A stretch of DNA of 64,000 bases from Luteolibacter sp. Y139. GTDB taxonomy: Bacteria > Verrucomicrobiota > Verrucomicrobiia > Verrucomicrobiales > Akkermansiaceae. Position numbers and translations under genes: made by a program. The DNA lies in assembly GCF_038066715.1 (NCBI RefSeq), contig NZ_JBBUKT010000013.1:62001-126000 (forward strand), in the 5' to 3' direction. The notes under the pieces were generated by a model. It worked only from the letters and a program-made list of their open reading frames with translations, was not told where the DNA came from and ran no database searches. This document shows, in pieces, positions 1-64,000 of the stretch (position 1 is the first letter of the stretch; each line of letters begins with the position of its first letter).

Positions 1-319
1 CGCCCTCGGTCCAGCCGGGGATCACCCGGTTGAGCGGAAAGGTGGCGGGCTGGCCGCGATCCACCGAGCTATCGAAGACCGTGCCGTTGAGCAGCGTGCC
101 GTGATAGTGAACGGTGACCTCATCGGTTGACTTCGGATGCACCTTGCCAGTCCCTTTCTTGAGCACGGCATACTTCAGACCGCTGGCAGTCCTCGTCATT
201 CCGCCCGCATCGGGTTTGCTCTCGCCCGCGGCAGGAGGCGGAGTCGAGCCGGTCTTGGAATTGCAGGCAGCCAGACCAAGCGCGGTCACGGAGCAAAGGA
301 GCGGGAAGAAGGATTTCAT
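1..319 (-). CDS. FKBP-type peptidyl-prolyl cis-trans isomerase lipoprotein (3' end cut by window)
   Basis: The minus-strand frame opens with ATG at 319 and runs off the left edge, giving about 106 visible residues. The start [20 protein letters not shown] is a lipoprotein signal with lipobox LAAC, so the mature protein should be lipid-anchored in the periplasm. It then shows the first half of an FKBP domain: a [13 protein letters not shown] strand, [18 protein letters not shown], and VIPGWTEG just at the edge, all standard FKBP landmarks. FKBP domains catalyse prolyl isomerisation and help fold secreted proteins. The C-terminal part of the domain lies outside the window, so completeness cannot be judged. 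Confidence 0.9.
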
Positions 320-376
320 GGAAGACTTGGTTTCGCCTTCAAACTCCGCACCCCACGCCAAGCGGTCAAGGAGCGA

Positions 377-727
377 TCAAAGCTCGTTATACTTCAAGTT
401 GTTCCCCCGTGCCTTGTCCTCGGGATAGCGGTGTTCATTCCGCGCGATCTTCGCCTCCATCACCTCGCCCAGGTTCATCCCGAGCAAGTCCGCCATTTCA
501 AACAGCAGGATCCCCACATCCGCGATCTCCGAGGCGATCTCGTCACGACGCTCGTCCGCCCGCTTCTCCACCTGGTCCGGCTGCTGCCACACGAAGTGCT
601 GCAGCAATTCCCCCGCCTCAGCCGCAATCGCGACCGCCATGTCCTTCGGATTGTGGAACTGCTCCCACTCCCGCGCCGCCACGAAGCTCCGGATGCGTGA
701 AGTAAGCTCGGCAATCGAATCGGACAT
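377..727 (-). CDS. MazG-like nucleotide pyrophosphohydrolase
   Basis: 116 residues, all-alpha, of the small MazG/dCTPase (RS21-C6-like) group that hydrolyses (d)NTPs to the monophosphate and pyrophosphate. The metal-binding EAGE motif of helix 1 (residues 37-40) and the EIASEIADVGILL helix (E-x-x-D pattern, residues 63-75) are both visible, as is the typical WEQFHNPKDMA N-terminus. The ATG at 727 is chosen because family members begin close to this point. An in-frame ATG about 50 nt upstream (MEIAVSF...) is possible. The longer open frame extending into msrB is antisense read-through and not coding. It stands alone between the FKBP gene and msrB and is probably a housekeeping or nucleotide-pool cleaning enzyme. 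Confidence 0.88.
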   Translation of the reverse strand: MSDSIAELTSRIRSFVAAREWEQFHNPKDMAVAIAAEAGELLQHFVWQQPDQVEKRADERRDEIASEIADVGILLFEMADLLGMNLGEVMEAKIARNEHRYPEDKARGNNLKYNEL

Positions 728-820
728 GCCCTCATCCAATACCGGCCGCCCTCCAAACGAAACCGCAATTTCCATCCCCACCCCAGTTGCACCACATGAA
801 CACCACGTGCATGGTGGACC

Positions 821-1063
821 ATGACTAGTACCCCGCATGCGTGGGACGACCCGTTGAAATGCCACGTCGGCGATTGGATTCCCGCCACCGCCGCGACGGT
901 TCGCACTTGGGACCAAAGAAAAGGACAATATTGGTATCGGGTCGGCGGCTTCATCTGCCGCAGCATGAGCGGTGCAGGCCCCGTGAATCCCGCGGTCCCT
1001 TGGGGCTTCGAATTCCGCCGCCTTCCCGCCATCGGCAAGTGGGCATGGGTCCGCTGCTGCTGA
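821..1063 (+). CDS. Small hypothetical protein, tryptophan-rich
   Basis: An 80-codon frame from ATG to TGA lying in the otherwise empty space between the MazG-like gene and msrB. Third codon positions are strongly G/C, as in the neighbouring real genes. The composition looks like a protein, with aromatic and Trp-rich stretches such as GQYWYRVGGF and WGFEFRRLPAIGKWAW. I recognise no family, signal peptide or membrane helix. No ribosome binding site is obvious, which is common in this window. It could still be chance; conservation in relatives would decide. Confidence 0.4.
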   Translation: MTSTPHAWDDPLKCHVGDWIPATAATVRTWDQRKGQYWYRVGGFICRSMSGAGPVNPAVPWGFEFRRLPAIGKWAWVRCC

Positions 1064-1129
1064 AGTCCCACGGAAACGGAATACCGAGCCTCCTTGCATC
1101 CTCACGCCGTCATGCATAGTTCTCTGCCA

Positions 1130-1681
1130 ATGAAAGCCGCCCTCACGCTCGCCGCCGCGATCTCGCTCTGCGCCTGCTCGGCGGATGAATCCAAGAAGAC
1201 CGCCATGGAAACCGCCGACAAAGCCCCCGAGCAACCGACCGGCAAGGTCGAGAAGACCGACGAGGAGTGGAAGAAGATCCTCACCCCGGAACAATACCGC
1301 GTCCTCCGCAAGTCCGGCACCGAGGCCCCGAATGGCGAGGTCTACAAGCAGTTCAACAAACAAGGCGGCGGCACCTACTACTGCGCCGCTTGTGGCGCGG
1401 AACTCTTCACCTCGAAGGAGAAGTTCGACAGCCACTGCGGCTGGCCGTCCTTCTACGATCCTTCCAAGGCCAAAAACGTCACCACCAAGGATGACTACTC
1501 AGGCGGTACGCTCCGCACCGAAGTGAATTGCGCCAAGTGCGGCGGCCACCTCGGCCACGTCTTCAAGGGCGAAGGCTTCGACACCCCGACCGACCAGCGC
1601 TACTGCATCAACGGCGTCGCCCTGAAGTTCGTTCCAGACAATGCGGAAAAGGCTCCCGAGAAGGCCCCGGAAAAGAAGTGA
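1130..1681 (+). CDS. msrB: Peptide-methionine (R)-S-oxide reductase, secreted/lipoprotein form
   Basis: 183 residues from ATG 1130, chosen because [16 protein letters not shown] makes an immediate lipoprotein signal (lipobox LCAC). The in-frame TTG 1094 and ATG 1112 would add a non-signal tail. A linker of about 35 residues leads into a full MsrB domain starting at [16 protein letters not shown]. Both zinc CxxC pairs are present (YYCAACG and NCAKCG), as are the GCGWPSF loop and the RYCINGVAL motif with the catalytic Cys. MsrB reduces the R-epimer of methionine sulfoxide in proteins. The export signal predicts repair of envelope proteins, and the fRMsr gene at about 60.5 kb does the equivalent job on free methionine. 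It ends 45 nt before tRNA-Leu. Confidence 0.95.
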
Positions 1682-1726
1682 ATGCCCGCTTGCGAGAATA
1701 GCCCGCTTCACTAGGCTCCCCGCGAT

Positions 1727-1808
1727 GCCGGGATGGCGGAATTGGTAGACGCACCTGATTTAGGTTCAGGCACCGAAAGGCGTGCAGGTTCGAGTCCTGT
1801 TCCCGGCA
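1727..1808 (+). tRNA. tRNA-Leu(UAG)
   Basis: A full class II cloverleaf can be drawn by eye. The acceptor GCCGGGA (1727-1733) pairs with TCCCGGC (1801-1807) and A1808 is the discriminator. The D arm is GCG...CGC and the anticodon stem is CCTGA/TCAGG. The loop TTTAGGT gives anticodon TAG at 1761-1763. A variable arm of about 13 nt with a GAAA loop and a T arm GCAGG-TTCGAGT-CCTGT follow. The CCA end is not encoded. UAG decodes CUN leucine codons. Confidence 0.97.
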
Positions 1809-1951
1809 CTAAAAACTAAGCGACTGTCGGAAAAACTCACCTTCCGTATTCCACCGGTCAATTCTCGATCACCGGAAAAGCGCAAGGGAGCGCTAAATAT
1901 TACCTCCCTTCGCGCTGGATGATTCCCGCCGGATTCGACAAAAGTTGAAGT

Positions 1952-2010
1952 GAAGGGGCGGAACTGAAGACCGCAATTGACACGAGCCTTCATCCATCGT
2001 CCGCCCCTTC
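1952..2010. repeat. Long-loop inverted repeat (11-bp perfect arms)
   Basis: The arm gaaggggcgga (1952-1962) is exactly the reverse complement of tccgccccttc (2000-2010), with a 37-nt interior. It sits in the 278-nt gap between tRNA-Leu and the small gene at 2087, where no other coding or RNA feature is apparent. No T-run follows closely enough for a classical terminator. It could be a structured leader or a small RNA. Seen directly; function unknown. Confidence 0.5.
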
Positions 2011-2086
2011 CCCCACATTTTTAACCGAAATCCCGGTGTCGGGCAATAGCGACCGACTGCGGGTTATTCCCTACCCGAAGTGCGCC

Positions 2087-2293
2087 ATGAATGAGCTCAA
2101 ACAACGACTGGCCGCTCTCGGATTGAGCGAAGAACAAGTCGATGGGGCGATCAAGACGGTCGCCGAATTCGTCAAATCCAAGGTACCGCCAGAATATCAG
2201 GGCATGGTCGATTCCCTGATGGCTGGCCAAACGCCCGACCTCTCCTCCGTCGGCGGCGGACTGCTCGACAAGGTCAAGGGCATGTTCGAGTGA
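2087..2293 (+). CDS. Small helical hypothetical protein
   Basis: 68 residues from ATG 2087 (MNELKQRLAALGLSEEQV); an in-frame GTG at 2036 is less likely. It is predicted almost entirely helical, soluble, with no signal. The first half is an amphipathic helix pair, a KSKVPPEYQG turn follows, and a Gly-rich GGGLLDKVKGMFE tail ends it. The layout resembles small helical DUF937/DUF2780-like proteins, but I cannot assign a family with confidence. It faces the subtilase gene tail to tail across a shared hairpin terminator. Confidence 0.6.
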   Translation: MNELKQRLAALGLSEEQVDGAIKTVAEFVKSKVPPEYQGMVDSLMAGQTPDLSSVGGGLLDKVKGMFE

Positions 2294-2302
2294 TCCCAAG
2301 CA

Positions 2303-2333
2303 GGACAGGAGACCGGCAGACGGTTTCCTGTCC
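2303..2333. terminator. Bidirectional hairpin terminator between convergent genes
   Basis: ggacagga (2303-2310) pairs perfectly with tcctgtcc (2326-2333). The hairpin lies in the 58-nt space between the stop of the small plus-strand gene (2293) and the stop of the minus-strand subtilase (2352). The position suits termination in both directions. The T-tract is weak, so efficiency is uncertain. Its TTCCTGTCC arm resembles hairpins at 50311 and 56395. Confidence 0.5.
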
Positions 2334-2351
2334 CTACTTGAGCCAGAGGCT

Positions 2352-5300
2352 TCACTCCACTTTCAGGTGGAGGAACTTCTTCACCTCGCCCGGGCCCACA
2401 TTGAGCGTGGCGCGGATTTGCTCGCGGGTAGCCTCGTCGGCGATCACCTGCGTGCTGATGCCGGAATTGAACCAGCTGCCCAAGCTGTCCGACCATTCCA
2501 CCGCACCGGAGACATCGGTCGCGGATTTCAAGTGCCACCACGTCAGCGTGAGCGTGGTTCCGGACTTGGCGAAGACGGGCAGGGATGCGGAGGCATCAGG
2601 CGTTCCCGGATTCGCACCCAGGTAGTACTCCAGCACGTTCGCCATCCCATCGAAGTCCGGATCGCCATCCATCGCACTGGAAGACAAGCCAGGGTAGCCG
2701 GCGATCCACCCGGCATAGCCACCGCTACCGGTGACGGTCAGCGTGAAGGATTGGGAAACGACCTCGGCAAGAGTGTTATAGCGCTCAATGACGATGAGAT
2801 AATCGCCCGGTGCCGCGGAAAGAGTCCCGGACACCACGCCGGTCGCGGAATCGATCGTGAGATTCGCCGGAGTCTGCGACGTCGCACCGAAACGGAACAA
2901 GGCCGGAGCATTCAACGCACCGGAACGGATGTCCGCGATGAAAGCCACGTTGGCCGGCGTGTTACCTCCACCAGGGGTGACGCCATCCAGTGAGGCTTCG
3001 TTGTCGGTCGCGGTGACCACGAAGTTTCCAGCAGTGTAGCCGCTCGCGGTCGCGGAAATGGCCGACGTCTGCGGCCCATCCGCAACCGCATCGTCGATCG
3101 CTGCGACAGCGAAGGTCGCGGTCGTTTGACCCGCCAGAACCGTGACGCTGACGGGCACGGTGGCCGCTCCGGTATCGGAAGAAAGAAGCGAGACCACCAC
3201 ATCCGCTGCCGGGGCAGCGGAAAGCGTCACCGTGCCAGTGGCAGCGGAAGCGCCCGCATTCTCCGCGAAGGAAGCCGGGCTAACAGAGACCGTGACCGAG
3301 GGCCCCGATCCACCGCCACCATCGACGGTATGAGAGCCGAAGCCGTCAATGATATCCGTGCCGATCTGCACCCACTCGATCGAGGGATCGAAGACATCGG
3401 TGGAATTGGTGTCGCCGGTGAGAATGGATGGCTTGCGACGAATGGTCTTGTCCAGCGTGCTCACTCCACCACCGGTCCACGCAGTGCCGGGATCGACGCC
3501 GACCTGACCGATGCAATCGACGATCGCCGTGCCCTTCTTGAGCACCACCGCATCGTCGCCATTGAAGCTGAGATTTGCGGACGACGTTTGCGCCGTGACG
3601 GCAAGGGAAGCCCCGCTGTTCTTGATGACATGCGTGCCACCGGCGGCGATCGTTCCAGTCAAGGAGATGGTGGAAGTAGCGCCACTCGCCCCGTTAGCAT
3701 AGATCTCGACCTTGTAGCCCGCAGTGCCGAGGTCCACAGCGGAAGCGGAAGGATTGTAGATCTCGAGGAACTTGTTGTTGCCCGTGCTGCCTTCCATGTA
3801 TTCGGACATGAAGAGGTCGCCCACGGCACGCGTGATGCGTCGCGCCACCGCCGAGGTCGTGACGGTCCAGGCACCCACCGTGTCCGCAGCCGCGTCGCTA
3901 CCACCGCCAAAGTAGGCGGCACTGCCACCGCTGACCCCACCGAGGTGCGGCGTCGCGGCATTCGACGAGCCATAGGAAACGCCAGCGACCGTCGTGCCCG
4001 CGGCGTTCTTCAGGAGGACGGCATCACCGCTGTTCCCCAGTGCAGGCCAGCTTCCGCTGAAGTAGGTCGCGTTGTTGCTGGCGAGCACGAGCTTCTTGTC
4101 GGACGCATCGGTATCGTCCGCGGGCAGCAAGGAGTCCTTCGCAGCACCATTGTAGATCACGATCAGCGTGCCAGCCGGAATCGCGTCCCAAACAGCAGCA
4201 TCGGCGAACGTCAGCGTTCCCGAGTTGGAGTCAGCATATTTCCACTGACGGAACGAGGTCTCACGCAGGGTAAGAATCTCCACCCACTCCGAAGTACCGG
4301 AAACGCCTTGGCTGAATTCATTGATCAGCGCATCGCGGCTCACCGGTGAATCGGTTCCCCGCAGCACCAGGCCGCTGTCATACGAGAACGGCGAGCCATT
4401 CGCCACGGAGGAAGGCGGCCGGACCAGGCTGTTCACCGCCGTGGTGGTAAAGGCAACGCTCGAGCTCGTACCATCGGATGCGGTGATCTTGCAGCGCCAC
4501 AGGAAACCCGCATTGCCAGCCGCCGCAGGCAAGCTCGCGGTGGTCACCCCGGCCGCAGTCCAAGTAACCGAGTCGGACGATTTTTCCCACGCATAGCTAT
4601 AAGTCAGGCTCTGGCTCTCCGGATCGCTGGCCGTGAGACCAGTGACCGCGATCACTTCATCCGAAAACGCCTGCGGTGACGGAGCAAGCGACGCCGCAGT
4701 GATCACCGGCGGCTGATTGATCACGCTGATGGCGACCGCCCCGGAAGTGGTGGCCTTCCCTTCGCTGTCGGTGGCGATGGCCGTCAGGCTATGACTGCCG
4801 AGCGCAGGACTAAAGGAGAAGCTGAAGGGCGAAGTCGTATCCGTAGCCACCGGAGAGCCATTGTCGAGAAGCTGGACCGACGAAACGGTTCCAGCCGAAC
4901 CCGTCGACGTCAGGTCGCTCGCCGCAACGTCGACATTGAAGGTAGCACCAGGACTAAAGACCGCACCATCCGCCGGCGAAGTGATCTGAACCGTCGGCCC
5001 CGGATTGATCGGAGTGCCCAAAGCACCATTCAGAGTGATGGAAGCAGCGCTCAGCGTGCCGGTAGTCCCGCTCGTGCGATCCGCGATCTTCAGCGTCCAC
5101 GTGCCAGCCGAGTTCTCGCCCCAGTGGCGAACGCTCGAGAAGGTCCAATCGGTATAGTTGCTCGCGCCGTCGTTGTGCTTCTCCGCCAAGCGGCTGACCG
5201 TGCCAGACGGCGAAGTCAGGGTGACTTCCAGCTCACCACGATTGGCGTGGTTGGCGGTAAGCGTGACTGTCGCCTGCTCCACGCGAAGATTGGCTCCCGA

Positions 5301-7049
5301 GAAAGCGAAGCTGCGCGTGATCCCGGTGGCATTGTTATCCGGAACCGAAACGCTCAGCCCGCTCTGCGAAACCGTCTGCGAAGTCGCCGCCGCAAGATTC
5401 GTCCACGTGGACGCCATGTTCACCGCCGCCGTCGCATCGATCAGGCCGGCACCAAACTTGTGGTTGAAATGGAAGCCCGCGCCATTGTCGGTCCAGTCCG
5501 AATCGGTCGGTGCGAACTTGTAGGCGGAGCGGATCAGGATCTCCTGCACATCCCGCCAGCCGAGCGTCGGCTTCTTCTCCAACATCAACGCCACAATACC
5601 AGCCGCCGTTGGCGTGGCGGACGAGGTGCCGCCGAAGTCATTCGTATAGTCACCGGTTGGCGAAGCCGCCGTATTGTAACCGTTGCTGCCAGTACGGTCC
5701 ACGGTGGTGATGCCGAGCACATCACCCGATGAAGGCGCGGACACGACAATATTCGCACCCGGCTCGCTGTACCACGACTGACCGCCCTCACTGTCCGTAG
5801 CGGCGATCGCGATGGTGTGGATGTCATTCGCGTAGCCGTCGTAGTTCGAGTTATCGAGCACGTCGCCACCGTTGCCCCCGGCCCACAGGATGATGGTGCC
5901 AAGCCCGCCACGACCGGAGGAGGTCGCAGTAGCGAGGGCCGCCTTGGTCAGAGCACCCGGGCCTTCGAGCGTCGCGCCATCGTCATTGGGACCCCAGCTG
6001 TTGGTTTTGACCTGAATCAGATCCGGAAGGTAGGCCATCGCCTCGGCCTCCTGCGCATCCGTGGTGGCCGCAGCAATCAAGCGCATGCCCACCAGCGTGG
6101 CTTCAGGAGCAGTGCCGCTCACGCCGAGCGCGTTGTTGCCACGTGCAGCTGCATTGCCCGCGCAGGCAGTGCCGTGATCATCGCCACTGCCCGGATTGGG
6201 ATCAGCATCGTTGCCGTTCCAATCCTTGTCGTTGGTCGTGTCGACGTTGGCGGCGAGATCGGGATGCGCGGTCTGGAGGCCGTCATCGACCACTCCGATA
6301 CGGATGCCCGTACCCTTCACACCACCACTGCCACCGTAAAGCCAGGCATTCTCCACATTGGCGTGCGTGCGCGCGGAATTGCTGTTCTTCAGATGCCACT
6401 GGTCGCCGATGAGCGGGTCGTTCGGCATCGACTTCAGCGCCCGTTGCGAGGCGAGCTGGATGTCCGCGGAAACAATGCCCGGCTGATTGCGCAGCGGCTC
6501 CAGCGCAGCGATCGCCGCAAATGGATCAGCCGCAGAAACGATCGCATAGCCGGGAGCATACGCAGGCCGGTCCTTCAATACGACCCCCTGGGGCAAGGCC
6601 GGAGCAGCATCCGGCGATGGCAGCTCCACGGTGATGTCGCGCGTGATGATCCGGCGATACTGCGGCGTATGCGGCTTCCCGGGCTCGTAGCACACGGGCA
6701 GCACCTCGCCTTGGGATGAGAGTTCAATCAGACGCGCAGGCAGCGTCGCGAGAGTCGCCGGAGGATCGAGGCGAAGGGTCACATCCTTCCCATCGGCATC
6801 GCGGAACACTGCCTCGTCGAGTGCGATGTCGAAGGTGCGTTCGCTACCGCGGTCCGCGGTGACAACGGCGGCGGGCGGCTCAGGAACCACAGGGGCTTCC
6901 GGAATGGTGGACTTTTCCCGCGGTGCCTTGGAAGGCTCCGCAGCGGCGGCGGTGGATTTGTCACCGTGGTCGTCGCGCGGCACCAGGAGGATACCCGTGA
7001 CAGTAGCGAGCAAGAGGAGGCCGGAGATCCGGCGGCTGCGGTGGCTCAT
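2352..7049 (-). CDS. Secreted subtilisin-family (S8) protease with multi-domain C-terminus
   Basis: 1,565 residues from ATG 7049, giving MSHRSRRISGLLLLATVTG as an N-terminal signal segment. A propeptide-like region of about 200 residues precedes the S8 catalytic domain. The triad is visible: Asp in GVVDDGLQT (about 255), His in DDHGTACAGN (about 292) and Ser in GTSSATPTAAG (about 475). Following it in order are a P/proprotein-convertase beta-domain (about 550-660), an Ig-like domain starting PTVQITSPADGAVF, a second Ig/PKD-like stretch, two lamin-tail-like domains (INEFSQG... and MSEYMEGSTGNNKFLEIYNP), a Calx-beta-like repeat (VSPASFAENAG), and a C-terminal W-x-G / DPDFDGMANVLEYYLG module shared with other genes here. 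It probably degrades protein outside the cell or on its surface. It lies downstream of the EPS operon on the same strand but 130 nt away, so it is probably transcribed separately. Confidence 0.93.
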   Translation of the reverse strand: MSHRSRRISGLLLLATVTGILLVPRDDHGDKSTAAAAEPSKAPREKSTIPEAPVVPEPPAAVVTADRGSERTFDIALDEAVFRDADGKDVTLRLDPPATLATLPARLIELSSQGEVLPVCYEPGKPHTPQYRRIITRDITVELPSPDAAPALPQGVVLKDRPAYAPGYAIVSAADPFAAIAALEPLRNQPGIVSADIQLASQRALKSMPNDPLIGDQWHLKNSNSARTHANVENAWLYGGSGGVKGTGIRIGVVDDGLQTAHPDLAANVDTTNDKDWNGNDADPNPGSGDDHGTACAGNAAARGNNALGVSGTAPEATLVGMRLIAAATTDAQEAEAMAYLPDLIQVKTNSWGPNDDGATLEGPGALTKAALATATSSGRGGLGTIILWAGGNGGDVLDNSNYDGYANDIHTIAIAATDSEGGQSWYSEPGANIVVSAPSSGDVLGITTVDRTGSNGYNTAASPTGDYTNDFGGTSSATPTAAGIVALMLEKKPTLGWRDVQEILIRSAYKFAPTDSDWTDNGAGFHFNHKFGAGLIDATAAVNMASTWTNLAAATSQTVSQSGLSVSVPDNNATGITRSFAFSGANLRVEQATVTLTANHANRGELEVTLTSPSGTVSRLAEKHNDGASNYTDWTFSSVRHWGENSAGTWTLKIADRTSGTTGTLSAASITLNGALGTPINPGPTVQITSPADGAVFSPGATFNVDVAASDLTSTGSAGTVSSVQLLDNGSPVATDTTSPFSFSFSPALGSHSLTAIATDSEGKATTSGAVAISVINQPPVITAASLAPSPQAFSDEVIAVTGLTASDPESQSLTYSYAWEKSSDSVTWTAAGVTTASLPAAAGNAGFLWRCKITASDGTSSSVAFTTTAVNSLVRPPSSVANGSPFSYDSGLVLRGTDSPVSRDALINEFSQGVSGTSEWVEILTLRETSFRQWKYADSNSGTLTFADAAVWDAIPAGTLIVIYNGAAKDSLLPADDTDASDKKLVLASNNATYFSGSWPALGNSGDAVLLKNAAGTTVAGVSYGSSNAATPHLGGVSGGSAAYFGGGSDAAADTVGAWTVTTSAVARRITRAVGDLFMSEYMEGSTGNNKFLEIYNPSASAVDLGTAGYKVEIYANGASGATSTISLTGTIAAGGTHVIKNSGASLAVTAQTSSANLSFNGDDAVVLKKGTAIVDCIGQVGVDPGTAWTGGGVSTLDKTIRRKPSILTGDTNSTDVFDPSIEWVQIGTDIIDGFGSHTVDGGGGSGPSVTVSVSPASFAENAGASAATGTVTLSAAPAADVVVSLLSSDTGAATVPVSVTVLAGQTTATFAVAAIDDAVADGPQTSAISATASGYTAGNFVVTATDNEASLDGVTPGGGNTPANVAFIADIRSGALNAPALFRFGATSQTPANLTIDSATGVVSGTLSAAPGDYLIVIERYNTLAEVVSQSFTLTVTGSGGYAGWIAGYPGLSSSAMDGDPDFDGMANVLEYYLGANPGTPDASASLPVFAKSGTTLTLTWWHLKSATDVSGAVEWSDSLGSWFNSGISTQVIADEATREQIRATLNVGPGEVKKFLHLKVE

Positions 7050-7182
7050 GGGACTTTGAGTGGAGAGGTAAGTAACCACCCTCGGGGGAACGAGAGGGCC
7101 GCCGAGCAAAGCACCATCCGGGCCAGAGGACGACCATCGAAGCAGTGACAAGGGCGTCACCGTATTTCCACGATCCCGGGAC

Positions 7183-8517
7183 TCAATCCACAGCCTTCAA
7201 ACGCCCCGCCACCTGCCGTGGCAAGACCCACCCCGTCACCGCGAGAATCACCAGTCCCATCGCCGCCAGCATCGGACCGATCCCGCCCCAGTGAAGCGCG
7301 GCAACAGCGGCCACCGTAACCAGCGTGGACTCCACGAACTGCACCCGCGCCAGCTTGCTGACCTGACTGGTGCCGATCATCATCGCGTGGTTCAGATGTC
7401 GCCAGACGTGGGCTGCGAAGTAGAGGCCGTAGCACACGAACATCATCCGCGGCGTGTTGGCGAAGTCCTTCCCAAGCCAGACCGTGAACACCCACGGCCC
7501 GAGCAGAGCTAACCCGGCAAAGGCACACAGCGCAAAGGCACTGCCGAGGAGATACAGCTTCTTCGCCGCCTTGCGCGCCCACGGCACATCGCCCCGGGCG
7601 AGCGCCTCCGCGACGGCCGGCCAAGTCGGCGTGCTGAGCATCATCACGAAGCCGAGCTGCATCACGGTCATCTGGATGAAAACGCCATAGAGAGCGGTCG
7701 CAGACGGGCCACCGTAGCGTCCCGCAAGCCAGCCGCAGACGTTATACTCCACCACCCCGGTGACGAGCGTGGCGGCTGAAAACGTCAGCCCGTCGCTGAA
7801 AAGATGCTTCGCCACCGGCAGCCGGAAGCGCGTCCATTTCGGACGGACTTCCGGATGCGCACGCCACAGGGCGACGGTGTTGCAAAGCTTCGCGGTCACC
7901 AGCGAGCCGTGAACGGCCAGCACCAGAAACCACACCTGCGGAATGAACCACACCCCGATCCCGACCGCGGCGGCAGCCAGCACATTGCCAGCCGCGCCCC
8001 ACAGGTTGTTCGCGGATGCTTCCAGAAGACCCTCACGGGTCCGGTCGGTCAGATTGAAAAGAAACAGCAGAAGGAACAGCGATAGGCCCGTCCACAAGGC
8101 AGGCCGCAGCACCGCTTCCTTGCTGGCAAACTCACTGCCGAAGATCGCCGGCAGCGGCACTGTGAGCAACATCGCGCCAAGGATCAGCCCGGCGAGCAGC
8201 GCCAGCCCGCCGGATAGGAAAAACGCGCTGGAAGCAAGCTGCCGCGCATCCTCCTCGTGACCTTGGGCCTTGGCCTTCGACAAGCCGTGCGCCAGCGCGG
8301 GCCCGATGCCCACCTGCAACATCGACACCACGCCCAGCGTGACGTTGACCGCCAGGTAGATGCCGAATTCCTCGCGACCCAGCACCCGCACCGCGATCGG
8401 CATCGACAGCGCCTGGAACAGCATCGTCCCCGCCTTCGAAAGGAAGGACGTCACCACCGCCAGCCGGATCGAGCGATCGCGGCGGGCGGAGTGGCTTTCT
8501 TCTACGGCACCGGTCAT
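7183..8517 (-). CDS. Wzx-like polysaccharide flippase (MOP superfamily)
   Basis: 444 residues from ATG 8517; a GTG at 8544 would add nine residues. About 12 to 14 hydrophobic helices are visible, e.g. ALSMPIAVRVLGREEFGIYL near the N-terminus, the usual opening of Wzx/RfbX proteins. Proteins of this type flip undecaprenyl-diphosphate-linked sugar repeat units across the inner membrane. It is the last gene of the EPS operon, 43 nt after the sugar-phosphate transferase, which fits a Wzx/Wzy-type pathway. No Wzy polymerase is recognisable in the window. Confidence 0.85.
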   Translation of the reverse strand: MTGAVEESHSARRDRSIRLAVVTSFLSKAGTMLFQALSMPIAVRVLGREEFGIYLAVNVTLGVVSMLQVGIGPALAHGLSKAKAQGHEEDARQLASSAFFLSGGLALLAGLILGAMLLTVPLPAIFGSEFASKEAVLRPALWTGLSLFLLLFLFNLTDRTREGLLEASANNLWGAAGNVLAAAAVGIGVWFIPQVWFLVLAVHGSLVTAKLCNTVALWRAHPEVRPKWTRFRLPVAKHLFSDGLTFSAATLVTGVVEYNVCGWLAGRYGGPSATALYGVFIQMTVMQLGFVMMLSTPTWPAVAEALARGDVPWARKAAKKLYLLGSAFALCAFAGLALLGPWVFTVWLGKDFANTPRMMFVCYGLYFAAHVWRHLNHAMMIGTSQVSKLARVQFVESTLVTVAAVAALHWGGIGPMLAAMGLVILAVTGWVLPRQVAGRLKAVD

Positions 8518-8560
8518 CGGTGCCACATGGGTCGCACGGGACACGTGGGGATGACGAGTG

Positions 8561-10075
8561 TTAACAGGCGCCCTTCCGGTTGATGAAGGTCATCAGCATG
8601 ATCTGGAGGTCCAGCATCACGTTCCAGTTCTCGATGTAGTCGAGATCGAACTTCACGCGCTCGCGCAGGCAGGTGTCGCCACGCAGGCCATTGACTTGCG
8701 CCCATCCGGTCACACCCGGCTTGATGTTGTGGCGGACGTTGTAGTGCGGGATGTCCTCCTTGAAGTTCTCGATCAGCTCGGGGCGCTCGGGACGCGGACC
8801 CACCAGGCTCATTTCGCCGGTCAGCACGTTCCAGAACTGTGGCAGTTCGTCGATATTCCACTCGCGCATGAACGCACCCACCTTCAGGCGGCGTGGGTCG
8901 TCCTTCACCGTCCAGCCCGGGCGGCCATTGGCTTCGGCATCCACCTTCATCGAGCGGATCTTGATGATGTTGAACGGACGGCCATTGAGACCGATCCGGC
9001 GCTGGCGATAGAAGACCGGACCACGGGATTCCATGCGAACCATGGTGCAGAAGACTGCAATCACCGGCCCGAACAGGATCAGGCCCATGATGGCACCGAA
9101 GATATCGATGCCCCGCTTGAGCGCATTGTTGAAGGCGTGGTGGAGCGGCAGCTTGCCGATGCCGAGCACCGGCATGCCGTGGAAATTCTCCAGCTGCAGG
9201 CCGGAGACCAGGATCTGGAAGCAGCTCGGCACCAGCTTGAAGTCGACGAATTCCTTGCCGCAGGTTTCGGCGAGCAGGAGCATTTCATGACGATCCATGC
9301 AGCCATCCACCGCCATGATCAGGTCGGCTCCGGAGCTGCGGACCACGTCGCGGAAATCATCGTAGTCGCCGAGCACCGGCACATCCGCAGGCGGATTGGA
9401 CTCCAGCTTGCGATTGGGCGGGACGATCACACCGTGGACATCGATCTGGTGAGACCGGCCCTCACTGAAACGGCCGATCGCGCGGCTGCACTCATCATTC
9501 CATCCCACGAAGACCGCCTTCTGGCGAAGCGCTTGGGCGAAGGACTCGCGGCGCAGCACGCAGTAGAGAAACCAGCGCCAGCCACAGAGCAGCACCATGG
9601 CGGCCACGCTACCCAGCACGCAGTAGACACGGCTGATCGCGGGATCGAGTTTCAGGATGAGCGCGACGCCGAGGAAGGCGACCAGCCAGATCGCACAGGT
9701 CTTCACGATCACCGTGAAGGTCCGGCGGATCGCCAGGTAGTTGCGCGGATCGTGGACGCGGAAATTTGCCAGCAGGGCCAGCATCAGGCCACCGCCGATG
9801 AGCACGTGGCCGGCATACGCACGCAGGCTGATTTCCGGATCATCGACGCCGATGAACTGGAGACGCGACTCGAAGCGCAGCAGATAGGCCACGAGCATCG
9901 ACAGGAACACCACGGCAGCATCGCCGAGAAAGCTGACAGCAATCAGCTTCTGGTGGGCCACCCACGGGCGGTGGCGGTGTCTCAGGGAGTAGGAGCGCGA
10001 AGTATCAGCGGGAGATGGGGCAGAATCCGCAGGAGCGGAGTCCTCCACGGCCGGTGCGGGGGGAGCACAGTTCAT
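8561..10075 (-). CDS. Exopolysaccharide polyprenyl glycosylphosphotransferase (WcaJ/WbaP-like)
   Basis: 504 residues. A Pro/Ala-rich cytoplasmic start is followed by four to five membrane helices (from about residue 44), a Rossmann-like central region (CoA-binding-like fold typical of the family) and the C-terminal bacterial sugar transferase domain. That domain shows KRGIDIFGAIMGL, the Pro-kinked reentrant helix region, FYRQRRIGLNGRPF, KIRSMKVDA, NIDELPQFWNVLTGEMSLVG with PRPERPE, and GVTGWAQVNGLRGDT. It starts repeat-unit assembly by moving a sugar-1-phosphate onto undecaprenyl phosphate. The sugar (glucose or galactose) cannot be told from sequence alone. Confidence 0.93.
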   Translation of the reverse strand: MNCAPPAPAVEDSAPADSAPSPADTSRSYSLRHRHRPWVAHQKLIAVSFLGDAAVVFLSMLVAYLLRFESRLQFIGVDDPEISLRAYAGHVLIGGGLMLALLANFRVHDPRNYLAIRRTFTVIVKTCAIWLVAFLGVALILKLDPAISRVYCVLGSVAAMVLLCGWRWFLYCVLRRESFAQALRQKAVFVGWNDECSRAIGRFSEGRSHQIDVHGVIVPPNRKLESNPPADVPVLGDYDDFRDVVRSSGADLIMAVDGCMDRHEMLLLAETCGKEFVDFKLVPSCFQILVSGLQLENFHGMPVLGIGKLPLHHAFNNALKRGIDIFGAIMGLILFGPVIAVFCTMVRMESRGPVFYRQRRIGLNGRPFNIIKIRSMKVDAEANGRPGWTVKDDPRRLKVGAFMREWNIDELPQFWNVLTGEMSLVGPRPERPELIENFKEDIPHYNVRHNIKPGVTGWAQVNGLRGDTCLRERVKFDLDYIENWNVMLDLQIMLMTFINRKGAC

Positions 10076-10175
10076 GGTTCGGGGGGATGATGGGGGTTTG
10101 GGGCTGGGGGAGCCCGATCACAGCCGGGGGAGGCAATGACGTGGGAAATGTAACAGAGGAAAATTCGGCGGACTA

Positions 10176-12383
10176 TTACGTGATCGTGGGGGAAGTGTTT
10201 TCACCGGAAGCAGAGCCCGGGCCAGTCGTGTCGCCGGAACCGGCCAAAGCCGAGTGGCTGTAGGGGACGACCGGTTCGGGAGCCAGATGGCCTTTGGCAC
10301 GGACTGGCAACTCGTTCCAAACGAAACCCACCAAATTGCCGCCCGACGCGCGAATCATTTCCGCTGCCTTACGTAAATTCTTCCGCTCGCTCGCATTCTG
10401 CCGCACCACCAGACAAACACGGTCGGCATAGCGGCTCATTGCCAGGGCATCGCTAACGGAGAGCACCGGCGGACTATCGATGACCACGGCATCGAACCAC
10501 CGGTAAGCATCTTCCAGCAGCGCCGGGAAGCGCGTGCCGGAAAGAAGCTCCGCCGCATCATCCCGCATCGGCCCGGACGAGAGCAGGTAAAGGTTCGGCA
10601 GCGCCGTCGGAAAACAAGATTTAGCGGGGTCCGATTCACCTGACAAATAATCGCCAAGACCACCGAACTCACCTCTCACATGCTCGCGGCTGAGACCGGG
10701 ACGCCGCATGTCGGCATCCAGCAGCAGCGTGCGCTGGCCCTGCATCGCGAGCGACGCGGCGTAGTTCATCGCACACAGTGAGCGTCCCTCACCCGGCACC
10801 GCACTCGCGAAGAGTACCGTGCGCGCCTCGGGCTTGGCAGGCGGCGGCAAGAGCACCGCTCGCAAGCGGCGGAACGCCTCGGCCGTAGGCGAAGCCGGAT
10901 CGGAAAGCAACACCATGTCCCCTTCCCTCCCGGCTTGCAATGGAGGCAGGCTGGCAAGCAAGGGCGCTCCGGTCGCCCGCGCCGCACTCGCGGAGTCGCG
11001 CACCCGTCCGTCCTTGAGTTCGGTGGCGACCAGCAAGGTCAGCCCACCCATCATGCCGGCGAACGCCGCCAGTGGGAAAAGGATCTTCTTCGCCGGCCTG
11101 GAGGCTTTTTCCGGCACAAATGGCGGCTCCGCCCAAGCGATGGCAGAGGCAGCCATCACTCCCGTCAGCGTGGTCTCCCGCAGGCGCTTGTCCACGGTGG
11201 CATGCATCTCGCGGGCCGCTTCAGCGTCGCGCTTCAACGCATCAAATTTCGAACGCACGCCTTCCACGCCGATGGCCACGGTCCGCGCGCCTTCGACTTC
11301 ACCTTGCAGCTTGGTCTCGTTTTCAAGCGCCACGTGGTAGCTCTTCTCCAGCGCATGTCCCGCGGAGCGCACCGCTTCGACCAGATTCGCCTTGAGGCTC
11401 GTCACTTCGCGCTCCACTTCCTTGTAAGCGGGATGCTTGAAGAGATAGCGCTCCTTGATCTTGGCGAACTCCAGCTCCTTCGCCTGCAGTGCGCGCGAAA
11501 TGGAAAGCACCTCCTCGGAGCGAGACGTGTTGGCAATGCCCCCGAGCGAATCCGGATCTTCCGGATCGAATTTCTTGAAGGACTCATACTCCGACTCCAG
11601 TCGCAACCGCTCCGACTTCGCCTGCGTAAGCTGTGAATTCAGCGTACCGAGTTGATCCGTCACCGGCCCCGAGCCCTCGCGACCTTCCAGTCCGGGCACC
11701 GGGTGCGCCTCGCGGAATTCTTGCATCCGCCCTTCCGCAGTCTCCATCGATTCGCGGAGCTTCTCCTCTTCCATCGCGAGCCCTTCCCCGGCGCGGCGGG
11801 TGAGCTCATCGGTGTTGTCCTTGATCCAGGATTCGTATTCCGACACCAGCGACAGCACGAGGCGCTTGGCTCGTTGCGGATCGGTGTCCTCGACCGAAAT
11901 TCCAATCTTTCGCGTGCCGCGCAGCAGCTCCACCTGAATCCGGTGGGCAAGCATCTCGATCACCGTCAGCTCGCTGGATCCCGCAGGAGCGAAATCGGTC
12001 GCCGTGAAAAGTCCATTCGCCTGTGCAATGCGTGCCAGCACCGCGCTCGACTTCATGTCACTCTCGATCGTGCGCAGCTGCTCCAAGTCCTTGGAGTCCT
12101 CGGGGGAGAGCCCTTCGATATTCAGCACTCGCGGCGCATGGCTGCTGACGCGAACCGAACCGGTCGAAACATAAATCTTCGGAGCGGTCTTCACATACAT
12201 CGTCATCGCCGCGACGGCGAGAACCATGCCGAGAATGATCAGCCAGCCGCGGCGCAGCAGGATGCCAAGCAGGCGTCCGACCTCGACCTTCGGCAAGTAA
12301 AGTGTGGGCTCCGTCGCCACCGCCAGTTCAGTGGAACGCGGCGTCGCGGGAACAAGGGATTCCGATTTGCGGGGGGAAGTCAT
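10176..12383 (-). CDS. Wzc-like polysaccharide co-polymerase / BY-kinase with altered Walker A
   Basis: 735 residues. An N-terminal Wzz domain has TM1 at about 37-64, then a long charged coiled-coil periplasmic region (about 170-400), TM2 at about 430-452 and a C-terminal P-loop kinase domain. The domain keeps Walker A' (LLLDADMRRP) and the VVIDSPPVLSVSDA strand. The Walker A site reads SAVPGEGRS, with Arg534 (codon CGC) where BY-kinases have the ATP-binding Lys. The C-terminal tail, after GFVWNELPVR, has only one Tyr instead of the usual cluster. It should control chain length and export together with the Wza-like protein, but phosphorylation cycling may be reduced or absent. It lies between wza-like and transferase genes in the same operon. 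Confidence 0.9.
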   Translation of the reverse strand: MTSPRKSESLVPATPRSTELAVATEPTLYLPKVEVGRLLGILLRRGWLIILGMVLAVAAMTMYVKTAPKIYVSTGSVRVSSHAPRVLNIEGLSPEDSKDLEQLRTIESDMKSSAVLARIAQANGLFTATDFAPAGSSELTVIEMLAHRIQVELLRGTRKIGISVEDTDPQRAKRLVLSLVSEYESWIKDNTDELTRRAGEGLAMEEEKLRESMETAEGRMQEFREAHPVPGLEGREGSGPVTDQLGTLNSQLTQAKSERLRLESEYESFKKFDPEDPDSLGGIANTSRSEEVLSISRALQAKELEFAKIKERYLFKHPAYKEVEREVTSLKANLVEAVRSAGHALEKSYHVALENETKLQGEVEGARTVAIGVEGVRSKFDALKRDAEAAREMHATVDKRLRETTLTGVMAASAIAWAEPPFVPEKASRPAKKILFPLAAFAGMMGGLTLLVATELKDGRVRDSASAARATGAPLLASLPPLQAGREGDMVLLSDPASPTAEAFRRLRAVLLPPPAKPEARTVLFASAVPGEGRSLCAMNYAASLAMQGQRTLLLDADMRRPGLSREHVRGEFGGLGDYLSGESDPAKSCFPTALPNLYLLSSGPMRDDAAELLSGTRFPALLEDAYRWFDAVVIDSPPVLSVSDALAMSRYADRVCLVVRQNASERKNLRKAAEMIRASGGNLVGFVWNELPVRAKGHLAPEPVVPYSHSALAGSGDTTGPGSASGENTSPTIT

Positions 12384-12395
12384 CGGGGGATGATG

Positions 12396-12971
12396 TTAGA
12401 AAAGGCTTTCAGGAATGCTCAGCACGTCGCCGTCCTTGAGAGGCATGTCGGCCGTCTTGCCGGAGGTGATGTCCTTGAGATTGATCGTCTGGACCTTGCC
12501 ACCGGAGCGCTTGAGCGTGATCTTCTTGGTATTCGCGATCCGCGTGGCACCACCCGCCATGCCGATCGCCTCCACAATCGTCATCGAGCGACTCGCGGGC
12601 AGCTCGAAGACGCCCGGGTTCTGCGCCTGCCCTAGCACCGTGATCGTCCGGCGGATGCGACCCTCGATCGTCACGCTCACCTGCGGCTTCACCAGATAGC
12701 CATCCTTGAGCTTGGCCTCGATCACCTTGGCCGCCGAGTCCGTGGTCAGGCCGCCGAGCTTCACCGAGCCAATCAGCGGCATCGAGATCGAGCCATCGCT
12801 GGAGAGCTGGCCCGTGGTCGTCAGCTCCTCCTCGCGGAAGACGCGGATCTCGACCGTGTCGCGCTGGCCGATCACACCGGAAGCACGGCCGCCCTCGGCC
12901 GTCTCGCCGGAGCTGACAGCCGCCAGCAAGCCGATCAAGGCGCATAGGAGGAAAAGGAACTTCAGTTTCAT
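12396..12971 (-). CDS. Wza-like polysaccharide export protein (Poly_export + SLBB)
   Basis: 191 residues with signal peptide MKLKFLFLLCALIGLLAAV. The Poly_export domain follows (GQRDTVEIRVFREEELTTTG, ISMPLIGSVKLGGL, PQVSVTIEG) and then one SLBB domain (RTITVLGQAQNPGVFELP, MTIVEAIGMAGGAT, and KDGDVLSIPESLF at the end). This is short compared with Wza (about 380 aa). It lacks the extra SLBB domains and outer-membrane helix, so the neighbouring barrel protein may provide the outer-membrane pore. No lipobox Cys is seen. The gap to the Wzc-like gene is 12 nt, consistent with one operon. Confidence 0.9.
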   Translation of the reverse strand: MKLKFLFLLCALIGLLAAVSSGETAEGGRASGVIGQRDTVEIRVFREEELTTTGQLSSDGSISMPLIGSVKLGGLTTDSAAKVIEAKLKDGYLVKPQVSVTIEGRIRRTITVLGQAQNPGVFELPASRSMTIVEAIGMAGGATRIANTKKITLKRSGGKVQTINLKDITSGKTADMPLKDGDVLSIPESLF

Positions 12972-12986
12972 GTGGGGGGGGACTTG

Positions 12987-14231
12987 TTAGAAATGATAGC
13001 CCATCTCGACGCCGGCACTGTTGTCCTTGTAGCCGAAGGCCGGGTTGTTCGAGCTGTTCTCGGAGTAGCGATAGTAGAGACCCATGCTGAAGTCGTCCGT
13101 GAAGCGATACTCCAGCGAGGGCCGGATGAAGTGGATCTTGTCCTCGCGGCCAGCAGACCCGGTGCCGGAAACGCGGCTGTATTCGGAACGCTCCAAGCCA
13201 CCTTCCAGGCGCGCACTCCACTTGTCGCCGAGTCGCTGGACGATCCCGAGGGCAACCCCGCCCTGCGTGTAGTTCTGACCCGCCAGATAGGCCGACGCCT
13301 GCTCGCGGCGATAGCCATTGAGGTAAACTTCCGTGCCTTCCTTCGGCTTCCAGCCGATGCGAGCCTCGACCACCGGCGTGGTGTCGGAGCCGCTGTCGAA
13401 GACGCGATGCTCCGCGCCGACTTCCACGTCGATGGCGATCTTCTCGCGCGGCTTCCACTCGATGCGGGCCGTGGTGCGATGCACATCCTGCGGTCCCGCA
13501 CCATCGACTTCAAACCGGCCGAACTTGTAAGCCACACCCAGCGTCGTCTTCGGCGAGTACGCATACTTCAGTGCGACTTCGCCGTACCCATAGCTCGAAT
13601 CCGCAAACCGGGTATCCTTGTAAGAAGTGGATTCGTAACCTGCCGCCACCTCCACCGCGACCCGCTCGCGCACCGACCACGAGATGCGAGCCTCGTTCAC
13701 GAACTCCGTGCGATCCGTCAGCGTGCCAGTATCGGCAGTGGCATCACCCAGGGCCCGGGCTTCTCCGGTATAAGCAAACTTGATCGCCTTCCCGCGCCAC
13801 CCCGTCTCCCACGCCGCCACCTGATCAATGCGATCATTGCTGCTGTAGTCGGCATAGGCCACGGCTGTCGGCTTGTAAGCGATACTGAGATAGCCGCCCT
13901 CGCCCTCCACCGGGTCACCCTTCCGCCACTTGATGGCAGGCGCGACTTTCACCACGAAGTCCGACTGGGCATTCGGGCTGAGGAAAATGTTGTCGTCGTA
14001 GGCCGCTGAGATCGCGATGCCCATCTCCAGCTCCTCGGTCCGCTTCTTCCCCTCCAGTTCATCCAGCCTCGCGCCCGTCTGCGGAACGATACGGCTGTCC
14101 ACCTCACCCTCCAATCGGCCGGGAGCCTTGGAGGTGAGTTCCTCGCCCGACGAAGGGGCCATGACGCCCGCGGCCAGCGCGGCAATCGTCATCGGCACCA
14201 CTCGGGGGGCACGTGGCACTCGGTGGGACAT
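12987..14231 (-). CDS. Outer-membrane beta-barrel protein of the EPS cluster
   Basis: 414 residues. A cationic N-terminus and hydrophobic run (VVPMTIAALAAGVMA) form a signal peptide. A charged region with RLDELEGKKRTEELE follows, then about 300 residues of alternating polar/aromatic beta strands (FVVKVAPAIKW, YLSIAYKPTAVAYADY, FSMGLYYRYSEN) and a final AGVEMGYHF ending in Phe, the classical barrel-insertion signal. It resembles the outer-membrane beta-barrel proteins found in EPS operons of PEP-CTERM-carrying bacteria. It is the first gene of the operon, divergent from the NRPS genes. Its likely role is an export pore or scaffold; that is inferred from position. Confidence 0.85.
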   Translation of the reverse strand: MSHRVPRAPRVVPMTIAALAAGVMAPSSGEELTSKAPGRLEGEVDSRIVPQTGARLDELEGKKRTEELEMGIAISAAYDDNIFLSPNAQSDFVVKVAPAIKWRKGDPVEGEGGYLSIAYKPTAVAYADYSSNDRIDQVAAWETGWRGKAIKFAYTGEARALGDATADTGTLTDRTEFVNEARISWSVRERVAVEVAAGYESTSYKDTRFADSSYGYGEVALKYAYSPKTTLGVAYKFGRFEVDGAGPQDVHRTTARIEWKPREKIAIDVEVGAEHRVFDSGSDTTPVVEARIGWKPKEGTEVYLNGYRREQASAYLAGQNYTQGGVALGIVQRLGDKWSARLEGGLERSEYSRVSGTGSAGREDKIHFIRPSLEYRFTDDFSMGLYYRYSENSSNNPAFGYKDNSAGVEMGYHF

Positions 14232-14304
14232 GAAAGGGGGAAAATCGGCGCCGCACCGTAAAAAATCCCAGCCCCCGCGACAAGAAATTTCAAATTTCCG
14301 AACC

Positions 14305-14320
14305 TTACGACATCGCGTAA
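14305..14320. promoter_or_regulatory. Dyad TTACG-N6-CGTAA, candidate operator upstream of the EPS operon
   Basis: ttacg (14305-14309) and cgtaa (14316-14320) form a perfect 5+5 dyad with a 6-nt spacer. It lies 74 nt upstream of the barrel-gene start in the 267-nt divergent region shared with the NRPS genes. Size and spacing fit a dimeric helix-turn-helix regulator. Its role is inferred from position only. A nearby AAATTT-G-AAATTT stretch (minus strand) makes the region AT-rich. Confidence 0.35.
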
Positions 14321-14436
14321 TGCCGATTTTCCGGGTTCCTGATACAACTTCCTAGGCATATCAAATGCGGCAGAATCCTTGAAAAACCGCACCTCGCATT
14401 CCCCACCCCCATTCCAATTCGCCCGAGGCCCGATTG

Positions 14437-14464
14437 TTGACTAATCCAAACTTTTTTAAATAAT
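14437..14464 (+). promoter_or_regulatory. Candidate sigma-70-type promoter of the NRPS/PKS operon
   Basis: TTGACT (14437-14442, five of six to the -35 consensus) is followed after 16 nt by AATAAT (14459-14464, five of six to TATAAT). Both lie in the most AT-rich stretch between the EPS operon and the NRPS. Predicted transcription would start near 14471, about 28 nt before the ATG at 14499. Confidence 0.5.
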
Positions 14465-14498
14465 CGCCCCGTAATTTTACTCATCGCCGCCTGCTTGC

Positions 14499-16316
14499 AT
14501 GATCCTTTCCCCCCTCATGCCGGAAGCTCTTTCCGCCGACGCGCTGCTTCGCGCCTTTGAAATCCACGCTGCCAGCACCCCCGATCAAACGGCGGTGATC
14601 GCGGGAAATGCCACGCTCAGTTATGGCGACCTCGACTCCCGCGCGAACCGTTTGGCTGGCCACCTGCAAGCTCTCGGCGCCCGACCCGGCGTCTTCGTCG
14701 GCATCGGCTTGAACCGCTCCATTGAGCTGATCGTCGCCCTGCTTGCCGTGGTGAAATCGGGGGCTGCCTATGTCCCCCTCGACCCCGGCTATCCGGCTGC
14801 ACGCCTCGCCCACATGGTCTCGACCGCCGGACTCGATCTGGTCCTCAGCCGGTCGGATCTAACAACTCTCTTCTCCGAAGCCGGCGCGAAGACCGTCGTC
14901 GACGTGGCCTCCGCGGAGGGAAATGACCCCGTCACTCCCTACGCCACGCCGGACGACTCGCTCTACGCGATCTTCACCTCCGGCTCCACCGGCCAGCCAA
15001 AGGCCGCCTCAGTCTTCCGCAAGGGCTTCGCCAACCTCCTCAACTGGTATGCCACCGAGTTATCGCTTGGCGCGGAAGACTGCACGCTCGTGATCAGCTC
15101 TCCGAGCTTCGATCTCACCCAGAAGAACTTCTTCACCCCGCTGCTCACCGGCGGCAAGCTCGTCCTCGATGACGGCAGCAACTACGACATCTCTCGTATC
15201 TCAAAGCTGATCCTCGATCACGGCGTCACCCTCATCAACTGCACCCCGAGCGTTTTCTATCCACTCGTCGATGCCGCGGCATCCGGCAGCTACACCGCAC
15301 TCGCGTCCCTCCGCTTCGCCATCCTCGGTGGCGAGCCGATCTCCATCCCTCGCCTCCGCGCCTGGCTGGAGCATCCGAACTCCCGCGCCGAAGTGGTGAA
15401 CACCTACGGCCCCACCGAGTGCACCGACATCTGCGCCTTCCATCGCCTCCATCGCGAAAACCTCGACCTCTTCCCCTTCGTCCCGCTCGGCAAGGAAATC
15501 CCTAACGTCACCGTCACCATCCGTGACGAAGACCTAGCCACCATCCCTGACGGACAACTCGGCGAACTCTGCATCGCTGGCGCCGGCCTCGGCGGCGGTT
15601 ACCTCAATGACTCCGAGCGCACCACCCGCGCCTTCGCCCTCGCCGGCGGCATCTACCGCACCGGCGACCTCGCCCGCCGCCTGCCTTGCGGCACGCTGGA
15701 GTTCCGCGGCCGCGCCGATCACCAGGTAAAGGTGAATGGCTTCCGCATCGAACTCGGCGAAATCGAGATCGCACTCGATCAACACGACGCCGTCCGCGAG
15801 GCCGTCGTCATCGCCAAGGACGGCCGCCTCATCGCCCACATCAAGGGCGACACCTCCGCCGCAGCCCTGAAGGAACACCTCGCCACCCGCCTCCCCGCCT
15901 ACATGGTGCCGAGTGAGTTCCACTTCACCGAAACCTTCCCGCTCACCCCGAACGGAAAAGTCGACCGCCTCGCCCTCGCCGAATCCAATACGTCCCATGC
16001 GTCCTCTAAGACCCATGACGACACCCTCACCGGCCGCATCCTCACCCTTTGGTCAGAAGTGTTAGAGCGCCCCGTCTCCGATCCCGAAGCCAACTTCTTC
16101 GACCTCGGCGGCACCTCCATCCACCTCGCCGTCGTCCACGTCCGCCTTCGCGAACTGACCGGTCGTGATCTCGCCATCACCGACCTCTTCGCCTGCCCCA
16201 GCGCCAAGACACTCGCCGCCTTCCTCTCCCCACAAGCACCCGCCGCGACCTCCGCGGCCCAGGACCGCGCCCGCATGCAACGCGCAGGCCTCGCCAATTT
16301 CCGCCGCCCCCGATGA
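14499..16316 (+). CDS. NRPS loading module (A-T)
   Basis: 605 residues. The adenylation domain (about 15-500) has A3 FTSGSTGQPKA (near residue 157), A5 NTYGPTE, A7 YRTGDLAR, A8 GRADHQVKVNGFRIELGE and A10 PLTPNGKVD. The carrier (T) domain follows with FFDLGGTSIHL (Ser about 540). There is no condensation domain, so this is a starter module. Reading the specificity pocket by eye gives D-L-K-N-I-G-T-D-I-K. Asp235 and Lys517 are present, arguing for an alpha-amino acid, but I recognise no standard residue for this code. A basic C-terminal tail (DRARMQRAGLANFRRP) probably docks to the KS of the next protein. The stop overlaps the next start (ATGA at 16313). Confidence 0.95.
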   Translation: MILSPLMPEALSADALLRAFEIHAASTPDQTAVIAGNATLSYGDLDSRANRLAGHLQALGARPGVFVGIGLNRSIELIVALLAVVKSGAAYVPLDPGYPAARLAHMVSTAGLDLVLSRSDLTTLFSEAGAKTVVDVASAEGNDPVTPYATPDDSLYAIFTSGSTGQPKAASVFRKGFANLLNWYATELSLGAEDCTLVISSPSFDLTQKNFFTPLLTGGKLVLDDGSNYDISRISKLILDHGVTLINCTPSVFYPLVDAAASGSYTALASLRFAILGGEPISIPRLRAWLEHPNSRAEVVNTYGPTECTDICAFHRLHRENLDLFPFVPLGKEIPNVTVTIRDEDLATIPDGQLGELCIAGAGLGGGYLNDSERTTRAFALAGGIYRTGDLARRLPCGTLEFRGRADHQVKVNGFRIELGEIEIALDQHDAVREAVVIAKDGRLIAHIKGDTSAAALKEHLATRLPAYMVPSEFHFTETFPLTPNGKVDRLALAESNTSHASSKTHDDTLTGRILTLWSEVLERPVSDPEANFFDLGGTSIHLAVVHVRLRELTGRDLAITDLFACPSAKTLAAFLSPQAPAATSAAQDRARMQRAGLANFRRPR

Positions 16317-19300
16317 ACGAAGAGCTCCCCCCACCCGAAGCCATCGCCGTCATCGGCATGGCAGGCCGCTTCCCCGGTGCCGATTCGCCCGATGAATTCT
16401 GGGCCAACCTCATCGCGGGCAAGGACTGCATCACCCGCTTCGATTCACGCGTGGGAAGCAACGGCGAAAAATACGTCGGCGCTCGCAGCACGCTCGAACA
16501 CCCCGATCTCTTCGACGCCTCCTTCTTCGGCATCTACCCGAAGGAAGCCGAGCTGATGGACCCCCAGCACCGCGTCTTCCTCGAGTGCGCTTGGGAAGCC
16601 ATCGAGCACTCCGGCTACGATCCCGGTGCCTATCCCGGCATGATCGGCGTTTACGCCGGCCTCAGCCTCAATACCTACCTCCTTCACAACCTCGGCAAGG
16701 CCAAGGATCTCGCGAAGAACTATCAGGTCGCCGAGTACCAAACCATGCTCGGCAACGACAAGGACTTCCTCCCCGTCCGCGTCTCCTACAAGCTGAACCT
16801 CCGCGGCCCGAGCATGACCATCCAGACGGCGTGCTCCACGTCGCTGGTCGCGATCTGCCAGGCCGCCACCTCGCTGCTCACCTACCAGTGCGACATGGCA
16901 CTCGCTGGTGGCGTCTCCATCAGCTTCCCGCAACAGCGCGATTACCTCTACACCGAGGAAGGCATGGTCTCCGGCGACGGCACCGTCCGCGCCTTCGATG
17001 AAAAGGCCAACGGAACCGTCTTCGGCCACGGATGCGGCGTCGTGCTCCTCAAGCGCCTCAGCGAAGCCGTCGCCGACCGCGACCCCATCCTCGCCGTCAT
17101 CAAAGGCTGGGCCGTCAACAACGACGGTTCCGACAAGATCGGCTTCGCCGCCCCCGGCCTCAATGCCCAGGCCGACGTCATCGCCATGGCCCAGGCCGCC
17201 GCAGGCGTGCATCCCTCCGATGTTTCCTACATCGAGGCCCACGGCACCGGCACCCCGCTCGGCGACCCGATCGAAGTCGCCGCTCTAACAAAAGCTTTCC
17301 GCGAAGGCGGTGCCGAAGAAACCGGCTACTGCTCCCTCGGCACCGGCAAGACCCACATCGGCCACCTCGACGTCGCCGCAGGTGTCACCGGCCTGATCAA
17401 GACGATCCAGCAATTCCGCCACGGCAAGATCCCCGCGCTCCTGCACTTCACCGCGCCGAACCCGCGCATCGATTTCGCCAACAGTCCCCTCCGACCCGTC
17501 TCGGAAACCAAGGACTGGCCCCGCTCCGAAACACCACGCCTTGCAGGCGTCAGCGCCTTCGGCGTCGGCGGCACCAATGCCCACGTCGTGATGGAGGAAC
17601 CACCTCTCTCACCTCCAAGCAGACCCGGACGCAAGCAGCAGCTCCTCATCCTCTCCGCCAAAACCGCCAGCGCCCTCGACACGATGGCCGCGAATCTGGC
17701 GAAGCATTTGGAAAGCGATCAATCCGATCTCGCCGACGCATCCTTCACCCTCGCCACCGGCCGCAAATCCTTCCCCTTCCGCCGCCACATCGTCGCCGCG
17801 GACCCCACCGAGGCCATCACCAAACTCCGCGAGCCCGCGAAGTCCTCCGCCTCTAACAAGTCCACTCGCGTCGCCTTCCTCTTCCCCGGCCAAGGCTCGC
17901 AATACCCCGACATGGGCCGCGAGCTCTACGACACCGAGCCCGCCTTCCGCGACGCTGTCGACGAGTGCGCCACTCTCCTCTACTCCCACCTCGGCCTCGA
18001 CATCCGCGCCACCCTCTACCCGACCGAAGCCGACCGCACCGAAGCCGAAAAGCGCATCCACCAAACCTGGCTCACCCAACCCTCCATCTTCGTCACCGAG
18101 TATGCCTTGGCGAAGCTCTGGATCTCCTGGGGCGTCCAACCCTCCCTCGTCATCGGCCACAGCATCGGCGAATACGTCGCCGCCGTCCTCGCCGGCACCT
18201 TCACCCTCGCAGAAGCCCTCGGCCTCCTCGCCGTCCGCGCCAAGCTCATGCAAGCGCTCCCCTCCGGAGCCATGCTTGCCATCCGCCAAGGCGCCGACGA
18301 ACTCACTCTGCCCGAAGGCATCAATCTCGCAGCCATCAATAGCCCGAAACTCTGCACCGTCTCCGGCTCCCACGAGTCCATCGCCGCCTACCAACGCGAA
18401 CTCGAAGAACAGAAGATCGCCTCCCGCGCCCTCAATACCTCGCACGCCTTCCACTCCGCGATGATGGAGCCCATCGTCGCCCCCTTCACCGCCGAAGCCG
18501 CGAAGGTCCGCGCCAACACCCCCTCCATCCCCTGGATCTCGACCTGCACTGGCCGCGAGATGGACGCAGCCACCCTGGCAGACCCTAGCTACTGGGCCCA
18601 CCAACTCCGCCACGAAGTCCGCTTCACCGACGCTCTCGCCACTGCCTACGCCACCGGCGAACTCATCCTATTGGAAGTCGGCCCCGGCCAAGCCCTCGGC
18701 CCCTTCGCCCGCCAGCACCCCGCCCGCGGCACCAGCTCCGTCGTCTCGACCCTGCCTTCTTCTTCCACCGACCTCGCCGACCTCCTCAACGCCGCCGGCG
18801 AACTCTGGAAAACCGGCGTCACCCTCGACTGGCCTTCTTTCTTCTCCGGCCAGGAACGCTCCCGCGTCCACCTGCCCACGTATCCCTTCGAACGCCAAAG
18901 CTACTGGATCGACAATTCGTCCGAGACCCCGCAGGCCCCTTCTACCATGGCAGCCCCGACACCTGTCGCAGCCGATCTGCCATCTGCGATCTCCCATCTA
19001 CCATCCCCCCCCTCAGCCATGTCCCGCCTTCCCGACCTTGCCGCCAAGCTGCGTGCCATCGTCCATGAACTCTCCGGCATCACCGTCGACGACGATGCCG
19101 CCACGTTCACCGAACTCGGCTTCGATTCCCTCTTCCTCACCCAGGCCAGCCAGGCGATCCAATCCCGCTTCGGCGTGAAGATCACCTTCCGCCAGATGCT
19201 CGGTGAACTCTCCTCGGTGGCCACCATCGCGACTCACCTCGACGCGGAACTTCCAGCCGACGCCGCACCAACTACGACACCCGCCGTAGTTGCCACTCCC

Positions 19301-22300
19301 ACACCTCTTCCTCCGATCACACCAGTCGGCAACGGCGGCACCATCGAGCAATTGATGGCGAACCAGATCCAGCTCATGCAGGCCCTGCTGGCCGACCGCC
19401 AGTCTCCCGCCCCTGCATCAGCCCCCGCCGCCGCTAGCAGCCTCCCAACCGTCAAGTGGCCCGCCAATCACACCCGCAACGTCTCCGCCAACACCCGCTT
19501 CGGCCCCTACAAGCCGATCGACAAGGGCGAAAACGGCGGCCTCACCCCGGTCCAACAGAGGTCCCTCGACGAGCTCATTGCCCGCTACGTTCGCAAGACC
19601 GCCACCTCGAAGGCCTACACCGCCGAGCACCGCGATCACTACGCCGACCCACGCGCCGTCTCCGGCTTCAAGTCACTGTGGAAAGAGATGGTCTATCCCA
19701 TCGTCTCCTCCCGCTCGAAAGGCGCGAAGATCTGGGATCTCGACGGCAATGAATACGTCGATATCACCATGGGCTTCGGCACCTACTTCTTCGGCCACTC
19801 GCCGGAGTGGTTGACGGAAGCCATCGAGAAGCAACTCCACACCGGCATCGAAATCGGGCCGCAGTCCCCCATCGCCGGAAAACTCGCGAAGGCCATCTGC
19901 GAGCTGACCAACATGGAGCGCGCCACCTTCTGCAACACTGGCTCCGAGGCCGTGATGGCCGCCATGCGCCTCGCCCGCACCATCACCGGCCGCACCCGCA
20001 TCGCCTACTTCACCGGCGACTACCACGGCATGTTCGAGGAAGTCCTCGTCCGCGGCGCATGGGTCGATGGCGTCTACAAGGCCCAGCCCATCGCCCCCGG
20101 CATCCCGCAATCGCTCGTCGAGAACATGCTCGTCCTCGACTACGCCGACCCCGCCTCTCTGGAAATCCTCAAGGCCCACGCCCACGAACTCGCCGCCGTC
20201 ATGGTCGAGCCCGTGCAAAGCCGCGCCCCCGGCCTCCAGCCGCGTGACTTCATGCACGAGGTCCGCGCCATCACCAAGGCCGCCGGCACCGCGCTCATCT
20301 TCGATGAAGTCGTCACCGGATTCCGCTGCCATCCCGGCGGTGCCCAGGCCTACTTCGGCGTCGAAGCCGACCTCGCCACCTACGGCAAGGTCATCGGCGG
20401 CGGCATGCCCATCGGCGTCCTCGCAGGAAAGCGCGAATACATGGACGCCCTCGACGGCGGCTCATGGAACTACGGCGACGATAGCTTCCCGGAAGTCGGC
20501 GTCACCTTCTTCGCCGGCACCTTCGTCCGCCACCCCCTCGCCCTCGCCGCCGCATGGCGCGTCGTCGAGCACCTCAAAGGCGAAGGCCCTCGCCTCCAGA
20601 TCGAAGTCACCGAACGCGTCGAGCGCCTCTGCCGCACGCTCAACAATCACTTCGAAGCCATCGGCGTCCCCATCCGCCTGCCACACTTCAGTGCCTACGC
20701 CGTCATCGAGTACGCCGCGGACCTGAAGTATGCCAGCCTCCTCTGGTACTTCCTCCGCGAGAAAGGCGTTCACGTCTGGGAAGGCCGCCCGCTCTACTTC
20801 ACCACCGCTCACAACGACGAGGACTTCGACCGCATCGTCCGCGGCTTCACCGAAGCCGTCGCCGACATGCAGGCCGCCGGCTTCCTCCCCGCATCAGCGA
20901 AAGAAGTCACCGCACCCGCCGTTTTTCCGCGCCACGACATCGCACCGACCACCGAAGGCCAGCGCGAGATCTTCCACTCGCTCATGATGGGCGATGAAGC
21001 GAACTGCGCCTACAACGAGTCGAACGTCATCCGCTTCGATGGCGACCTCGATCTCCCCGCACTCCGCTCCGCGTTGTTAGATCTCGTCGTCCGCCATCCC
21101 GCCCTGCGCAGCACCTTCAGCCCGGATGGCCAGCAGCAGATTTTCCACGCCGCCCCGCGCCAGTTGGAAATCCACGAGCACGACTTCTCCGCCCTCACCG
21201 CCGACGCCCGCGACATGCACTGGTCGCAGGTGAAGGAAGACGAAGCACGCACGCCCTTCGATCTCGCCCGTCACGCCCTGGTCCGCCTCCAAGTCGCGCG
21301 CCTCTCCGCCGATCACCACGAGCTTCTTTTCACCGCTCATCACATCGTCTGCGACGGCTGGTCCTTCGGCATGATCCTCATGGAGCTGGCCCAAGCCTAC
21401 AATGCCCGCAAGGCCGGCCGCCTCCCGCTGCTTCCGCCGGCCATGTCCTTCGCCGACTACGCCCGCCACGAAGTCGCCCATCAAGACGACCACGCCACCG
21501 CCGAAGCCTGGTGGGTCGCGAAGTTTGAGAATGGCGCACCCATCCTCGAACTCCCCACCGACCGCCCCCGCCCGCAGGTCAAGACCTTCGCCGGCTCGAT
21601 GGAAGCGATCACCCTCGATGCCGATCGCTACGCCCGCCTCAAGAAAGCCTCTCCGAAACTCGGCGGCACCCTCTTCGCCACCCTCCTCGCCAGCTTCGCC
21701 ACCCTCCTCCATCGCCTCACCGGCCAGGAAGACCTCGTCATCGGCGTCCCCGCCGCAGGCCAAACCCGCATCGGCCGCGACGAACTCGTTGGCCACTGCC
21801 TCAACTTCCTCCCCCTCCGCCTCCAAGCAAACGCCGACCGCTCCTTCCGCACCTTCGCCGCCGAAGTGAAGGAGCAGGTATTGGAAGCCTACGATCACCA
21901 GGACTGCACCTTCGGCAGCCTGCTGAAGAAGCTCAGCCTGCCTCGCGACACCAGCCGCCTGCCGCTGGTGAACGTGATGTTCAACATCGACAAGTCCGGC
22001 ATCGACCAGATCACCTTCGATGGCCTCGCCTTCGACGTCTGGACCAATCCGAAGCGCCACGTCAATTTCGACCTCTTCTTTAACCTCGTCCAAACCGACG
22101 AGCGCATGATCGTCGAGTGCGAATACAATCCCGACCTCCACGACGCCGCCACCATCCGCCGCTGGCTCGGCTGCTTCGAGCAACTCATCGAAAGCGCAAT
22201 CCTCGACGGCGAGACCACGCTGCAGGCACTCCCCATCCTCAACACCGGGGAAACCCAGCGCGTCCTCGTCGACTGGAACGCCACCGAGCGCGATTACCCG

Positions 22301-25231
22301 CGCACCGCCACCCTCCCCTGCCTCGTCTCGCACGTCGCCTCCCGCGTCCCGGAAAAGACCGCCGTCCGGTGCGACAACACCTCCCTCACTTACGCCGCCC
22401 TCGAACAACGCGCCAACACCATCGCGACTCGCCTCCAGGCATCCGACGTGAAGCGCGGCGATCTCGTCGGCATCCACCTCGAGCGCTCCACCGACATGGT
22501 CGCGGGCCTACTCGGCATCCTGAAATGCGGTGCCGCCTACGTCCCGATGGACCCCGCCTTCCCGGCCGAGCGCCTCGCCTTCATGGTCGAGGACGCGCAC
22601 ATGCCGGTCATCCTCTCGCAGACCTCGCTGCACAAGGAACTCCCCACCTCGCAAGCCCAGGTCATCCTCGTCGATGAAGTCACCGGGGACGGCACCGGCT
22701 TCACCTCCGTCGAATGCGATCCCGAAGACCTCGCCTACGTCATCTTCACCTCCGGCTCCACCGGTCGTCCGAAGGGCGTTCGCCTGCCCCACCGCGCCGT
22801 GGTGAACTTCCTCAACTCGATGCGTCGCGAACCGGGCCTCACCCCGGCTGACGTGCTGCTCGCAGTCACCACCCTCTCCTTCGACATCGCCGGCCTGGAA
22901 ATCTTCCTCCCGCTCACCACCGGTGCCGAAGTCGTGATCGCCACCCGCGACACCACCATCGACGGCAACCGCCTCGCCGAAACCATCGCCCGCCACAACG
23001 TCACCGTCCTCCAGGCAACACCCGCCACCTGGCGCCTGCTGTTAGAAGCCCAGTGGTCCGGCAAGTCCACCTTCAAGGCCCTCGTCGGCGGCGAAGCCGT
23101 CCCGCGCGACCTCGTCAATCGCCTCGCCCCCCTCTGCGGCGAAATCTGGAACGTCTACGGCCCCACCGAAACCACCATCTGGTCCACCACCGCCCAAGTC
23201 ACCGCCGGTGAAGGCCCCGTCACCATCGGCCGCCCCATCGACAATACCCAGGTCTTCATCGTCAACACCGCCATGCAACCGCAGCCCGTCGGCATCCCCG
23301 GCGAACTGCTCATCGGCGGCGATGGCCTCGCCCACGGCTATCACGAGCGTCAGGACCTCACTGACGACCGCTTCATCTCCACCCCGCTCCAATCCGGCAA
23401 GCTCTACCGGACCGGCGACCTCGCTCGTTGGAATGCGGACGGCACCATCGAATGCCTCGGCCGCATGGACCATCAGGTGAAAGTCCGCGGCTTCCGCATC
23501 GAGCTCGGCGACATCGAGACCCATCTCGAACAACACCCCTCTATCGCCCAAGCCGTGGCCCACGTCCACGACGGCCGCCTCGTCGCCTACGTCCGCCCCG
23601 AAGGTGCGACCGGTAACGGCACCGCCATCTGGGAAGACCAGTGGGACCTGCTCTACAAGTCCGCCATCGACCAGTCCGGCAGCGGCCATCTCGACAAGCT
23701 CGACTCCGTCATCGCCGGCTGGGCAGGCATCACCGACATCGATGACCAGGTCGCCGAGTGGATCGAAACCACCAGCTCCCGCCTCCGCGGCTACGGCCCG
23801 CGCCGCATCTTTGAAATCGGCTGCGGCACCGGCCAGATCCTCTCCCGCTTCGCCGCCGAGTCCGAGTGTTACTGGGCCGCCGACATCTCCAAGGTCGCCA
23901 TCGAAGCCCTCCAGAAGAATCACCCGCTCCCGCAGGTGAAGCTCTTCCACCGTCCCGCCGATGACTTCACGGACATCCCCGAAGGCTACTTCGACACCAT
24001 CATCATCAACTCGGTCGCTCAATACTTCCCAGACGCGCCCTACCTCGCCCGTGTCCTTGAAGGTGCCGCGCAAGCCCTCAAGCCCGGCGGCCGCATCTTC
24101 CTCGGCGACATCCAAAGCAATGCGCTCCTCTCCGCCCACCACGCCGAGATCCTCCGCGAGCGCGCCCCCGCCGGAACCACCTGCAAGCAACTCCGCGACA
24201 AGCTCGCCCAACGCCTCTCTCGCGAAACCGAGCTTTCACTCGACCCCGCCTGGTTCGATCACCTCGATGGCTTCTCGCACGTCGAAATCCAGCTCCGCCG
24301 CGGCAAGCTCTCGAACGAAACGACCACCTATCACTACGACGTGATCCTCCACGTCGGCGAAAAGCCAGCCACCCAGGTGGTCACCAACTGGCGTCAATGG
24401 GAACGCCTCAACCTTGAGCAGCTCGAAGCCATGCTCGCCGAAGGCCCGAACGAACTCGCCATCGCCGGCATCCCGGACCTCCGTCTCGCCCCCGCCCTCG
24501 GCTTCCTCAGAGCTCTTGAACATTCACCAGAAGATAGCGCGCTTCCCTTCGTCCCCTCACCGCCGAACACCGCCCTAACAGCCGAAGACCTCTTCGCCGC
24601 CGCGTCTTCGTCCGGCTACAAGGCCCACGTCCGCTGGCGCGGCAATGGCGCCGCCGGCATCATCGACGTGATCTTCCTCCCCGCAGGCAGTGGAGTCCGT
24701 CCCCTGTGGCCGATCCAAGCCTCACCGGCACCATTGGCAAACGTACCACACCACGAGAAGCCATCCACCGGACTCGCCACGGAACTCCGCCAACATCTCG
24801 CCGCCAAGCTCCCGGACTACATGGTGCCCTCTGCCTTCGTGGTCCTCGACGCCTTCCCGCTCACCCCGAATGGCAAGGTCAACCGCAAGGCCCTCCCCGC
24901 CCCCGGCGAAGCCGAAGACGCACCTGCCCGCGAAATCGTCGCCGCCAAGAACGACACCGAGCAAAAGCTCGTCGAGATCTGGAAACAAGTCCTCGGCCTG
25001 AAGGAGATCGGCACCACCGACGACATCTTCGAACTCGGCGGCGACTCCATCCTAATCTTCCAGATCAGCACCCGCGCCACCCGTGCCGGCCTGGCCATCG
25101 CTCCCGCACAAGTCTTCCGCCACCGCAACATCGCCGCGCTGGCCTCCGACCTGAGTTCTGTGGCAGAACCTGCCCCAGCGGCCCCGACCATCCAACGCGT
25201 CAATCGCGATGCCTACCGCCGCAAACTCTGA
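16313..25231 (+). CDS. Hybrid PKS-NRPS megasynthase: KS-AT-ACP-AMT-C-A-nMT-T
   Basis: 2,972 residues. KS (about 8-430) has the triad Cys174 (QTACSTS), His310 (EAHGTGT) and His351 (HIGHLD). AT (about 518-830) has GHSIGEY with its Ser near 616 and HAFH, the malonyl-CoA signature. ACP Ser939 lies in GFDSL. The PLP aminotransferase (about 1070-1530) is of the GSA-aminomutase type, with GSEAVMAAMR and Schiff-base Lys1359 in TYGKVIGGG. The C domain has HHIVCDGWS (about 1676). The A domain (from about 2005; A3 near 2143) has the hand-read pocket D-I-L-Q-L-G-V-I-W-K, one residue from the glycine code DILQLGLIWK. An N-methyltransferase (EIGCGTGQIL, about 2499) is inserted between A8 and A10. T has Ser2912 in GGDSI. 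There is no KR, DH or ER. The module should extend the starter with malonate, transaminate the beta-ketone, then add N-methylglycine. Confidence 0.96.
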   Translation: MNEELPPPEAIAVIGMAGRFPGADSPDEFWANLIAGKDCITRFDSRVGSNGEKYVGARSTLEHPDLFDASFFGIYPKEAELMDPQHRVFLECAWEAIEHSGYDPGAYPGMIGVYAGLSLNTYLLHNLGKAKDLAKNYQVAEYQTMLGNDKDFLPVRVSYKLNLRGPSMTIQTACSTSLVAICQAATSLLTYQCDMALAGGVSISFPQQRDYLYTEEGMVSGDGTVRAFDEKANGTVFGHGCGVVLLKRLSEAVADRDPILAVIKGWAVNNDGSDKIGFAAPGLNAQADVIAMAQAAAGVHPSDVSYIEAHGTGTPLGDPIEVAALTKAFREGGAEETGYCSLGTGKTHIGHLDVAAGVTGLIKTIQQFRHGKIPALLHFTAPNPRIDFANSPLRPVSETKDWPRSETPRLAGVSAFGVGGTNAHVVMEEPPLSPPSRPGRKQQLLILSAKTASALDTMAANLAKHLESDQSDLADASFTLATGRKSFPFRRHIVAADPTEAITKLREPAKSSASNKSTRVAFLFPGQGSQYPDMGRELYDTEPAFRDAVDECATLLYSHLGLDIRATLYPTEADRTEAEKRIHQTWLTQPSIFVTEYALAKLWISWGVQPSLVIGHSIGEYVAAVLAGTFTLAEALGLLAVRAKLMQALPSGAMLAIRQGADELTLPEGINLAAINSPKLCTVSGSHESIAAYQRELEEQKIASRALNTSHAFHSAMMEPIVAPFTAEAAKVRANTPSIPWISTCTGREMDAATLADPSYWAHQLRHEVRFTDALATAYATGELILLEVGPGQALGPFARQHPARGTSSVVSTLPSSSTDLADLLNAAGELWKTGVTLDWPSFFSGQERSRVHLPTYPFERQSYWIDNSSETPQAPSTMAAPTPVAADLPSAISHLPSPPSAMSRLPDLAAKLRAIVHELSGITVDDDAATFTELGFDSLFLTQASQAIQSRFGVKITFRQMLGELSSVATIATHLDAELPADAAPTTTPAVVATPTPLPPITPVGNGGTIEQLMANQIQLMQALLADRQSPAPASAPAAASSLPTVKWPANHTRNVSANTRFGPYKPIDKGENGGLTPVQQRSLDELIARYVRKTATSKAYTAEHRDHYADPRAVSGFKSLWKEMVYPIVSSRSKGAKIWDLDGNEYVDITMGFGTYFFGHSPEWLTEAIEKQLHTGIEIGPQSPIAGKLAKAICELTNMERATFCNTGSEAVMAAMRLARTITGRTRIAYFTGDYHGMFEEVLVRGAWVDGVYKAQPIAPGIPQSLVENMLVLDYADPASLEILKAHAHELAAVMVEPVQSRAPGLQPRDFMHEVRAITKAAGTALIFDEVVTGFRCHPGGAQAYFGVEADLATYGKVIGGGMPIGVLAGKREYMDALDGGSWNYGDDSFPEVGVTFFAGTFVRHPLALAAAWRVVEHLKGEGPRLQIEVTERVERLCRTLNNHFEAIGVPIRLPHFSAYAVIEYAADLKYASLLWYFLREKGVHVWEGRPLYFTTAHNDEDFDRIVRGFTEAVADMQAAGFLPASAKEVTAPAVFPRHDIAPTTEGQREIFHSLMMGDEANCAYNESNVIRFDGDLDLPALRSALLDLVVRHPALRSTFSPDGQQQIFHAAPRQLEIHEHDFSALTADARDMHWSQVKEDEARTPFDLARHALVRLQVARLSADHHELLFTAHHIVCDGWSFGMILMELAQAYNARKAGRLPLLPPAMSFADYARHEVAHQDDHATAEAWWVAKFENGAPILELPTDRPRPQVKTFAGSMEAITLDADRYARLKKASPKLGGTLFATLLASFATLLHRLTGQEDLVIGVPAAGQTRIGRDELVGHCLNFLPLRLQANADRSFRTFAAEVKEQVLEAYDHQDCTFGSLLKKLSLPRDTSRLPLVNVMFNIDKSGIDQITFDGLAFDVWTNPKRHVNFDLFFNLVQTDERMIVECEYNPDLHDAATIRRWLGCFEQLIESAILDGETTLQALPILNTGETQRVLVDWNATERDYPRTATLPCLVSHVASRVPEKTAVRCDNTSLTYAALEQRANTIATRLQASDVKRGDLVGIHLERSTDMVAGLLGILKCGAAYVPMDPAFPAERLAFMVEDAHMPVILSQTSLHKELPTSQAQVILVDEVTGDGTGFTSVECDPEDLAYVIFTSGSTGRPKGVRLPHRAVVNFLNSMRREPGLTPADVLLAVTTLSFDIAGLEIFLPLTTGAEVVIATRDTTIDGNRLAETIARHNVTVLQATPATWRLLLEAQWSGKSTFKALVGGEAVPRDLVNRLAPLCGEIWNVYGPTETTIWSTTAQVTAGEGPVTIGRPIDNTQVFIVNTAMQPQPVGIPGELLIGGDGLAHGYHERQDLTDDRFISTPLQSGKLYRTGDLARWNADGTIECLGRMDHQVKVRGFRIELGDIETHLEQHPSIAQAVAHVHDGRLVAYVRPEGATGNGTAIWEDQWDLLYKSAIDQSGSGHLDKLDSVIAGWAGITDIDDQVAEWIETTSSRLRGYGPRRIFEIGCGTGQILSRFAAESECYWAADISKVAIEALQKNHPLPQVKLFHRPADDFTDIPEGYFDTIIINSVAQYFPDAPYLARVLEGAAQALKPGGRIFLGDIQSNALLSAHHAEILRERAPAGTTCKQLRDKLAQRLSRETELSLDPAWFDHLDGFSHVEIQLRRGKLSNETTTYHYDVILHVGEKPATQVVTNWRQWERLNLEQLEAMLAEGPNELAIAGIPDLRLAPALGFLRALEHSPEDSALPFVPSPPNTALTAEDLFAAASSSGYKAHVRWRGNGAAGIIDVIFLPAGSGVRPLWPIQASPAPLANVPHHEKPSTGLATELRQHLAAKLPDYMVPSAFVVLDAFPLTPNGKVNRKALPAPGEAEDAPAREIVAAKNDTEQKLVEIWKQVLGLKEIGTTDDIFELGGDSILIFQISTRATRAGLAIAPAQVFRHRNIAALASDLSSVAEPAPAAPTIQRVNRDAYRRKL

Positions 25232-25235
25232 CTCG

Positions 25236-28200
25236 ATGAGCGAGACCCGTCACGACCTGGATGCGACCCAAGCGCCAGAGGCCGCGGACGTACTGGCGTT
25301 TCCCGCGTCAGTCGCCCAACAGGTCTTTTGGTACCTGGAGCTGCTCCAGCCCGGCGTCTCGGCCTTCAATATCCCCATGCGCTTCCGCCTGGAAGGCGCG
25401 CTCGATACGAATTTGTTAGAGCGATCGCTGCGAACCATCATTGAGCGCCACGAATCACTGCGGACCCACTTCGAGGAAGAAGGCGGCGAGCTGCTCCAAA
25501 TCGTTTCCCCGGACTCAAACTTCGACTTCCCGATCTACGACGTCTCCTCCCTGCCGGAAAGCGAGCGCCTACAGGAAGCCGACCGCCTCGGCAGCATCGA
25601 GGCACAACGCCCCTTCCATCTCGCCACCGGCCCGGTCTTCCGCGCCGAGTTGGTGAAGCTCTCCGCCACCTCCCACATCCTCCACGTCACCGTCCATCAC
25701 GCGATGTTCGACGGCTCGTCGATGACCGTCCTTACCGAAGAGCTCGCCCAGATCTACCAAGCCTATCACGACGGCAAGGAATGCCCGCTCGAACTCCCAC
25801 CGATCCAATACGGCGACTTCAGCGTGTGGCAGAGGGACTTTCTTGAAGGCCCCGAAGTCGCCAAGCAACTCGCTTACTGGAAAGACCGGCTGACAAACAT
25901 GGCCGAGCTGGATCTCCCCACCGACCGCCCGCGCCCCGCCGCGAAGTCGTGGAACGGCGACCTCATCTCCTCCCTCCTGCCCCGCGATCTTACCAATCGC
26001 CTGCAAGCCATCGCCGCCCGAAACGGAGCCACCCTCTATCACCTGCTGCTCGCAGCGTATAAAGTTCTCCTCCACCGCTACAGCGGCATGACCGACATCG
26101 CCGTCGGCTCGCCCATCACCGGCCGCACCCGCGCCGAGATGGAGCGCCTCATCGGCGTCTTCATCAATTCGCTAGTCCTCCGCAGCGACCTCTCCGGCGA
26201 CCCATCGTTCGAAAGCCTCGTCTGCCAAGTCCGCGATACCGCTCTGTCGGCAGTCGAAAACCAGGACCTGCCCTTCGAGTGCCTCGTCCGCGCCCTGAAG
26301 CCGAACCGCGACTCCAGCCGCAACCCCCTCTTCCAAGTCAACTTCACCCATCAGCGTTCATTCGCCAAAGCCGGCAAGTTCGGCGGCGTCGAACTGATCC
26401 CTATTCCCTCACGCTCCCCCGGCGCCATCTTCGACCTCCACTTCTTCATGGTCGAGCGCGCCGAAGGCTGGCGCGTCACCTGCGACTTCAGCACTGACCT
26501 CTTCGACCACGCCACCGCCCGCCGCATGCTCGCGCACTATCAGCGCTTGCTCGAAGGAATTGCGGAAGCCCCACAAAGAAACCTCTCGGAACTGGAGATC
26601 CTAACAGCCGAAGAGAAGGAAACGATCCTCGGTCAATGGTCTCGCAACGAAGCGACTGGCAGCGTCGACACCATCCCCTCCCTCTTCGCCCAAGCAGCAT
26701 CGACTCACAGCACTCGCACCGCCCTCGTCTTCGGCGAGCACACGCTCACCTACACCCAACTCCACGTCGAAGCCGCTACCCTGGCAGCACGCCTCATCGA
26801 ATCCGGCGTGAAGCCCGGCGACCTGGTAGCTCTCTGCTCGAAGCCATCGCCCGAAATGATCGTCGGCCTCCTCGGTATCCTGCTGGCCGGCGGTGCCTAC
26901 GTCCCTCTCGATCCCGACTACCCGGCTCAGCGCTTCGCCCTCTTGTTAGAAGAATCCGGCGCGAAAGTCGGCCTCGCCGCTCCCGGCCTCGCCTTCTCCT
27001 TCGGCGAATGGAACGGCACCTTGTTAGAGATCCCCAGGATCGGAAACGCCACCTCGGTCGATCTTCCCCACATCGCCCTTTCCCCGGAGCACCCTGCCTA
27101 CCTCCTCTTCACCTCAGGCTCCACCGGCAAGCCAAAGGGCGTGCTGGTCCCCCATCGCGGCGTCACCCGGCTCGTCCGCGACAACGGCTTCATGCCGATC
27201 ACCGCCGAAGACGTCTTCCTCCAGGCCGCCCCCCTCTCCTTCGACGCCTCCACGCTCGAAATCTGGGGCCCGCTCCTCAATGGCGGCACCCTCGTCATCC
27301 CCTCGCAAGGCACCGGCCTCGATGAAATCGCCACCGCCGTCCGCGAAAAAGGCGTCACCGCACTCTGGCTCACCGCGGGTCTCTTCCAAGTGATGATCGA
27401 GGAGCACATGGCGTCTCTCAAAGGCCTCCGCTACCTCCTTGCCGGCGGCGACGTCCTCTCCGTCTCCCACATCCGCCAAGCCTTGGCCGCCCTTCCCGGC
27501 ACCACCCTTATCAACGGCTACGGCCCCACGGAAAACACCACCTTCACCACCTGCCACATTATTGGTGAGCAGGACTGCGAACGCCCCTCCATCCCCATCG
27601 GCCGCCCAATCGCCAACACTACCGCCTTCATCCTCGACGACCAAGGCCGCCCCGTTCCTGCAGGCATCCACGGCGAACTCTTCACCGGCGGCGCGGGCCT
27701 CGCCCTCGGCTACCACGGCGACCCAACCCTCACTGCGGAAAAGTTCATCACCCATCCCCAGTTCGGCCGCCTCTATCGCACCGGCGACCTCTGCCGCTGG
27801 CTCGCAGATGGCACCATCGAGTTCATCGGCCGCCGCGACCATCAGGTAAAGGTCCGCGGCTTCCGCATCGAGCCCGGCGAAATCGAAACCGTCCTCGCCT
27901 CCCACCCCGAAGTCCGCCAAGCCAAGGTCGCCGTACGCGGTGATACGGCTGAAACCAAGCGCATCCTCGCCTGGGCCATCGTCGAGCAAGGCAGCCTGCT
28001 CGATTCCACCAAGCTCGATGCTTGGCTCTCCGCCCGCCTCCCCGCCTTCCTCCAACCCGACGGCGTCATGATCGTCGACGCCTTCCCGGTCACCGCGAAT
28101 GGCAAAATCGACCTCGCCGCCCTGCCCGACCCCGCAAAAGCGCCCCCCGAAGCCCGCATCTTCACCCCGCCCCAAGGCGAGATCGAGCAACAGCTCGCCG

Positions 28201-29237
28201 CCATCTGGAGCGAACTACTAGGAACATCGGAGATCGGCCGCGAGGACGACTTCTTCTCCCTCGGTGGCCACTCGCTGATGGCCCTCCGCCTCTTCTCACG
28301 CATCTCCCGCGACTTCGGCCGCAGCCTGCCATTGGCCGCACTGCTCAGCCACCCGACCATCGCACGCCTCGCCTCCCTGCTCCAGTCCGAGTCGCAACCC
28401 AGCCCGGTCAAATCCGGCAAGCGAGGCCATCTCGTCACTCTCTTCGATCGCGGCACGCCACCACCACTCTTCTGCATCCATGGAGGCGACGGCGGCGTCA
28501 TCTTCTACCGCGGCCTCGCGGAGCGCATGACCGGCGACTTCCCGATCCACGCCATCGAGGCGCTCTCGCTGAGTAACAGCACCCCCATCGAGGAATCCAG
28601 CGTCGAGGAGACCGCGGCCGCCTACATCCAGGAGCTTCTCGCCGTCCACTCCAGTGGTCCCTTCCGCCTCGCCGGATACTCCTTCGGTGGCGTCGTCGCC
28701 CACGAGATGGCCTGCCAACTCACCGAGCAGGGCCACACAGTCGAATTCCTCGGCCTTTTCGATACCCACAATCCCACCGCTCCCTCCAAGCGCTACTCCC
28801 TGGGCGGACGCCTCGGCGCCTTCTGGCAACAACAGGACGACTTGCCCCTCCCCGCGAAACTCGAGCGCCTGCGAGAACGCATCGCCGAGGGCATCGCAGT
28901 CCATCGCCAGGTGAAGAAGGAAGTCTCCGAAGCCATGAACATGGGCCCCGCCGAAGCCCATAGCGACCTGCGCCGCGTCCAGGTTCGCGAGGAAAACTGG
29001 CGCGCCATGCAGGCTTATCGCCCGCGGTCCTACGCCGGCACCACCACGCTCTTCAAGGCAATGACCCCGAGCGACAAGGTCGAGTGGCCGGCTGACTACG
29101 GATGGAGTTCGGTGGCACTTGGAGGGCTGAGGATCATCCCCGTCCCCGGGCGACACCTGACCCTATTCGACGAAGGAAACATCGGTCCGCTCGCGAGAGC
29201 ATTGCAAGAAGCACTCCAGACTACCGCGATCGCGTGA
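25236..29237 (+). CDS. NRPS termination module (C-A-T-TE)
   Basis: 1,333 residues from ATG 25236, four nt after the previous stop; an in-frame ATG at 25209 would overlap the upstream gene. The condensation domain has HHAMFDGSS (about 155). The adenylation domain has A3 FTSGSTGKPKG (about 624) and A10 PVTANGKID. T has FFSLGGHSLMAL (Ser about 1011). The type I thioesterase has GYSFGG (Ser about 1147), an Asp in FDTHNP and a His in PGRHLTLFDE. The hand-read pocket D-A-L-W-L-G-G-T-F-K belongs to the valine-type group (compare DAFWIGGTFK). The C domain looks LCL-like and no epimerase is present, so L-Val is expected. TE releases the product by hydrolysis or cyclisation. Last gene of the biosynthetic operon. 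Confidence 0.95.
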   Translation: MSETRHDLDATQAPEAADVLAFPASVAQQVFWYLELLQPGVSAFNIPMRFRLEGALDTNLLERSLRTIIERHESLRTHFEEEGGELLQIVSPDSNFDFPIYDVSSLPESERLQEADRLGSIEAQRPFHLATGPVFRAELVKLSATSHILHVTVHHAMFDGSSMTVLTEELAQIYQAYHDGKECPLELPPIQYGDFSVWQRDFLEGPEVAKQLAYWKDRLTNMAELDLPTDRPRPAAKSWNGDLISSLLPRDLTNRLQAIAARNGATLYHLLLAAYKVLLHRYSGMTDIAVGSPITGRTRAEMERLIGVFINSLVLRSDLSGDPSFESLVCQVRDTALSAVENQDLPFECLVRALKPNRDSSRNPLFQVNFTHQRSFAKAGKFGGVELIPIPSRSPGAIFDLHFFMVERAEGWRVTCDFSTDLFDHATARRMLAHYQRLLEGIAEAPQRNLSELEILTAEEKETILGQWSRNEATGSVDTIPSLFAQAASTHSTRTALVFGEHTLTYTQLHVEAATLAARLIESGVKPGDLVALCSKPSPEMIVGLLGILLAGGAYVPLDPDYPAQRFALLLEESGAKVGLAAPGLAFSFGEWNGTLLEIPRIGNATSVDLPHIALSPEHPAYLLFTSGSTGKPKGVLVPHRGVTRLVRDNGFMPITAEDVFLQAAPLSFDASTLEIWGPLLNGGTLVIPSQGTGLDEIATAVREKGVTALWLTAGLFQVMIEEHMASLKGLRYLLAGGDVLSVSHIRQALAALPGTTLINGYGPTENTTFTTCHIIGEQDCERPSIPIGRPIANTTAFILDDQGRPVPAGIHGELFTGGAGLALGYHGDPTLTAEKFITHPQFGRLYRTGDLCRWLADGTIEFIGRRDHQVKVRGFRIEPGEIETVLASHPEVRQAKVAVRGDTAETKRILAWAIVEQGSLLDSTKLDAWLSARLPAFLQPDGVMIVDAFPVTANGKIDLAALPDPAKAPPEARIFTPPQGEIEQQLAAIWSELLGTSEIGREDDFFSLGGHSLMALRLFSRISRDFGRSLPLAALLSHPTIARLASLLQSESQPSPVKSGKRGHLVTLFDRGTPPPLFCIHGGDGGVIFYRGLAERMTGDFPIHAIEALSLSNSTPIEESSVEETAAAYIQELLAVHSSGPFRLAGYSFGGVVAHEMACQLTEQGHTVEFLGLFDTHNPTAPSKRYSLGGRLGAFWQQQDDLPLPAKLERLRERIAEGIAVHRQVKKEVSEAMNMGPAEAHSDLRRVQVREENWRAMQAYRPRSYAGTTTLFKAMTPSDKVEWPADYGWSSVALGGLRIIPVPGRHLTLFDEGNIGPLARALQEALQTTAIA

Positions 29238-29296
29238 CACTTCCTGTTCGCTCTACGGCGTGATTGCTGCTAGACCAGCGCGCCCCTGTCGCCCCC

Positions 29297-30175
29297 ATGA
29301 CCGTGCCGTTCCCCCTCCCCGCCCTGTTGTTCGCCCTCCTCCCGCTCGGAGCGATGGCGCAGACTTACGTCGATTTGGATTTCAGCCACAATGTGCAGGC
29401 TGCCACCCAAATGTATCCGAACAACTCCACGCTCGGCCCCTACTACAGCTCGGCGTCGTACATGGATTTCACCAGCGCCGGCAGCTACAATGGCAATTCA
29501 GTCGATGTCCGCGTGTCCTTTCTCGGACTGACCGATGGCGAAAGCTCCGACTTCCGCGGATCGAGCACCTATCAATGGGTCGGCTGGATCCCCGACTACA
29601 ACACCCTCGATGCCAGCAACGATCTCGGCGTCTACTATCGCCACGATGGAAACTACGCCCAGCAGCAGGGCGGCATCGCATGGTCGCTTTCCTTTTTCGA
29701 GGGCGGTGGCAGCTTCAGCACGCCGATCACGTTGCCGGGCGTGCGCTTGCTCATCTACGATCATGATGGCGAGCCATTCCAATCGGAGTCGATCCGCGCC
29801 TTCGCCGGAGACGGCCTCACTGGCTACCAGCTTCACGGCAGCAGCGGCATCCTCGCCTCGGATGAAGGCGGCAGCTATCGCTTCGACGCCGCCGGCGCAG
29901 GCCAGCCCGAGACCACACCCCACGGTGGGATGATCCTCTATTACCAGAATACCTCGTCGATTCGCTTCGACATGTTCTCCACCACCCAGCCCGGTCTCCC
30001 GGTGCAGAACAATGGTATCTTCGCCGCATGGGATGGCGACCTCGGACTGACCGACGGCACCACGGGTGGCTTCAATCCCCTCGTGGTCGTGCCGGAGCCG
30101 ACCGCTCCGCTTTTGTTAAGCGTCGCCTCCATGGGCATGCTGCTTCGCCGCAGCCGCCGGGCGATCAATGCGTGA
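29297..30175 (+). CDS. PEP-CTERM sorting-domain protein
   Basis: 292 residues from ATG 29297 with a clear signal peptide (MTVPFPLPALLFALLPLGAM, cleavage near AQT). The middle is a beta-rich extracellular domain of unknown function (YVDLDFSHNVQAA ... STYQWVGWIPDYN). The C-terminus is a textbook PEP-CTERM tripartite signal: VPEPTAP, a hydrophobic segment LLLSVASMGML, then LRRSRRA. Such proteins are cut and anchored by exosortase and often accompany EPS loci, but no exosortase gene lies in this window. It follows the NRPS operon by 59 nt and has its own coding style, so co-transcription is possible but not shown. Confidence 0.9.
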   Translation: MTVPFPLPALLFALLPLGAMAQTYVDLDFSHNVQAATQMYPNNSTLGPYYSSASYMDFTSAGSYNGNSVDVRVSFLGLTDGESSDFRGSSTYQWVGWIPDYNTLDASNDLGVYYRHDGNYAQQQGGIAWSLSFFEGGGSFSTPITLPGVRLLIYDHDGEPFQSESIRAFAGDGLTGYQLHGSSGILASDEGGSYRFDAAGAGQPETTPHGGMILYYQNTSSIRFDMFSTTQPGLPVQNNGIFAAWDGDLGLTDGTTGGFNPLVVVPEPTAPLLLSVASMGMLLRRSRRAINA

Positions 30176-30229
30176 TCCCTGGGATCAAAGCGCCCCCGCA
30201 TTCCATCCCAACGGGACGACTCATAAAAG

Positions 30230-30248
30230 CCCGGCACGAAGTGCCGGG
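30230..30248. terminator. Hairpin CCCGGCAC-GAA-GTGCCGGG
   Basis: Eight-bp perfect arms (30230-30237 and 30241-30248) with a GAA loop, between the convergent PEP-CTERM and phosphatase genes. It is strong enough to terminate transcription, and it may equally be a dispersed palindromic element. Confidence 0.5.
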
Positions 30249-30257
30249 GCCGTTATA

Positions 30258-30292
30258 GCATGATGATCGCGTCACAACGTGACGCCTCATGC
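30258..30292. repeat. Nested palindrome (GCATGA...GCGTCAC/GTGACGC...TCATGC)
   Basis: The inner arms GCGTCAC (30269-30275) and GTGACGC (30279-30285) are perfect, and outer arms GCATGA/TCATGC extend the fold over 30258-30292. It lies ten nt after the previous hairpin in the same convergent gap, so it is a terminator or REP-like element. Confidence 0.5.
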
Positions 30293-30360
30293 GTCTTGCA
30301 GCCGTCTTCGATGACCAGATCCGAAGCTCCCGCTGAGCCATGCCAGACAGCATGTCGACA

Positions 30361-31797
30361 CTATCGCTTCTCGATCGCCACCAGCGTCACGTCATCCATC
30401 TGAGGCGCCCCGGCCGCGAAACGCGAGAGCTCGCGTTCCACCGCCCGGATCGATGCCTCGGCACCCAGCCCTGCTCCTTCGCGGAAGGCATCCCGCAAGC
30501 GATCCATGCCGAACTCCTCGCCCGCAGCGTCCACCGCCTCCTTCACGCCATCGGTGTGAAACAGCAGGCAATCTCCCGGCTCGAGATGGATCTCGTGGAC
30601 CTTGGTGACACGTTCGAAAACATCGCCTTCATCAATCCCCAGCGCCAAGCCTGGCGGCTTCAAGAGCGTCACCGACTTCTCCGCGGCCCGATAAAGCAAA
30701 GCCGGATCGTGCCCCGCACGCACCAACTTCATCGCACCGCCATCGCCCTCGATCACCGCGTAAAAGAGGCTGATGAACATGTCCTCCCGGATGTCCGGGA
30801 AGAGCTGCCGATTCACCAGCCCCAGCGCGTCGGCCGGATTGCCATGCGCCGTGGCGAGCGAGCGTAGGACACTGCGGCACATCGCCATCAGAAGCCCCGC
30901 GGCCACGCCTTTTCCCGACACGTCTGCGATGACCACGCCATGGCGGCCATCACCGAGATCGAAATAGTCATAGTAGTCGCCGCTGATAATCCGCGCGGGC
31001 TGATTGGTTCCGCTGATGCGATAGCCCGGCACCACCGGGTCACCCTGCGGCAGCAGCACGCGCTGGACCTCCCGGGCATTGCGAAGCTCTCCCTCCATCT
31101 GGCGCTTCTCGCTGGCCTCGCGATGGACCAGCGCGCTGCCGATCGCGAAAGCGGACTGCTCGGCCACGCTCCGGAAGACCGCAAAATCATTCGCGGTGAA
31201 TGCCCCGTCCTCGCGGATCCGGGTCACCGCCAGGATTCCGAGATCCTTGCCACCGTGACGCAGCGGAGCGACCAGAGCCATCGTATCCGGGCCGTAGTGC
31301 AGCGCCCCGTCCCGGAAAGCAGGATGAGCCTTCACCTCGGGAACGAACTGCGCCTCACCCGAGGAAAGGATCGCCCCCAGCATTCCCTCGTCCGCCTGCA
31401 CTTGGGCCAGCCGAAGGTGGCTTTCCAAGGCCCGCGGGTCCTTCTCCGTGCGCTGCCGCACGTCCTCCGGCACCGGAATCAACGGCGGGCACTGCGCGGA
31501 AAGGTATTTCGGCTGCAGCCTCGTGCGCGAGTCGTCCAGCAGGTAAAGCGCTCCACCCCGGGCCGCCACCACGCGGTCCACCCCATCCACGATCAACCGC
31601 GAAAGGCCGCTCATGGTGGTATTGCTATCGATCGCGGCACCCAGATCGTGGAGGAAGGCGAACATCCGGTGCTCTTCCCCCTCGAAGGCCGAAAGCTCGG
31701 CATTCTTCGAAGACAACTCCCGCTTTTTCCGCGACAAGGCGATCGCCAGCCCAATGAGCATCAGGGCCAACAAGGAATAAGGGAGAAGGTGTTCCAT
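30361..31797 (-). CDS. Membrane-anchored GAF/SpoIIE-type PP2C phosphatase (RsbU-like)
   Basis: 478 residues from ATG 31797; an in-frame TTG at 31854 would overlap the upstream gene. One N-terminal membrane helix (LLPYSLLALMLIGLAIAL) is followed by a short coiled region, a GAF domain (about 50-215) and the SpoIIE/PP2C-type Ser/Thr phosphatase domain. Metal-binding aspartates appear in SGDYYDYFDLGDGRHGVVIADVSG (shown only in part by GDYYDYF and IADVSGKG), with further acidic sites in GHDPALLY and LFHTDGVKEA. Such enzymes dephosphorylate a STAS anti-sigma antagonist to release a partner protein. The STAS protein is encoded immediately upstream, supporting a two-gene partner-switching unit. No RsbW-type kinase is seen nearby. 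Confidence 0.92.
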   Translation of the reverse strand: MEHLLPYSLLALMLIGLAIALSRKKRELSSKNAELSAFEGEEHRMFAFLHDLGAAIDSNTTMSGLSRLIVDGVDRVVAARGGALYLLDDSRTRLQPKYLSAQCPPLIPVPEDVRQRTEKDPRALESHLRLAQVQADEGMLGAILSSGEAQFVPEVKAHPAFRDGALHYGPDTMALVAPLRHGGKDLGILAVTRIREDGAFTANDFAVFRSVAEQSAFAIGSALVHREASEKRQMEGELRNAREVQRVLLPQGDPVVPGYRISGTNQPARIISGDYYDYFDLGDGRHGVVIADVSGKGVAAGLLMAMCRSVLRSLATAHGNPADALGLVNRQLFPDIREDMFISLFYAVIEGDGGAMKLVRAGHDPALLYRAAEKSVTLLKPPGLALGIDEGDVFERVTKVHEIHLEPGDCLLFHTDGVKEAVDAAGEEFGMDRLRDAFREGAGLGAEASIRAVERELSRFAAGAPQMDDVTLVAIEKR

Positions 31798-31804
31798 GGG
31801 CCGC

Positions 31805-31822
31805 GCCGACTGCTCAGTCGGC
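31805..31822 (-). promoter_or_regulatory. Hairpin spanning the STAS stop codon, before the phosphatase start
   Basis: On the transcript GCCGACU-GAGC-AGUCGGC forms seven perfect bp. The UGA stop of the STAS gene (31814-31816) lies inside it, and the phosphatase AUG follows seven nt after the hairpin. This placement would hide the phosphatase start unless ribosomes finishing the STAS gene open it, i.e. translational coupling. Structure seen directly; coupling inferred. Confidence 0.45.
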
Positions 31823-32350
31823 TTTTCGTTCGTTTTCGGCGACCTCTTGTTCAAGGATCCCGACTACGCCGGCGAACTTCCGGGCGTTTTCCTCGCTGGT
31901 CGAAGCCAGCGTCTGGTGAGCTTCCAAAATATGCCGCGCCCGCTCCTTCACCGTGGGCGAATGCCCCGGCTGATAGGGCTCCAGCTCGGCCCGGATGTCT
32001 CCGGCCTTGCCGCGCCACGGAGCGACCGGCGGGTCAATCTCAAGCAGGCAATCAAGTCCCAGATCCTCCAGCGAGCTGCGATTGCGCTCACCCGCACCAG
32101 CGATCTGGACGCCACCCTTGGCTCCCAGCTTCGACAATCGGGCCGCGAAACTCGCCAGCTGCCCCATGAAAGTGGAGTCCATCCCGGTGCACGCTTCGAG
32201 GTCGATGACCAAACATCGCTCTCCTGCCGCGATCCGGCCCTCTGCGCATTCCTTCATGACCGGACTGATGACGAAGGAACCTTTCCCCTCGCATCGAATC
32301 CAGGTAAACCCGTCGAAGACTCCGACCAAAATGGCGTTTTCCGAACTCAC
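31814..32350 (-). CDS. STAS-domain protein (anti-sigma factor antagonist-like)
   Basis: 178 residues, soluble. The STAS fold covers about residues 5-110: CLVIDLEACTGMDSTFMGQL contains the DST position where RsbV/SpoIIAA proteins are phosphorylated. A C-terminal extension of about 65 residues (AGDIRAELEPYQPGH onward) ends in a charged helix and is not part of standard STAS proteins. It probably switches partner when dephosphorylated by the SpoIIE-type phosphatase encoded directly downstream. The start ATG 32350 gives a normal N-terminal strand. Confidence 0.87.
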   Translation of the reverse strand: MSSENAILVGVFDGFTWIRCEGKGSFVISPVMKECAEGRIAAGERCLVIDLEACTGMDSTFMGQLASFAARLSKLGAKGGVQIAGAGERNRSSLEDLGLDCLLEIDPPVAPWRGKAGDIRAELEPYQPGHSPTVKERARHILEAHQTLASTSEENARKFAGVVGILEQEVAENERKAD

Positions 32351-32437
32351 GTGAGAGGGACCGAACTTGCTAGCGACCGCTTTACCTTAGAATCCACTGG
32401 CGGGCGTGGTCAACCGTGCATCTGTGTGAAAAAGCGG

Positions 32438-32896
32438 TTACTGCCACAGGTAAGAGTGGCGCGAGGCGATTTCCCTGCCTCCACGGACCAGACTGCAGCG
32501 CCAAGCCAGCACCCGGCCGCCCTTCCGGTAGTCGTTGCCTAGAATGGCGAATTCGGCCCGGCCAGAGGTCTCGCCGGCGGAAATGGGCTGGATCATTTTC
32601 TTCACGCGGCTGCCGGTGGAAGCCTGTTGGAACTCAAAGACGATCTGACCGGCGTCGGACGTCGAGGCCTCATTCCACAGCACCGTATAGGTGTAGCCCA
32701 GCCGGTCACCCTGCTCGGCCATGCTGATGGCACCGTGGAAGCGCCGCTTGATTTCACCCCGGATCATCGGATCGTCACTGTCACCGAGGCCGACCTCGCG
32801 GATATGAAGCGGCCGCACGTCCAGCACCTGCGGCGAGCCGCAGGACCACAGGGACAAGGCCGAAATCATCACCGCGAGGGGCTTCCAAAGCTTCAT
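32438..32896 (-). CDS. Hypothetical lipoprotein
   Basis: 152 residues from ATG 32896, chosen because MKLWKPLAVMISALSLWSCG is a complete lipoprotein signal (Cys after LWS). The frame can be opened upstream, but that would bury the signal. The mature part contains VRPLHIREVGLGDSDDPMIR and is mostly beta, without cysteines for disulphides and without a domain I recognise. It is probably anchored in the envelope. It sits between the STAS gene and the divergent fur-family gene with no obvious link to either. Confidence 0.72.
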   Translation of the reverse strand: MKLWKPLAVMISALSLWSCGSPQVLDVRPLHIREVGLGDSDDPMIRGEIKRRFHGAISMAEQGDRLGYTYTVLWNEASTSDAGQIVFEFQQASTGSRVKKMIQPISAGETSGRAEFAILGNDYRKGGRVLAWRCSLVRGGREIASRHSYLWQ

Positions 32897-32998
32897 CGGC
32901 GCTATTTCACGCAAGCTAACCGCCCTTGCCAACCCGCAAATTCCGGCATTCACGCTTCATCCTTTCCCGCGGCGCAACTGACCGCTTAAAATAGCTCC

Positions 32999-33499
32999 GT
33001 GGAACAGGCCATCCTCGACAAACTCGACGCCTTCATTCGGAAAAAAGGCCTGCGGAAGACCCCGCAACGCGATGCGATCGTGCGCACCGCCTTCGCGAAC
33101 GACGAGCATTTCACCTCCGAGGAGCTGTTCGAGCGCTCACGGAAGGCCAATGCCGGCGTCTCCCGCGCCACCGTCTACCGGACCATCTCCCTGCTCGTGG
33201 AAGCCGGGCTGCTCCACGAAATCGACCTCGGCGGCGACCTCAAAACCTACGACCCGAACTTCGTCGACAAGCCGAGCCACAACCACCTCGTCTGCATCGA
33301 CTGCGGCAAGGTCCTGGAATTCGAGGACTCCCACCTGGAGCTCCTCAATGACTGCCTGACCCGCCGCCTCGGCTTCCGGCCCATGCGCCAGACCATCAAG
33401 ATCGAAGCCTGCTGCGAACAACTCCGCAAAAAGGGCGTCTGCCCCAACCTCATCAAGGCCCGCGTCACCGGCAAACGCCTCCCCGCCCGCAAGCGCTGA
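32999..33499 (+). CDS. Fur-family transcriptional regulator
   Basis: 166 residues, GTG start at 32999. An N-terminal winged helix (RKTPQRDAIVRTAF, GVSRATVYRTISLLVEAGLL) is followed by the dimerisation/metal domain with HNHLVCIDCGKVLEFED (sensor His plus the first structural CxxC). The second Cys site is unusual: CCEQLRKKGVC instead of the usual terminal CxxC, followed by a basic tail VTGKRLPARKR. Fur/Zur/PerR subtype cannot be settled from sequence alone. It binds DNA as a metal- or peroxide-responsive dimer. It lies upstream of argH with 165 nt between, so separate transcription is likely. Confidence 0.93.
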   Translation: MEQAILDKLDAFIRKKGLRKTPQRDAIVRTAFANDEHFTSEELFERSRKANAGVSRATVYRTISLLVEAGLLHEIDLGGDLKTYDPNFVDKPSHNHLVCIDCGKVLEFEDSHLELLNDCLTRRLGFRPMRQTIKIEACCEQLRKKGVCPNLIKARVTGKRLPARKR

Positions 33500-33511
33500 C
33501 CCATAAGGGGT

Positions 33512-33559
33512 GTCGACGTCCGTCGACGCGTCTTCCGTAGGCGCGTTCGTGAGAACGCG
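33512..33559. repeat. Two adjacent hairpins after the fur-family gene
   Basis: GTCGACG-TC-CGTCGAC (33512-33527) and CGCGTTC-GTGA-GAACGCG (33542-33559) are both perfect seven-bp stems within 50 nt. The first could terminate the regulator transcript; the pair resembles a REP-type dispersed element. Confidence 0.5.
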
Positions 33560-33664
33560 GAAGCCACCAGCCAAGCGGACAATACCCTTGCGCGTTGGCC
33601 CCCAGACCTTCCCCCCGCCTTTTCCCTTGCACCGCGCCCCCGCCTGTCCGCTACTGCCGCCGCC

Positions 33665-35023
33665 ATGTGGAAAGGTCGTTTTGCCCAGGATACCTCCTCG
33701 CTCGTCCAGCAGTTCGGTGAGTCGATCAGCTATGACTGGCGTCTCTTCCCGCACGATATCGCCGGCTCCATCGCCCACGCCCGCGCCCAGCAGACCGCCG
33801 GCCTCCTGACCGCCGAGGAATTCAGCGCCATCGAAAAGGGCCTGCTCGAAATCAAGGCCGACATCGAAGACGGCCGCTTCGAGTTCAAGACCTCCCTCGA
33901 GGACATCCACATGAACATCGAGGCCGAGCTCACCAAGCGCATCGGCCCCGCCGGCGCCAAGCTCCACACCGCCCGCTCGCGAAACGACCAAGTCGCCACC
34001 GATACCCGCCTCTACTCCCGCACGGAAATCGACATCCTGTTAGAAGCCCTGTCCGGCCTCCAGTCGGCCCTCCTCAACCGCGCCGAAAAATACGCCGCCA
34101 CCGTCATCCCCGGCTACACCCACCTCCAGCGTGGCCAACCGGTCACCGTCGGCCACCACCTCCTCGCCTACGTCGAAATGTTGGAGCGCGACAAGGGCCG
34201 CCTTGCCGATGCCCGCAAGCGCCTCAATGTCTCCCCCCTCGGCTCCGGCGCACTCGCCGGATCCACCATCAATCTCGATCGCCGCGCCATCGCCGCCGAA
34301 CTCGGCTTCGATAGCGTGACCACGAACTCGATGGATGCCATCGCCGACCGTGATTACATCGCCGAGACCCTCTTCGCCATCGGCCTCTGCGGCGTTCACC
34401 TCTCGCGCCTCAGCGAGGACCTCATCCTCTGGTGCACCGCCGAGTTCGGATTCGTCGTCTTCTCCGACGCCCACACCACCGGCTCATCGCTGATGCCGCA
34501 GAAGAAGAATCCCGATGTCTGCGAACTCACCCGCGGCAAGAGCGGCCGCCTCATCGGCAACCTCATGAACCTCCTCGTCGCAGTGAAGGGCCTTCCCCTC
34601 ACCTACAATCGCGATCTCCAGGAAGACAAGCCGCCCCTCTTCGACTCCATCGATACGCTCAAGCTCATCCTCGCCGTGAACACCGAGATGGTCGCCGCGA
34701 TGGAGATCCGCGAGGAACGCTGCCTCTCCGCTGCCAGCGACCCGATGCTGCTCGCGACCGACCTCGCCGACTGGCTCGTCAAGCAAGGCGTCCCCTTCCG
34801 CCACGCCCACGAACTCGTCGGCAAGGCCGTCGCCGAATCCGTCAAAACCGGCGTCCCACTCGACAAGCTCGATCTCACCAAGATCGACTCCGCCTACACC
34901 GCGGATGCCGGCAGCGTCTTCAATCTCCAGCGCGCCCTCGCCGCCCGCACCAATCCCGGAGCACCTTCGGTCGAGAACGTGAAAGCGGAGATCACCCGCT
35001 GGAAGAACTCGGGCACGCCGTGA
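33665..35023 (+). CDS. argH: Argininosuccinate lyase
   Basis: 452 residues, normal length for the fumarase/aspartase superfamily enzyme that splits argininosuccinate into arginine and fumarate, the last step of arginine synthesis. The MWKGRFAQDTS start, TARSRNDQVATD, GYTHLQRGQPVT and the signature GSSLMPQKKNPD (with its catalytic Ser loop) are all present. It is complete, with strong sequence identity to the family visible throughout. It is monocistronic here with no other arg genes nearby. Confidence 0.97.
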   Translation: MWKGRFAQDTSSLVQQFGESISYDWRLFPHDIAGSIAHARAQQTAGLLTAEEFSAIEKGLLEIKADIEDGRFEFKTSLEDIHMNIEAELTKRIGPAGAKLHTARSRNDQVATDTRLYSRTEIDILLEALSGLQSALLNRAEKYAATVIPGYTHLQRGQPVTVGHHLLAYVEMLERDKGRLADARKRLNVSPLGSGALAGSTINLDRRAIAAELGFDSVTTNSMDAIADRDYIAETLFAIGLCGVHLSRLSEDLILWCTAEFGFVVFSDAHTTGSSLMPQKKNPDVCELTRGKSGRLIGNLMNLLVAVKGLPLTYNRDLQEDKPPLFDSIDTLKLILAVNTEMVAAMEIREERCLSAASDPMLLATDLADWLVKQGVPFRHAHELVGKAVAESVKTGVPLDKLDLTKIDSAYTADAGSVFNLQRALAARTNPGAPSVENVKAEITRWKNSGTP

Positions 35024-35080
35024 CAAATTCGGAGATGATTTGGAATTCTCTCCCGTCATCTCTTGAGATAACCTGTAGGG

Positions 35081-35812
35081 GTGAAATTCAATCACCCCCT
35101 CCTCATCCTCGCCGCCACCTCCCTGCCACTCTTGGCCGGGCCCGTCTTTGACGTGCGCAGCAGCGATGGCAAGGCCATCAAGATTGAACTCCTCGAGCTC
35201 AGCGGCGAGAACGTCACCTTCAATACCGTCGGCGAAAAAGGCGGGAAGGAACACTCGCTCGCCCTCGCCCGCTTCGACCCGGACTCCCAGAAGAAGATCC
35301 TCGACGAAGGCAAGGACCTCCCGCCGCGCCTGCCCAAGCTCGATATCGAGGTCGTCGTCTCCAAGAAGAAGGACAAGGACGGCTACTACATGGTGAACCA
35401 GACCGTGAGCGCCCGGGTGAAGCTGAAGAACACCAACCCGCGCATCGCCTTCCCGAAATCGACCGTCCACCTCACCTACTTCGGCCGAAGCCGGGAAAAT
35501 GCCGCCAACTACAAGGTCATGGGGCGCAAGACCTTCGAATGCGAACTCGCTGCGGGCAAACAGACGGAAGAAGCAGTCGAAGGCTTCAAGACCCGCTACG
35601 ACAGTGACAATGCGGGCGACTACAATCTCGGTGGCTACCAGTACGACAGCTACCTCCTCGTCATCACCGACGCCGCAGGCAACGTGATAGATTCAAGAAC
35701 CTCCGACGCCGGCGTCCGCGCACTGCTCGCCAAGGACCTCAGCAAGGCCGCCGAGATCAACAAGACCGCGGTGAACAAGATCCTCAACAAGGATCTGGTC
35801 GAGCTGAAGTAA
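35081..35812 (+). CDS. Secreted SHD1-like protein of unknown function
   Basis: 243 residues, GTG start at 35081. MKFNHPLLILAATSLPLLAG is a signal peptide. The first mature segment (FDVRSSDGKAIKIELLELSG ending in LARFDPDSQKKILDEG) matches the pattern of SLA1-homology-1-like domains that are common in secreted planctomycete and verrucomicrobial proteins. The remaining 150 residues form a beta-sandwich-like region (YYMVNQTVSARVKLKN, NLGGYQYDSYLLVITD) of unknown role. It follows argH by 57 nt but has no functional link. Confidence 0.7.
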   Translation: MKFNHPLLILAATSLPLLAGPVFDVRSSDGKAIKIELLELSGENVTFNTVGEKGGKEHSLALARFDPDSQKKILDEGKDLPPRLPKLDIEVVVSKKKDKDGYYMVNQTVSARVKLKNTNPRIAFPKSTVHLTYFGRSRENAANYKVMGRKTFECELAAGKQTEEAVEGFKTRYDSDNAGDYNLGGYQYDSYLLVITDAAGNVIDSRTSDAGVRALLAKDLSKAAEINKTAVNKILNKDLVELK

Positions 35813-35847
35813 GGGGCTGAAGTAGCAGCAGGCCTTCGAATCGGCTG

Positions 35848-35868
35848 GGACGGCTCTCCGAGCCGTCC
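35848..35868. repeat. Hairpin with CTCTCCGAG core (family A)
   Basis: GGACGGCTC-TCC-GAGCCGTCC, nine perfect bp, followed by GGCTTAT. Related copies with the same loop core are at 35926-35952 and 47751-47769. It lies in the convergent gap between the SHD1-like gene and the giant minus-strand gene. Confidence 0.6.
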
Positions 35869-35925
35869 GGCTTATGGCGGCCCGTCACACGTGAACGGGA
35901 CCATCACACGATTCCCGCCCCCGCC

Positions 35926-35952
35926 GCGGGACCTCTCTCCGAAAGGTCCCGC
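35926..35952. repeat. Hairpin with CTCTCCGA core (family A)
   Basis: GCGGGACCT (35926-35934) pairs with AGGTCCCGC (35944-35952) around a CTCTCCGAA loop, again followed by GCTTAT. It probably also terminates the giant minus-strand gene that ends 24 nt away. Confidence 0.6.
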
Positions 35953-35975
35953 TTATTCGAGTTTCCCAGGGCCAT

Positions 35976-38900
35976 TCACACCGCCTGCTTCCCAGGCCAG
36001 CAGAAGCGCACCGCAATCGCCGCACCCAGCAGGCACAGGATAATCCCGAACATCCAGCCGCGCGATTGCTGCGGCTCGATGTCGAGCTCCAGCCGCATCG
36101 GCTTGTTGCCGTCCACCTGCACGCTGCGCTTGAAGTCCAGCACCGTCCCACGCGCCGCCATCGTCACGTCCAGCGCAGCCGGCGCAGGATCGGCGGCGAG
36201 CTGCTGCGTCACGATCCGGTTGGCGATCGCCTTCATCGCCGCATTCTCGTCGATCGTGTTGCCCTCTAACATGCGGTCGAACTGCTGCGGATCGTAGTTG
36301 AGATTCCCCTGGAGCAGCGGGTTGTCCTGGGCCGCCTTCTCCAGCTGGGCATTGCCCGTCGGCAGCTCGGCCTTGTTGTCCAGATACAGCCGCTGGCGCC
36401 GCGTATTGAGCGCGAGCGTCGCCTGCTGCGTCTTCAGGTTTCTCAGCTGCACCCGCGCATCCTCGTTCGACGCCTGGTCGAGCAGTCCATTGCGCGCCGC
36501 CTTGCTCAGCGCCTGCCCCGCCTTGTCTTGTTCGCCGGCCTGCATCCACTGGTTCGCTTGATCCAGCAAGGCGACCGCCTCCTGCTTGCCCGCCGCACGC
36601 TGGCGCGAGACGTAGCTGCGATAGTCCTCCTGCACTACCCGTCGCGACTGTTCTTCCAGTTCGAAATCCCCGCGGTGCTTCGCGAGCTTCCAGCCTTCCG
36701 GCAAGATCACGCGCCACGTCAGATTCTCCAGCGGCACATCCAGCCGCGGCCCTTCCAGCACCGTGCCCTTGCCATTCATCGCATACACGAAGCGCACACT
36801 GGCCGGACGGTCCCCCTCTGGCGCGGGATGCACGTGGAAGAGCCACTTCGCTCCGTCCTTCACCAGCGGCACCCCATCCTCATTGACCAGCACGTTGTAA
36901 AGATCCGCCCCTGCCGGCAGCTCCAGCCGCAGCGTTCCCTTCTCCGCCACCCGCACATTCAGATCCACAGCCGTCAGCGACGCACCATCCGGCGATACCA
37001 GTGTCGTCAGGCTCCCCCGCTCCACGCGGAGATCCTGCGTCTTCTCCAGCTCATGGCGCTTCAGGCTCACTGCCAGCGGCCCTTCCACCTCCGCCGCACG
37101 GAATACCGCCGCCGGCGTCTGTGCAGAAAACGCATCGCGCAATCCCTGCGGAACCACACCCCAGTCACTGCGCTGCCAGCCGCGCGGCAATGTCGGACTC
37201 TCCATCTCCAGCCGGCCACCCGTCCGCAGCGCCACGAAATACGATGCCTGCCGTACTTCCAGCGGCGTCAACGGTGCAACGCTCACCGCATTCCCCGCCG
37301 TCTGCTGGAACTCGATATCGACCGTGGTCTCTCCCGCCACACCGCGCTGGAAACGAATCTCCCACAGACCATCTTCCCCCGCCACCGGGACGAAGTCACC
37401 GACCGCCGGCCCACTCGCACGCACCGTCGCCGCGGCCTTCTCATCAAGCCCCGGAACCCTCACCCGCAGCGCTTTCATCGCCGCATTGTCGATCCGATAG
37501 GCCAGTCGCACGCGGCTCAGCGTTTGCCCCTCACGCAACGTCACCTCATGCAGCACCTGCGCCGTCACCCACGCATCCAGTTTGTTGACCGCCAGCGCCA
37601 GCGACCAATCCGACTGGAGCAACTTGAACGCCAGCGCCCCCGGTCGCGGCACACCCGCCTCGCGCGGATCGAGCTGGGAAACATTGGTGCGCGATACCGC
37701 CCTCACTTGCAGTCCCCGGTCAGGCACCACCGTCAGCATGCCGGTCTGCCGTGCAGCTCCGCGCAGTGAAACCCTCGGCACCGCCCACGATGCCTGCGCA
37801 CCGGGAAACGGAGCCGCCAAAGTGATCGCAAATGCCTGATCCCCCAGCGTCCGCCCATTCAGGTGCAGGTTCAGAAGCCGCACCCCATCCACCGTCGCCT
37901 CCGCCCAATGCGCCAGCGCTGCACCGGTCACCGATTCCACCTCGAAGCCCGCCGGAATCTCCACCTCCAGCTTGAACAAGCCCGCCCGCGTGATCGATGC
38001 CATCAAATCAACCGCCAGCACCATGCGATCATCCCCCAGCGAAAGCGTCTGCTTCATCTCCGCCCGCAGCTCCGCAGCCACCGGCGTCACCTTCAGCGTC
38101 AGCGAGGCATCGCCACCCGTATGACGATACGCCCGGTGCATCACCGCCAGCGCCCGGCCCTCACGATCATGCGGCACAAGCTGCGCGTTGAAATCGTCCA
38201 GATTCACTGCGCTCATGCCCTTCGCATTCACCGCTTCCGCCTGCGCCTCATCACCGAAGCCCAGACCTAACAGACCCACCGCACCCGCCGAGCCCTGGAC
38301 CTTCACCGGCTCCAGCGTCAGATCCACCGGCAACGTCGCAGTCCCACGCTGGGTCCCGATCGAAAACGCAAACGCCTGATCTTGCGCGGGCTCGATGCCC
38401 ACCTTCAGCTCACGCGTCTCCGGATTGAAGCGCCAGCTTCCCACCGGTCCATCCGCCACATCACCCACCGTGAAGCCCGCGGGAATCAGCACCGTCAATT
38501 CCTTCACCACCCCACGCGACGGCCGCACCGCCAGCCGGTGACGCCCGCTGACTACTCCCGGTCCGGGCAAATAAAGATCATTCGTCTCCACAAAGAAGCG
38601 CGTCTCCTCATTCGCCGCATCCCGTTGCAAGGGCCGCGCCTGAAGCGTGATCCCGTCAGCCGGGCCAAGCACCAGCTCGGCACCACTTCCACCCTCGACC
38701 GTCAAAGGCGTCACCTTCGCCGCACGTTGCGAGACGAACTCCCATCCCGGCTGATTCCAGCTCACCTTGACCCGCTGCACCGCCGCCGGACCTGTCGGCA
38801 ATTGCCAGCCATTCTGCGGAGCTGGCAGCGGCATTTCAAAAGTCGCATGCCCGGTCTTCTTGCCGTCGACACTGGCCACCAGGAAATACGCCTCGCTCTC

Positions 38901-41900
38901 GCCATATGCCGCCTTCACCACGCGCCAGCCCTCACCCGTGAAGCCAGTCAGCACCGCAGGCGACGTGAGCAGCAACACCCGCTCATCCGCCTTGCCTCGA
39001 GCTTCGACATCGACCTCACCGGTCAAGCGTCCATCCTGAATCCGCCACGTGTGCAACATCGACTCCGCAGGCACCAGCTCGGCACCCTTGCTCAAGTCCG
39101 CACCACCGAGGAACAACAGCAAAGCTGTCGCCGCCACCGGCGCGACTCCCCTGCGAAATAGCCCCGCCAATCCCGGCAGACCTTTCCCTAACAGCAGCAG
39201 CGCACCCAAGCCGCCAAAGAACAACACAGCACCGAAGCGCTGTGCCAACACACCCAGCCCGATCATCGCCAGCCCGCCGGTCACCGAAAGCACCCGCTGC
39301 TTGCGAGTCCACAGCCCGTAGATCACCACGGCCACGCCAGCCAATGCCAGCAGCACGCCCCACACGCTGATCATCGCCTGCCACCCGGGAACGTTCCCCA
39401 GCTCCAGCATCACCTGCTTGTCCGCAGGCACCACCGGCGCCGTGTATTCCAGCGTCGCAATGTTCACCCGCCGCTCATGAAGCGCCTGCCACCCCAGCCA
39501 GCATGAAGCCGCACCGGCAAGGATCATCAGCAACACGCCCGGAATCCGCAGCCCACGGATCCGCTGCAGGATCCATCCCAACAAAGCCACTAACAGAATC
39601 GCCAGCGCCCCCATCCGCGCCCGCGCCACGATCCACTCCAGCCCGGTTTCAGTAAGCACCGGCTTCACCGGCCGCAAGCCACCACGTGGCACCAATTGCC
39701 GACCTTCATCGCCGCTCACCTTCCACTCGCCGATCACCGTCGGTGCATGCAGCACCGGCGCAGCCAGCTTCGGCGAACGCGCACTCTCGCCCTTCACGCC
39801 ATAGCGCAGCACCACCTCCACCGGTTCATTCGGATCCGCCTTGGCAGGCAGCGGCACCAGGATCTTCGCACCGTCACGACGCGGATTCACCGTCTGACCA
39901 GCCACCTTCGACTCCCACAAATCGCCCTGCGGCAAGGAAAGCTCCAGCACCGAGCGACCCCGCGTCTTCACATAGAAGCGCGCATCGGTGACCACCTGTC
40001 CATCGCGCGAAACGCGGCTGGCGAGCTTCGCGAAATCCACCACCTGATCCTGCGTCTCGCCCGGCTGATACCAGTCGATGTCCATCTTGATCGAAACATC
40101 ACCGGCAGTGTACTGCCACGCTTCCAGCGTCGGCGCGCTGCTCAGCAGCCGGTATTCCGCCGGCAGTTCGGTGGCCTCGATCGGCAGCACCGATCCCTCC
40201 GCCACCGGCTCCTTCTTGTTCACCTGAAGCGGACTGACCACTTGGATGTAGCCGCGCTCCGACTGGACATCCAGCGGCCTCACTTCTCCCGGTGATAGGG
40301 TTCCTCCACGGGCACTCATCGGCTGCTCGAAGGTCACCAGCACTGTGCCAGCACCGAGCAAGGGCCGCGCCAGCGGAATCACCAGCGTATCCCCTTCTCT
40401 CCTCCAATCGCGCCCGATGTTCTGCCCGATCACCTCCACGTTGCCCAGGCTCTGGGGCACCCGGATTCGCCATTGGCTCGCTGGCGCACCCACCACGAAA
40501 TAGTTCACCAGCACGCTGCCGGTCACCGCACCCTCCTTCAGCGAATACAGGTGGAACACATCCGCCTGCACGCTCTGCCCCAGCGCCTCCACTTTCATCG
40601 TCGCACTCCACTTCGTCTCACGAATCCGGAACGCCTGCTGAAGCCCCGCCTGCTTCTTCGGAAAGTAATCCACCGGCGTCTCCACGAGTCCTTTCGTGAC
40701 ACCCGGCACCGCCCGATAGCCCGCAGTCACCACCACGCCGACATACCCGCGCGATGACTTCGCGCCGGGATGCCCCAGCACCGGCAGCACCCAGTCGCCC
40801 GCCGCAGCGGCGAGGTTCTTCTCCAGCTTCACCGTGATCAATTGCCGCCCGATCAGCGCCTGCCCGAAGAGGATCTTCAGCTCCCGCTTACCGTCCACCG
40901 CATCCGTCGCCACGCTGTAGTCCGCCACCCCGGTGCCTTCCACTCCCGCCACCGCGAAGTCGGCAGGCACCGCCACGCTCCACTCTCGAAGGGGCGCCTC
41001 GCGGATGTCGAGCTCCAGGTCGGTCGTGATCCGCCGGTCGGTCTCTCCCAGCTCATGCACCGTCACCTCCGTCACCCCCACCTCTGGCAGCACCTGATCC
41101 GCCGCCACCTCGTAGTCATAGTCAGCAGAAGGGAAGCGATACACGAAAGCCTGCCGCAAGTTCTCACCCTCCTTCGCCCACGGGAATTGCCCCGGCGAAA
41201 GCTGCATCAGCCCCTTCTTTGCCGTCACTTCCAGTCGCACCGCCCCATCATTGGCCACCCGCAGATAGCCGCTATGCCGGATCGCGCCCACCGGAGAAAA
41301 CCGCGGCGGCGTCAGCTTCGCCGGAAACACACCCAAGGCGGCCTGCGCCTCGATCTCAATATCCCCCTCACCCTCGATCGGTCGGCTCAGCCGCACATCT
41401 AACAAACGTGCCCCGCCCTCCTCCGCCACACTCCACGCCAGCACCAGCGGCCCCTTCACCGCAAGGATCTCACCGGCTCCATCGATCCGGATCTTCAGCG
41501 ACTCCAGCTTCCCTTGCAGCACCCGGAACCCGAGCCGCGAGTAACGCCTCGCCAAGCCCGCACCCACACGCGTCTCCGCGATCTCGCTGCTTGAGAAAAA
41601 CAGCGCACCATCGCCTTCCTTCCGCCCACTCTTCCAAGCCAACCCCGCACGACCCGTGGCAGGCAGGAAGCCCGTCCAGACTCCTTCACGACGCTCCGGC
41701 ACCACCGCCTCATCCGGCTTGAACGAAACACCTTCATCGAGCCCGGCAATCTTCACCGGCACCACCGCCCCGCCATGAAGCTTGAAATCCACTCCCCGCC
41801 AATCGCCCTGGCGTCCAAGCGGAGCCTCGAAGGAAAGCGTGATCGGAAAGCTCCCCTCCTTCTCCCCCACCAGCTCATGCACATAGCTATCCCCGGCCTT

Positions 41901-42698
41901 CTTCAGCCGGATGAACCAGCCCGGACCCGATGTCACACCACTCAGCGCCACACCCTCTAACAAGGTCATCGCCTCCCCCGCCTTCACCACATGCACCTCG
42001 CCCTTCAGCGTGAAGGAAACACTGCTCGCGTCAGGCGTCACCTGACCGTCGAGCGTCGCACTCGACAACTCCACCGCACGCGGAGCCGCTCCTTTGAGCT
42101 CCACCTTCACGTTCAGCTTCGCCGCGACGCTCCCACTGAAACGCTGCGTCTCCGCATCCCCTTGGAGCGATTGCAGTCCTTCCACCGCCAGCACCCGCGG
42201 AGCCGTGCTCTCGTCACCGGCAAGACTCACCGTCGAGGCAAAGCCCACCGCCGCACCCGGCGCAGGCAATAGCAGATCGATCGGCTCCTTTGTATCCCCA
42301 TGCAGCGAAGTGATCGCCACATTGAATTCCTTCGGCACCTCTGCCTTCGGATCCGCAGGTAGCTCCGGCTTCAGATCCAGGAACCTCGCCCCATCCGCCT
42401 CACGACGAACCGTCCAAGTCTTCAGACCCACACCCGTCACTCCCGTGATCTCACCTACCCCCGTCAGACCCAGGCTCAGCACCTCCGGCCGCCCCTGATG
42501 CACCCGCAGCTTCGCCGTGATCGTCTCCTCCACCTTGTCCGTCCCCGCCTTGATCACCGTATCCGTGAGCGCCGAAAAAAACAGCGGCACCGGCTTCTCA
42601 CGATCCACGGGCACAAGGACAATCTTCTCATCCTGAGCCGGAGCAAATCCTCCTAACAGCAGGGCAACCAGAGAAAGGGTGAATGGTAGGAGTTTCAT
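35976..42698 (-). CDS. Giant exported membrane protein of the sigma/vWA operon, unknown function
   Basis: 2,240 residues from ATG 42698, which gives the signal MKLLPFTLSLVALLLGGFAP (cleavage after APAQ). Residues up to about 1,030 are beta-rich and periplasmic. Four or more hydrophobic helices cluster at about 1,030-1,180 (ALAILLVALLGWILQ, MISVWGVLLALAGVAVVIYG, FGGLGALLLLGKGL). A second beta-rich part of about 1,000 residues follows. Near the C-terminus is a Q/N/A-rich helical stretch (ALSKAARNGLLDQASNEDAR) and a last TM helix (WMFGIILCLLGAAIAV) with a short tail. Stray strands in both halves look alike, suggesting an internal duplication. I recognise no catalytic motif. It is third in a row after the ECF sigma and vWA genes, 86 nt downstream of the latter, so it is probably part of a trans-envelope sensing or surface complex. 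Confidence 0.85.
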   Translation of the reverse strand: MKLLPFTLSLVALLLGGFAPAQDEKIVLVPVDREKPVPLFFSALTDTVIKAGTDKVEETITAKLRVHQGRPEVLSLGLTGVGEITGVTGVGLKTWTVRREADGARFLDLKPELPADPKAEVPKEFNVAITSLHGDTKEPIDLLLPAPGAAVGFASTVSLAGDESTAPRVLAVEGLQSLQGDAETQRFSGSVAAKLNVKVELKGAAPRAVELSSATLDGQVTPDASSVSFTLKGEVHVVKAGEAMTLLEGVALSGVTSGPGWFIRLKKAGDSYVHELVGEKEGSFPITLSFEAPLGRQGDWRGVDFKLHGGAVVPVKIAGLDEGVSFKPDEAVVPERREGVWTGFLPATGRAGLAWKSGRKEGDGALFFSSSEIAETRVGAGLARRYSRLGFRVLQGKLESLKIRIDGAGEILAVKGPLVLAWSVAEEGGARLLDVRLSRPIEGEGDIEIEAQAALGVFPAKLTPPRFSPVGAIRHSGYLRVANDGAVRLEVTAKKGLMQLSPGQFPWAKEGENLRQAFVYRFPSADYDYEVAADQVLPEVGVTEVTVHELGETDRRITTDLELDIREAPLREWSVAVPADFAVAGVEGTGVADYSVATDAVDGKRELKILFGQALIGRQLITVKLEKNLAAAAGDWVLPVLGHPGAKSSRGYVGVVVTAGYRAVPGVTKGLVETPVDYFPKKQAGLQQAFRIRETKWSATMKVEALGQSVQADVFHLYSLKEGAVTGSVLVNYFVVGAPASQWRIRVPQSLGNVEVIGQNIGRDWRREGDTLVIPLARPLLGAGTVLVTFEQPMSARGGTLSPGEVRPLDVQSERGYIQVVSPLQVNKKEPVAEGSVLPIEATELPAEYRLLSSAPTLEAWQYTAGDVSIKMDIDWYQPGETQDQVVDFAKLASRVSRDGQVVTDARFYVKTRGRSVLELSLPQGDLWESKVAGQTVNPRRDGAKILVPLPAKADPNEPVEVVLRYGVKGESARSPKLAAPVLHAPTVIGEWKVSGDEGRQLVPRGGLRPVKPVLTETGLEWIVARARMGALAILLVALLGWILQRIRGLRIPGVLLMILAGAASCWLGWQALHERRVNIATLEYTAPVVPADKQVMLELGNVPGWQAMISVWGVLLALAGVAVVIYGLWTRKQRVLSVTGGLAMIGLGVLAQRFGAVLFFGGLGALLLLGKGLPGLAGLFRRGVAPVAATALLLFLGGADLSKGAELVPAESMLHTWRIQDGRLTGEVDVEARGKADERVLLLTSPAVLTGFTGEGWRVVKAAYGESEAYFLVASVDGKKTGHATFEMPLPAPQNGWQLPTGPAAVQRVKVSWNQPGWEFVSQRAAKVTPLTVEGGSGAELVLGPADGITLQARPLQRDAANEETRFFVETNDLYLPGPGVVSGRHRLAVRPSRGVVKELTVLIPAGFTVGDVADGPVGSWRFNPETRELKVGIEPAQDQAFAFSIGTQRGTATLPVDLTLEPVKVQGSAGAVGLLGLGFGDEAQAEAVNAKGMSAVNLDDFNAQLVPHDREGRALAVMHRAYRHTGGDASLTLKVTPVAAELRAEMKQTLSLGDDRMVLAVDLMASITRAGLFKLEVEIPAGFEVESVTGAALAHWAEATVDGVRLLNLHLNGRTLGDQAFAITLAAPFPGAQASWAVPRVSLRGAARQTGMLTVVPDRGLQVRAVSRTNVSQLDPREAGVPRPGALAFKLLQSDWSLALAVNKLDAWVTAQVLHEVTLREGQTLSRVRLAYRIDNAAMKALRVRVPGLDEKAAATVRASGPAVGDFVPVAGEDGLWEIRFQRGVAGETTVDIEFQQTAGNAVSVAPLTPLEVRQASYFVALRTGGRLEMESPTLPRGWQRSDWGVVPQGLRDAFSAQTPAAVFRAAEVEGPLAVSLKRHELEKTQDLRVERGSLTTLVSPDGASLTAVDLNVRVAEKGTLRLELPAGADLYNVLVNEDGVPLVKDGAKWLFHVHPAPEGDRPASVRFVYAMNGKGTVLEGPRLDVPLENLTWRVILPEGWKLAKHRGDFELEEQSRRVVQEDYRSYVSRQRAAGKQEAVALLDQANQWMQAGEQDKAGQALSKAARNGLLDQASNEDARVQLRNLKTQQATLALNTRRQRLYLDNKAELPTGNAQLEKAAQDNPLLQGNLNYDPQQFDRMLEGNTIDENAAMKAIANRIVTQQLAADPAPAALDVTMAARGTVLDFKRSVQVDGNKPMRLELDIEPQQSRGWMFGIILCLLGAAIAVRFCWPGKQAV

Positions 42699-42784
42699 AA
42701 CATCAAGGGTGTAAGGAGAGAACGCCACCAGTCTCCCGGCAGCAGGTAAATCATTCGTAAAGATCCGCGCCACGCGCGTTCAGT

Positions 42785-45700
42785 TCACTTCAGCTTGCCA
42801 ATCATCGACTCCAACTCGGCCACCGGCTTGCTGTTCGCATAGCGTGCTTTCACCTTCGCCATCACCGGCGCCAGCTGTTGGAAATCCACCGCCTCCGCCA
42901 TCGGCGCTGCCCGCAGCTTCTCCGCGGCAAACGCAGCCAATCCCGCCAGCTCGATCGACGGCGTCGCCTGATCGAATGCCGGAGCCTGCGCCTCATAAGG
43001 AATCGTCCAAGTCCGCTCGACCATCTGACCACTCGCCGCATCGCGGAAGCGCACGCTCACCTCGCCGACTTCACCCTCGCCCTGCGGCAGGGTCTCAATC
43101 TGATAGAGCGCATTGCCCGCCTCCTCCGCCGCCATCTCCGCGGCATCCACCGAGTCGTTGCGGAAGTCTTCCTTCTTCAAGCGATGCTCCTCGAAGCCGA
43201 TCAGCTTGTACTTCGCCACCCGCGCCGGATTGAAGCGCACCTGCACCTTCACATTCTCCGCCGCCGGACGGAATGCTCCCGCCAGCTGCTTCGCAAAGCC
43301 AGCATCCGCATCCTCAGCACGATCCACGATGTAGTACCGCCCGTTCCCATTCCGGGTCAGCCGCTCCAGCAGCTTGTCATTCAGCCCCTCGGTTCCAAAT
43401 CCCGCCGCATCGAAGGCGATCCCATGCTGCCGCATCAGCTCCACCTTCGCCTGCAGCGTCTCCGGCTTCGCATCGCCCAGGTTCGCCGCCCCGTCGGTAA
43501 AGAGCACGATCCGGTTCTGCGCCGCCGGATTGAACTGCCGCAAAGCCAGCTCTTCGCCCAGCTTCAGCCCCTCCTCCAGATTCGTGCCACCTTCCGATGG
43601 TGTCCGCGCCAGGATCGCATTCAACTCCTGCGCCCGGTTCCCCGGCAAGCGATCCACCAGCAACCGCGGCTGCCGCGCAAAGCCGATCACACTCACCGTG
43701 TCGCCCTCTTTCAGTAGCCCCGAAAGCTGCTGCACCGCATTCACCAGCCCGGCGTTCCGGTCCTCACGTTCCATCGAGCCCGAGCTATCCAGCAGCAATG
43801 TTAGATTCAGCGGCGTCGAGCCCCCGCGCCCTTGCGAACCCGTCCGCACGCCGATCCTCAAAAGGTTCCGCTGCGGCAAGGCCGGATGCGCACACTGCTC
43901 CACCGCACACACCACCGGCTCCCCATTCGCCGGTGCCGCATCACCATAATCAAATGCATTGTAAAACTCCTCCGGCCGGATCCCATCCGCCGCCGGCACC
44001 TCCCCACGATCCAGCGCCGCCTTCGCCATCTTGAACGACGCATCACTCACATGCAGCGAGAAGGTCGAGAAAGGCTCCGCAGCAGTCGCAGTCTCGGCCA
44101 ATGCCACTGGCTCGGGGGCCTTGTTCTGCTCCTGCTTCTTCTCGCTCTTGGCCTTCGTCTCAATCTCACTGCGGAATCCATCGCGAACCCTGCCCAATTG
44201 CTGAAGCTGAGCCTGGATCTCGGTGCTATTCGGATCCTGCTGAAGCTTCTCCTCTCCTTCATGGATCGCCTTGTCCAATTTCAAGATGACTTCCTCATCC
44301 GATACTTCAGACATTGAAGCGGAAACATCGTCCTTCGCCTTTGCGAGGTCCTTCAATCCCTTGGAGCCCTCCTCCGGCGGGACCGCAGTTTCCCAAGCCC
44401 GATCCACCTGCGCTAGAAGCTCGGCACGAGTCTGATCATAGGCCGCCCGATAGTAGTTCGCCTTGGCCGACGCCACCGACTCCATCCCCCGCCGGGCTGC
44501 CTTGTTATACGGATCAGTGCGGAGCACATCCTCATAGGCCTTGCTCGCATCATCGAACTTCCCGAGGTTGTAGTTCCCCTCCGCCATGTAGAGCTTGCGA
44601 CGGACCTCGTCGGTATTCTTGTCGTCCCCGTAAGTCAGCGCAGGATTGGTGCGAATCGGATCGTCCAGATAGTCCTGCAGCGCCTTTGCCTGCACATTGT
44701 TCGGGTCACGCGCAAGCGTATCACCGGCAAGCTGGCGCGCCTCCTCATATTTGCCCACCTTGCGGTAGCTCTCACCAAGCGCGGTCGAGCCATCGGAAAG
44801 CACCTGGTTAAGATAGTCCCGGCGATCCTTGACCATCTCCGCATCCGGCAACACATCCAGGGACGCCTTGTATTTGTCCACCGCCGCCTTGTAGTCGCCC
44901 TTGGCGTAAGCATCACGGCCTTCATCCCGCAGCGCGTCGGAAGTCGCCACCGCACTCTGGCGGCGGATCATCTCCTTCTGCGCAAGACCACTGTAAGGGC
45001 CATCCGCTGACTTCTTGCCCTCGGCCAGCTGCAACTCCGGCAGCTGCTTGGTTGCCTCCTGCTTCATGAACCAAGCCGCGTCCCTGTCGGCAGCATTCGC
45101 ACCGAGCGCTGTTTGCGCCTGAACTTTCGCCCCTGCCGTATCAGCTTCAGGGTCGACGGTGAAATTGCTGACGCTCCCATTCATCATCAGCGTGACATCC
45201 TTCTTCAAATCACCGGCAACTTCCGCTTCCGGGCGATCCGTATTGCTCAGGATCGCGTCGATGCTGTTGCGATTGATCTCACCCTGACCGGAACGCTGAC
45301 CCGCCGTCATGATCTTGTTCACACCGACACTCGGATCAGCCGGGATACCAAGGATCGCACCACCACCGCTTCCGGTGGGAGCGTTCGTGACGGCACTATT
45401 GTATTCAAGCGACAGATCACTCTTCAGACCACCCACGATGCCATCCGCCGCCATCCCGAAAGTGTCACCGGTTGCCTGCTGCGTCGCCCCGTGGGCAAAA
45501 AAATGATCTTCTGCCGCTCCACTCGCAGGCCGTGCGGGTGCATTGGCATCCCCTCTCACACCACCCCAGCTGGACCACCCGCCGACTGAATTGGAAGCCG
45601 GGGGACCGCCAGCCACCCGCCCGCTCTCGGTCGAAGGCTGGGCCAGCTCCGCTTCCCCGAAACGGAGCACGCCTCCTATCGACGCCTTCGAATCGAACAA

Positions 45701-46762
45701 CGGAGTCTCGCTGCGGGAACGAGTGTTCAAGCTGGATGCCCCTTCCGGAGCAGAAGCGTCCGCAGCGCGTCCAAACCGTGTGACAGCGTCAGCTTCTAGA
45801 TCCGCCGGCTTCCCACTACGAGCAGCCCCCAGTTCCTTCCCGAGCATCTGGTGATCGCTGAAGTCGTTGAGAGCAATCGCGCCGGTAGCAGCCGTAGCCG
45901 TGGGTGCGGTCGTCGGCGCCGGAACGTCGCCCGCAGCGACTTCAGGCGCTGGACCAGAATCCGCCACTGCAGCAGGCTTCATCGTTGCCATCGGACTGCT
46001 CTTCTCAAGATCCAGGTAACGCCTCGCTTGCGCCTGCGATGGAACCTCGACCGAAGACTTGCTGCGACTCAGCGCCGGCTTTTCCTCAAGCCTCGCCAAG
46101 GACTCCTCCATCACCTGCCCGCGCTCTCCTTTCGCCTCAACCGCGGCAAGCGAATCGATCTGAGCAGCAGGCTCCTCTGCCGGAAGCGGACCTCTCACCG
46201 CCGGCGATGCCGGAGCGTCATAAGCGAAGTTATTCTCCGCCCGATCCACGATAATCCCACGCAGCTCTACTAAACGGTTCCGAGCCTCGCGCTCTCCATT
46301 CATCGGCGAAACCTCCACTTTCGACTTCATCGCCAAAGCTTCCTTGGAAGACACCCCCACCGAAGAGAAGAGAGCCCAACCCGCCGCACTGATCACCGTG
46401 CAAGCCGCCAGCGCCAGAAGGGCACGACGCCCCGTCTGCCCGCGATTCACGATCTTCGGCAACTCGATGACCTCCTCCTTCTCCACCACCGGCTCATCAT
46501 CAAACAAAGCCTCGATCTTCGCCCGCTTCTCCGCCGGCAACTTCCACGCCTCATCCGGCCCCGCCTTGCGGTCCGCCGTGACGAATCCATGCAGCACCCG
46601 CAAGCGCCGCTCAAACAACCGCGCCTCCGGATCCCGGTTGCAGATCTCCTCCAACTCCGCCGCCTCGAACGGCGAAGCCTCGCCTAACACCCACGCCGTG
46701 ATCCGCGCTTCCAGCGCAGCATCACCCACGGGATTCAGCGGCTTGTCCGTATCGTCATTCAT
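42785..46762 (-). CDS. Anti-sigma-like / TPR / vWA (DUF3520) transmembrane fusion protein
   Basis: 1,325 residues. The first 100 residues resemble a cytoplasmic anti-sigma region (ARITAWVLGEASPFEAAELE), followed by one TM helix at about 112-135. Next come a low-complexity Ala/Pro/Ser-rich region (about 140-600) and TPR-like repeats (DEGRDAYAKGDYKAAVDKYK, GNYNLGKFDDASKAYEDVLR). The C-terminus has the YfbK architecture: vWA N-terminal domain (FSLHVSDASFKMAKAAL), a vWA domain with intact MIDAS (DSSGSM at about 988, GGTN, FTDGAAN), then DUF3520 (VQVRFNPARVAKYKLIGFE). The predicted topology puts the N-terminus in the cytoplasm to hold the sigma factor encoded just upstream, and the vWA domain outside. 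No zinc-finger HxxxCxxC is visible. Confidence 0.9.
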   Translation of the reverse strand: MNDDTDKPLNPVGDAALEARITAWVLGEASPFEAAELEEICNRDPEARLFERRLRVLHGFVTADRKAGPDEAWKLPAEKRAKIEALFDDEPVVEKEEVIELPKIVNRGQTGRRALLALAACTVISAAGWALFSSVGVSSKEALAMKSKVEVSPMNGEREARNRLVELRGIIVDRAENNFAYDAPASPAVRGPLPAEEPAAQIDSLAAVEAKGERGQVMEESLARLEEKPALSRSKSSVEVPSQAQARRYLDLEKSSPMATMKPAAVADSGPAPEVAAGDVPAPTTAPTATAATGAIALNDFSDHQMLGKELGAARSGKPADLEADAVTRFGRAADASAPEGASSLNTRSRSETPLFDSKASIGGVLRFGEAELAQPSTESGRVAGGPPASNSVGGWSSWGGVRGDANAPARPASGAAEDHFFAHGATQQATGDTFGMAADGIVGGLKSDLSLEYNSAVTNAPTGSGGGAILGIPADPSVGVNKIMTAGQRSGQGEINRNSIDAILSNTDRPEAEVAGDLKKDVTLMMNGSVSNFTVDPEADTAGAKVQAQTALGANAADRDAAWFMKQEATKQLPELQLAEGKKSADGPYSGLAQKEMIRRQSAVATSDALRDEGRDAYAKGDYKAAVDKYKASLDVLPDAEMVKDRRDYLNQVLSDGSTALGESYRKVGKYEEARQLAGDTLARDPNNVQAKALQDYLDDPIRTNPALTYGDDKNTDEVRRKLYMAEGNYNLGKFDDASKAYEDVLRTDPYNKAARRGMESVASAKANYYRAAYDQTRAELLAQVDRAWETAVPPEEGSKGLKDLAKAKDDVSASMSEVSDEEVILKLDKAIHEGEEKLQQDPNSTEIQAQLQQLGRVRDGFRSEIETKAKSEKKQEQNKAPEPVALAETATAAEPFSTFSLHVSDASFKMAKAALDRGEVPAADGIRPEEFYNAFDYGDAAPANGEPVVCAVEQCAHPALPQRNLLRIGVRTGSQGRGGSTPLNLTLLLDSSGSMEREDRNAGLVNAVQQLSGLLKEGDTVSVIGFARQPRLLVDRLPGNRAQELNAILARTPSEGGTNLEEGLKLGEELALRQFNPAAQNRIVLFTDGAANLGDAKPETLQAKVELMRQHGIAFDAAGFGTEGLNDKLLERLTRNGNGRYYIVDRAEDADAGFAKQLAGAFRPAAENVKVQVRFNPARVAKYKLIGFEEHRLKKEDFRNDSVDAAEMAAEEAGNALYQIETLPQGEGEVGEVSVRFRDAASGQMVERTWTIPYEAQAPAFDQATPSIELAGLAAFAAEKLRAAPMAEAVDFQQLAPVMAKVKARYANSKPVAELESMIGKLK

Positions 46763-46812
46763 AGGATTGGTTCCAGTCTTCTGTCTGTTGTCTTGAAGTC
46801 TTCCGTCTCTCT

Positions 46813-47325
46813 CTAACCGTTCGCACTCTCGATCCCCATTCGCCGCAGGCTCTCGCCGAGTGACTTCAGAAGGTGGTGCAGCTTGTAGCCGACATTGCCG
46901 ACGCTCAGGCCGGTCCGTTCGCTGATTTGGTCGTACTTGAGATCTTCGTGGTATTTCAGTTGGAGCAGCACGCGGTCGTCATCGCGGAGTTCGGAGAGGA
47001 GGAGTCGGACGGCGCCGGCGGCCTCGAGACGTCCCACGGGATCGGGGTCGTCGTGGCCGGCGGCGGCATCCCACTCGGGAGTCTCCTCCACCAGGGTCTC
47101 GCGCTTGTGGTCGCGCAGGTAATTGAGAGCTAGATTTTTGACGGATCGGTAGAGCCACGCTTTCGGATTGGCCACCTCGTCCCAATGGGCGTGCAAGCGG
47201 AGGAAGGCCTCCTGAACGAGGTCTTCCGCACATTCGCGGCGGCCCACCATCCCGTGGGCGAAGCGCAGCAGTGGACTCTCCTCCGCCTCGAAGATCTGCC
47301 GGAGTGTCGGTTTCTCCTCGGTCAT
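46813..47325 (-). CDS. ECF-type RNA polymerase sigma factor
   Basis: 170 residues from ATG 47325. Region 2 is visible (ESPLLRFAHGMVGRRECAED, LVQEAFLRLHAHWDEV, PKAWLYRSVKNLALNYLRD) and region 4 follows (LRDDDRVLLQLKYHEDLKYD, then ISERTGLSVGNVGYKLHHLL). In-frame starts up to 47397 exist, but the added residues run through a CAGCCC-T-GGGCTG palindrome and look non-coding. The vWA gene follows after 50 nt. Paired sigma and membrane anti-sigma genes in this order are the standard arrangement, so it probably transcribes its own operon on release. Confidence 0.9.
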   Translation of the reverse strand: MTEEKPTLRQIFEAEESPLLRFAHGMVGRRECAEDLVQEAFLRLHAHWDEVANPKAWLYRSVKNLALNYLRDHKRETLVEETPEWDAAAGHDDPDPVGRLEAAGAVRLLLSELRDDDRVLLQLKYHEDLKYDQISERTGLSVGNVGYKLHHLLKSLGESLRRMGIESANG

Positions 47326-47405
47326 CGTGGCGAAAGGAAGCACCGCCGGGGCTTCAGCCCTGGGCTGTGACGCGGTTTCCATGCAGGGTGATGTCAATCA
47401 GGGTC

Positions 47406-47729
47406 ATGGCTCTCATCGGTAAAGACCCGGCAGCCCGGAAATCCTTGGAAGAATTTTTCACTAATGGGATCTTCGCCCCCGTGCCCCCGAAAAAGAAGCC
47501 AAACCAGTGGCCCCCCACCGGCCCCGCCTTGGTGAAGGAAGTCTGCCGCCGCATCCGCCTGGCGCGCAGCCTCTGGGACGCCCACCGCAATGCAGCCTGC
47601 CGCGGCGAACGCGAAAAAGCCATCGCCCTCTACGAAACCCTCACCCCCGAGGAACGCGAAAAAGTCCCCCAAACCCTCCGCGTCTGGCTCCGCTACCGCA
47701 GCGAAAAATACTTCGGCGAAGGCCGTTAG
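47406..47729 (+). CDS. Hypothetical basic soluble protein
   Basis: 107 residues from ATG 47406; ATG 47391 is an alternative. It is basic and Pro/Lys-rich at the start (IFAPVPPKKKPNQWPP), then two helices (KEVCRRIRLARSLWDAHRNA, EREKAIALYETLTPEEREKV) and an aromatic end RVWLRYRSEKYFGEGR. There is no signal or membrane segment, and I recognise no family. It is divergent from the ECF sigma gene, so the two share an intergenic region of about 80 nt. Confidence 0.65.
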   Translation: MALIGKDPAARKSLEEFFTNGIFAPVPPKKKPNQWPPTGPALVKEVCRRIRLARSLWDAHRNAACRGEREKAIALYETLTPEEREKVPQTLRVWLRYRSEKYFGEGR

Positions 47730-47750
47730 ACCCCGCCCGCCAAAGGCAGG

Positions 47751-47769
47751 GACCGCTCTCCGAGCGGTC
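47751..47769. repeat. Hairpin with CTCTCCGAG core (family A)
   Basis: GACCGCTC-TCC-GAGCGGTC, eight perfect bp, same loop core as 35848-35868. Both copies are followed by (T)GGCGGCCCG about ten nt later. It lies in the convergent gap between the hypothetical gene and DUF6172. Confidence 0.6.
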
Positions 47770-47836
47770 AGGCGTCTGGCGGCCCGCCTCAGGCTGCGAC
47801 CTGAAACCAGCAAATTGGCCCCCCACAGCCTCTCCC

Positions 47837-48127
47837 CTACTCCTCCTTCTTCGCCCGGTGCCCCGGCTTGGCCAGGATCTCCACATACACCTCCTTGCCC
47901 CCCGCAGCGGCAGCGGCAGCGATCGCCTTCTCCACATCGCCGGGATGCGTCGCGGCGGCCTCCGCACTCGTCGGGCCCACCTTGCAGTCGAAGTCCCAGA
48001 AATCGACACCCTCCGGCAAGGCCTTCCGGCGCTCGCGCTTCAGATACTTCCGGAGCTCATTCTTGATCGCATCCAGCACCAGCCCGGGCTTCCGGTCCGC
48101 GACTTCGAGGGGAAAGGTTTTCTTCAT
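47837..48127 (-). CDS. DUF6172-like conserved small protein
   Basis: 96 residues from ATG 48127. The start MKKTFPLEVADRKPGLVLDA, the basic helix RKYLKRERRKALPEGVDFWD and FDCKVG are the conserved core of a family I recall as DUF6172; the name is from memory and not checked. A short Ala-rich helix and a basic tail (AKPGHRAKKEE) follow. Function is unknown, and the clustered Lys/Arg suggests nucleic-acid or ribosome contact. The start is fixed by the conserved MKKTFPL; the longer open frame upstream is not convincing. Confidence 0.75.
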   Translation of the reverse strand: MKKTFPLEVADRKPGLVLDAIKNELRKYLKRERRKALPEGVDFWDFDCKVGPTSAEAAATHPGDVEKAIAAAAAAGGKEVYVEILAKPGHRAKKEE

Positions 48128-48475
48128 GGCTGGCCTTGTGTCCTCCGCCCCGCCTCTTGTCGATGGCGATTCGCTACGAACCCGCCTTCCCGTGATCACG
48201 TAACCCACTCCCCCGCGATCCCGGAATATCGCCACGCCCCCGAATCCCGCATCGTCCCGACACATGCCACCCGCATGCGATCACCGCCCCGGCCAAGTGA
48301 TCTGACTTTCTGTGTGTGATTCCGGTGGAGGAGGCATCTGGCTACAGGTCGGCCTCTCTTTCCTCCTCCGCCGGAAGCTCCCCGGCCTTTTCCCCGGATT
48401 GTCGCGAAGACAACGCCAACCAGAGCGTCGATTTTTTGACGAAATGCAGCGATTGGCGTTTACTTCATCAATCAA
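48128..48475. other. 348-nt intergenic stretch without a gene
   Basis: Between the DUF6172-like gene and the divergent membrane protein. Short frames on both strands have no protein-like features. The only signal noticed besides GTGATCAC-type palindromes is a promoter-like pair at 48436-48464. Confidence 0.5.
48436..48464 (+). promoter_or_regulatory. Candidate promoter for the small membrane protein
   Basis: TTGACG (48436-48441), 17-nt spacer, TTTACT (48459-48464). The predicted start is near 48471, only about five nt before the GTG at 48476, which would make the message almost leaderless. Good -35, weaker -10. Confidence 0.35.
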
Positions 48476-48820
48476 GTGAACCCCGAAGCCGAAAGTTCGA
48501 CTAACACTGGCCAGCCCCACGATCCCCGGCATGATCAGGTTCTGGCCCCTTCGAATGAAGTAGAGGGAATCACTGGCAGAGTCTTCATTCACCAGGGACG
48601 CTCAGGCATCTGGTTTATGATTTTTGTCATCAGCCTCTTGCTCTCTGCATCTTTTGCGGCACCAGCGAAGGCAACTACGGCGTGGGGGACTTGGCTGATC
48701 AATTGGCAATCCAATCTCCTCCTCTACTTCGCGGGAGCCTCCCTGATCCTCTGCCTCTTCAACTGCGCTCGGGCCACGTTCCTTCACTACCACGCGAAAA
48801 GACTTCAGCGCAGCAGGTGA
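48476..48820 (+). CDS. Small two-helix membrane protein, unknown
   Basis: 114 residues with a GTG start. A polar N-terminus of about 40 residues precedes two hydrophobic segments (WFMIFVISLLLSASFAA and LLLYFAGASLILCLFNCA) and a basic tail HYHAKRLQRSR, which predicts both ends on the same side by the positive-inside rule. No family recognised. It is convergent with the thioesterase gene, 15 nt apart. Confidence 0.6.
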   Translation: MNPEAESSTNTGQPHDPRHDQVLAPSNEVEGITGRVFIHQGRSGIWFMIFVISLLLSASFAAPAKATTAWGTWLINWQSNLLLYFAGASLILCLFNCARATFLHYHAKRLQRSR

Positions 48821-48835
48821 GAAGAAAGCCGTCGC

Positions 48836-49240
48836 TCAGGGAACCGCTTGAAGCTTCCCCCGCGTCCCCTCATCGATCACCAGCGGCTTTCCCTCACAAT
48901 CCACCCGCACCGTCGTCATCTTCCCAAAGGCACACACCTCACCCTCCTTCACCACCTCAAACACCCAGCTCACCGAAGCAGCCCCGATCCGCTCGATCCC
49001 CAGCTGCACCTCGATCTTATCCCCGAACCGCAGCGGCCGCTTGAAGTCACACGACACATGCACTCGCGGCCATCCCCCGAGCTCACGGTCGATCACCACG
49101 ATCCCTTGCTGTTGCAGATACAGATGCTCCGCCTCCTCCACATGGCGGAAGATCTTCGGAAAATGCAGCCACCCGCTGCAATCGGTATCCGCAAAGGAAA
49201 CCTGCGCCGGATGAACATGGAGCGGCTCGATCATGCGCAT
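48836..49240 (-). CDS. 4HBT hotdog-fold acyl-CoA thioesterase
   Basis: 134 residues (ATG 49240, or 49234 two codons later). The hotdog signature FADTDCSGWLHFPKIFRHVE carries the catalytic Asp of the 4-hydroxybenzoyl-CoA thioesterase/YbgC group, followed by the long helix AEHLYLQQQG and strands VHVSCDFKRPLRFGDKIEV and VSWVFEVVKEGEVCAFGKM. It hydrolyses acyl- or aroyl-CoA; the substrate cannot be told. It is monocistronic and divergent from a secreted-protein gene. Confidence 0.9.
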   Translation of the reverse strand: MRMIEPLHVHPAQVSFADTDCSGWLHFPKIFRHVEEAEHLYLQQQGIVVIDRELGGWPRVHVSCDFKRPLRFGDKIEVQLGIERIGAASVSWVFEVVKEGEVCAFGKMTTVRVDCEGKPLVIDEGTRGKLQAVP

Positions 49241-49349
49241 GGTATGACGAGCGAAATTCCAGGCCGCAAGCGCGGGCCCGCCAGACCTGCCGGGGATTTC
49301 ACGCTTTCCACCTCCACAATTTCCCGTCGGTACGTTTCACTCCCGGCCA

Positions 49350-50294
49350 ATGAAACCGGGTCGCGCCGTCATCCTGTCCAGTCTCCTTGCCGGACTCATC
49401 CCCTCCGCACCGGCTCAGGATCTTCTCCCCGCCCCGGACGACCTTCCACCTCCACTTGAGGAGGCTCTGGACCTCCCGCCTCTGGAAGACGCCGTCGTCA
49501 ACCGGGTGACCCCGGGCTCTGCCACAAATCCCCAGCGCTTCTCCAAGTCTCCCCCACAACTCATCGGCGAAAGCGGCGGCACCCGCCTGCTTCACTACTG
49601 CACCGCGAATCCCGTCTCCGCGAAGCCTTCCTTCTTTCATCACCTCGTCGCCGCGACCGAGGACGGCCACCAGTTCCTCCTCTATCACGATGAATCACGG
49701 GCACCGCAGCCCGTCGCCAGCATGAACGCCCGCGGCGATGTCGCCACCGTCCTCCGCTGGTCCTGCGTCGGCGCCTTCTTCGCTCCCGACTACAAGCCGG
49801 TGATCATCCGCAAGCTCCGCAGCGACCGCTTCCTGAAAGCGCCCCCCAAGTTCGAGCACTTCACCATCCGCGACATCGCCTGGGGCGACGGCGTGCTCGT
49901 CTGTAGCGGCCACCTCAGCATCGCCACCGGCGAATACCCCTTCCTCTCCCGCCTGCTCTTCACGGACAAGGGCGAGGTCAGCGACCACCAGATCCTCTGG
50001 ACCACTTGGAAACCGGGAATCGCTTTGCACCAACAAGGGATCGCCGGACAGCACCCCGCCGCGAATGACCTCGCGAAGAGCCTCCACGTCCAAGGCCAGC
50101 TCATCCTCTGGAAAAACGCTGGCCAGCCCCGCCAGGGCTCAGCCAAGGACCTTCCATCGGGCTTCGAAAAATCCGCCTGGCAATGCACCGAACTAGCCAC
50201 CGGAACCACCCGCCCCCTCGCCGAAGCGGACCCCGTCGACCGGGACCGCCTGGCGAAAATCGATCAAGAAATCGCCACGCGAAAATCCCGCTAG
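49350..50294 (+). CDS. Secreted hypothetical protein
   Basis: 314 residues with signal peptide MKPGRAVILSSLLAGLIPSA (cleavage after APAQ). A Pro/Leu/Asp-rich linker (LLPAPDDLPPPLEEALDLPP) precedes a beta-rich domain (FHHLVAATEDGHQFLLYHDE, HFTIRDIAWGDGVLVCSGHL). No family recognised. Only two to three cysteines and no membrane helix after the signal, so it should be periplasmic or released. Monocistronic, followed by a strong hairpin. Confidence 0.7.
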   Translation: MKPGRAVILSSLLAGLIPSAPAQDLLPAPDDLPPPLEEALDLPPLEDAVVNRVTPGSATNPQRFSKSPPQLIGESGGTRLLHYCTANPVSAKPSFFHHLVAATEDGHQFLLYHDESRAPQPVASMNARGDVATVLRWSCVGAFFAPDYKPVIIRKLRSDRFLKAPPKFEHFTIRDIAWGDGVLVCSGHLSIATGEYPFLSRLLFTDKGEVSDHQILWTTWKPGIALHQQGIAGQHPAANDLAKSLHVQGQLILWKNAGQPRQGSAKDLPSGFEKSAWQCTELATGTTRPLAEADPVDRDRLAKIDQEIATRKSR

Positions 50295-50310
50295 CCGACT
50301 CCCCTTGAGG

Positions 50311-50334
50311 AGCGGGGACACTCCTGTCCCCGCT
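50311..50334. terminator. Strong hairpin AGCGGGGACA-CTCC-TGTCCCCGCT (family B)
   Basis: Ten perfect bp around a CTCC loop, 17 nt after the stop of the secreted-protein gene. A related hairpin (AGCGACA-TTCC-TGTCGCT) lies at 56395-56412. Both are preceded by GGAG. Terminator and/or dispersed element. Confidence 0.6.
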
Positions 50335-50561
50335 ATCCCGAACCACCCCTCACCGCCCGCCTCCAAGCGTACGTAGTCCCGCCTTCAGGCGGACTCGAAG
50401 CACCTAACAACCCAGCTTTCCCCTTCAAGCCCGCACCGCCCTTCCCTAGGACCGCAGGATTCCACACCACAGCCGCTCAATTCAGGCCAGTCCTCTTCCT
50501 GCCTTTAAATTTCGCGCACTTTCGCGTCCTTTCGCGGTTCAACAAAGACGCCGCAGGAGCC

Positions 50562-50580
50562 CAGTGAGCTCGACTCACTG
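50562..50580. terminator. Hairpin CAGTGAG-CTCGA-CTCACTG downstream of fabF
   Basis: Seven perfect bp, 32 nt beyond the fabF stop on the minus strand; candidate terminator. Confidence 0.4.
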
Positions 50581-50611
50581 AGCGCCGCCTACGACGTCTC
50601 GAAAACCGGCC

Positions 50612-51856
50612 TTAGAACCGCTTCACCAGCAGCGAGGCATTGTGCCCGCCAAATCCGAAGCTGTTGCTCAGCGCCACATCCACCTTCGCCTCGCGCGCCG
50701 TGTTCGGCACCACGTCCAGATCGCACTCCGGATCCTGGTTTTCCACGTTGATCGTCGGCGGCACTACACCCTCCACGATCGACATCACCGAAGCGATCAG
50801 CTCGATACCACCGGCCGCACCAAGCATGTGCCCCGTCATCGACTTGGTCGAACTCACCATCAGCCCATTCGTAGCGTAGTCGCCGAACGCCAGCTTGATC
50901 GCCCGCGTCTCCGCAATGTCACCGAGCCCAGTCGAGGTCGCGTGCGCATTGAGATACTGCACATCCTCCGGATTCAGCTTCGCGTGCTTGAGCGCCATCC
51001 CGATCGCATAAGCCGGACCGGAACCATCCGGCGATGGCGCACTCAGGTGATGCGCATCCGCACTCACACCATAGCCCACCAGCTCCGCATAAATCTTCGC
51101 ACCGCGAGCCTTCGCGTGCTCCAGCTCTTCAATCACCACCACGCCCGCACCTTCACCCATCACGAAGCCATCGCGGTCCGCATCAAAGGGACGCGACGCC
51201 TTCTCCGGTGCATCGTTCCGCGTGCTCAGCGCCTTCATGTTGGCAAAGCCCGCCAAGCCCATCGGCAGGATCGTCGACTCCGCACCACCGCAGAGGAAAG
51301 CATCCGCATCGCCGAATTTGATCATGCGCCACGCCTCACCAATGTTGTGGTTGGACGTCGCACAAGCCGTCACGATCACCATGTTCGGCCCGTAGAGACC
51401 GTGCTCCATGGAAATGATGCCGCTCGCGATGTTGGAAATCATCATCGGGATCGTGAAAGGCGAGACGCGCTTCGGTCCCTTCGTCAGGCAGACCTCATGC
51501 TCGCGCTCCAGCGTGCCCAGGCCGCCGATGCCGCTGCCCACCATCACGCCGAAACGGCGGCGATCCACCTTCTCCAGATCCACGCCGCTGTCCGCCAGCG
51601 CCATCTTCGACGCTGCCACCGCGAACTGCACATATCGGTCCGAGCGGCGAGACTCACGGGGAGTGTTGAAATACTGGTCCGGAGCGAAGTCCTTCACCTC
51701 ACCCGCGATCTTGCACTCATACGGTGCCGGATCCAGCAGGGTGATCGTCCCGATGCCGCTGCGCCCGGCCTTCAGGCCGTCCCACGTGGTTTGCAGATCA
51801 TTGCCAAGGGGGCTGACGCAGCCGATACCGGTGATGACGACTCTTCTTTCGCTCAT
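50612..51856 (-). CDS. fabF: Beta-ketoacyl-ACP synthase II
   Basis: 414 residues from ATG 51856 (MSERRVVITGIGCVSPLGND), the conserved KAS II opening. The catalytic triad is visible: Cys in VTACATSNHNIG, His in NAHATSTGLGD and His in KSMTGHMLGAAGG. KAS II elongates acyl-ACP with malonyl-ACP in fatty acid synthesis. The chain covers the full family length. It stands apart from other fab genes and from the PKS cluster, so it is primary metabolism. Upstream of it (minus strand) is the ExbB/ExbD unit ending at 51929. Confidence 0.96.
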   Translation of the reverse strand: MSERRVVITGIGCVSPLGNDLQTTWDGLKAGRSGIGTITLLDPAPYECKIAGEVKDFAPDQYFNTPRESRRSDRYVQFAVAASKMALADSGVDLEKVDRRRFGVMVGSGIGGLGTLEREHEVCLTKGPKRVSPFTIPMMISNIASGIISMEHGLYGPNMVIVTACATSNHNIGEAWRMIKFGDADAFLCGGAESTILPMGLAGFANMKALSTRNDAPEKASRPFDADRDGFVMGEGAGVVVIEELEHAKARGAKIYAELVGYGVSADAHHLSAPSPDGSGPAYAIGMALKHAKLNPEDVQYLNAHATSTGLGDIAETRAIKLAFGDYATNGLMVSSTKSMTGHMLGAAGGIELIASVMSIVEGVVPPTINVENQDPECDLDVVPNTAREAKVDVALSNSFGFGGHNASLLVKRF

Positions 51857-51928
51857 GATGTGTGAGTTGGGCGTGGCGTGACGGGAATTTCGGGGGTCCT
51901 TAGTGTCTCCCGGGGTGGGTGGCAAGCC

Positions 51929-52171
51929 TCATCCCAGACTCCGGTTGCGGCCGCGTTCATTCTCCGCCCCGCAGTGAGGACAGTGGAAAATACGCCCGCG
52001 CCCCTCGTCTTCAACCACCAGCAGGCACAGCCGGCAATTCACGCGCTTCCGCACCGACCGCCGCTCGGCATTTCCCGCCGACCAGCGGGAGATCCACTCG
52101 AAAAAAACCACCACCACCATCGTGATCCCGATGGCCCACGCGGCGAGTTCAGTCAGGGAGAGCTCGATCAT
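51929..52171 (-). CDS. Small membrane protein with C-terminal zinc-ribbon-like cysteines
   Basis: 80 residues. One N-terminal helix (LTELAAWAIGITMVVVVFFEW) is followed by a basic linker and two Cys pairs, CRLC and CPHC, spaced about 19 residues apart, which is a zinc-ribbon pattern. ATG 52171 overlaps the stop of the upstream gene (52168), so the two are translationally coupled and belong to the ExbB/ExbD operon. Function unknown. A cytoplasmic ribbon at the membrane could gather partner proteins. Confidence 0.7.
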   Translation of the reverse strand: MIELSLTELAAWAIGITMVVVVFFEWISRWSAGNAERRSVRKRVNCRLCLLVVEDEGRGRIFHCPHCGAENERGRNRSLG

Positions 52172-52911
52172 GATCCACTGGAGATTTCGACAGCCGTCCA
52201 GCCGCCACCCTTGTCACCGCCCTCGATCGTCACCTGCCGGAGCCACTGCTCCACGCTGTCATCCACGACCGGCTCGGCGGAGAAAAGCGGCGTCACCCGG
52301 GTCACGTGGCCGTTGGCATCGTACCCGAGCAGATACCGGTTGCCCCGCGCCAGCGATGCCGGCGGCACCGACTCCGGTGCCATGGCACGCACATCGCCAC
52401 TCGAAAGAACCAGCGGCCGCGCGGGATCAGGCAGCGGCGGCCCCTGCGAGGGCGGATCGGGCACCGGCAACGCCGGCAACACGCCGAGCGACACCTTTTC
52501 CTCCCGGTTCGCCGCCGCCATCGGGATCTCCACGGTCACGGAGCGGAGCTTCGGCTCATAGCGATAGCCCGGCGGACGCGCCTTCGCCATTGCCTCGTCC
52601 ATCAAGCCCTTCACCGCCGGATCTTCCACCGGATCGGCCCGCCGCGGCATCGGACCTGCCTCCAGCGCCTGCATTTCCAAAGACTGCCATTCCTCGCCCT
52701 GCGGGACCAGGATCATCGTCCCCCGCCGCTCCGGCTGCCGCGAAACATTGCCCACCCGTACCCTCACGCTCGCAGCCAGCCCCGCGGTGATCAGCGCCAC
52801 CAAACCGAACGCCAGCATGAAGCGCATGCTATGCCCCACCGGCAAACGCCACTGGAACACCAGCCCGCTCTCGCGGTCCCGGGTCGTGCGTTTGTGGCGG
52901 AGGTTGAACAT
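52168..52911 (-). CDS. TonB-like single-pass protein of the ExbB/ExbD operon, unknown family
   Basis: 247 residues. A basic cytoplasmic start (RHKRTTRDRE) leads to one TM helix at about 29-48 (MRFMLAFGLVALITAGLAAS), then a periplasmic part that is Pro-rich in the middle (LPALPVPDPPSQGPPLPDPA) and ends in a small folded region (YLLGYDANGHVTRVTPLF). Topology, Pro-rich spacer and gene order (ExbB, ExbD, this gene) mimic TonB or TolA, but I cannot see a TonB C-terminal motif. It may be a divergent energy transducer. The gap to ExbD is 86 nt with a GCGGAAT/ATTCCGC hairpin in it. Confidence 0.65.
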   Translation of the reverse strand: MFNLRHKRTTRDRESGLVFQWRLPVGHSMRFMLAFGLVALITAGLAASVRVRVGNVSRQPERRGTMILVPQGEEWQSLEMQALEAGPMPRRADPVEDPAVKGLMDEAMAKARPPGYRYEPKLRSVTVEIPMAAANREEKVSLGVLPALPVPDPPSQGPPLPDPARPLVLSSGDVRAMAPESVPPASLARGNRYLLGYDANGHVTRVTPLFSAEPVVDDSVEQWLRQVTIEGGDKGGGWTAVEISSGS

Positions 52912-52925
52912 AAGTCACTGGGAGC

Positions 52926-52941
52926 GCGGAATTCATTCCGC
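52926..52941. repeat. Hairpin GCGGAAT-TC-ATTCCGC between ExbD-like and TonB-like genes
   Basis: Seven perfect bp, preceded by GGAGC as in family B hairpins (50311, 56395). It may tune expression of the downstream genes inside the operon. Confidence 0.45.
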
Positions 52942-52997
52942 CAAAGCAGCTCGGTGAGTTCGACAGGAACGAATCCCGCACTCCCCGTAAAAGCCCA

Positions 52998-53423
52998 TCA
53001 TGGCGTTTCTTTCGATTTTTCCCCACCCTCCGCCGGCTGCCCCAGCAAATATACCTTCAACCCCTTCTGCAACGCCACCTCCGCGACCTCGCGTTGCGTC
53101 TCCACTGCCACGCCCTTGTCCACCCGCAGCAGCACCGTCTCACTCCCGCGCCGCGCATCCAGCCGCTCCGAAAGCTGCGCCAGCGTCACCGGCTCCCGTT
53201 CCACCCAGAAAGCCGGCGGCTCACCGGCCGTCACTGTCACCACCGTCACATCCGCCTGACGCTCCAGTTGGAAACGCGAAACCGGCAACTCCACCGCCAC
53301 GCCCGATTGGCTGGCAAAGGACGGACCGAGCAGGAAAAACACCAGCAGCAGCGCGAACAGATTGAACGCAGGCACCACGAAAAGGAACCCCGGCCGCTCC
53401 GGCAGCGTCGATTCCAGCTTCAT
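52998..53423 (-). CDS. ExbD/TolR-family biopolymer transport protein
   Basis: 141 residues from ATG 53423, whose ATG overlaps the stop of the ExbB gene (ATGA), so the two are coupled; an in-frame ATG lies one codon earlier. One N-terminal TM helix (FLFVVPAFNLFALLLVFFLL) is followed by a periplasmic domain typical of the family (ETVLLRVDKGVAVETQREVA). The conserved proton-relay Asp of ExbD/TolR helices is not evident: the helix has Asn (PAFNLFALL) where D is expected. This is worth checking because it could change proton coupling. Confidence 0.82.
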   Translation of the reverse strand: MKLESTLPERPGFLFVVPAFNLFALLLVFFLLGPSFASQSGVAVELPVSRFQLERQADVTVVTVTAGEPPAFWVEREPVTLAQLSERLDARRGSETVLLRVDKGVAVETQREVAEVALQKGLKVYLLGQPAEGGEKSKETP

Positions 53424-54115
53424 CATTTCTTCCGCTCTTCGCGCCGGCGGGCTTCCAGCTCATCCCGCATCGAGACGATGCCAGTATCAATCCGGGCGTC
53501 GCAGATCATGTTCACCATCTCGATACCCGTGCGTTCGATCCGGTGGAAAAGCCGTTTCGTCCGGCCGAGGAAATACAGGTAAAACAGATACGCCGGGATC
53601 GCGATCGTCAGGCCCACGATCGTAGTTACCAACGCGGTGACCATGCCCGTGGTCAGTTCGGATGGACTGGCATAGCCGCCATGTGAACTGATCTGCTGAA
53701 AGGTTTTCCACAGCCCCAGCACCGTGCCCAACATACCGGTCAGAGGGGCCAAAAGAGCCACCCCGAGAATCCCGCGCAAGTTCTTCTCAATCCGCGGAAC
53801 CTCAAGCTGCCCAGCCTCTTGTGCGATATCCCGCAGGTCCGGACGCTCCATCGAGTGCCTCAACAGCACCGCATGAGCCACGCGGGCCACCGGTCCCGGA
53901 GCACGCGCCGCCTCATGCATCGCCTCCGCATAAGCCTTCCGGCGGACGTGATTGGACAGCCCGACGAGCAAATCGCCCACATTGATGCGGGCCCGATGGA
54001 AGAAAAACAGCCGCTCCACCACGAAAACAGCACCGAAAAACGCCAGCGCTGCCTGAAGCCATATCATCAGTCCCCCGTTTTCCAGGAGGCCCGAGGGGTT
54101 GAATTCGGTCGGCAT
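53423..54115 (-). CDS. ExbB/TolQ/MotA-family proton channel protein
   Basis: 230 residues. Three TM helices fit the family: MIWLQAALAFFGAVFVVERL near the N-terminus, then the paired helices GILGVALLAPLTGMLGTVLG and TGMVTALVTTIVGLTIAIPA. The long cytoplasmic loop between TM1 and TM2 and a cytoplasmic tail ending in ARRREERKK are typical. With ExbD it forms a proton-driven motor for an energy-transducing partner, here probably the product of the third gene. First gene of the four-gene operon. Confidence 0.92.
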   Translation of the reverse strand: MPTEFNPSGLLENGGLMIWLQAALAFFGAVFVVERLFFFHRARINVGDLLVGLSNHVRRKAYAEAMHEAARAPGPVARVAHAVLLRHSMERPDLRDIAQEAGQLEVPRIEKNLRGILGVALLAPLTGMLGTVLGLWKTFQQISSHGGYASPSELTTGMVTALVTTIVGLTIAIPAYLFYLYFLGRTKRLFHRIERTGIEMVNMICDARIDTGIVSMRDELEARRREERKK

Positions 54116-54279
54116 GTGCGCGGTCTATAAACCACCCCGAAGGATCTGGCCAGCCCGATGAAAGATTTGGGCCAGAGCCCCCGGCAGCGGCGGGAGCAGA
54201 TCCGGTGGAATCAACATTTGGGAACCGAAAAACGGGCAAATTTCTACCCGCGGGAGGCCTCTCGCCCCGCCTGCGGGAT

Positions 54280-56343
54280 TCAAAATCCCCCCTTCATCTC
54301 CCATTTCTCCCCAAAGAACCCCGCCGCCGGTATCGCTCCCGGGTATCGGCTGTTCGGCGGCGTATTCAGATCAATGACCGCCCAGTCCGGCAGTTTCGGC
54401 GTCTGCCGGGCGTTGTTCAGGTAGTCATATTCCCGGTAGGTGAAGCCGCTGTTCACCACCACGTAGCGCTCCGGGTTCAGCGGATTCGGATAGATGCAAA
54501 CCAGCGCGTGGTCCGCAGCGGGAAAGCTCTTCTCCCCGGCCTGGATCGCACCGCCGCCCCACTTGACCGGAAGCTGCGGCCCCACCTTCGCCATCACAGC
54601 ATTCGAGGAAGGATCGCCCCACAGGATCAGATTGGCAGAGCGGATGTCCTCCTCAGTCACCGCAGTGTCGTCCTTGATCCGGACCTCACCGCGGAATTGC
54701 TTCCGCCACTCGCGAATCGCCCGCTCTAGCTCCGCCGCAGCCCAGGCACCAGCCCTCTCATTCGCCGCCTTGCCAGTCGGGCGCACGAAGATGAAGGAGT
54801 CCATGAAGGCGTCATCGATCGGGCCTTGGAGATTGTGCTTCTTGCACAAGCCCTCGGTCTTTTCAGGGGCGATGCGCCATTTGCCGTCGGTTTGGCGGAT
54901 GAACCTCAGGTGCAGCGATCGGTCCGAAGGAATCGAAACCTCACCCTCCGTGGCACCCTCATACTTCGCATCAGGACCGCCTGCAGCATCCCGCACACCG
55001 ACACCGAAGGAGCGGCCGATTTCCTCGGGAAAGGTGCCGGGATCGAAGCGCAGCGCGAACGCGCTGACGTTCTTCACGTCGATCAGAAAGCCCGCCTTCG
55101 AGAAGGAGCCACGGATCGAGGACGGCTTCCAATGCTCGCCAAGCGCATCGATCTCGATCCACGCATCGCGGTTCGTCTTCAGCGAGTATGTCTCCCAATA
55201 CACCTCGCGTGGCACCCGCCTGCGACCGCCCTCCGCGATCGTATCGATCGCATCCGCCACAATCGCCTTCGCGCCCTTCTCGTAGCTGTGCGCCGTCTTC
55301 GGACCGATCACGTGGCGCAAGAAGATGCCGCTGCCGTTCGCACCCACCACCCGCGCCACGGCATCGGCCGCTTGCTTCTGCTTATCGATCTCCCCGCTAT
55401 AGGCGACCGTCGGGCAATTCACCAAATTCCGCGCAACCACGGTGGAATCGTAGAGGTTCCACAGCTCCCGCTCCCACGGACGCGGCTGTAGCTTCTCACC
55501 TTGGAAATTGTTCAGGAACTCCTCCGTCTCACTGAAGCCCGCGCCGGGATTCGCCGCACACCACTCCCACGCATGATGCGTCGCGATGTGCCAGCACGCC
55601 GCGCCACCCAGCGAGAACCCGCGCACGATGACTCGGTCCTCATCGATCCGATAGTCCCGCTTCACCACCTCCATCGCTTCGAAGAAATCCGTCTCACCCG
55701 CAAACCGCTGCCCATTGCAATAGCGCCCATAAGGGTGCAGCACGATCGTATCCAGCGGCGTGAACTCACCCGCTTGCGTCAGCCGCTGGTGGATGAAATC
55801 CAGCTCGCTCAGCTTCTCACCACGACCATGGAACCAGCTGTCCAGCCGCCAGCGGTGGGGCAGCTTCGCATCGAAGGACGACGGCACCACCAACCCAAAT
55901 GGCTGCACGCTCCCATCGATCTTCGAGACATAACCACGAGGCACCAGCCCGGTCTGCTCCAACCACGGCGTCTTCCCTTGGCCCAGCGCCTCCAGACGGG
56001 AGAAGCCCATCTTCAGTTGCTCCGAGGCCCACTCCGTCTGCTTCGCCTCGTAAAATTCATCGTAACGCAGCGCCCAATCGACCGCCTTGTGGAAGATCTG
56101 CACGTCAGGCAGGTAAGCCAGCGCTGGCTTGCCAGCCAACCGCGCCCGGGCCTCCTCGATCGCCGCACCTAGGCGCGCGGTCTCAGCCGTTAGAGTAACT
56201 CGCTGGTCCTCGGGAATCGCCACCCCCGGCGGCGGAATCGGCCTGACATTCTCAGCCAGATTATCCGCCGCCCCGTCAGCCCACAGCCTCGGCACAGGTG
56301 AAACAAGGGCGAGCAGCAGCAGGGAAAAAACGCGGAAATCCAT
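54280..56343 (-). CDS. Large secreted alpha/beta-hydrolase (prolyl-oligopeptidase/esterase-like)
   Basis: 687 residues from ATG 56343; MDFRVFSLLLLALVSPVPRL is a signal peptide. A helical region (about 40-130) precedes an alpha/beta-hydrolase core with the nucleophile elbow GFSLGGAACWH and a preceding VIVR strand. A candidate catalytic His lies in GPKTAHSYEKG. The C-terminal third (about 440-687) is a separate beta/alpha domain (SANLILWGDPSSNAVMAKVG, PERYVVVNSGFTYREYDYLN) seen in large verrucomicrobial and planctomycete hydrolases. Substrate is unknown; esterase or peptidase both fit. Directly downstream of the GH32 gene on the same strand, 110 nt away, so the two may act on the same extracellular polysaccharide. 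Confidence 0.82.
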   Translation of the reverse strand: MDFRVFSLLLLALVSPVPRLWADGAADNLAENVRPIPPPGVAIPEDQRVTLTAETARLGAAIEEARARLAGKPALAYLPDVQIFHKAVDWALRYDEFYEAKQTEWASEQLKMGFSRLEALGQGKTPWLEQTGLVPRGYVSKIDGSVQPFGLVVPSSFDAKLPHRWRLDSWFHGRGEKLSELDFIHQRLTQAGEFTPLDTIVLHPYGRYCNGQRFAGETDFFEAMEVVKRDYRIDEDRVIVRGFSLGGAACWHIATHHAWEWCAANPGAGFSETEEFLNNFQGEKLQPRPWERELWNLYDSTVVARNLVNCPTVAYSGEIDKQKQAADAVARVVGANGSGIFLRHVIGPKTAHSYEKGAKAIVADAIDTIAEGGRRRVPREVYWETYSLKTNRDAWIEIDALGEHWKPSSIRGSFSKAGFLIDVKNVSAFALRFDPGTFPEEIGRSFGVGVRDAAGGPDAKYEGATEGEVSIPSDRSLHLRFIRQTDGKWRIAPEKTEGLCKKHNLQGPIDDAFMDSFIFVRPTGKAANERAGAWAAAELERAIREWRKQFRGEVRIKDDTAVTEEDIRSANLILWGDPSSNAVMAKVGPQLPVKWGGGAIQAGEKSFPAADHALVCIYPNPLNPERYVVVNSGFTYREYDYLNNARQTPKLPDWAVIDLNTPPNSRYPGAIPAAGFFGEKWEMKGGF

Positions 56344-56394
56344 GGCAATCTCCACCCAATACGGAGAAATCCGCCCGACCTACCAATAAGGAGC

Positions 56395-56412
56395 AGCGAC
56401 ATTCCTGTCGCT
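56395..56412. repeat. Hairpin AGCGACA-TTCC-TGTCGCT (family B)
   Basis: Seven perfect bp between the GH32 stop and the hydrolase start, preceded by GGAGC. AGCGAACAGGAAC follows within 20 nt; its reverse complement shares TTCCTGTTCGCT with 29244-29255, just after the NRPS operon. Probably a terminator for the GH32 gene. Confidence 0.55.
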
Positions 56413-56453
56413 GGCACAGGACCAGCGAACAGGAACAACAAAGTCCCACCTCC

Positions 56454-59400
56454 CTATTCCCCGCCCACCTGCCCTTCCCACATCGACTTCAGCGGCACCA
56501 CGCTCAGCGACTGCACCGTCACCGCACCCCCGCTCGCCGACATCGAAAGCCCCGCCTGCGACGGCTGGAAGTAACGCGTGCAGGAAATTTCCCCCGCATT
56601 CACATAAGACTCCACCGAAGCCCGGTCCACCAGCAGCTCCACACTACTGATCACACCCTGCACCGCCGTCGCCCCGGTCCCCGCATTCAGCGAGGTCGAA
56701 GTCACCGTCACCGGAAACCCGCGCAGATTGAAACTCAGCGTCGCCCCCACCGGAATACTCACCTGCGCCCGGATCCGGAAAAGATCCCCGCTCGCCGCCA
56801 GCGGCACCTGCTGCCCTGCGGTCACATTCAGGTTGCTCCAACTCTGCCCCGGCAGCTCCAACTGTGAAATCTCCGCCACCGGCTGACGGAACAATCGCAG
56901 CCCGGCCGGCGTCTGGTGCAGCGTCATCTCACACGGAAAGGAAACCTGCTGGCTGAAAGGCATCCCCGGAAAAGTCGAATCGCGCATCCAGGCCATTTGA
57001 ATCCGCCGCCCATCGCCCGTCTCGACGTTGTTGAAGCTCTGCGTTGCGTAGAAATTGTTGCCGCCTGTATCGCACAGCACCCGCGGCGTCTCCTCAGTGA
57101 ACTGCGTGCCATCGAAGGTCCCCAACGAGTAGCGGCCGTCCGCATGCACCAGCGCCCACTTCTTGACCGATGGATTCCCCGCCAGCGGCACCTCGAAGAA
57201 ATCCGGGCACTCGAACCCATTGGCAATCAGATGATTTTCGTTCGTCCAGTTCAGCAGGTTCGGTGACGTGAAGATGTGATACTTGCCGCTGCCGTACATC
57301 ACCATCACCCACTTGTTAGACGGCGCATGCCAAAAGATCTTCGGGTCCCGCTCGGGGAAGACGAGCACCGGATTGCCCGCGTAGTGAGTCCACGTGCGCC
57401 CCTTGTCGAGACTGTAGGAAATGCAGTGGCTCTTGTTGTCGTTGCGCGACCAGATCGCGACCATCGCCGGATGCGCCGGATCGGTGGCAAGCCCCGAGGT
57501 ATTCCCATAGTCGATCACGCACGACCCGGATTGCACGCCGCTATCAAGGTGCTCCTCCCAAAACGCGGGCTCCAGCTCCGTCCAGTGAACCAGGTCCGTG
57601 CTCACCGCATGGATCCAGCACTTGTTCCAGCGCTGGGCGAACAGGTGATACTCGCCCTCATAGTAAAGCATGCCGTTGAGATCGTTCAGCCATCCTTCCT
57701 GGCGCTGACCGGGATTGAGCCGGTCCATCACCCACTGCCGCGCCGTGAAGTGGAACTGCGGCCGCAACGTCTCCTGATAAAGCACCCCCTTCTCCACCGG
57801 CAAGGCTGCAGGCGTATCTGTCTGCAGGATGCGACCTACATTCACATGCCCCCATCCGCCCTGCGCCTCATCCACAATCTGTACCTTCGCGTTCTGTCCG
57901 AACCATTTCCTCACGTCCCATGAAGCGGCGCCCATCACATCGCTGTAACGCCCGGTCGCACTCTTCACGACCTTCCCATCCACCAGCAGATTCAGGCAGG
58001 CATGGTGCTCGTAGTCGCCACCCGCAATGCTGAAGGAAATGTAACGCCGTTGGATCAGGAACTCATCCGAGGTCAGCGTCCCAATCAGCCCATCCCCTTG
58101 AATCTCGCTGCTCGCCACACCGCCATCCGCGTTTTGAATCTCCAGTTGCGTGATCAACGGCCCATTCGCCGGGCCTTGGTTGAAAGCCGTTCCTGTTAGA
58201 GTCCAAGTCCCATAATCGGTACCATCGAAATTCCCCACCGCGAGATTCTCCCCCGTATACGCAGTCACTGCCACCCGCAGGAACCCCTTGGCAGGCACCG
58301 TTCCCCCGGCCAGCCGGAAGCTCCGATACTCGTAACCCTCAGGTACCGGAGGAAGTCCGGTGGCAACGGTCTCCACCGGCTCTACCGCAGCCGTGAAATC
58401 CGTTAGATCAGTCGTACCTTGCACCATGTAAAGGAACCCCTGACGGGAAGCGATCGGCGACGGACTCCCCGCAAACTCCGGCGTCCCGGCCCGCACCGCC
58501 AACGTCAACACCACCGGCGCGGCTTCCCCCGACTCAACCACATAAACCTTCGCCGTCCCCGCACCATCGTCAGGCCGTCCACCCAGCGCAAACTCCAGCG
58601 CATTCGGCTGACCATCACCATCGGGATCTGCCGCAGGCCCCACGATGAGCGGATCATCCTCCGAAGGAAAGAAGCCCTCCATCCAAGCACCGAACGCCGA
58701 CCCACCCGCCTGCACCAACGCGATGCGATTCGTCCCCAGATAATTATAGTCCAGGCTATACCCTGAAGGCACCCCACTCACCGAAGCAAACGGCACCGGT
58801 TGCGCCCCCGTATACGACGCGATGAACAGCGGCGAAACACTCGCAGCCTCGAGCTCGGTGATCACCAGATTCGCACCGCTCACATTCAGCGTCCCATTCA
58901 CATCAAGCCGGTCACAGCTTCCCCCGGAAATCTCACACGCATACGTGCCCGCGATCACCGTAGGCCCCGCCGTGAAAGTGCCAACCGTCACCCCCGGCGC
59001 AACGATCGCGCCCGCCGCGACATTCAAGCTCCCCGTGATCGATCCCGTTCCGCCAATGCTTCCCGCAGACACCTGCGTCGCCCCTGCATAGGTATTCGCC
59101 CCGTTCAGCGCGATCTTCCCCGCACCGGACTTCACCAACCCACCACCACCGGAAATCCCTGGCGCTACCGAGATGTCATAGCCATTCGTATCAAAGCTCG
59201 CCCCGGCCGCCCCAAGCGTCACCGCCCCTGTCGCGAAGTTATTGAAGAAGCTACCTGCACTGATGCCATTCACCTTGATCACACCGCCATTGATCACCAC
59301 CGAGGACGTACCCCCGGTGCGATTGAAGCCCGGGGTCTCCAGCATGCCACCGTTCAGCGTCATCATGCTGGTCCCGCGGAAAGAAATGCCCGCACCGGCA

Positions 59401-60344
59401 TCTTCACCATTGTAAGCATGCGCACTCAGCTTCCCGCCATTCAGAGTGATCGCACCGGTGGAGCTGGTATTGCCTAGCCAGATCAAGCGCGCGGCATTCA
59501 CCGTGGCATTGCCGGAAATCGTCAGCGCCCCGTTGGAACTGCCGCTATCCGTGCCCACGATCAAATAGGTCCCCGAATTCACCGTGGCATCGTCAGACAC
59601 GGTCATCACGCCCTTCACGCCCTGTTTGCCCACCACAAGGCTGTTCACCGTGCTGACCGCAGCCGAGTCCTCCACGATCAGATTCCCTTGCGTCGAGTTG
59701 GTCCCTATCAAACCCACCGCGATCTCCTTCCCGGAGGTCAGCTTGCCGGAATCCCGGACCGTGATGGACGAGTTCACGTTCCCGCTCGCCACCCCCACAT
59801 TGATGTCATTGCCCGTCGTCTTCAGTTCGGCGTTGCCTGCAATCGTCAAAGTCCCCGTGCCACCAGCGTCGCGCCCGATGTTCGTCGTACTGCTGCTCGT
59901 GACCACCGCCGTTCCACTCAAGCTCAGCGTCCCCGTCCCTCCGCGCGACCCAACCCAAAATTCCCCACCACCACTGCTCGTGAGCGCCCCGCCACTCATC
60001 GTGTAGCTACCCGTCCCCGTCCCGCCATTCGTATTCGTCCCCCCGATCGAAACCTGCGAGGTCGCCGTGATCGTCCCGCCATCCTGCGTGATCGAACCAA
60101 CTCCCGAGAAACTTCCCAGGAATAGCGAAGTCACCGTAAACGCATTCCCACCCGTGATCGCCGCCGTCCCGCCATTCGTAATGTTCGCGGAGTTCCCATT
60201 CGGCACCGCACCACCGTTCCAATTTGAGCCAGTGCCAAAAGGTCCGGTCGCCCCACTCCAATCCACCGCGCCCGCCAGCATCGGCACCAGCGCAAGGCTT
60301 CCCACAGTGACACGACGGAAGAGCATGGAGGTTGAATCAAACAT
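56454..60344 (-). CDS. GH32 fructan hydrolase fused to autotransporter-type beta-strand repeats
   Basis: 1,296 residues from ATG 60344 (60326 possible), with a signal peptide ending near LAGAVDW. Residues 30-540 are Gly/Thr/Ser-rich beta-solenoid repeats of the autotransporter-associated type (NITNGGTAAITGGNAFTVTS). At about 590-740 is the W-x-G / DPDGDGQPNALEFALGG module that ends other secreted proteins here. A GH32-associated beta-sandwich (NLLVDGKVVKSATGRYSD) and the GH32 five-blade domain follow. The catalytic Asp is in GWLNDLNG (about 881), the stabiliser in RDP (about 1,000) and the acid/base Glu in ECPDFF (about 1,045), so all three are intact. It should cleave beta-fructosides such as levan, inulin or sucrose outside the cell. 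The NDLNG motif has Leu where NDPNG is usual. Confidence 0.92.
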   Translation of the reverse strand: MFDSTSMLFRRVTVGSLALVPMLAGAVDWSGATGPFGTGSNWNGGAVPNGNSANITNGGTAAITGGNAFTVTSLFLGSFSGVGSITQDGGTITATSQVSIGGTNTNGGTGTGSYTMSGGALTSSGGGEFWVGSRGGTGTLSLSGTAVVTSSSTTNIGRDAGGTGTLTIAGNAELKTTGNDINVGVASGNVNSSITVRDSGKLTSGKEIAVGLIGTNSTQGNLIVEDSAAVSTVNSLVVGKQGVKGVMTVSDDATVNSGTYLIVGTDSGSSNGALTISGNATVNAARLIWLGNTSSTGAITLNGGKLSAHAYNGEDAGAGISFRGTSMMTLNGGMLETPGFNRTGGTSSVVINGGVIKVNGISAGSFFNNFATGAVTLGAAGASFDTNGYDISVAPGISGGGGLVKSGAGKIALNGANTYAGATQVSAGSIGGTGSITGSLNVAAGAIVAPGVTVGTFTAGPTVIAGTYACEISGGSCDRLDVNGTLNVSGANLVITELEAASVSPLFIASYTGAQPVPFASVSGVPSGYSLDYNYLGTNRIALVQAGGSAFGAWMEGFFPSEDDPLIVGPAADPDGDGQPNALEFALGGRPDDGAGTAKVYVVESGEAAPVVLTLAVRAGTPEFAGSPSPIASRQGFLYMVQGTTDLTDFTAAVEPVETVATGLPPVPEGYEYRSFRLAGGTVPAKGFLRVAVTAYTGENLAVGNFDGTDYGTWTLTGTAFNQGPANGPLITQLEIQNADGGVASSEIQGDGLIGTLTSDEFLIQRRYISFSIAGGDYEHHACLNLLVDGKVVKSATGRYSDVMGAASWDVRKWFGQNAKVQIVDEAQGGWGHVNVGRILQTDTPAALPVEKGVLYQETLRPQFHFTARQWVMDRLNPGQRQEGWLNDLNGMLYYEGEYHLFAQRWNKCWIHAVSTDLVHWTELEPAFWEEHLDSGVQSGSCVIDYGNTSGLATDPAHPAMVAIWSRNDNKSHCISYSLDKGRTWTHYAGNPVLVFPERDPKIFWHAPSNKWVMVMYGSGKYHIFTSPNLLNWTNENHLIANGFECPDFFEVPLAGNPSVKKWALVHADGRYSLGTFDGTQFTEETPRVLCDTGGNNFYATQSFNNVETGDGRRIQMAWMRDSTFPGMPFSQQVSFPCEMTLHQTPAGLRLFRQPVAEISQLELPGQSWSNLNVTAGQQVPLAASGDLFRIRAQVSIPVGATLSFNLRGFPVTVTSTSLNAGTGATAVQGVISSVELLVDRASVESYVNAGEISCTRYFQPSQAGLSMSASGGAVTVQSLSVVPLKSMWEGQVGGE

Positions 60345-60483
60345 GATTTCGGATGCCACATAACCTCCCCCACCCTTCTCCACAGGAAAGGGCCGAAATC
60401 GCGACACCCTCACAGACCTGTCGTTACCAATATCAGGCCGACCTGACCGCTTCAAAAGCCATCCGCCGCGAAGCCAAGCCGAT

Positions 60484-60999
60484 TCAAGCCTCTCCCCACC
60501 CCGCAAAAATCCCCTCCAACTCCACCCGGTCCACCTCGTCAAACGCCGCCCTCTCCGTCGAATCCACATCAAACACCGCAATCACCTCTCCCCGCCCATC
60601 CCTCACCGGCACTACGATCTCACTCTCCGCCCGCCCGTCGCAGGCAATGTGCCCCGGAAATTCATGCACATCCAGCACCACCTGCGTCTCGCCCGTCGCC
60701 CAAGCCGCCCCACAGACGCCCTTCCCCCACCCGATCCGCGAACACCCCGGCGTCCCCTGATAAGGCCCGATCACCAGCTGCCCGCCCACAACCCGGTAAA
60801 ACCCCGTCCAAAACGCATGCGGCATCGCCTCGTGCAACACACAAGCCGCCCCCGCCATCCGCGCAATCGCATCCGGCTCCCCCGCCCACAGCGCATGCAG
60901 TCGTTCGCGGGCAGCGGCATAGCGGGACTTCTTTTCTTCGGCCGTCGGGATCACGGGCAAATCCTCCTCATCCGGCTTCGCAAAACAACGCGATTTCAC
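60484..60999 (-). CDS. msrC: Free methionine-(R)-sulfoxide reductase (GAF type)
   Basis: 171 residues from GTG 60999. This start is fixed by a GTGA overlap with the stop of the upstream gene, which implies coupled translation. A GAF domain carries the fRMsr hallmarks YQGTPGCSRIGWGKGVCG and VHEFPGHIACDGRAESE. Cys86, Cys96 and Cys120 keep the 10 and 24 residue spacing of the three E. coli MsrC cysteines (84, 94, 118). It reduces free L-methionine-R-sulfoxide, thioredoxin-dependent, in the cytoplasm. It complements the exported MsrB at 1.1 kb. Confidence 0.94.
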   Translation of the reverse strand: MKSRCFAKPDEEDLPVIPTAEEKKSRYAAARERLHALWAGEPDAIARMAGAACVLHEAMPHAFWTGFYRVVGGQLVIGPYQGTPGCSRIGWGKGVCGAAWATGETQVVLDVHEFPGHIACDGRAESEIVVPVRDGRGEVIAVFDVDSTERAAFDEVDRVELEGIFAGWGEA

Positions 61000-61208
61000 C
61001 CGCCACCCATCAGCCACTGCCACAAAACGACGCCCAACACCACGAGCGAGACGACGCCCCCACAAATCCACGCCAATAAACGCCGCGACTGCCGGTCCAT
61101 CTCCGACTCACCCACGATGCTGCTCTCGCGAACCTCTGATGCCGCATCCCAGACGAGAGAGACGAGTTCGAAAACCCCTTCAACGATAAATTCGATACCA
61201 TCAATCAC
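60996..61208 (-). CDS. Small membrane-anchored protein coupled to the fRMsr gene
   Basis: 70 residues with a GTG start at 61208. An acidic helical start (GIEFIVEGVFELVSLVWDAA) and a charged middle (SEMDRQSRR) precede a C-terminal TM helix (LLAWICGGVVSLVVLGVVLW). The stop overlaps the start of the fRMsr gene by four nt (GTGA), which supports it being translated. No family recognised. An alternative frame over the same DNA lacks this coupling. Confidence 0.6.
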   Translation of the reverse strand: MIDGIEFIVEGVFELVSLVWDAASEVRESSIVGESEMDRQSRRLLAWICGGVVSLVVLGVVLWQWLMGGG

Positions 61209-61317
61209 AGCAGGAACGGCAAATCAGGATCTCACTGAAACAAGAACCCGTCTGCGCGACCACTACACAACCGGCCGGAATTCCTACCTCCTCTCGAATC
61301 CGCGAACCCTCGCACGC

Positions 61318-61884
61318 TCACCTTACGGGACGCTTCGGTTCGATCGGCAACATCAGGAAAGCGCCAATCTCCTCGGCATAAGCCTCCGCCTTGGCCTGAT
61401 CACGAAACAGAAACAGATCCAGGGTCTTCGAAGGTCCGGCACACGAGACCACAAGAGCCCAACTGCCTCCAAAAGCACCAACCTTGCGGTGTGCGAGCCG
61501 CACGCGGTCGAAAAGCTCCAATGGATAATTCCGCGTCCATACCGGCCCATATCCTAACAAGAAGACGTGGCTTTGGATCCGGCTCCGCGACAAGCTCAGG
61601 GTAAAGCCTCGACGGACAAACACCATGTGGAACCCCGCCCAAAACGGAAGCACACCCAACGCGCACCCAAAAAAACTCAGCACCACGAAGCCAATCGCTC
61701 GCTGAGGAAGAGCCCCCACCAACTGGGGACTGTGGTTGATGATCATCACGTAAAGGACCAAGCCACCGATCCCCATCGGCAACAGTCCCAGGAGGCGCCA
61801 AAGCGCCAGCCAGGTATCCCGCTCCCGGATTACCAGTTCATCATCCCTCCTGCAGAGCTCGATTCTGGAATCATCATAGATCAT
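61318..61884 (-). CDS. Hypothetical membrane protein (PH-like)
   Basis: 188 residues. A polar start (MIYDDSRIELCRRDDELVIR) leads to two TM helices (ALWRLLGLLPMGIGGLVLYV and GFVVLSFFGCALGVLPFWAG), then a C-terminal beta-rich cytoplasmic part with RSRIQSHVFLLGYGPVWTRN and a final helix DQAKAEAYAEEIGAFL. The layout resembles bacterial membrane-PH (bPH) type proteins, but I cannot confirm the family. First of a group of unrecognised small genes on the minus strand. Confidence 0.65.
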   Translation of the reverse strand: MIYDDSRIELCRRDDELVIRERDTWLALWRLLGLLPMGIGGLVLYVMIINHSPQLVGALPQRAIGFVVLSFFGCALGVLPFWAGFHMVFVRRGFTLSLSRSRIQSHVFLLGYGPVWTRNYPLELFDRVRLAHRKVGAFGGSWALVVSCAGPSKTLDLFLFRDQAKAEAYAEEIGAFLMLPIEPKRPVR

Positions 61885-61965
61885 TCGTTCACGATCAGGT
61901 CACGGATCCACCAGTCCACACGACCCAGCATCCAACAACGCCTTGGACTGCCATGCCGCACATCG

Positions 61966-62214
61966 TCAGGCACTCGCCTCACGCATCTTTTCGCAGCCGA
62001 GTTCGGTCAAACACCAATTGAAATGTCCCTCTTTGACTACCAGACCCTGCTCCGAAAGGCATCGAAGCCCACCCGGAACCTCTTCCCTTTCCACGCCGAA
62101 CATCTCCACCAGAGGCTCAAGACTCCCCATCTTCATGACCTCCCCAGGCGTGAACTTCAGCATCGCGAACACCTTCAAAAGGGCGACGGCCGCTTCTTGA
62201 TCTCGATTCTCCAT
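61966..62214 (-). CDS. Small hypothetical protein, winged-helix-like
   Basis: 82 residues from ATG 62214 (MENRDQEAAVALLKVFAMLK); longer in-frame starts have no protein character. It is a mixed helical protein with a VERE-type helix followed by GGLRCLSEQGLVVKEGHFNW and CLTELGCEKM, a pattern like the last helix and wing of a small DNA-binding domain. Two Cys. No family recognised and no clear neighbour link. Confidence 0.5.
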   Translation of the reverse strand: MENRDQEAAVALLKVFAMLKFTPGEVMKMGSLEPLVEMFGVEREEVPGGLRCLSEQGLVVKEGHFNWCLTELGCEKMREASA

Positions 62215-62278
62215 GGCGCTCCTAACATTGCACGCGATAGCCGCTGCAACTGTCGATGAGAAAGCGCCCCCTCGCCTC

Positions 62279-62737
62279 CTATCTCCTCCAAAGGGTCTGC
62301 AAATACCCGCAGAATTTAAGCGCGGATGAATCCTCGCCAAACTTCAGCCGGATCTTGTCAGTCGCAGGCGTATGCATCCACAACAGGATCTCCGACCCGT
62401 TCTTCCAATTGCTCCGGACCCGATCAATCGAGGCCGGATGAACGAACAGATAGTTGTCCGCCTCCACAAACAACAGCACTCCATTGCCACCATAGCCAAA
62501 CCAGCACTGGTGCCGCTTGCTGAAACCGAGAATGAACTTCGAAAGCCCGCTCCGCCTTTCCAGTTTGCTGCCCATGAACGGTAGCAGGAAACACCCCTCC
62601 ATCCGCTGCGCGACAAGCATCTCACGACACTCCTTCGGCGCTCGCTCGATGTTCTTCCGCCCCGCTTCAAGGGTCTTCTCCACACTCCTCGCCTTGCTTG
62701 CCGCGATATTCAGTAGGGAGGCGATGGAATGAAGCAT
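62279..62737 (-). CDS. Hypothetical protein
   Basis: 152 residues. The first 45 residues are basic and helical (LLNIAASKARSVEKTLEAGR); the rest is beta-rich and aromatic (SKRHQCWFGYGGNGVLLFVE, NYLFVHPASIDRVRSNWKNG, SEILLWMHTP). No signal, membrane helix or recognised domain. GC content is visibly lower than in neighbours such as argH, suggesting acquired DNA. It ends 64 nt before the small helical gene. Confidence 0.55.
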   Translation of the reverse strand: MLHSIASLLNIAASKARSVEKTLEAGRKNIERAPKECREMLVAQRMEGCFLLPFMGSKLERRSGLSKFILGFSKRHQCWFGYGGNGVLLFVEADNYLFVHPASIDRVRSNWKNGSEILLWMHTPATDKIRLKFGEDSSALKFCGYLQTLWRR

Positions 62738-62758
62738 GTCTCTTGGTTGCTGACTCTG

Positions 62759-63160
62759 TTAGACGAAGTTGGCGATCTCCCGGCTTCCTCCCTTGCTGAC
62801 GCTGCTAATCCGAATGAATCCGGACGCCACCTTCCCCGCGGGAAGGGAAATTTCCAACCAGTCGTTATCGACCTTGAACATGCTACCTCGTTCAGGACCG
62901 AGATCGTAGAGCATACGGCTCTCTTCGCCGCTGTCTCCAAGCTTGGCGATCACCTCCTTGCGAGTGAGGCCGATCAACTCGTAGTGATCCATCAGGTATC
63001 GGGCCATGTAATAGCGTTTCTCCGCGTTTGATTTCGCCCAAAGCCCCGGATCAAAACGATAAAACCGCCGCCTTTCGAGCATGTCGGCCCCTTTGAAATG
63101 CCACCAACCGGCTCCCACGACAACGACGCCGACTACGAACCATGGAAAAAACCGCTTCAT
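62759..63160 (-). CDS. Hypothetical membrane-anchored protein (BamE/SmpA-like pattern)
   Basis: 133 residues from ATG 63160 (MKRFFPWFVVGVVVVGAGWW), an N-terminal signal-anchor. The soluble part has YELIGLTRKEVIAKLGDSG followed by hydrophobic strands (DLGPERGSMFKVDNDWLEIS), the order of helix and strand seen in SmpA/BamE-like small envelope proteins. I do not claim that function. Gene order is not informative. Confidence 0.6.
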   Translation of the reverse strand: MKRFFPWFVVGVVVVGAGWWHFKGADMLERRRFYRFDPGLWAKSNAEKRYYMARYLMDHYELIGLTRKEVIAKLGDSGEESRMLYDLGPERGSMFKVDNDWLEISLPAGKVASGFIRISSVSKGGSREIANFV

Positions 63161-63206
63161 GCAAAGGCTCACGGATTCATGCCCCACAAATGGAGCGAAG
63201 CCAACC

Positions 63207-64000
63207 TCACAACCCATCAATCTTCATCCTGCAATACAGCCTCGGCTTCCCCGTCCGGGAAATCGTAGCCACGATCCGGTCAATCCCCGGCCCATAGAAA
63301 TTCGGCTCCACACTGACTCCGGAAACCAAATCCGTCCACGAAGCACCGCCCAGCGTCGTCGAGATTTGCACCACCGGATTGTAAGAAGCCGCCGCAGCGA
63401 CCCGCCGGAACACGAACACGTAGTTCGCTCCGGAAATGCTCCCGCTCGGCAGATTCGCAAAGCCGCTCGGAACCGTCGGATCGGACCCCAGCACGAACTC
63501 GATCCCATTGGAAATACCATCCTTGTCCGGATCCGCATCGGGCAGGCCCGTGGTGGCAGGATTCAGCCCATAGCCCGCCAGCCAGGCTTGCCACGGATTC
63601 GTCACGGTGATGGCGATGTTCTTCGTCGAGAGGCCATCGTTGTACGCATAGTTGATGGTGTAGCCCGGCGGAAGATTGGCAAAGGTGCCCGTCAATGTTC
63701 CGCCGAAGCTGGCGATGACCTGCGTGGTCGGCACCACCTGTCCCAGCAAGGTCGTCTGCAGGGTAGCTCCAGTGAGGTTGAGATCACCCGTGACCTTCAG
63801 TTGGTCGATCTTCTGGGCCGTGGCATCATTGAGCCGCACCAGCAGCGTCCCATTACTCAGGTTGGCATTGCCGGTCACATGTAAGATCCCCGGACTCGTG
63901 CCCGTCCCCGCACCCGGGGCAACACGCGCCCCTGCCACACTCGCATCGAGATTACCCGACGTTCCGATACCGCCGACGGTCCCCGCCGCTCCCACATTCA
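63207..64000 (-). CDS. Autotransporter-repeat surface protein (5' part beyond the window)
   Basis: At least 264 residues; the frame remains open to the right edge, so the start is outside. The visible part begins with beta-solenoid text (GILHVTGNANLSNGTLLVRL, DLNLTGATLQTTLLG) of the autotransporter-associated repeat type. It ends in the module WQAWLAGY plus DADPDKDGISNGIEFVLGSD and a beta domain closing in RLYCRMKIDGL. The same C-terminal module ends the subtilase and sits inside the GH32 protein, so it is probably a secretion or anchoring unit. The substrate-binding or catalytic part, if any, is not visible. Confidence 0.8.
   Translation of the reverse strand, partial: NVGAAGTVGGIGTSGNLDASVAGARVAPGAGTGTSPGILHVTGNANLSNGTLLVRLNDATAQKIDQLKVTGDLNLTGATLQTTLLGQVVPTTQVIASFGGTLTGTFANLPPGYTINYAYNDGLSTKNIAITVTNPWQAWLAGYGLNPATTGLPDADPDKDGISNGIEFVLGSDPTVPSGFANLPSGSISGANYVFVFRRVAAAASYNPVVQISTTLGGASWTDLVSGVSVEPNFYGPGIDRIVATISRTGKPRLYCRMKIDGL

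What the first reader, a model, noticed from the sequence alone, without database searches (positions are those of the whole stretch)
14437..29237. Compact three-gene hybrid NRPS/PKS cluster, probably an orphan natural-product pathway
Seen: three adjacent genes with overlapping or 4-nt junctions, domain order A-T / KS-AT-ACP-AMT-C-A-nMT-T / C-A-T-TE, all catalytic motifs intact, and a plausible own promoter. The order is colinear and complete from starter to thioesterase. Assembly lines of this sort are described much less in Verrucomicrobiota than in actinobacteria or cyanobacteria. That last statement is general knowledge, not checked here.
Basis: partly seen in the sequence, partly recalled or inferred. 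Interest (0 to 1): 0.85.

Follow-up and report, generated by a model that had tools for sequence, protein, structure and literature searches.

The report
Peptide-polyketide line beside exopolysaccharide export genes
Three intact genes of a Verrucomicrobiota bacterium encode a small assembly line that should make an unusual, amine-rich tripeptide-like molecule, and in its relatives such lines sit next to genes for exporting the cell's sugar coat, which suggests that the molecule is part of, or works with, that coat.

Summary
In detail: three overlapping genes (14499-29237) encode A-T / KS-AT-ACP-AMT-C-A-nMT-T / C-A-T-TE. Nine further intact copies with the same order exist in the genus (Luteolibacter/Haloferula, Akkermansiaceae) and a sister genus; every checked catalytic residue is kept (10 of 10) and dN/dS is 0.09-0.31. 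Specificity codes predict a homoserine starter, one malonyl unit aminated to 3,4-diamino-6-hydroxyhexanoyl, then N-methylglycine and valine (linear [M+H]+ 333.213). Five related genomes carry a different, one-gene AMT line (FkbH loading) at the same export operon, and trees suggest that the line was exchanged while the operon stayed. In 144 genomes, 18 of 31 AMT lines but 2 of 73 other NRPS loci lie within 25 kb of these export genes. Similar pairings were seen in Acidobacteria, Calditrichia and Gammaproteobacteria. Best reading: a polar amino-polyketide-peptide made as a part or partner of the exopolysaccharide, not a free-standing antibiotic pathway. The pairing is well supported; attachment to the polysaccharide is inference.

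The parts
14499..16316 (+). ORF1, loading module A-T; A at about 14556-15605, T at about 16035-16226; code DLKNIGTDI(K), predicted homoserine
   Evidence: homoserine reading from passages of PMC7524897 and PMC12283262
16313..25231 (+). ORF2, KS (16337-17449), AT (17876-18685, malonyl-type HAFH), ACP (Ser codon about 19127), AMT (19694-20776), C (20936-22261), A (22331-23344, code DILQLGVIW(K), predicted Gly), N-methyltransferase (23813-24097), T (24962-25147); no ketoreductase match
25209..29237 (+). ORF3, C (25302-26630), A (26685-27716, code DALWLGGTF(K), predicted Val), T (28188-28382), TE (28461-29168)
14437..14464 (+). sigma-70-like site TTGACT-16-AATAAT, 34 bases before the ORF1 start
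   Evidence: partly conserved
14305..14323 (+). conserved palindromic element TTACG-N6-CGTAA(TGC) in the divergent intergenic region, candidate operator for one or both operons; single copy in the 7.1 Mb genome
12987..14231 (-). outer-membrane beta-barrel (BBP2_2; nearest NCBIfam TIGR03016 and EpsL, below their cut-offs), first gene of the divergent exopolysaccharide operon
12396..12971 (-). polysaccharide export protein (Poly_export/SLBB, Wza-like)
10176..12383 (-). chain-length determinant / tyrosine autokinase (Wzz-Wzc type)
8561..10075 (-). polyprenyl glycosylphosphotransferase (PGT; Bac_transf; TIGR03025 above cut-off)
7183..8544 (-). polysaccharide flippase (Polysacc_synt, Wzx-like)

Best explanation
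The three genes are one colinear assembly line. Shown: domain order, intact catalytic residues, purifying selection, stable pairing with an exopolysaccharide export operon. Inferred: ORF1 activates homoserine; the KS-AT adds one malonyl unit; because there is no ketoreductase, the beta-ketone is transaminated by the AMT to 3,4-diamino-6-hydroxyhexanoyl; ORF2 adds N-methylglycine and ORF3 valine; the TE releases C14H28N4O5 or a ring, or passes the chain to another nucleophile. This small, hydrophilic, polyamine product serves the exopolysaccharide system encoded back to back with it, most likely as a non-sugar substituent that gives the polymer positive charges, or as a matrix component made together with it.
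For: Nine further intact clusters with the same order; all five export genes beside all nine; checked catalytic residues 10 of 10, dN/dS 0.09-0.31 for the window against five of the nine. Specificity codes near-constant for the homoserine and Val positions; the middle code is Gly in genus g1 and Ala in the two intact g13 clusters. Five genomes carry a second AMT line type as one gene co-directional with and just before the same export genes, a sixth (G013) is split by a contig end; FkbH loading was found in the three of these five that were tested. The PGT and kinase trees place G041 (type II) with G050 (type I), both of genus g13, while the AMT tree separates the types with 100/100. 18 of 31 AMT lines against 2 of 73 other NRPS loci lie within 25 kb of the export genes; of the two, G013 is the split AMT line and G135 probably is one too. 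PGT, Wzc or Wza relatives lie in the held flank of AMT lines in 9 of 75 non-orthologous named loci of several phyla, with glycosyltransferase, flippase or Wzy genes in L090, L121, L140, L129. In G006 no AMT line, OMP or (in the 19.9 kb read) Wza was found and the flippase is split over two frames.
Against: No gene that would join a peptide to a sugar is recognised, and no glycosyltransferase or polymerase was found among the ORFs tested beside the window's export operon. 13 of 31 AMT lines are not within 25 kb of these export genes (a few sit on short contigs or contig ends), and in 40 of 50 named genomes no Poly_export gene was seen within 35 kb of the best AMT line (the row list was cut), among them the Nostoc and Corallococcus genomes. 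The genomes are related, so the Fisher value overstates independence. The G041-G050 pairing (93/87 and 94/90) is below the tree tool's starred level, and starred branches alone do not rule out one origin of each type in the export trees; the AMT tree carries a long-branch warning. The homoserine reading rests on codes that differ from the published ones at 1-2 positions. The palindrome is absent from type II loci and from two of ten type I loci.
Confidence: 0.5

Rival explanations
1. A free-standing secreted metabolite, for example an aminopeptidase inhibitor or antibiotic with a beta-amino N-terminal unit, whose genes merely stay beside the export operon by descent.
For: The line is complete with a TE; an AMT line of known product makes a free lipopeptide (mycosubtilin, passages of PMC3870968); many AMT lines are not near export genes.
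Against: Two different line types at the same export locus in opposite orientations, with tree conflict; only 2 of 73 non-AMT NRPS loci in the same set of genomes show the linkage; Pfam recognises no dedicated transporter or resistance gene between or directly beside the three genes.
Confidence: 0.25
2. A diffusible signal that switches on exopolysaccharide production; the divergent intergenic region with its single-copy palindrome would be the control point.
For: Shared intergenic region; palindrome unique in the genome and kept in 8 of 10 type I loci with at most one mismatch.
Against: No receptor or regulator gene recognised in the locus; two chemically different predicted products at the same operon fit a structural part at least as well; the palindrome is absent from type II loci.
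Confidence: 0.15
3. A metal-binding siderophore-like product (vicinal diamine; a FUR-family gene lies at 32999-33499).
For: Diamine motif by prediction; FUR gene nearby.
Against: The FUR gene was found in the held region of only 2 of 9 orthologs; no receptor or siderophore transporter recognised among the ORFs tested.
Confidence: 0.04

Closest known systems
Mycosubtilin synthetase MycA (AMT between PKS and NRPS)
   Same: Its AMT is the nearest solved relative of the AMT domain, 472 bits over 452 residues; AMT at the PKS/NRPS interface (passage of PMC3870968)
   Different: MycA starts from a fatty acid (recalled) and gives a lipopeptide; here an amino-acid A-T module starts the chain, only two further residues follow, and the locus is paired with polysaccharide export genes
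Amino-acid-started AMT lines of Nostoc, e.g. Nostoc sp. CHAB 5824 (L099)
   Same: A-T / KS-AT-T-AMT / C-A-nMT-T / C-A-T-TE with Gly and Val codes downstream
   Different: Val-type starter code, AMT and C on separate genes, 56% AMT identity, no export gene found in its held flank
XrtA/PEP-CTERM exopolysaccharide loci
   Same: The outer-membrane, export and chain-length proteins resemble these families; one exosortase in the genome
   Different: All those XrtA-family matches are below the families' cut-offs; the exosortase lies on another contig; no NRPS/PKS is a recognised member of such loci as far as I recall

Membership tests
Hybrid NRPS/PKS with in-line class III aminotransferase (mycosubtilin/iturin, microcystin McyE type) | Aminotran_3 domain between ACP and C domain in one protein | tested here: met
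Hybrid NRPS/PKS with in-line class III aminotransferase (mycosubtilin/iturin, microcystin McyE type) | fatty-acyl or aryl loading (recalled as typical of these two) | tested here: not met
   amino-acid A-T loading module with Asp at position 235; so a sister kind, not a mycosubtilin-type line
Wzx/Wzy-type exopolysaccharide locus (for the neighbouring operon) | polyprenyl phosphate sugar transferase, flippase, Wza-like export, Wzc-like kinase | tested here: met
Wzx/Wzy-type exopolysaccharide locus (for the neighbouring operon) | Wzy polymerase and glycosyltransferases in the locus | tested here: not met
   none among the tested ORFs beside the window's operon; glycosyltransferases in L090, L121, L140 and Wzy in L090
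XrtA/PEP-CTERM system locus | proteins above the cut-offs of the XrtA-associated families, exosortase in the locus | tested here: not met
Known characterised cluster (MIBiG) | same order and high identity | not testable with these tools
   no MIBiG; in the plasmid collection 24 records cover at least 80% of ORF2 in one place, all under 60% identity, the ten rows seen at 41-42.5%

The most novel reading that the evidence does not exclude
A new kind of bacterial surface polymer: an exopolysaccharide carrying substituents made by a hybrid NRPS/PKS (beta-amino or 3,4-diamino acyl peptides), with exchangeable assembly lines at a fixed export locus in Verrucomicrobiota, and the same pairing arisen or spread in Acidobacteria, Calditrichia and Gammaproteobacteria.
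Probability: 0.33. Interest if true: 0.9.

Novelty: new variant of a known kind. Interest (0 to 1): 0.7.

Why it matters
Genome mining normally treats NRPS/PKS clusters as free small-molecule pathways and exopolysaccharide loci as sugar pathways. Here the two travel together, and the assembly line seems to be swapped as a cassette beside conserved export genes, as glycosyltransferases are in antigen loci (family knowledge). If the product decorates the polymer, it is an unrecognised source of cationic groups on a biofilm matrix, and many orphan clusters with an AMT domain would get a function. It can be tested in named strains that hold the cluster (Luteolibacter marinus NBU1238, Haloferula sp. 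BvORR071).

Tried and rejected
Siderophore reading: rejected as main reading, the FUR gene was found in the held region of 2 of 9 orthologs. Lipopeptide reading: rejected, no acyl-ligase in the line; the type II N-terminus that Pfam left blank is FkbH in 7 of 7 tested (three export-linked type II lines, four from other genomes). A fourth operon gene: the ORF just downstream looks like a PEP-CTERM protein by eye (no family match); found in 7 of 9 and directly adjacent in 5; kept as a neighbour, not a part. Shared operator in type II loci: looked for with up to two mismatches, not found. Literature on NRPS/PKS genes in exopolysaccharide loci: searches listed no paper; others (5 listed; 20 of 309 listed; 13; 6) showed nothing of that kind in titles and abstract starts; those papers were not read. 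Of papers I saw passages of PMC7524897, PMC12283262 and PMC3870968 and the outline and abstract of the last. Structure prediction was not used, because domain identities were clear from sequence.

Counts and what was dropped: 9 of the 141 rows were left out (weak or fragments), 132 kept and grouped into 104 loci; the anchors were matches to the window's own PGT (E up to 1e-100) and OMP (E up to 1e-25), so unlike export genes do not count; the 144 genomes include the window's own. Searches used 50 of the 75 non-orthologous named loci, chosen mostly for longer contigs; the Poly_export row list was cut. Of the ten genomes counted within 35 kb (G149, G151, G153, G163, G175, G176, G178, G180, G185, G187), G153 comes. 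The chance figure of about 2 of 50 is my own arithmetic from 185 matches and about 6.6 Mb per genome. dN/dS was computed against five of the nine orthologs.
Full report
Observation. The three ORFs are open at 14499-16316, 16313-25231 and 25209-29237. Pfam gives A-T; KS-AT-ACP-AMT-C-A-T with a methyltransferase inside the second A domain; and C-A-T-TE. There is no ketoreductase match, and the 148 residues between the end of the Pfam AT match (791) and the ACP serine (939) leave too little room for one (usual size recalled). The motifs for KS, AT (malonyl-type HAFH), carrier serines, PLP lysine, C (HHxxxDG), methyltransferase and TE are present.

Conservation. The AMT domain was searched in 144 genomes, the window's own included; 32 match at E up to 1e-60, 15 of the 18 genomes of the same genus among them. 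Nine other genomes (seven of the genus, two of genus g13) hold the three-gene cluster open and in the same order at 57-91% protein identity; a tenth (G005) holds a fragment. Names come from the named collection by equal contig lengths: Haloferula sp. BvORR071 (L067 = G015), Luteolibacter marinus NBU1238 (L069 = G012), MAGs of Verrucomicrobiaceae (L066, L083), and an Akkermansiaceae fragment (L068); so the window is very likely Luteolibacter/Haloferula. In the window plus nine, the catalytic residues checked are the same, except that the second residue of the AT motif HAFH is G in one; dN/dS of the window against five of the nine is 0.09-0.31 over the three genes. The pathway is old, intact and selected.

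Predicted product. Nine code positions were read from an alignment; the tenth (Lys) was assumed, and the numbering is recalled. ORF1: DLKN(I/V)G(T/S)DI in all ten. Passages in two papers give DLKNFGSDVK, as an antiSMASH 4.1.0 call (PMC7524897), and DLKNVGSDVK and DLKNLGTDVK (PMC12283262) for homoserine. ORF2: DILQLGVIW, glycine by recalled codes, but DLFNNALTY, alanine by recalled codes, in the two g13 genomes. ORF3: DA(L/V/F)WLGGTF, valine by recalled codes. With the N-methyltransferase, AMT and malonyl-type AT this predicts 3,4-diamino-6-hydroxyhexanoyl-N-methylglycyl-valine, C14H28N4O5, [M+H]+ 333.2132; cyclised 315.2027. The AMT is closest to mycosubtilin synthase among solved structures, whose amine source is reported as glutamine (PMC3870968, passage).

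What lies beside it. On the other strand, with 267 bases between the two start codons, begins an exopolysaccharide export operon: outer-membrane barrel, Wza-like export protein, Wzz/Wzc-like kinase, polyprenyl glycosylphosphotransferase (PGT), flippase. All five are beside the cluster in nine of nine orthologs; the genes from 30340 on are shared by only two of the nine, G008 and G011. The intergenic region has an inverted repeat TTACG-N6-CGTAA that occurs once in the 7.1 Mb genome with up to one mismatch and, with at most one mismatch, in 8 of the 10 type I loci, not in G007 and G029. It lies nearer to the export operon, so it may control that side only.

Exchange of the line at a fixed locus. 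G002, G014, G016, G017 and G041 carry another AMT line, one gene of about 3,500 aa, just before and in the same direction as the same export genes; in G013 a contig end splits it. Its N-terminus is an FkbH loading domain in the three tested (G002, G016, G041) and in four similar lines of other genomes, so the starter is probably glycerate-like (family knowledge). The last A code is Val-like in G014, the only one of the five read. The AMT tree separates the two types with 100/100, with a long-branch warning. The PGT and kinase trees put G041 (type II) with G050 (type I), both of genus g13, with 93/87 and 94/90; none of 200 bootstrap trees makes either type one group, but these branches are below the tool's starred level and starred branches alone do not exclude one origin. 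Opposite gene orientation and whole-gene architecture argue the same way. G004 keeps the divergent form, but no AT was detected, and the stretch shown lacks the GHSxG and HAFH motifs. G006 (92% complete) keeps PGT and kinase, has the flippase in two frames, and no AMT line, OMP or nearby Wza was found. G001 is cut just after the OMP by a contig end.

Statistical control. In the 144 genomes, 132 condensation domains form 104 NRPS loci. 18 of 31 loci with the AMT and 2 of 73 without it are within 25 kb of the export genes (Fisher 4e-10; in genomes that have the export genes 18 of 29 against 2 of 39, 3e-7). The two exceptions are G013, the split type II line, and G135, whose contig C104 shows a condensation domain divergent from the OMP as in G107 and G113. 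Shared ancestry inflates these values. Of the 13 AMT lines without linkage, most belong to another family (f2) and two to genus g11. The genome's own second NRPS (C14) has no export gene in the 39.8 kb read.

Wider. Of 80 named loci, 5 are orthologs; among the other 75, 9 have a PGT, Wzc or Wza relative in the held flank: L078, L090, L120, L121, L124, L129, L137, L140, L144. In L140 (Acidobacteria) two glycosyltransferases, Wza and Wzc run into the line; in L090 (Calditrichia) a glycosyltransferase, flippase and Wzy precede it and Wza, Wzc and Wzy follow; in L121 (Terriglobia) a flippase and two glycosyltransferases precede and the PGT follows; in L129 (Gammaproteobacteria) a PGT, PPTase, flippase and Wza surround it. 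In 50 named genomes a Poly_export gene lies within 35 kb of the best AMT line in 10, where about 2 are expected (and own arithmetic); in 40 none was seen, the Nostoc and Corallococcus genomes among them, though the row list was cut.

Reading. Shown: one intact conserved line, and its stable pairing with an export system. Strongly suggested: a shared function. Inferred: the product is a polar polyamine, and it modifies or accompanies the polysaccharide. No transferase for attachment is recognised; the TE could pass the chain to a sugar nucleophile, but this is speculation.

Noticed in passing
29297-30175 +: Secreted-looking protein with a C-terminus that resembles a PEP-CTERM sorting signal (VPEP...LRRSRR, by eye; no NCBIfam match). 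Found in 7 of 9 orthologous regions, directly after ORF3 in 5.
   Followed up: partly
14305-14323: TTACG-N6-CGTAA palindrome, single copy in the genome, conserved between the divergent operons in 8 of 10 type I loci.
   Followed up: partly
L156 (G004), 2267-9907 -: Related line in a 3.3 Mb genome with open frames but a decayed AT and no N-methyltransferase match; either eroding or served by another acyltransferase.
   Followed up: partly
L064 13629-19433 + (G000:C14): Second NRPS of the genome, 1935 aa: two AMP-binding domains (the first with a DIP2-like match under its cut-off), C, two carrier domains and TE. ORFs of similar size with one condensation domain appear in several genomes of the genus; orthology not tested.
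   Followed up: no
L099: Nostoc sp. CHAB 5824 has the same domain order with Val, Gly (+ N-methyltransferase), Val codes, so a very similar product logic with another starter.
   Followed up: no
35976-42773 -: 2265-aa ORF without any Pfam match, found in 2 of 9 orthologous regions.
   Followed up: no
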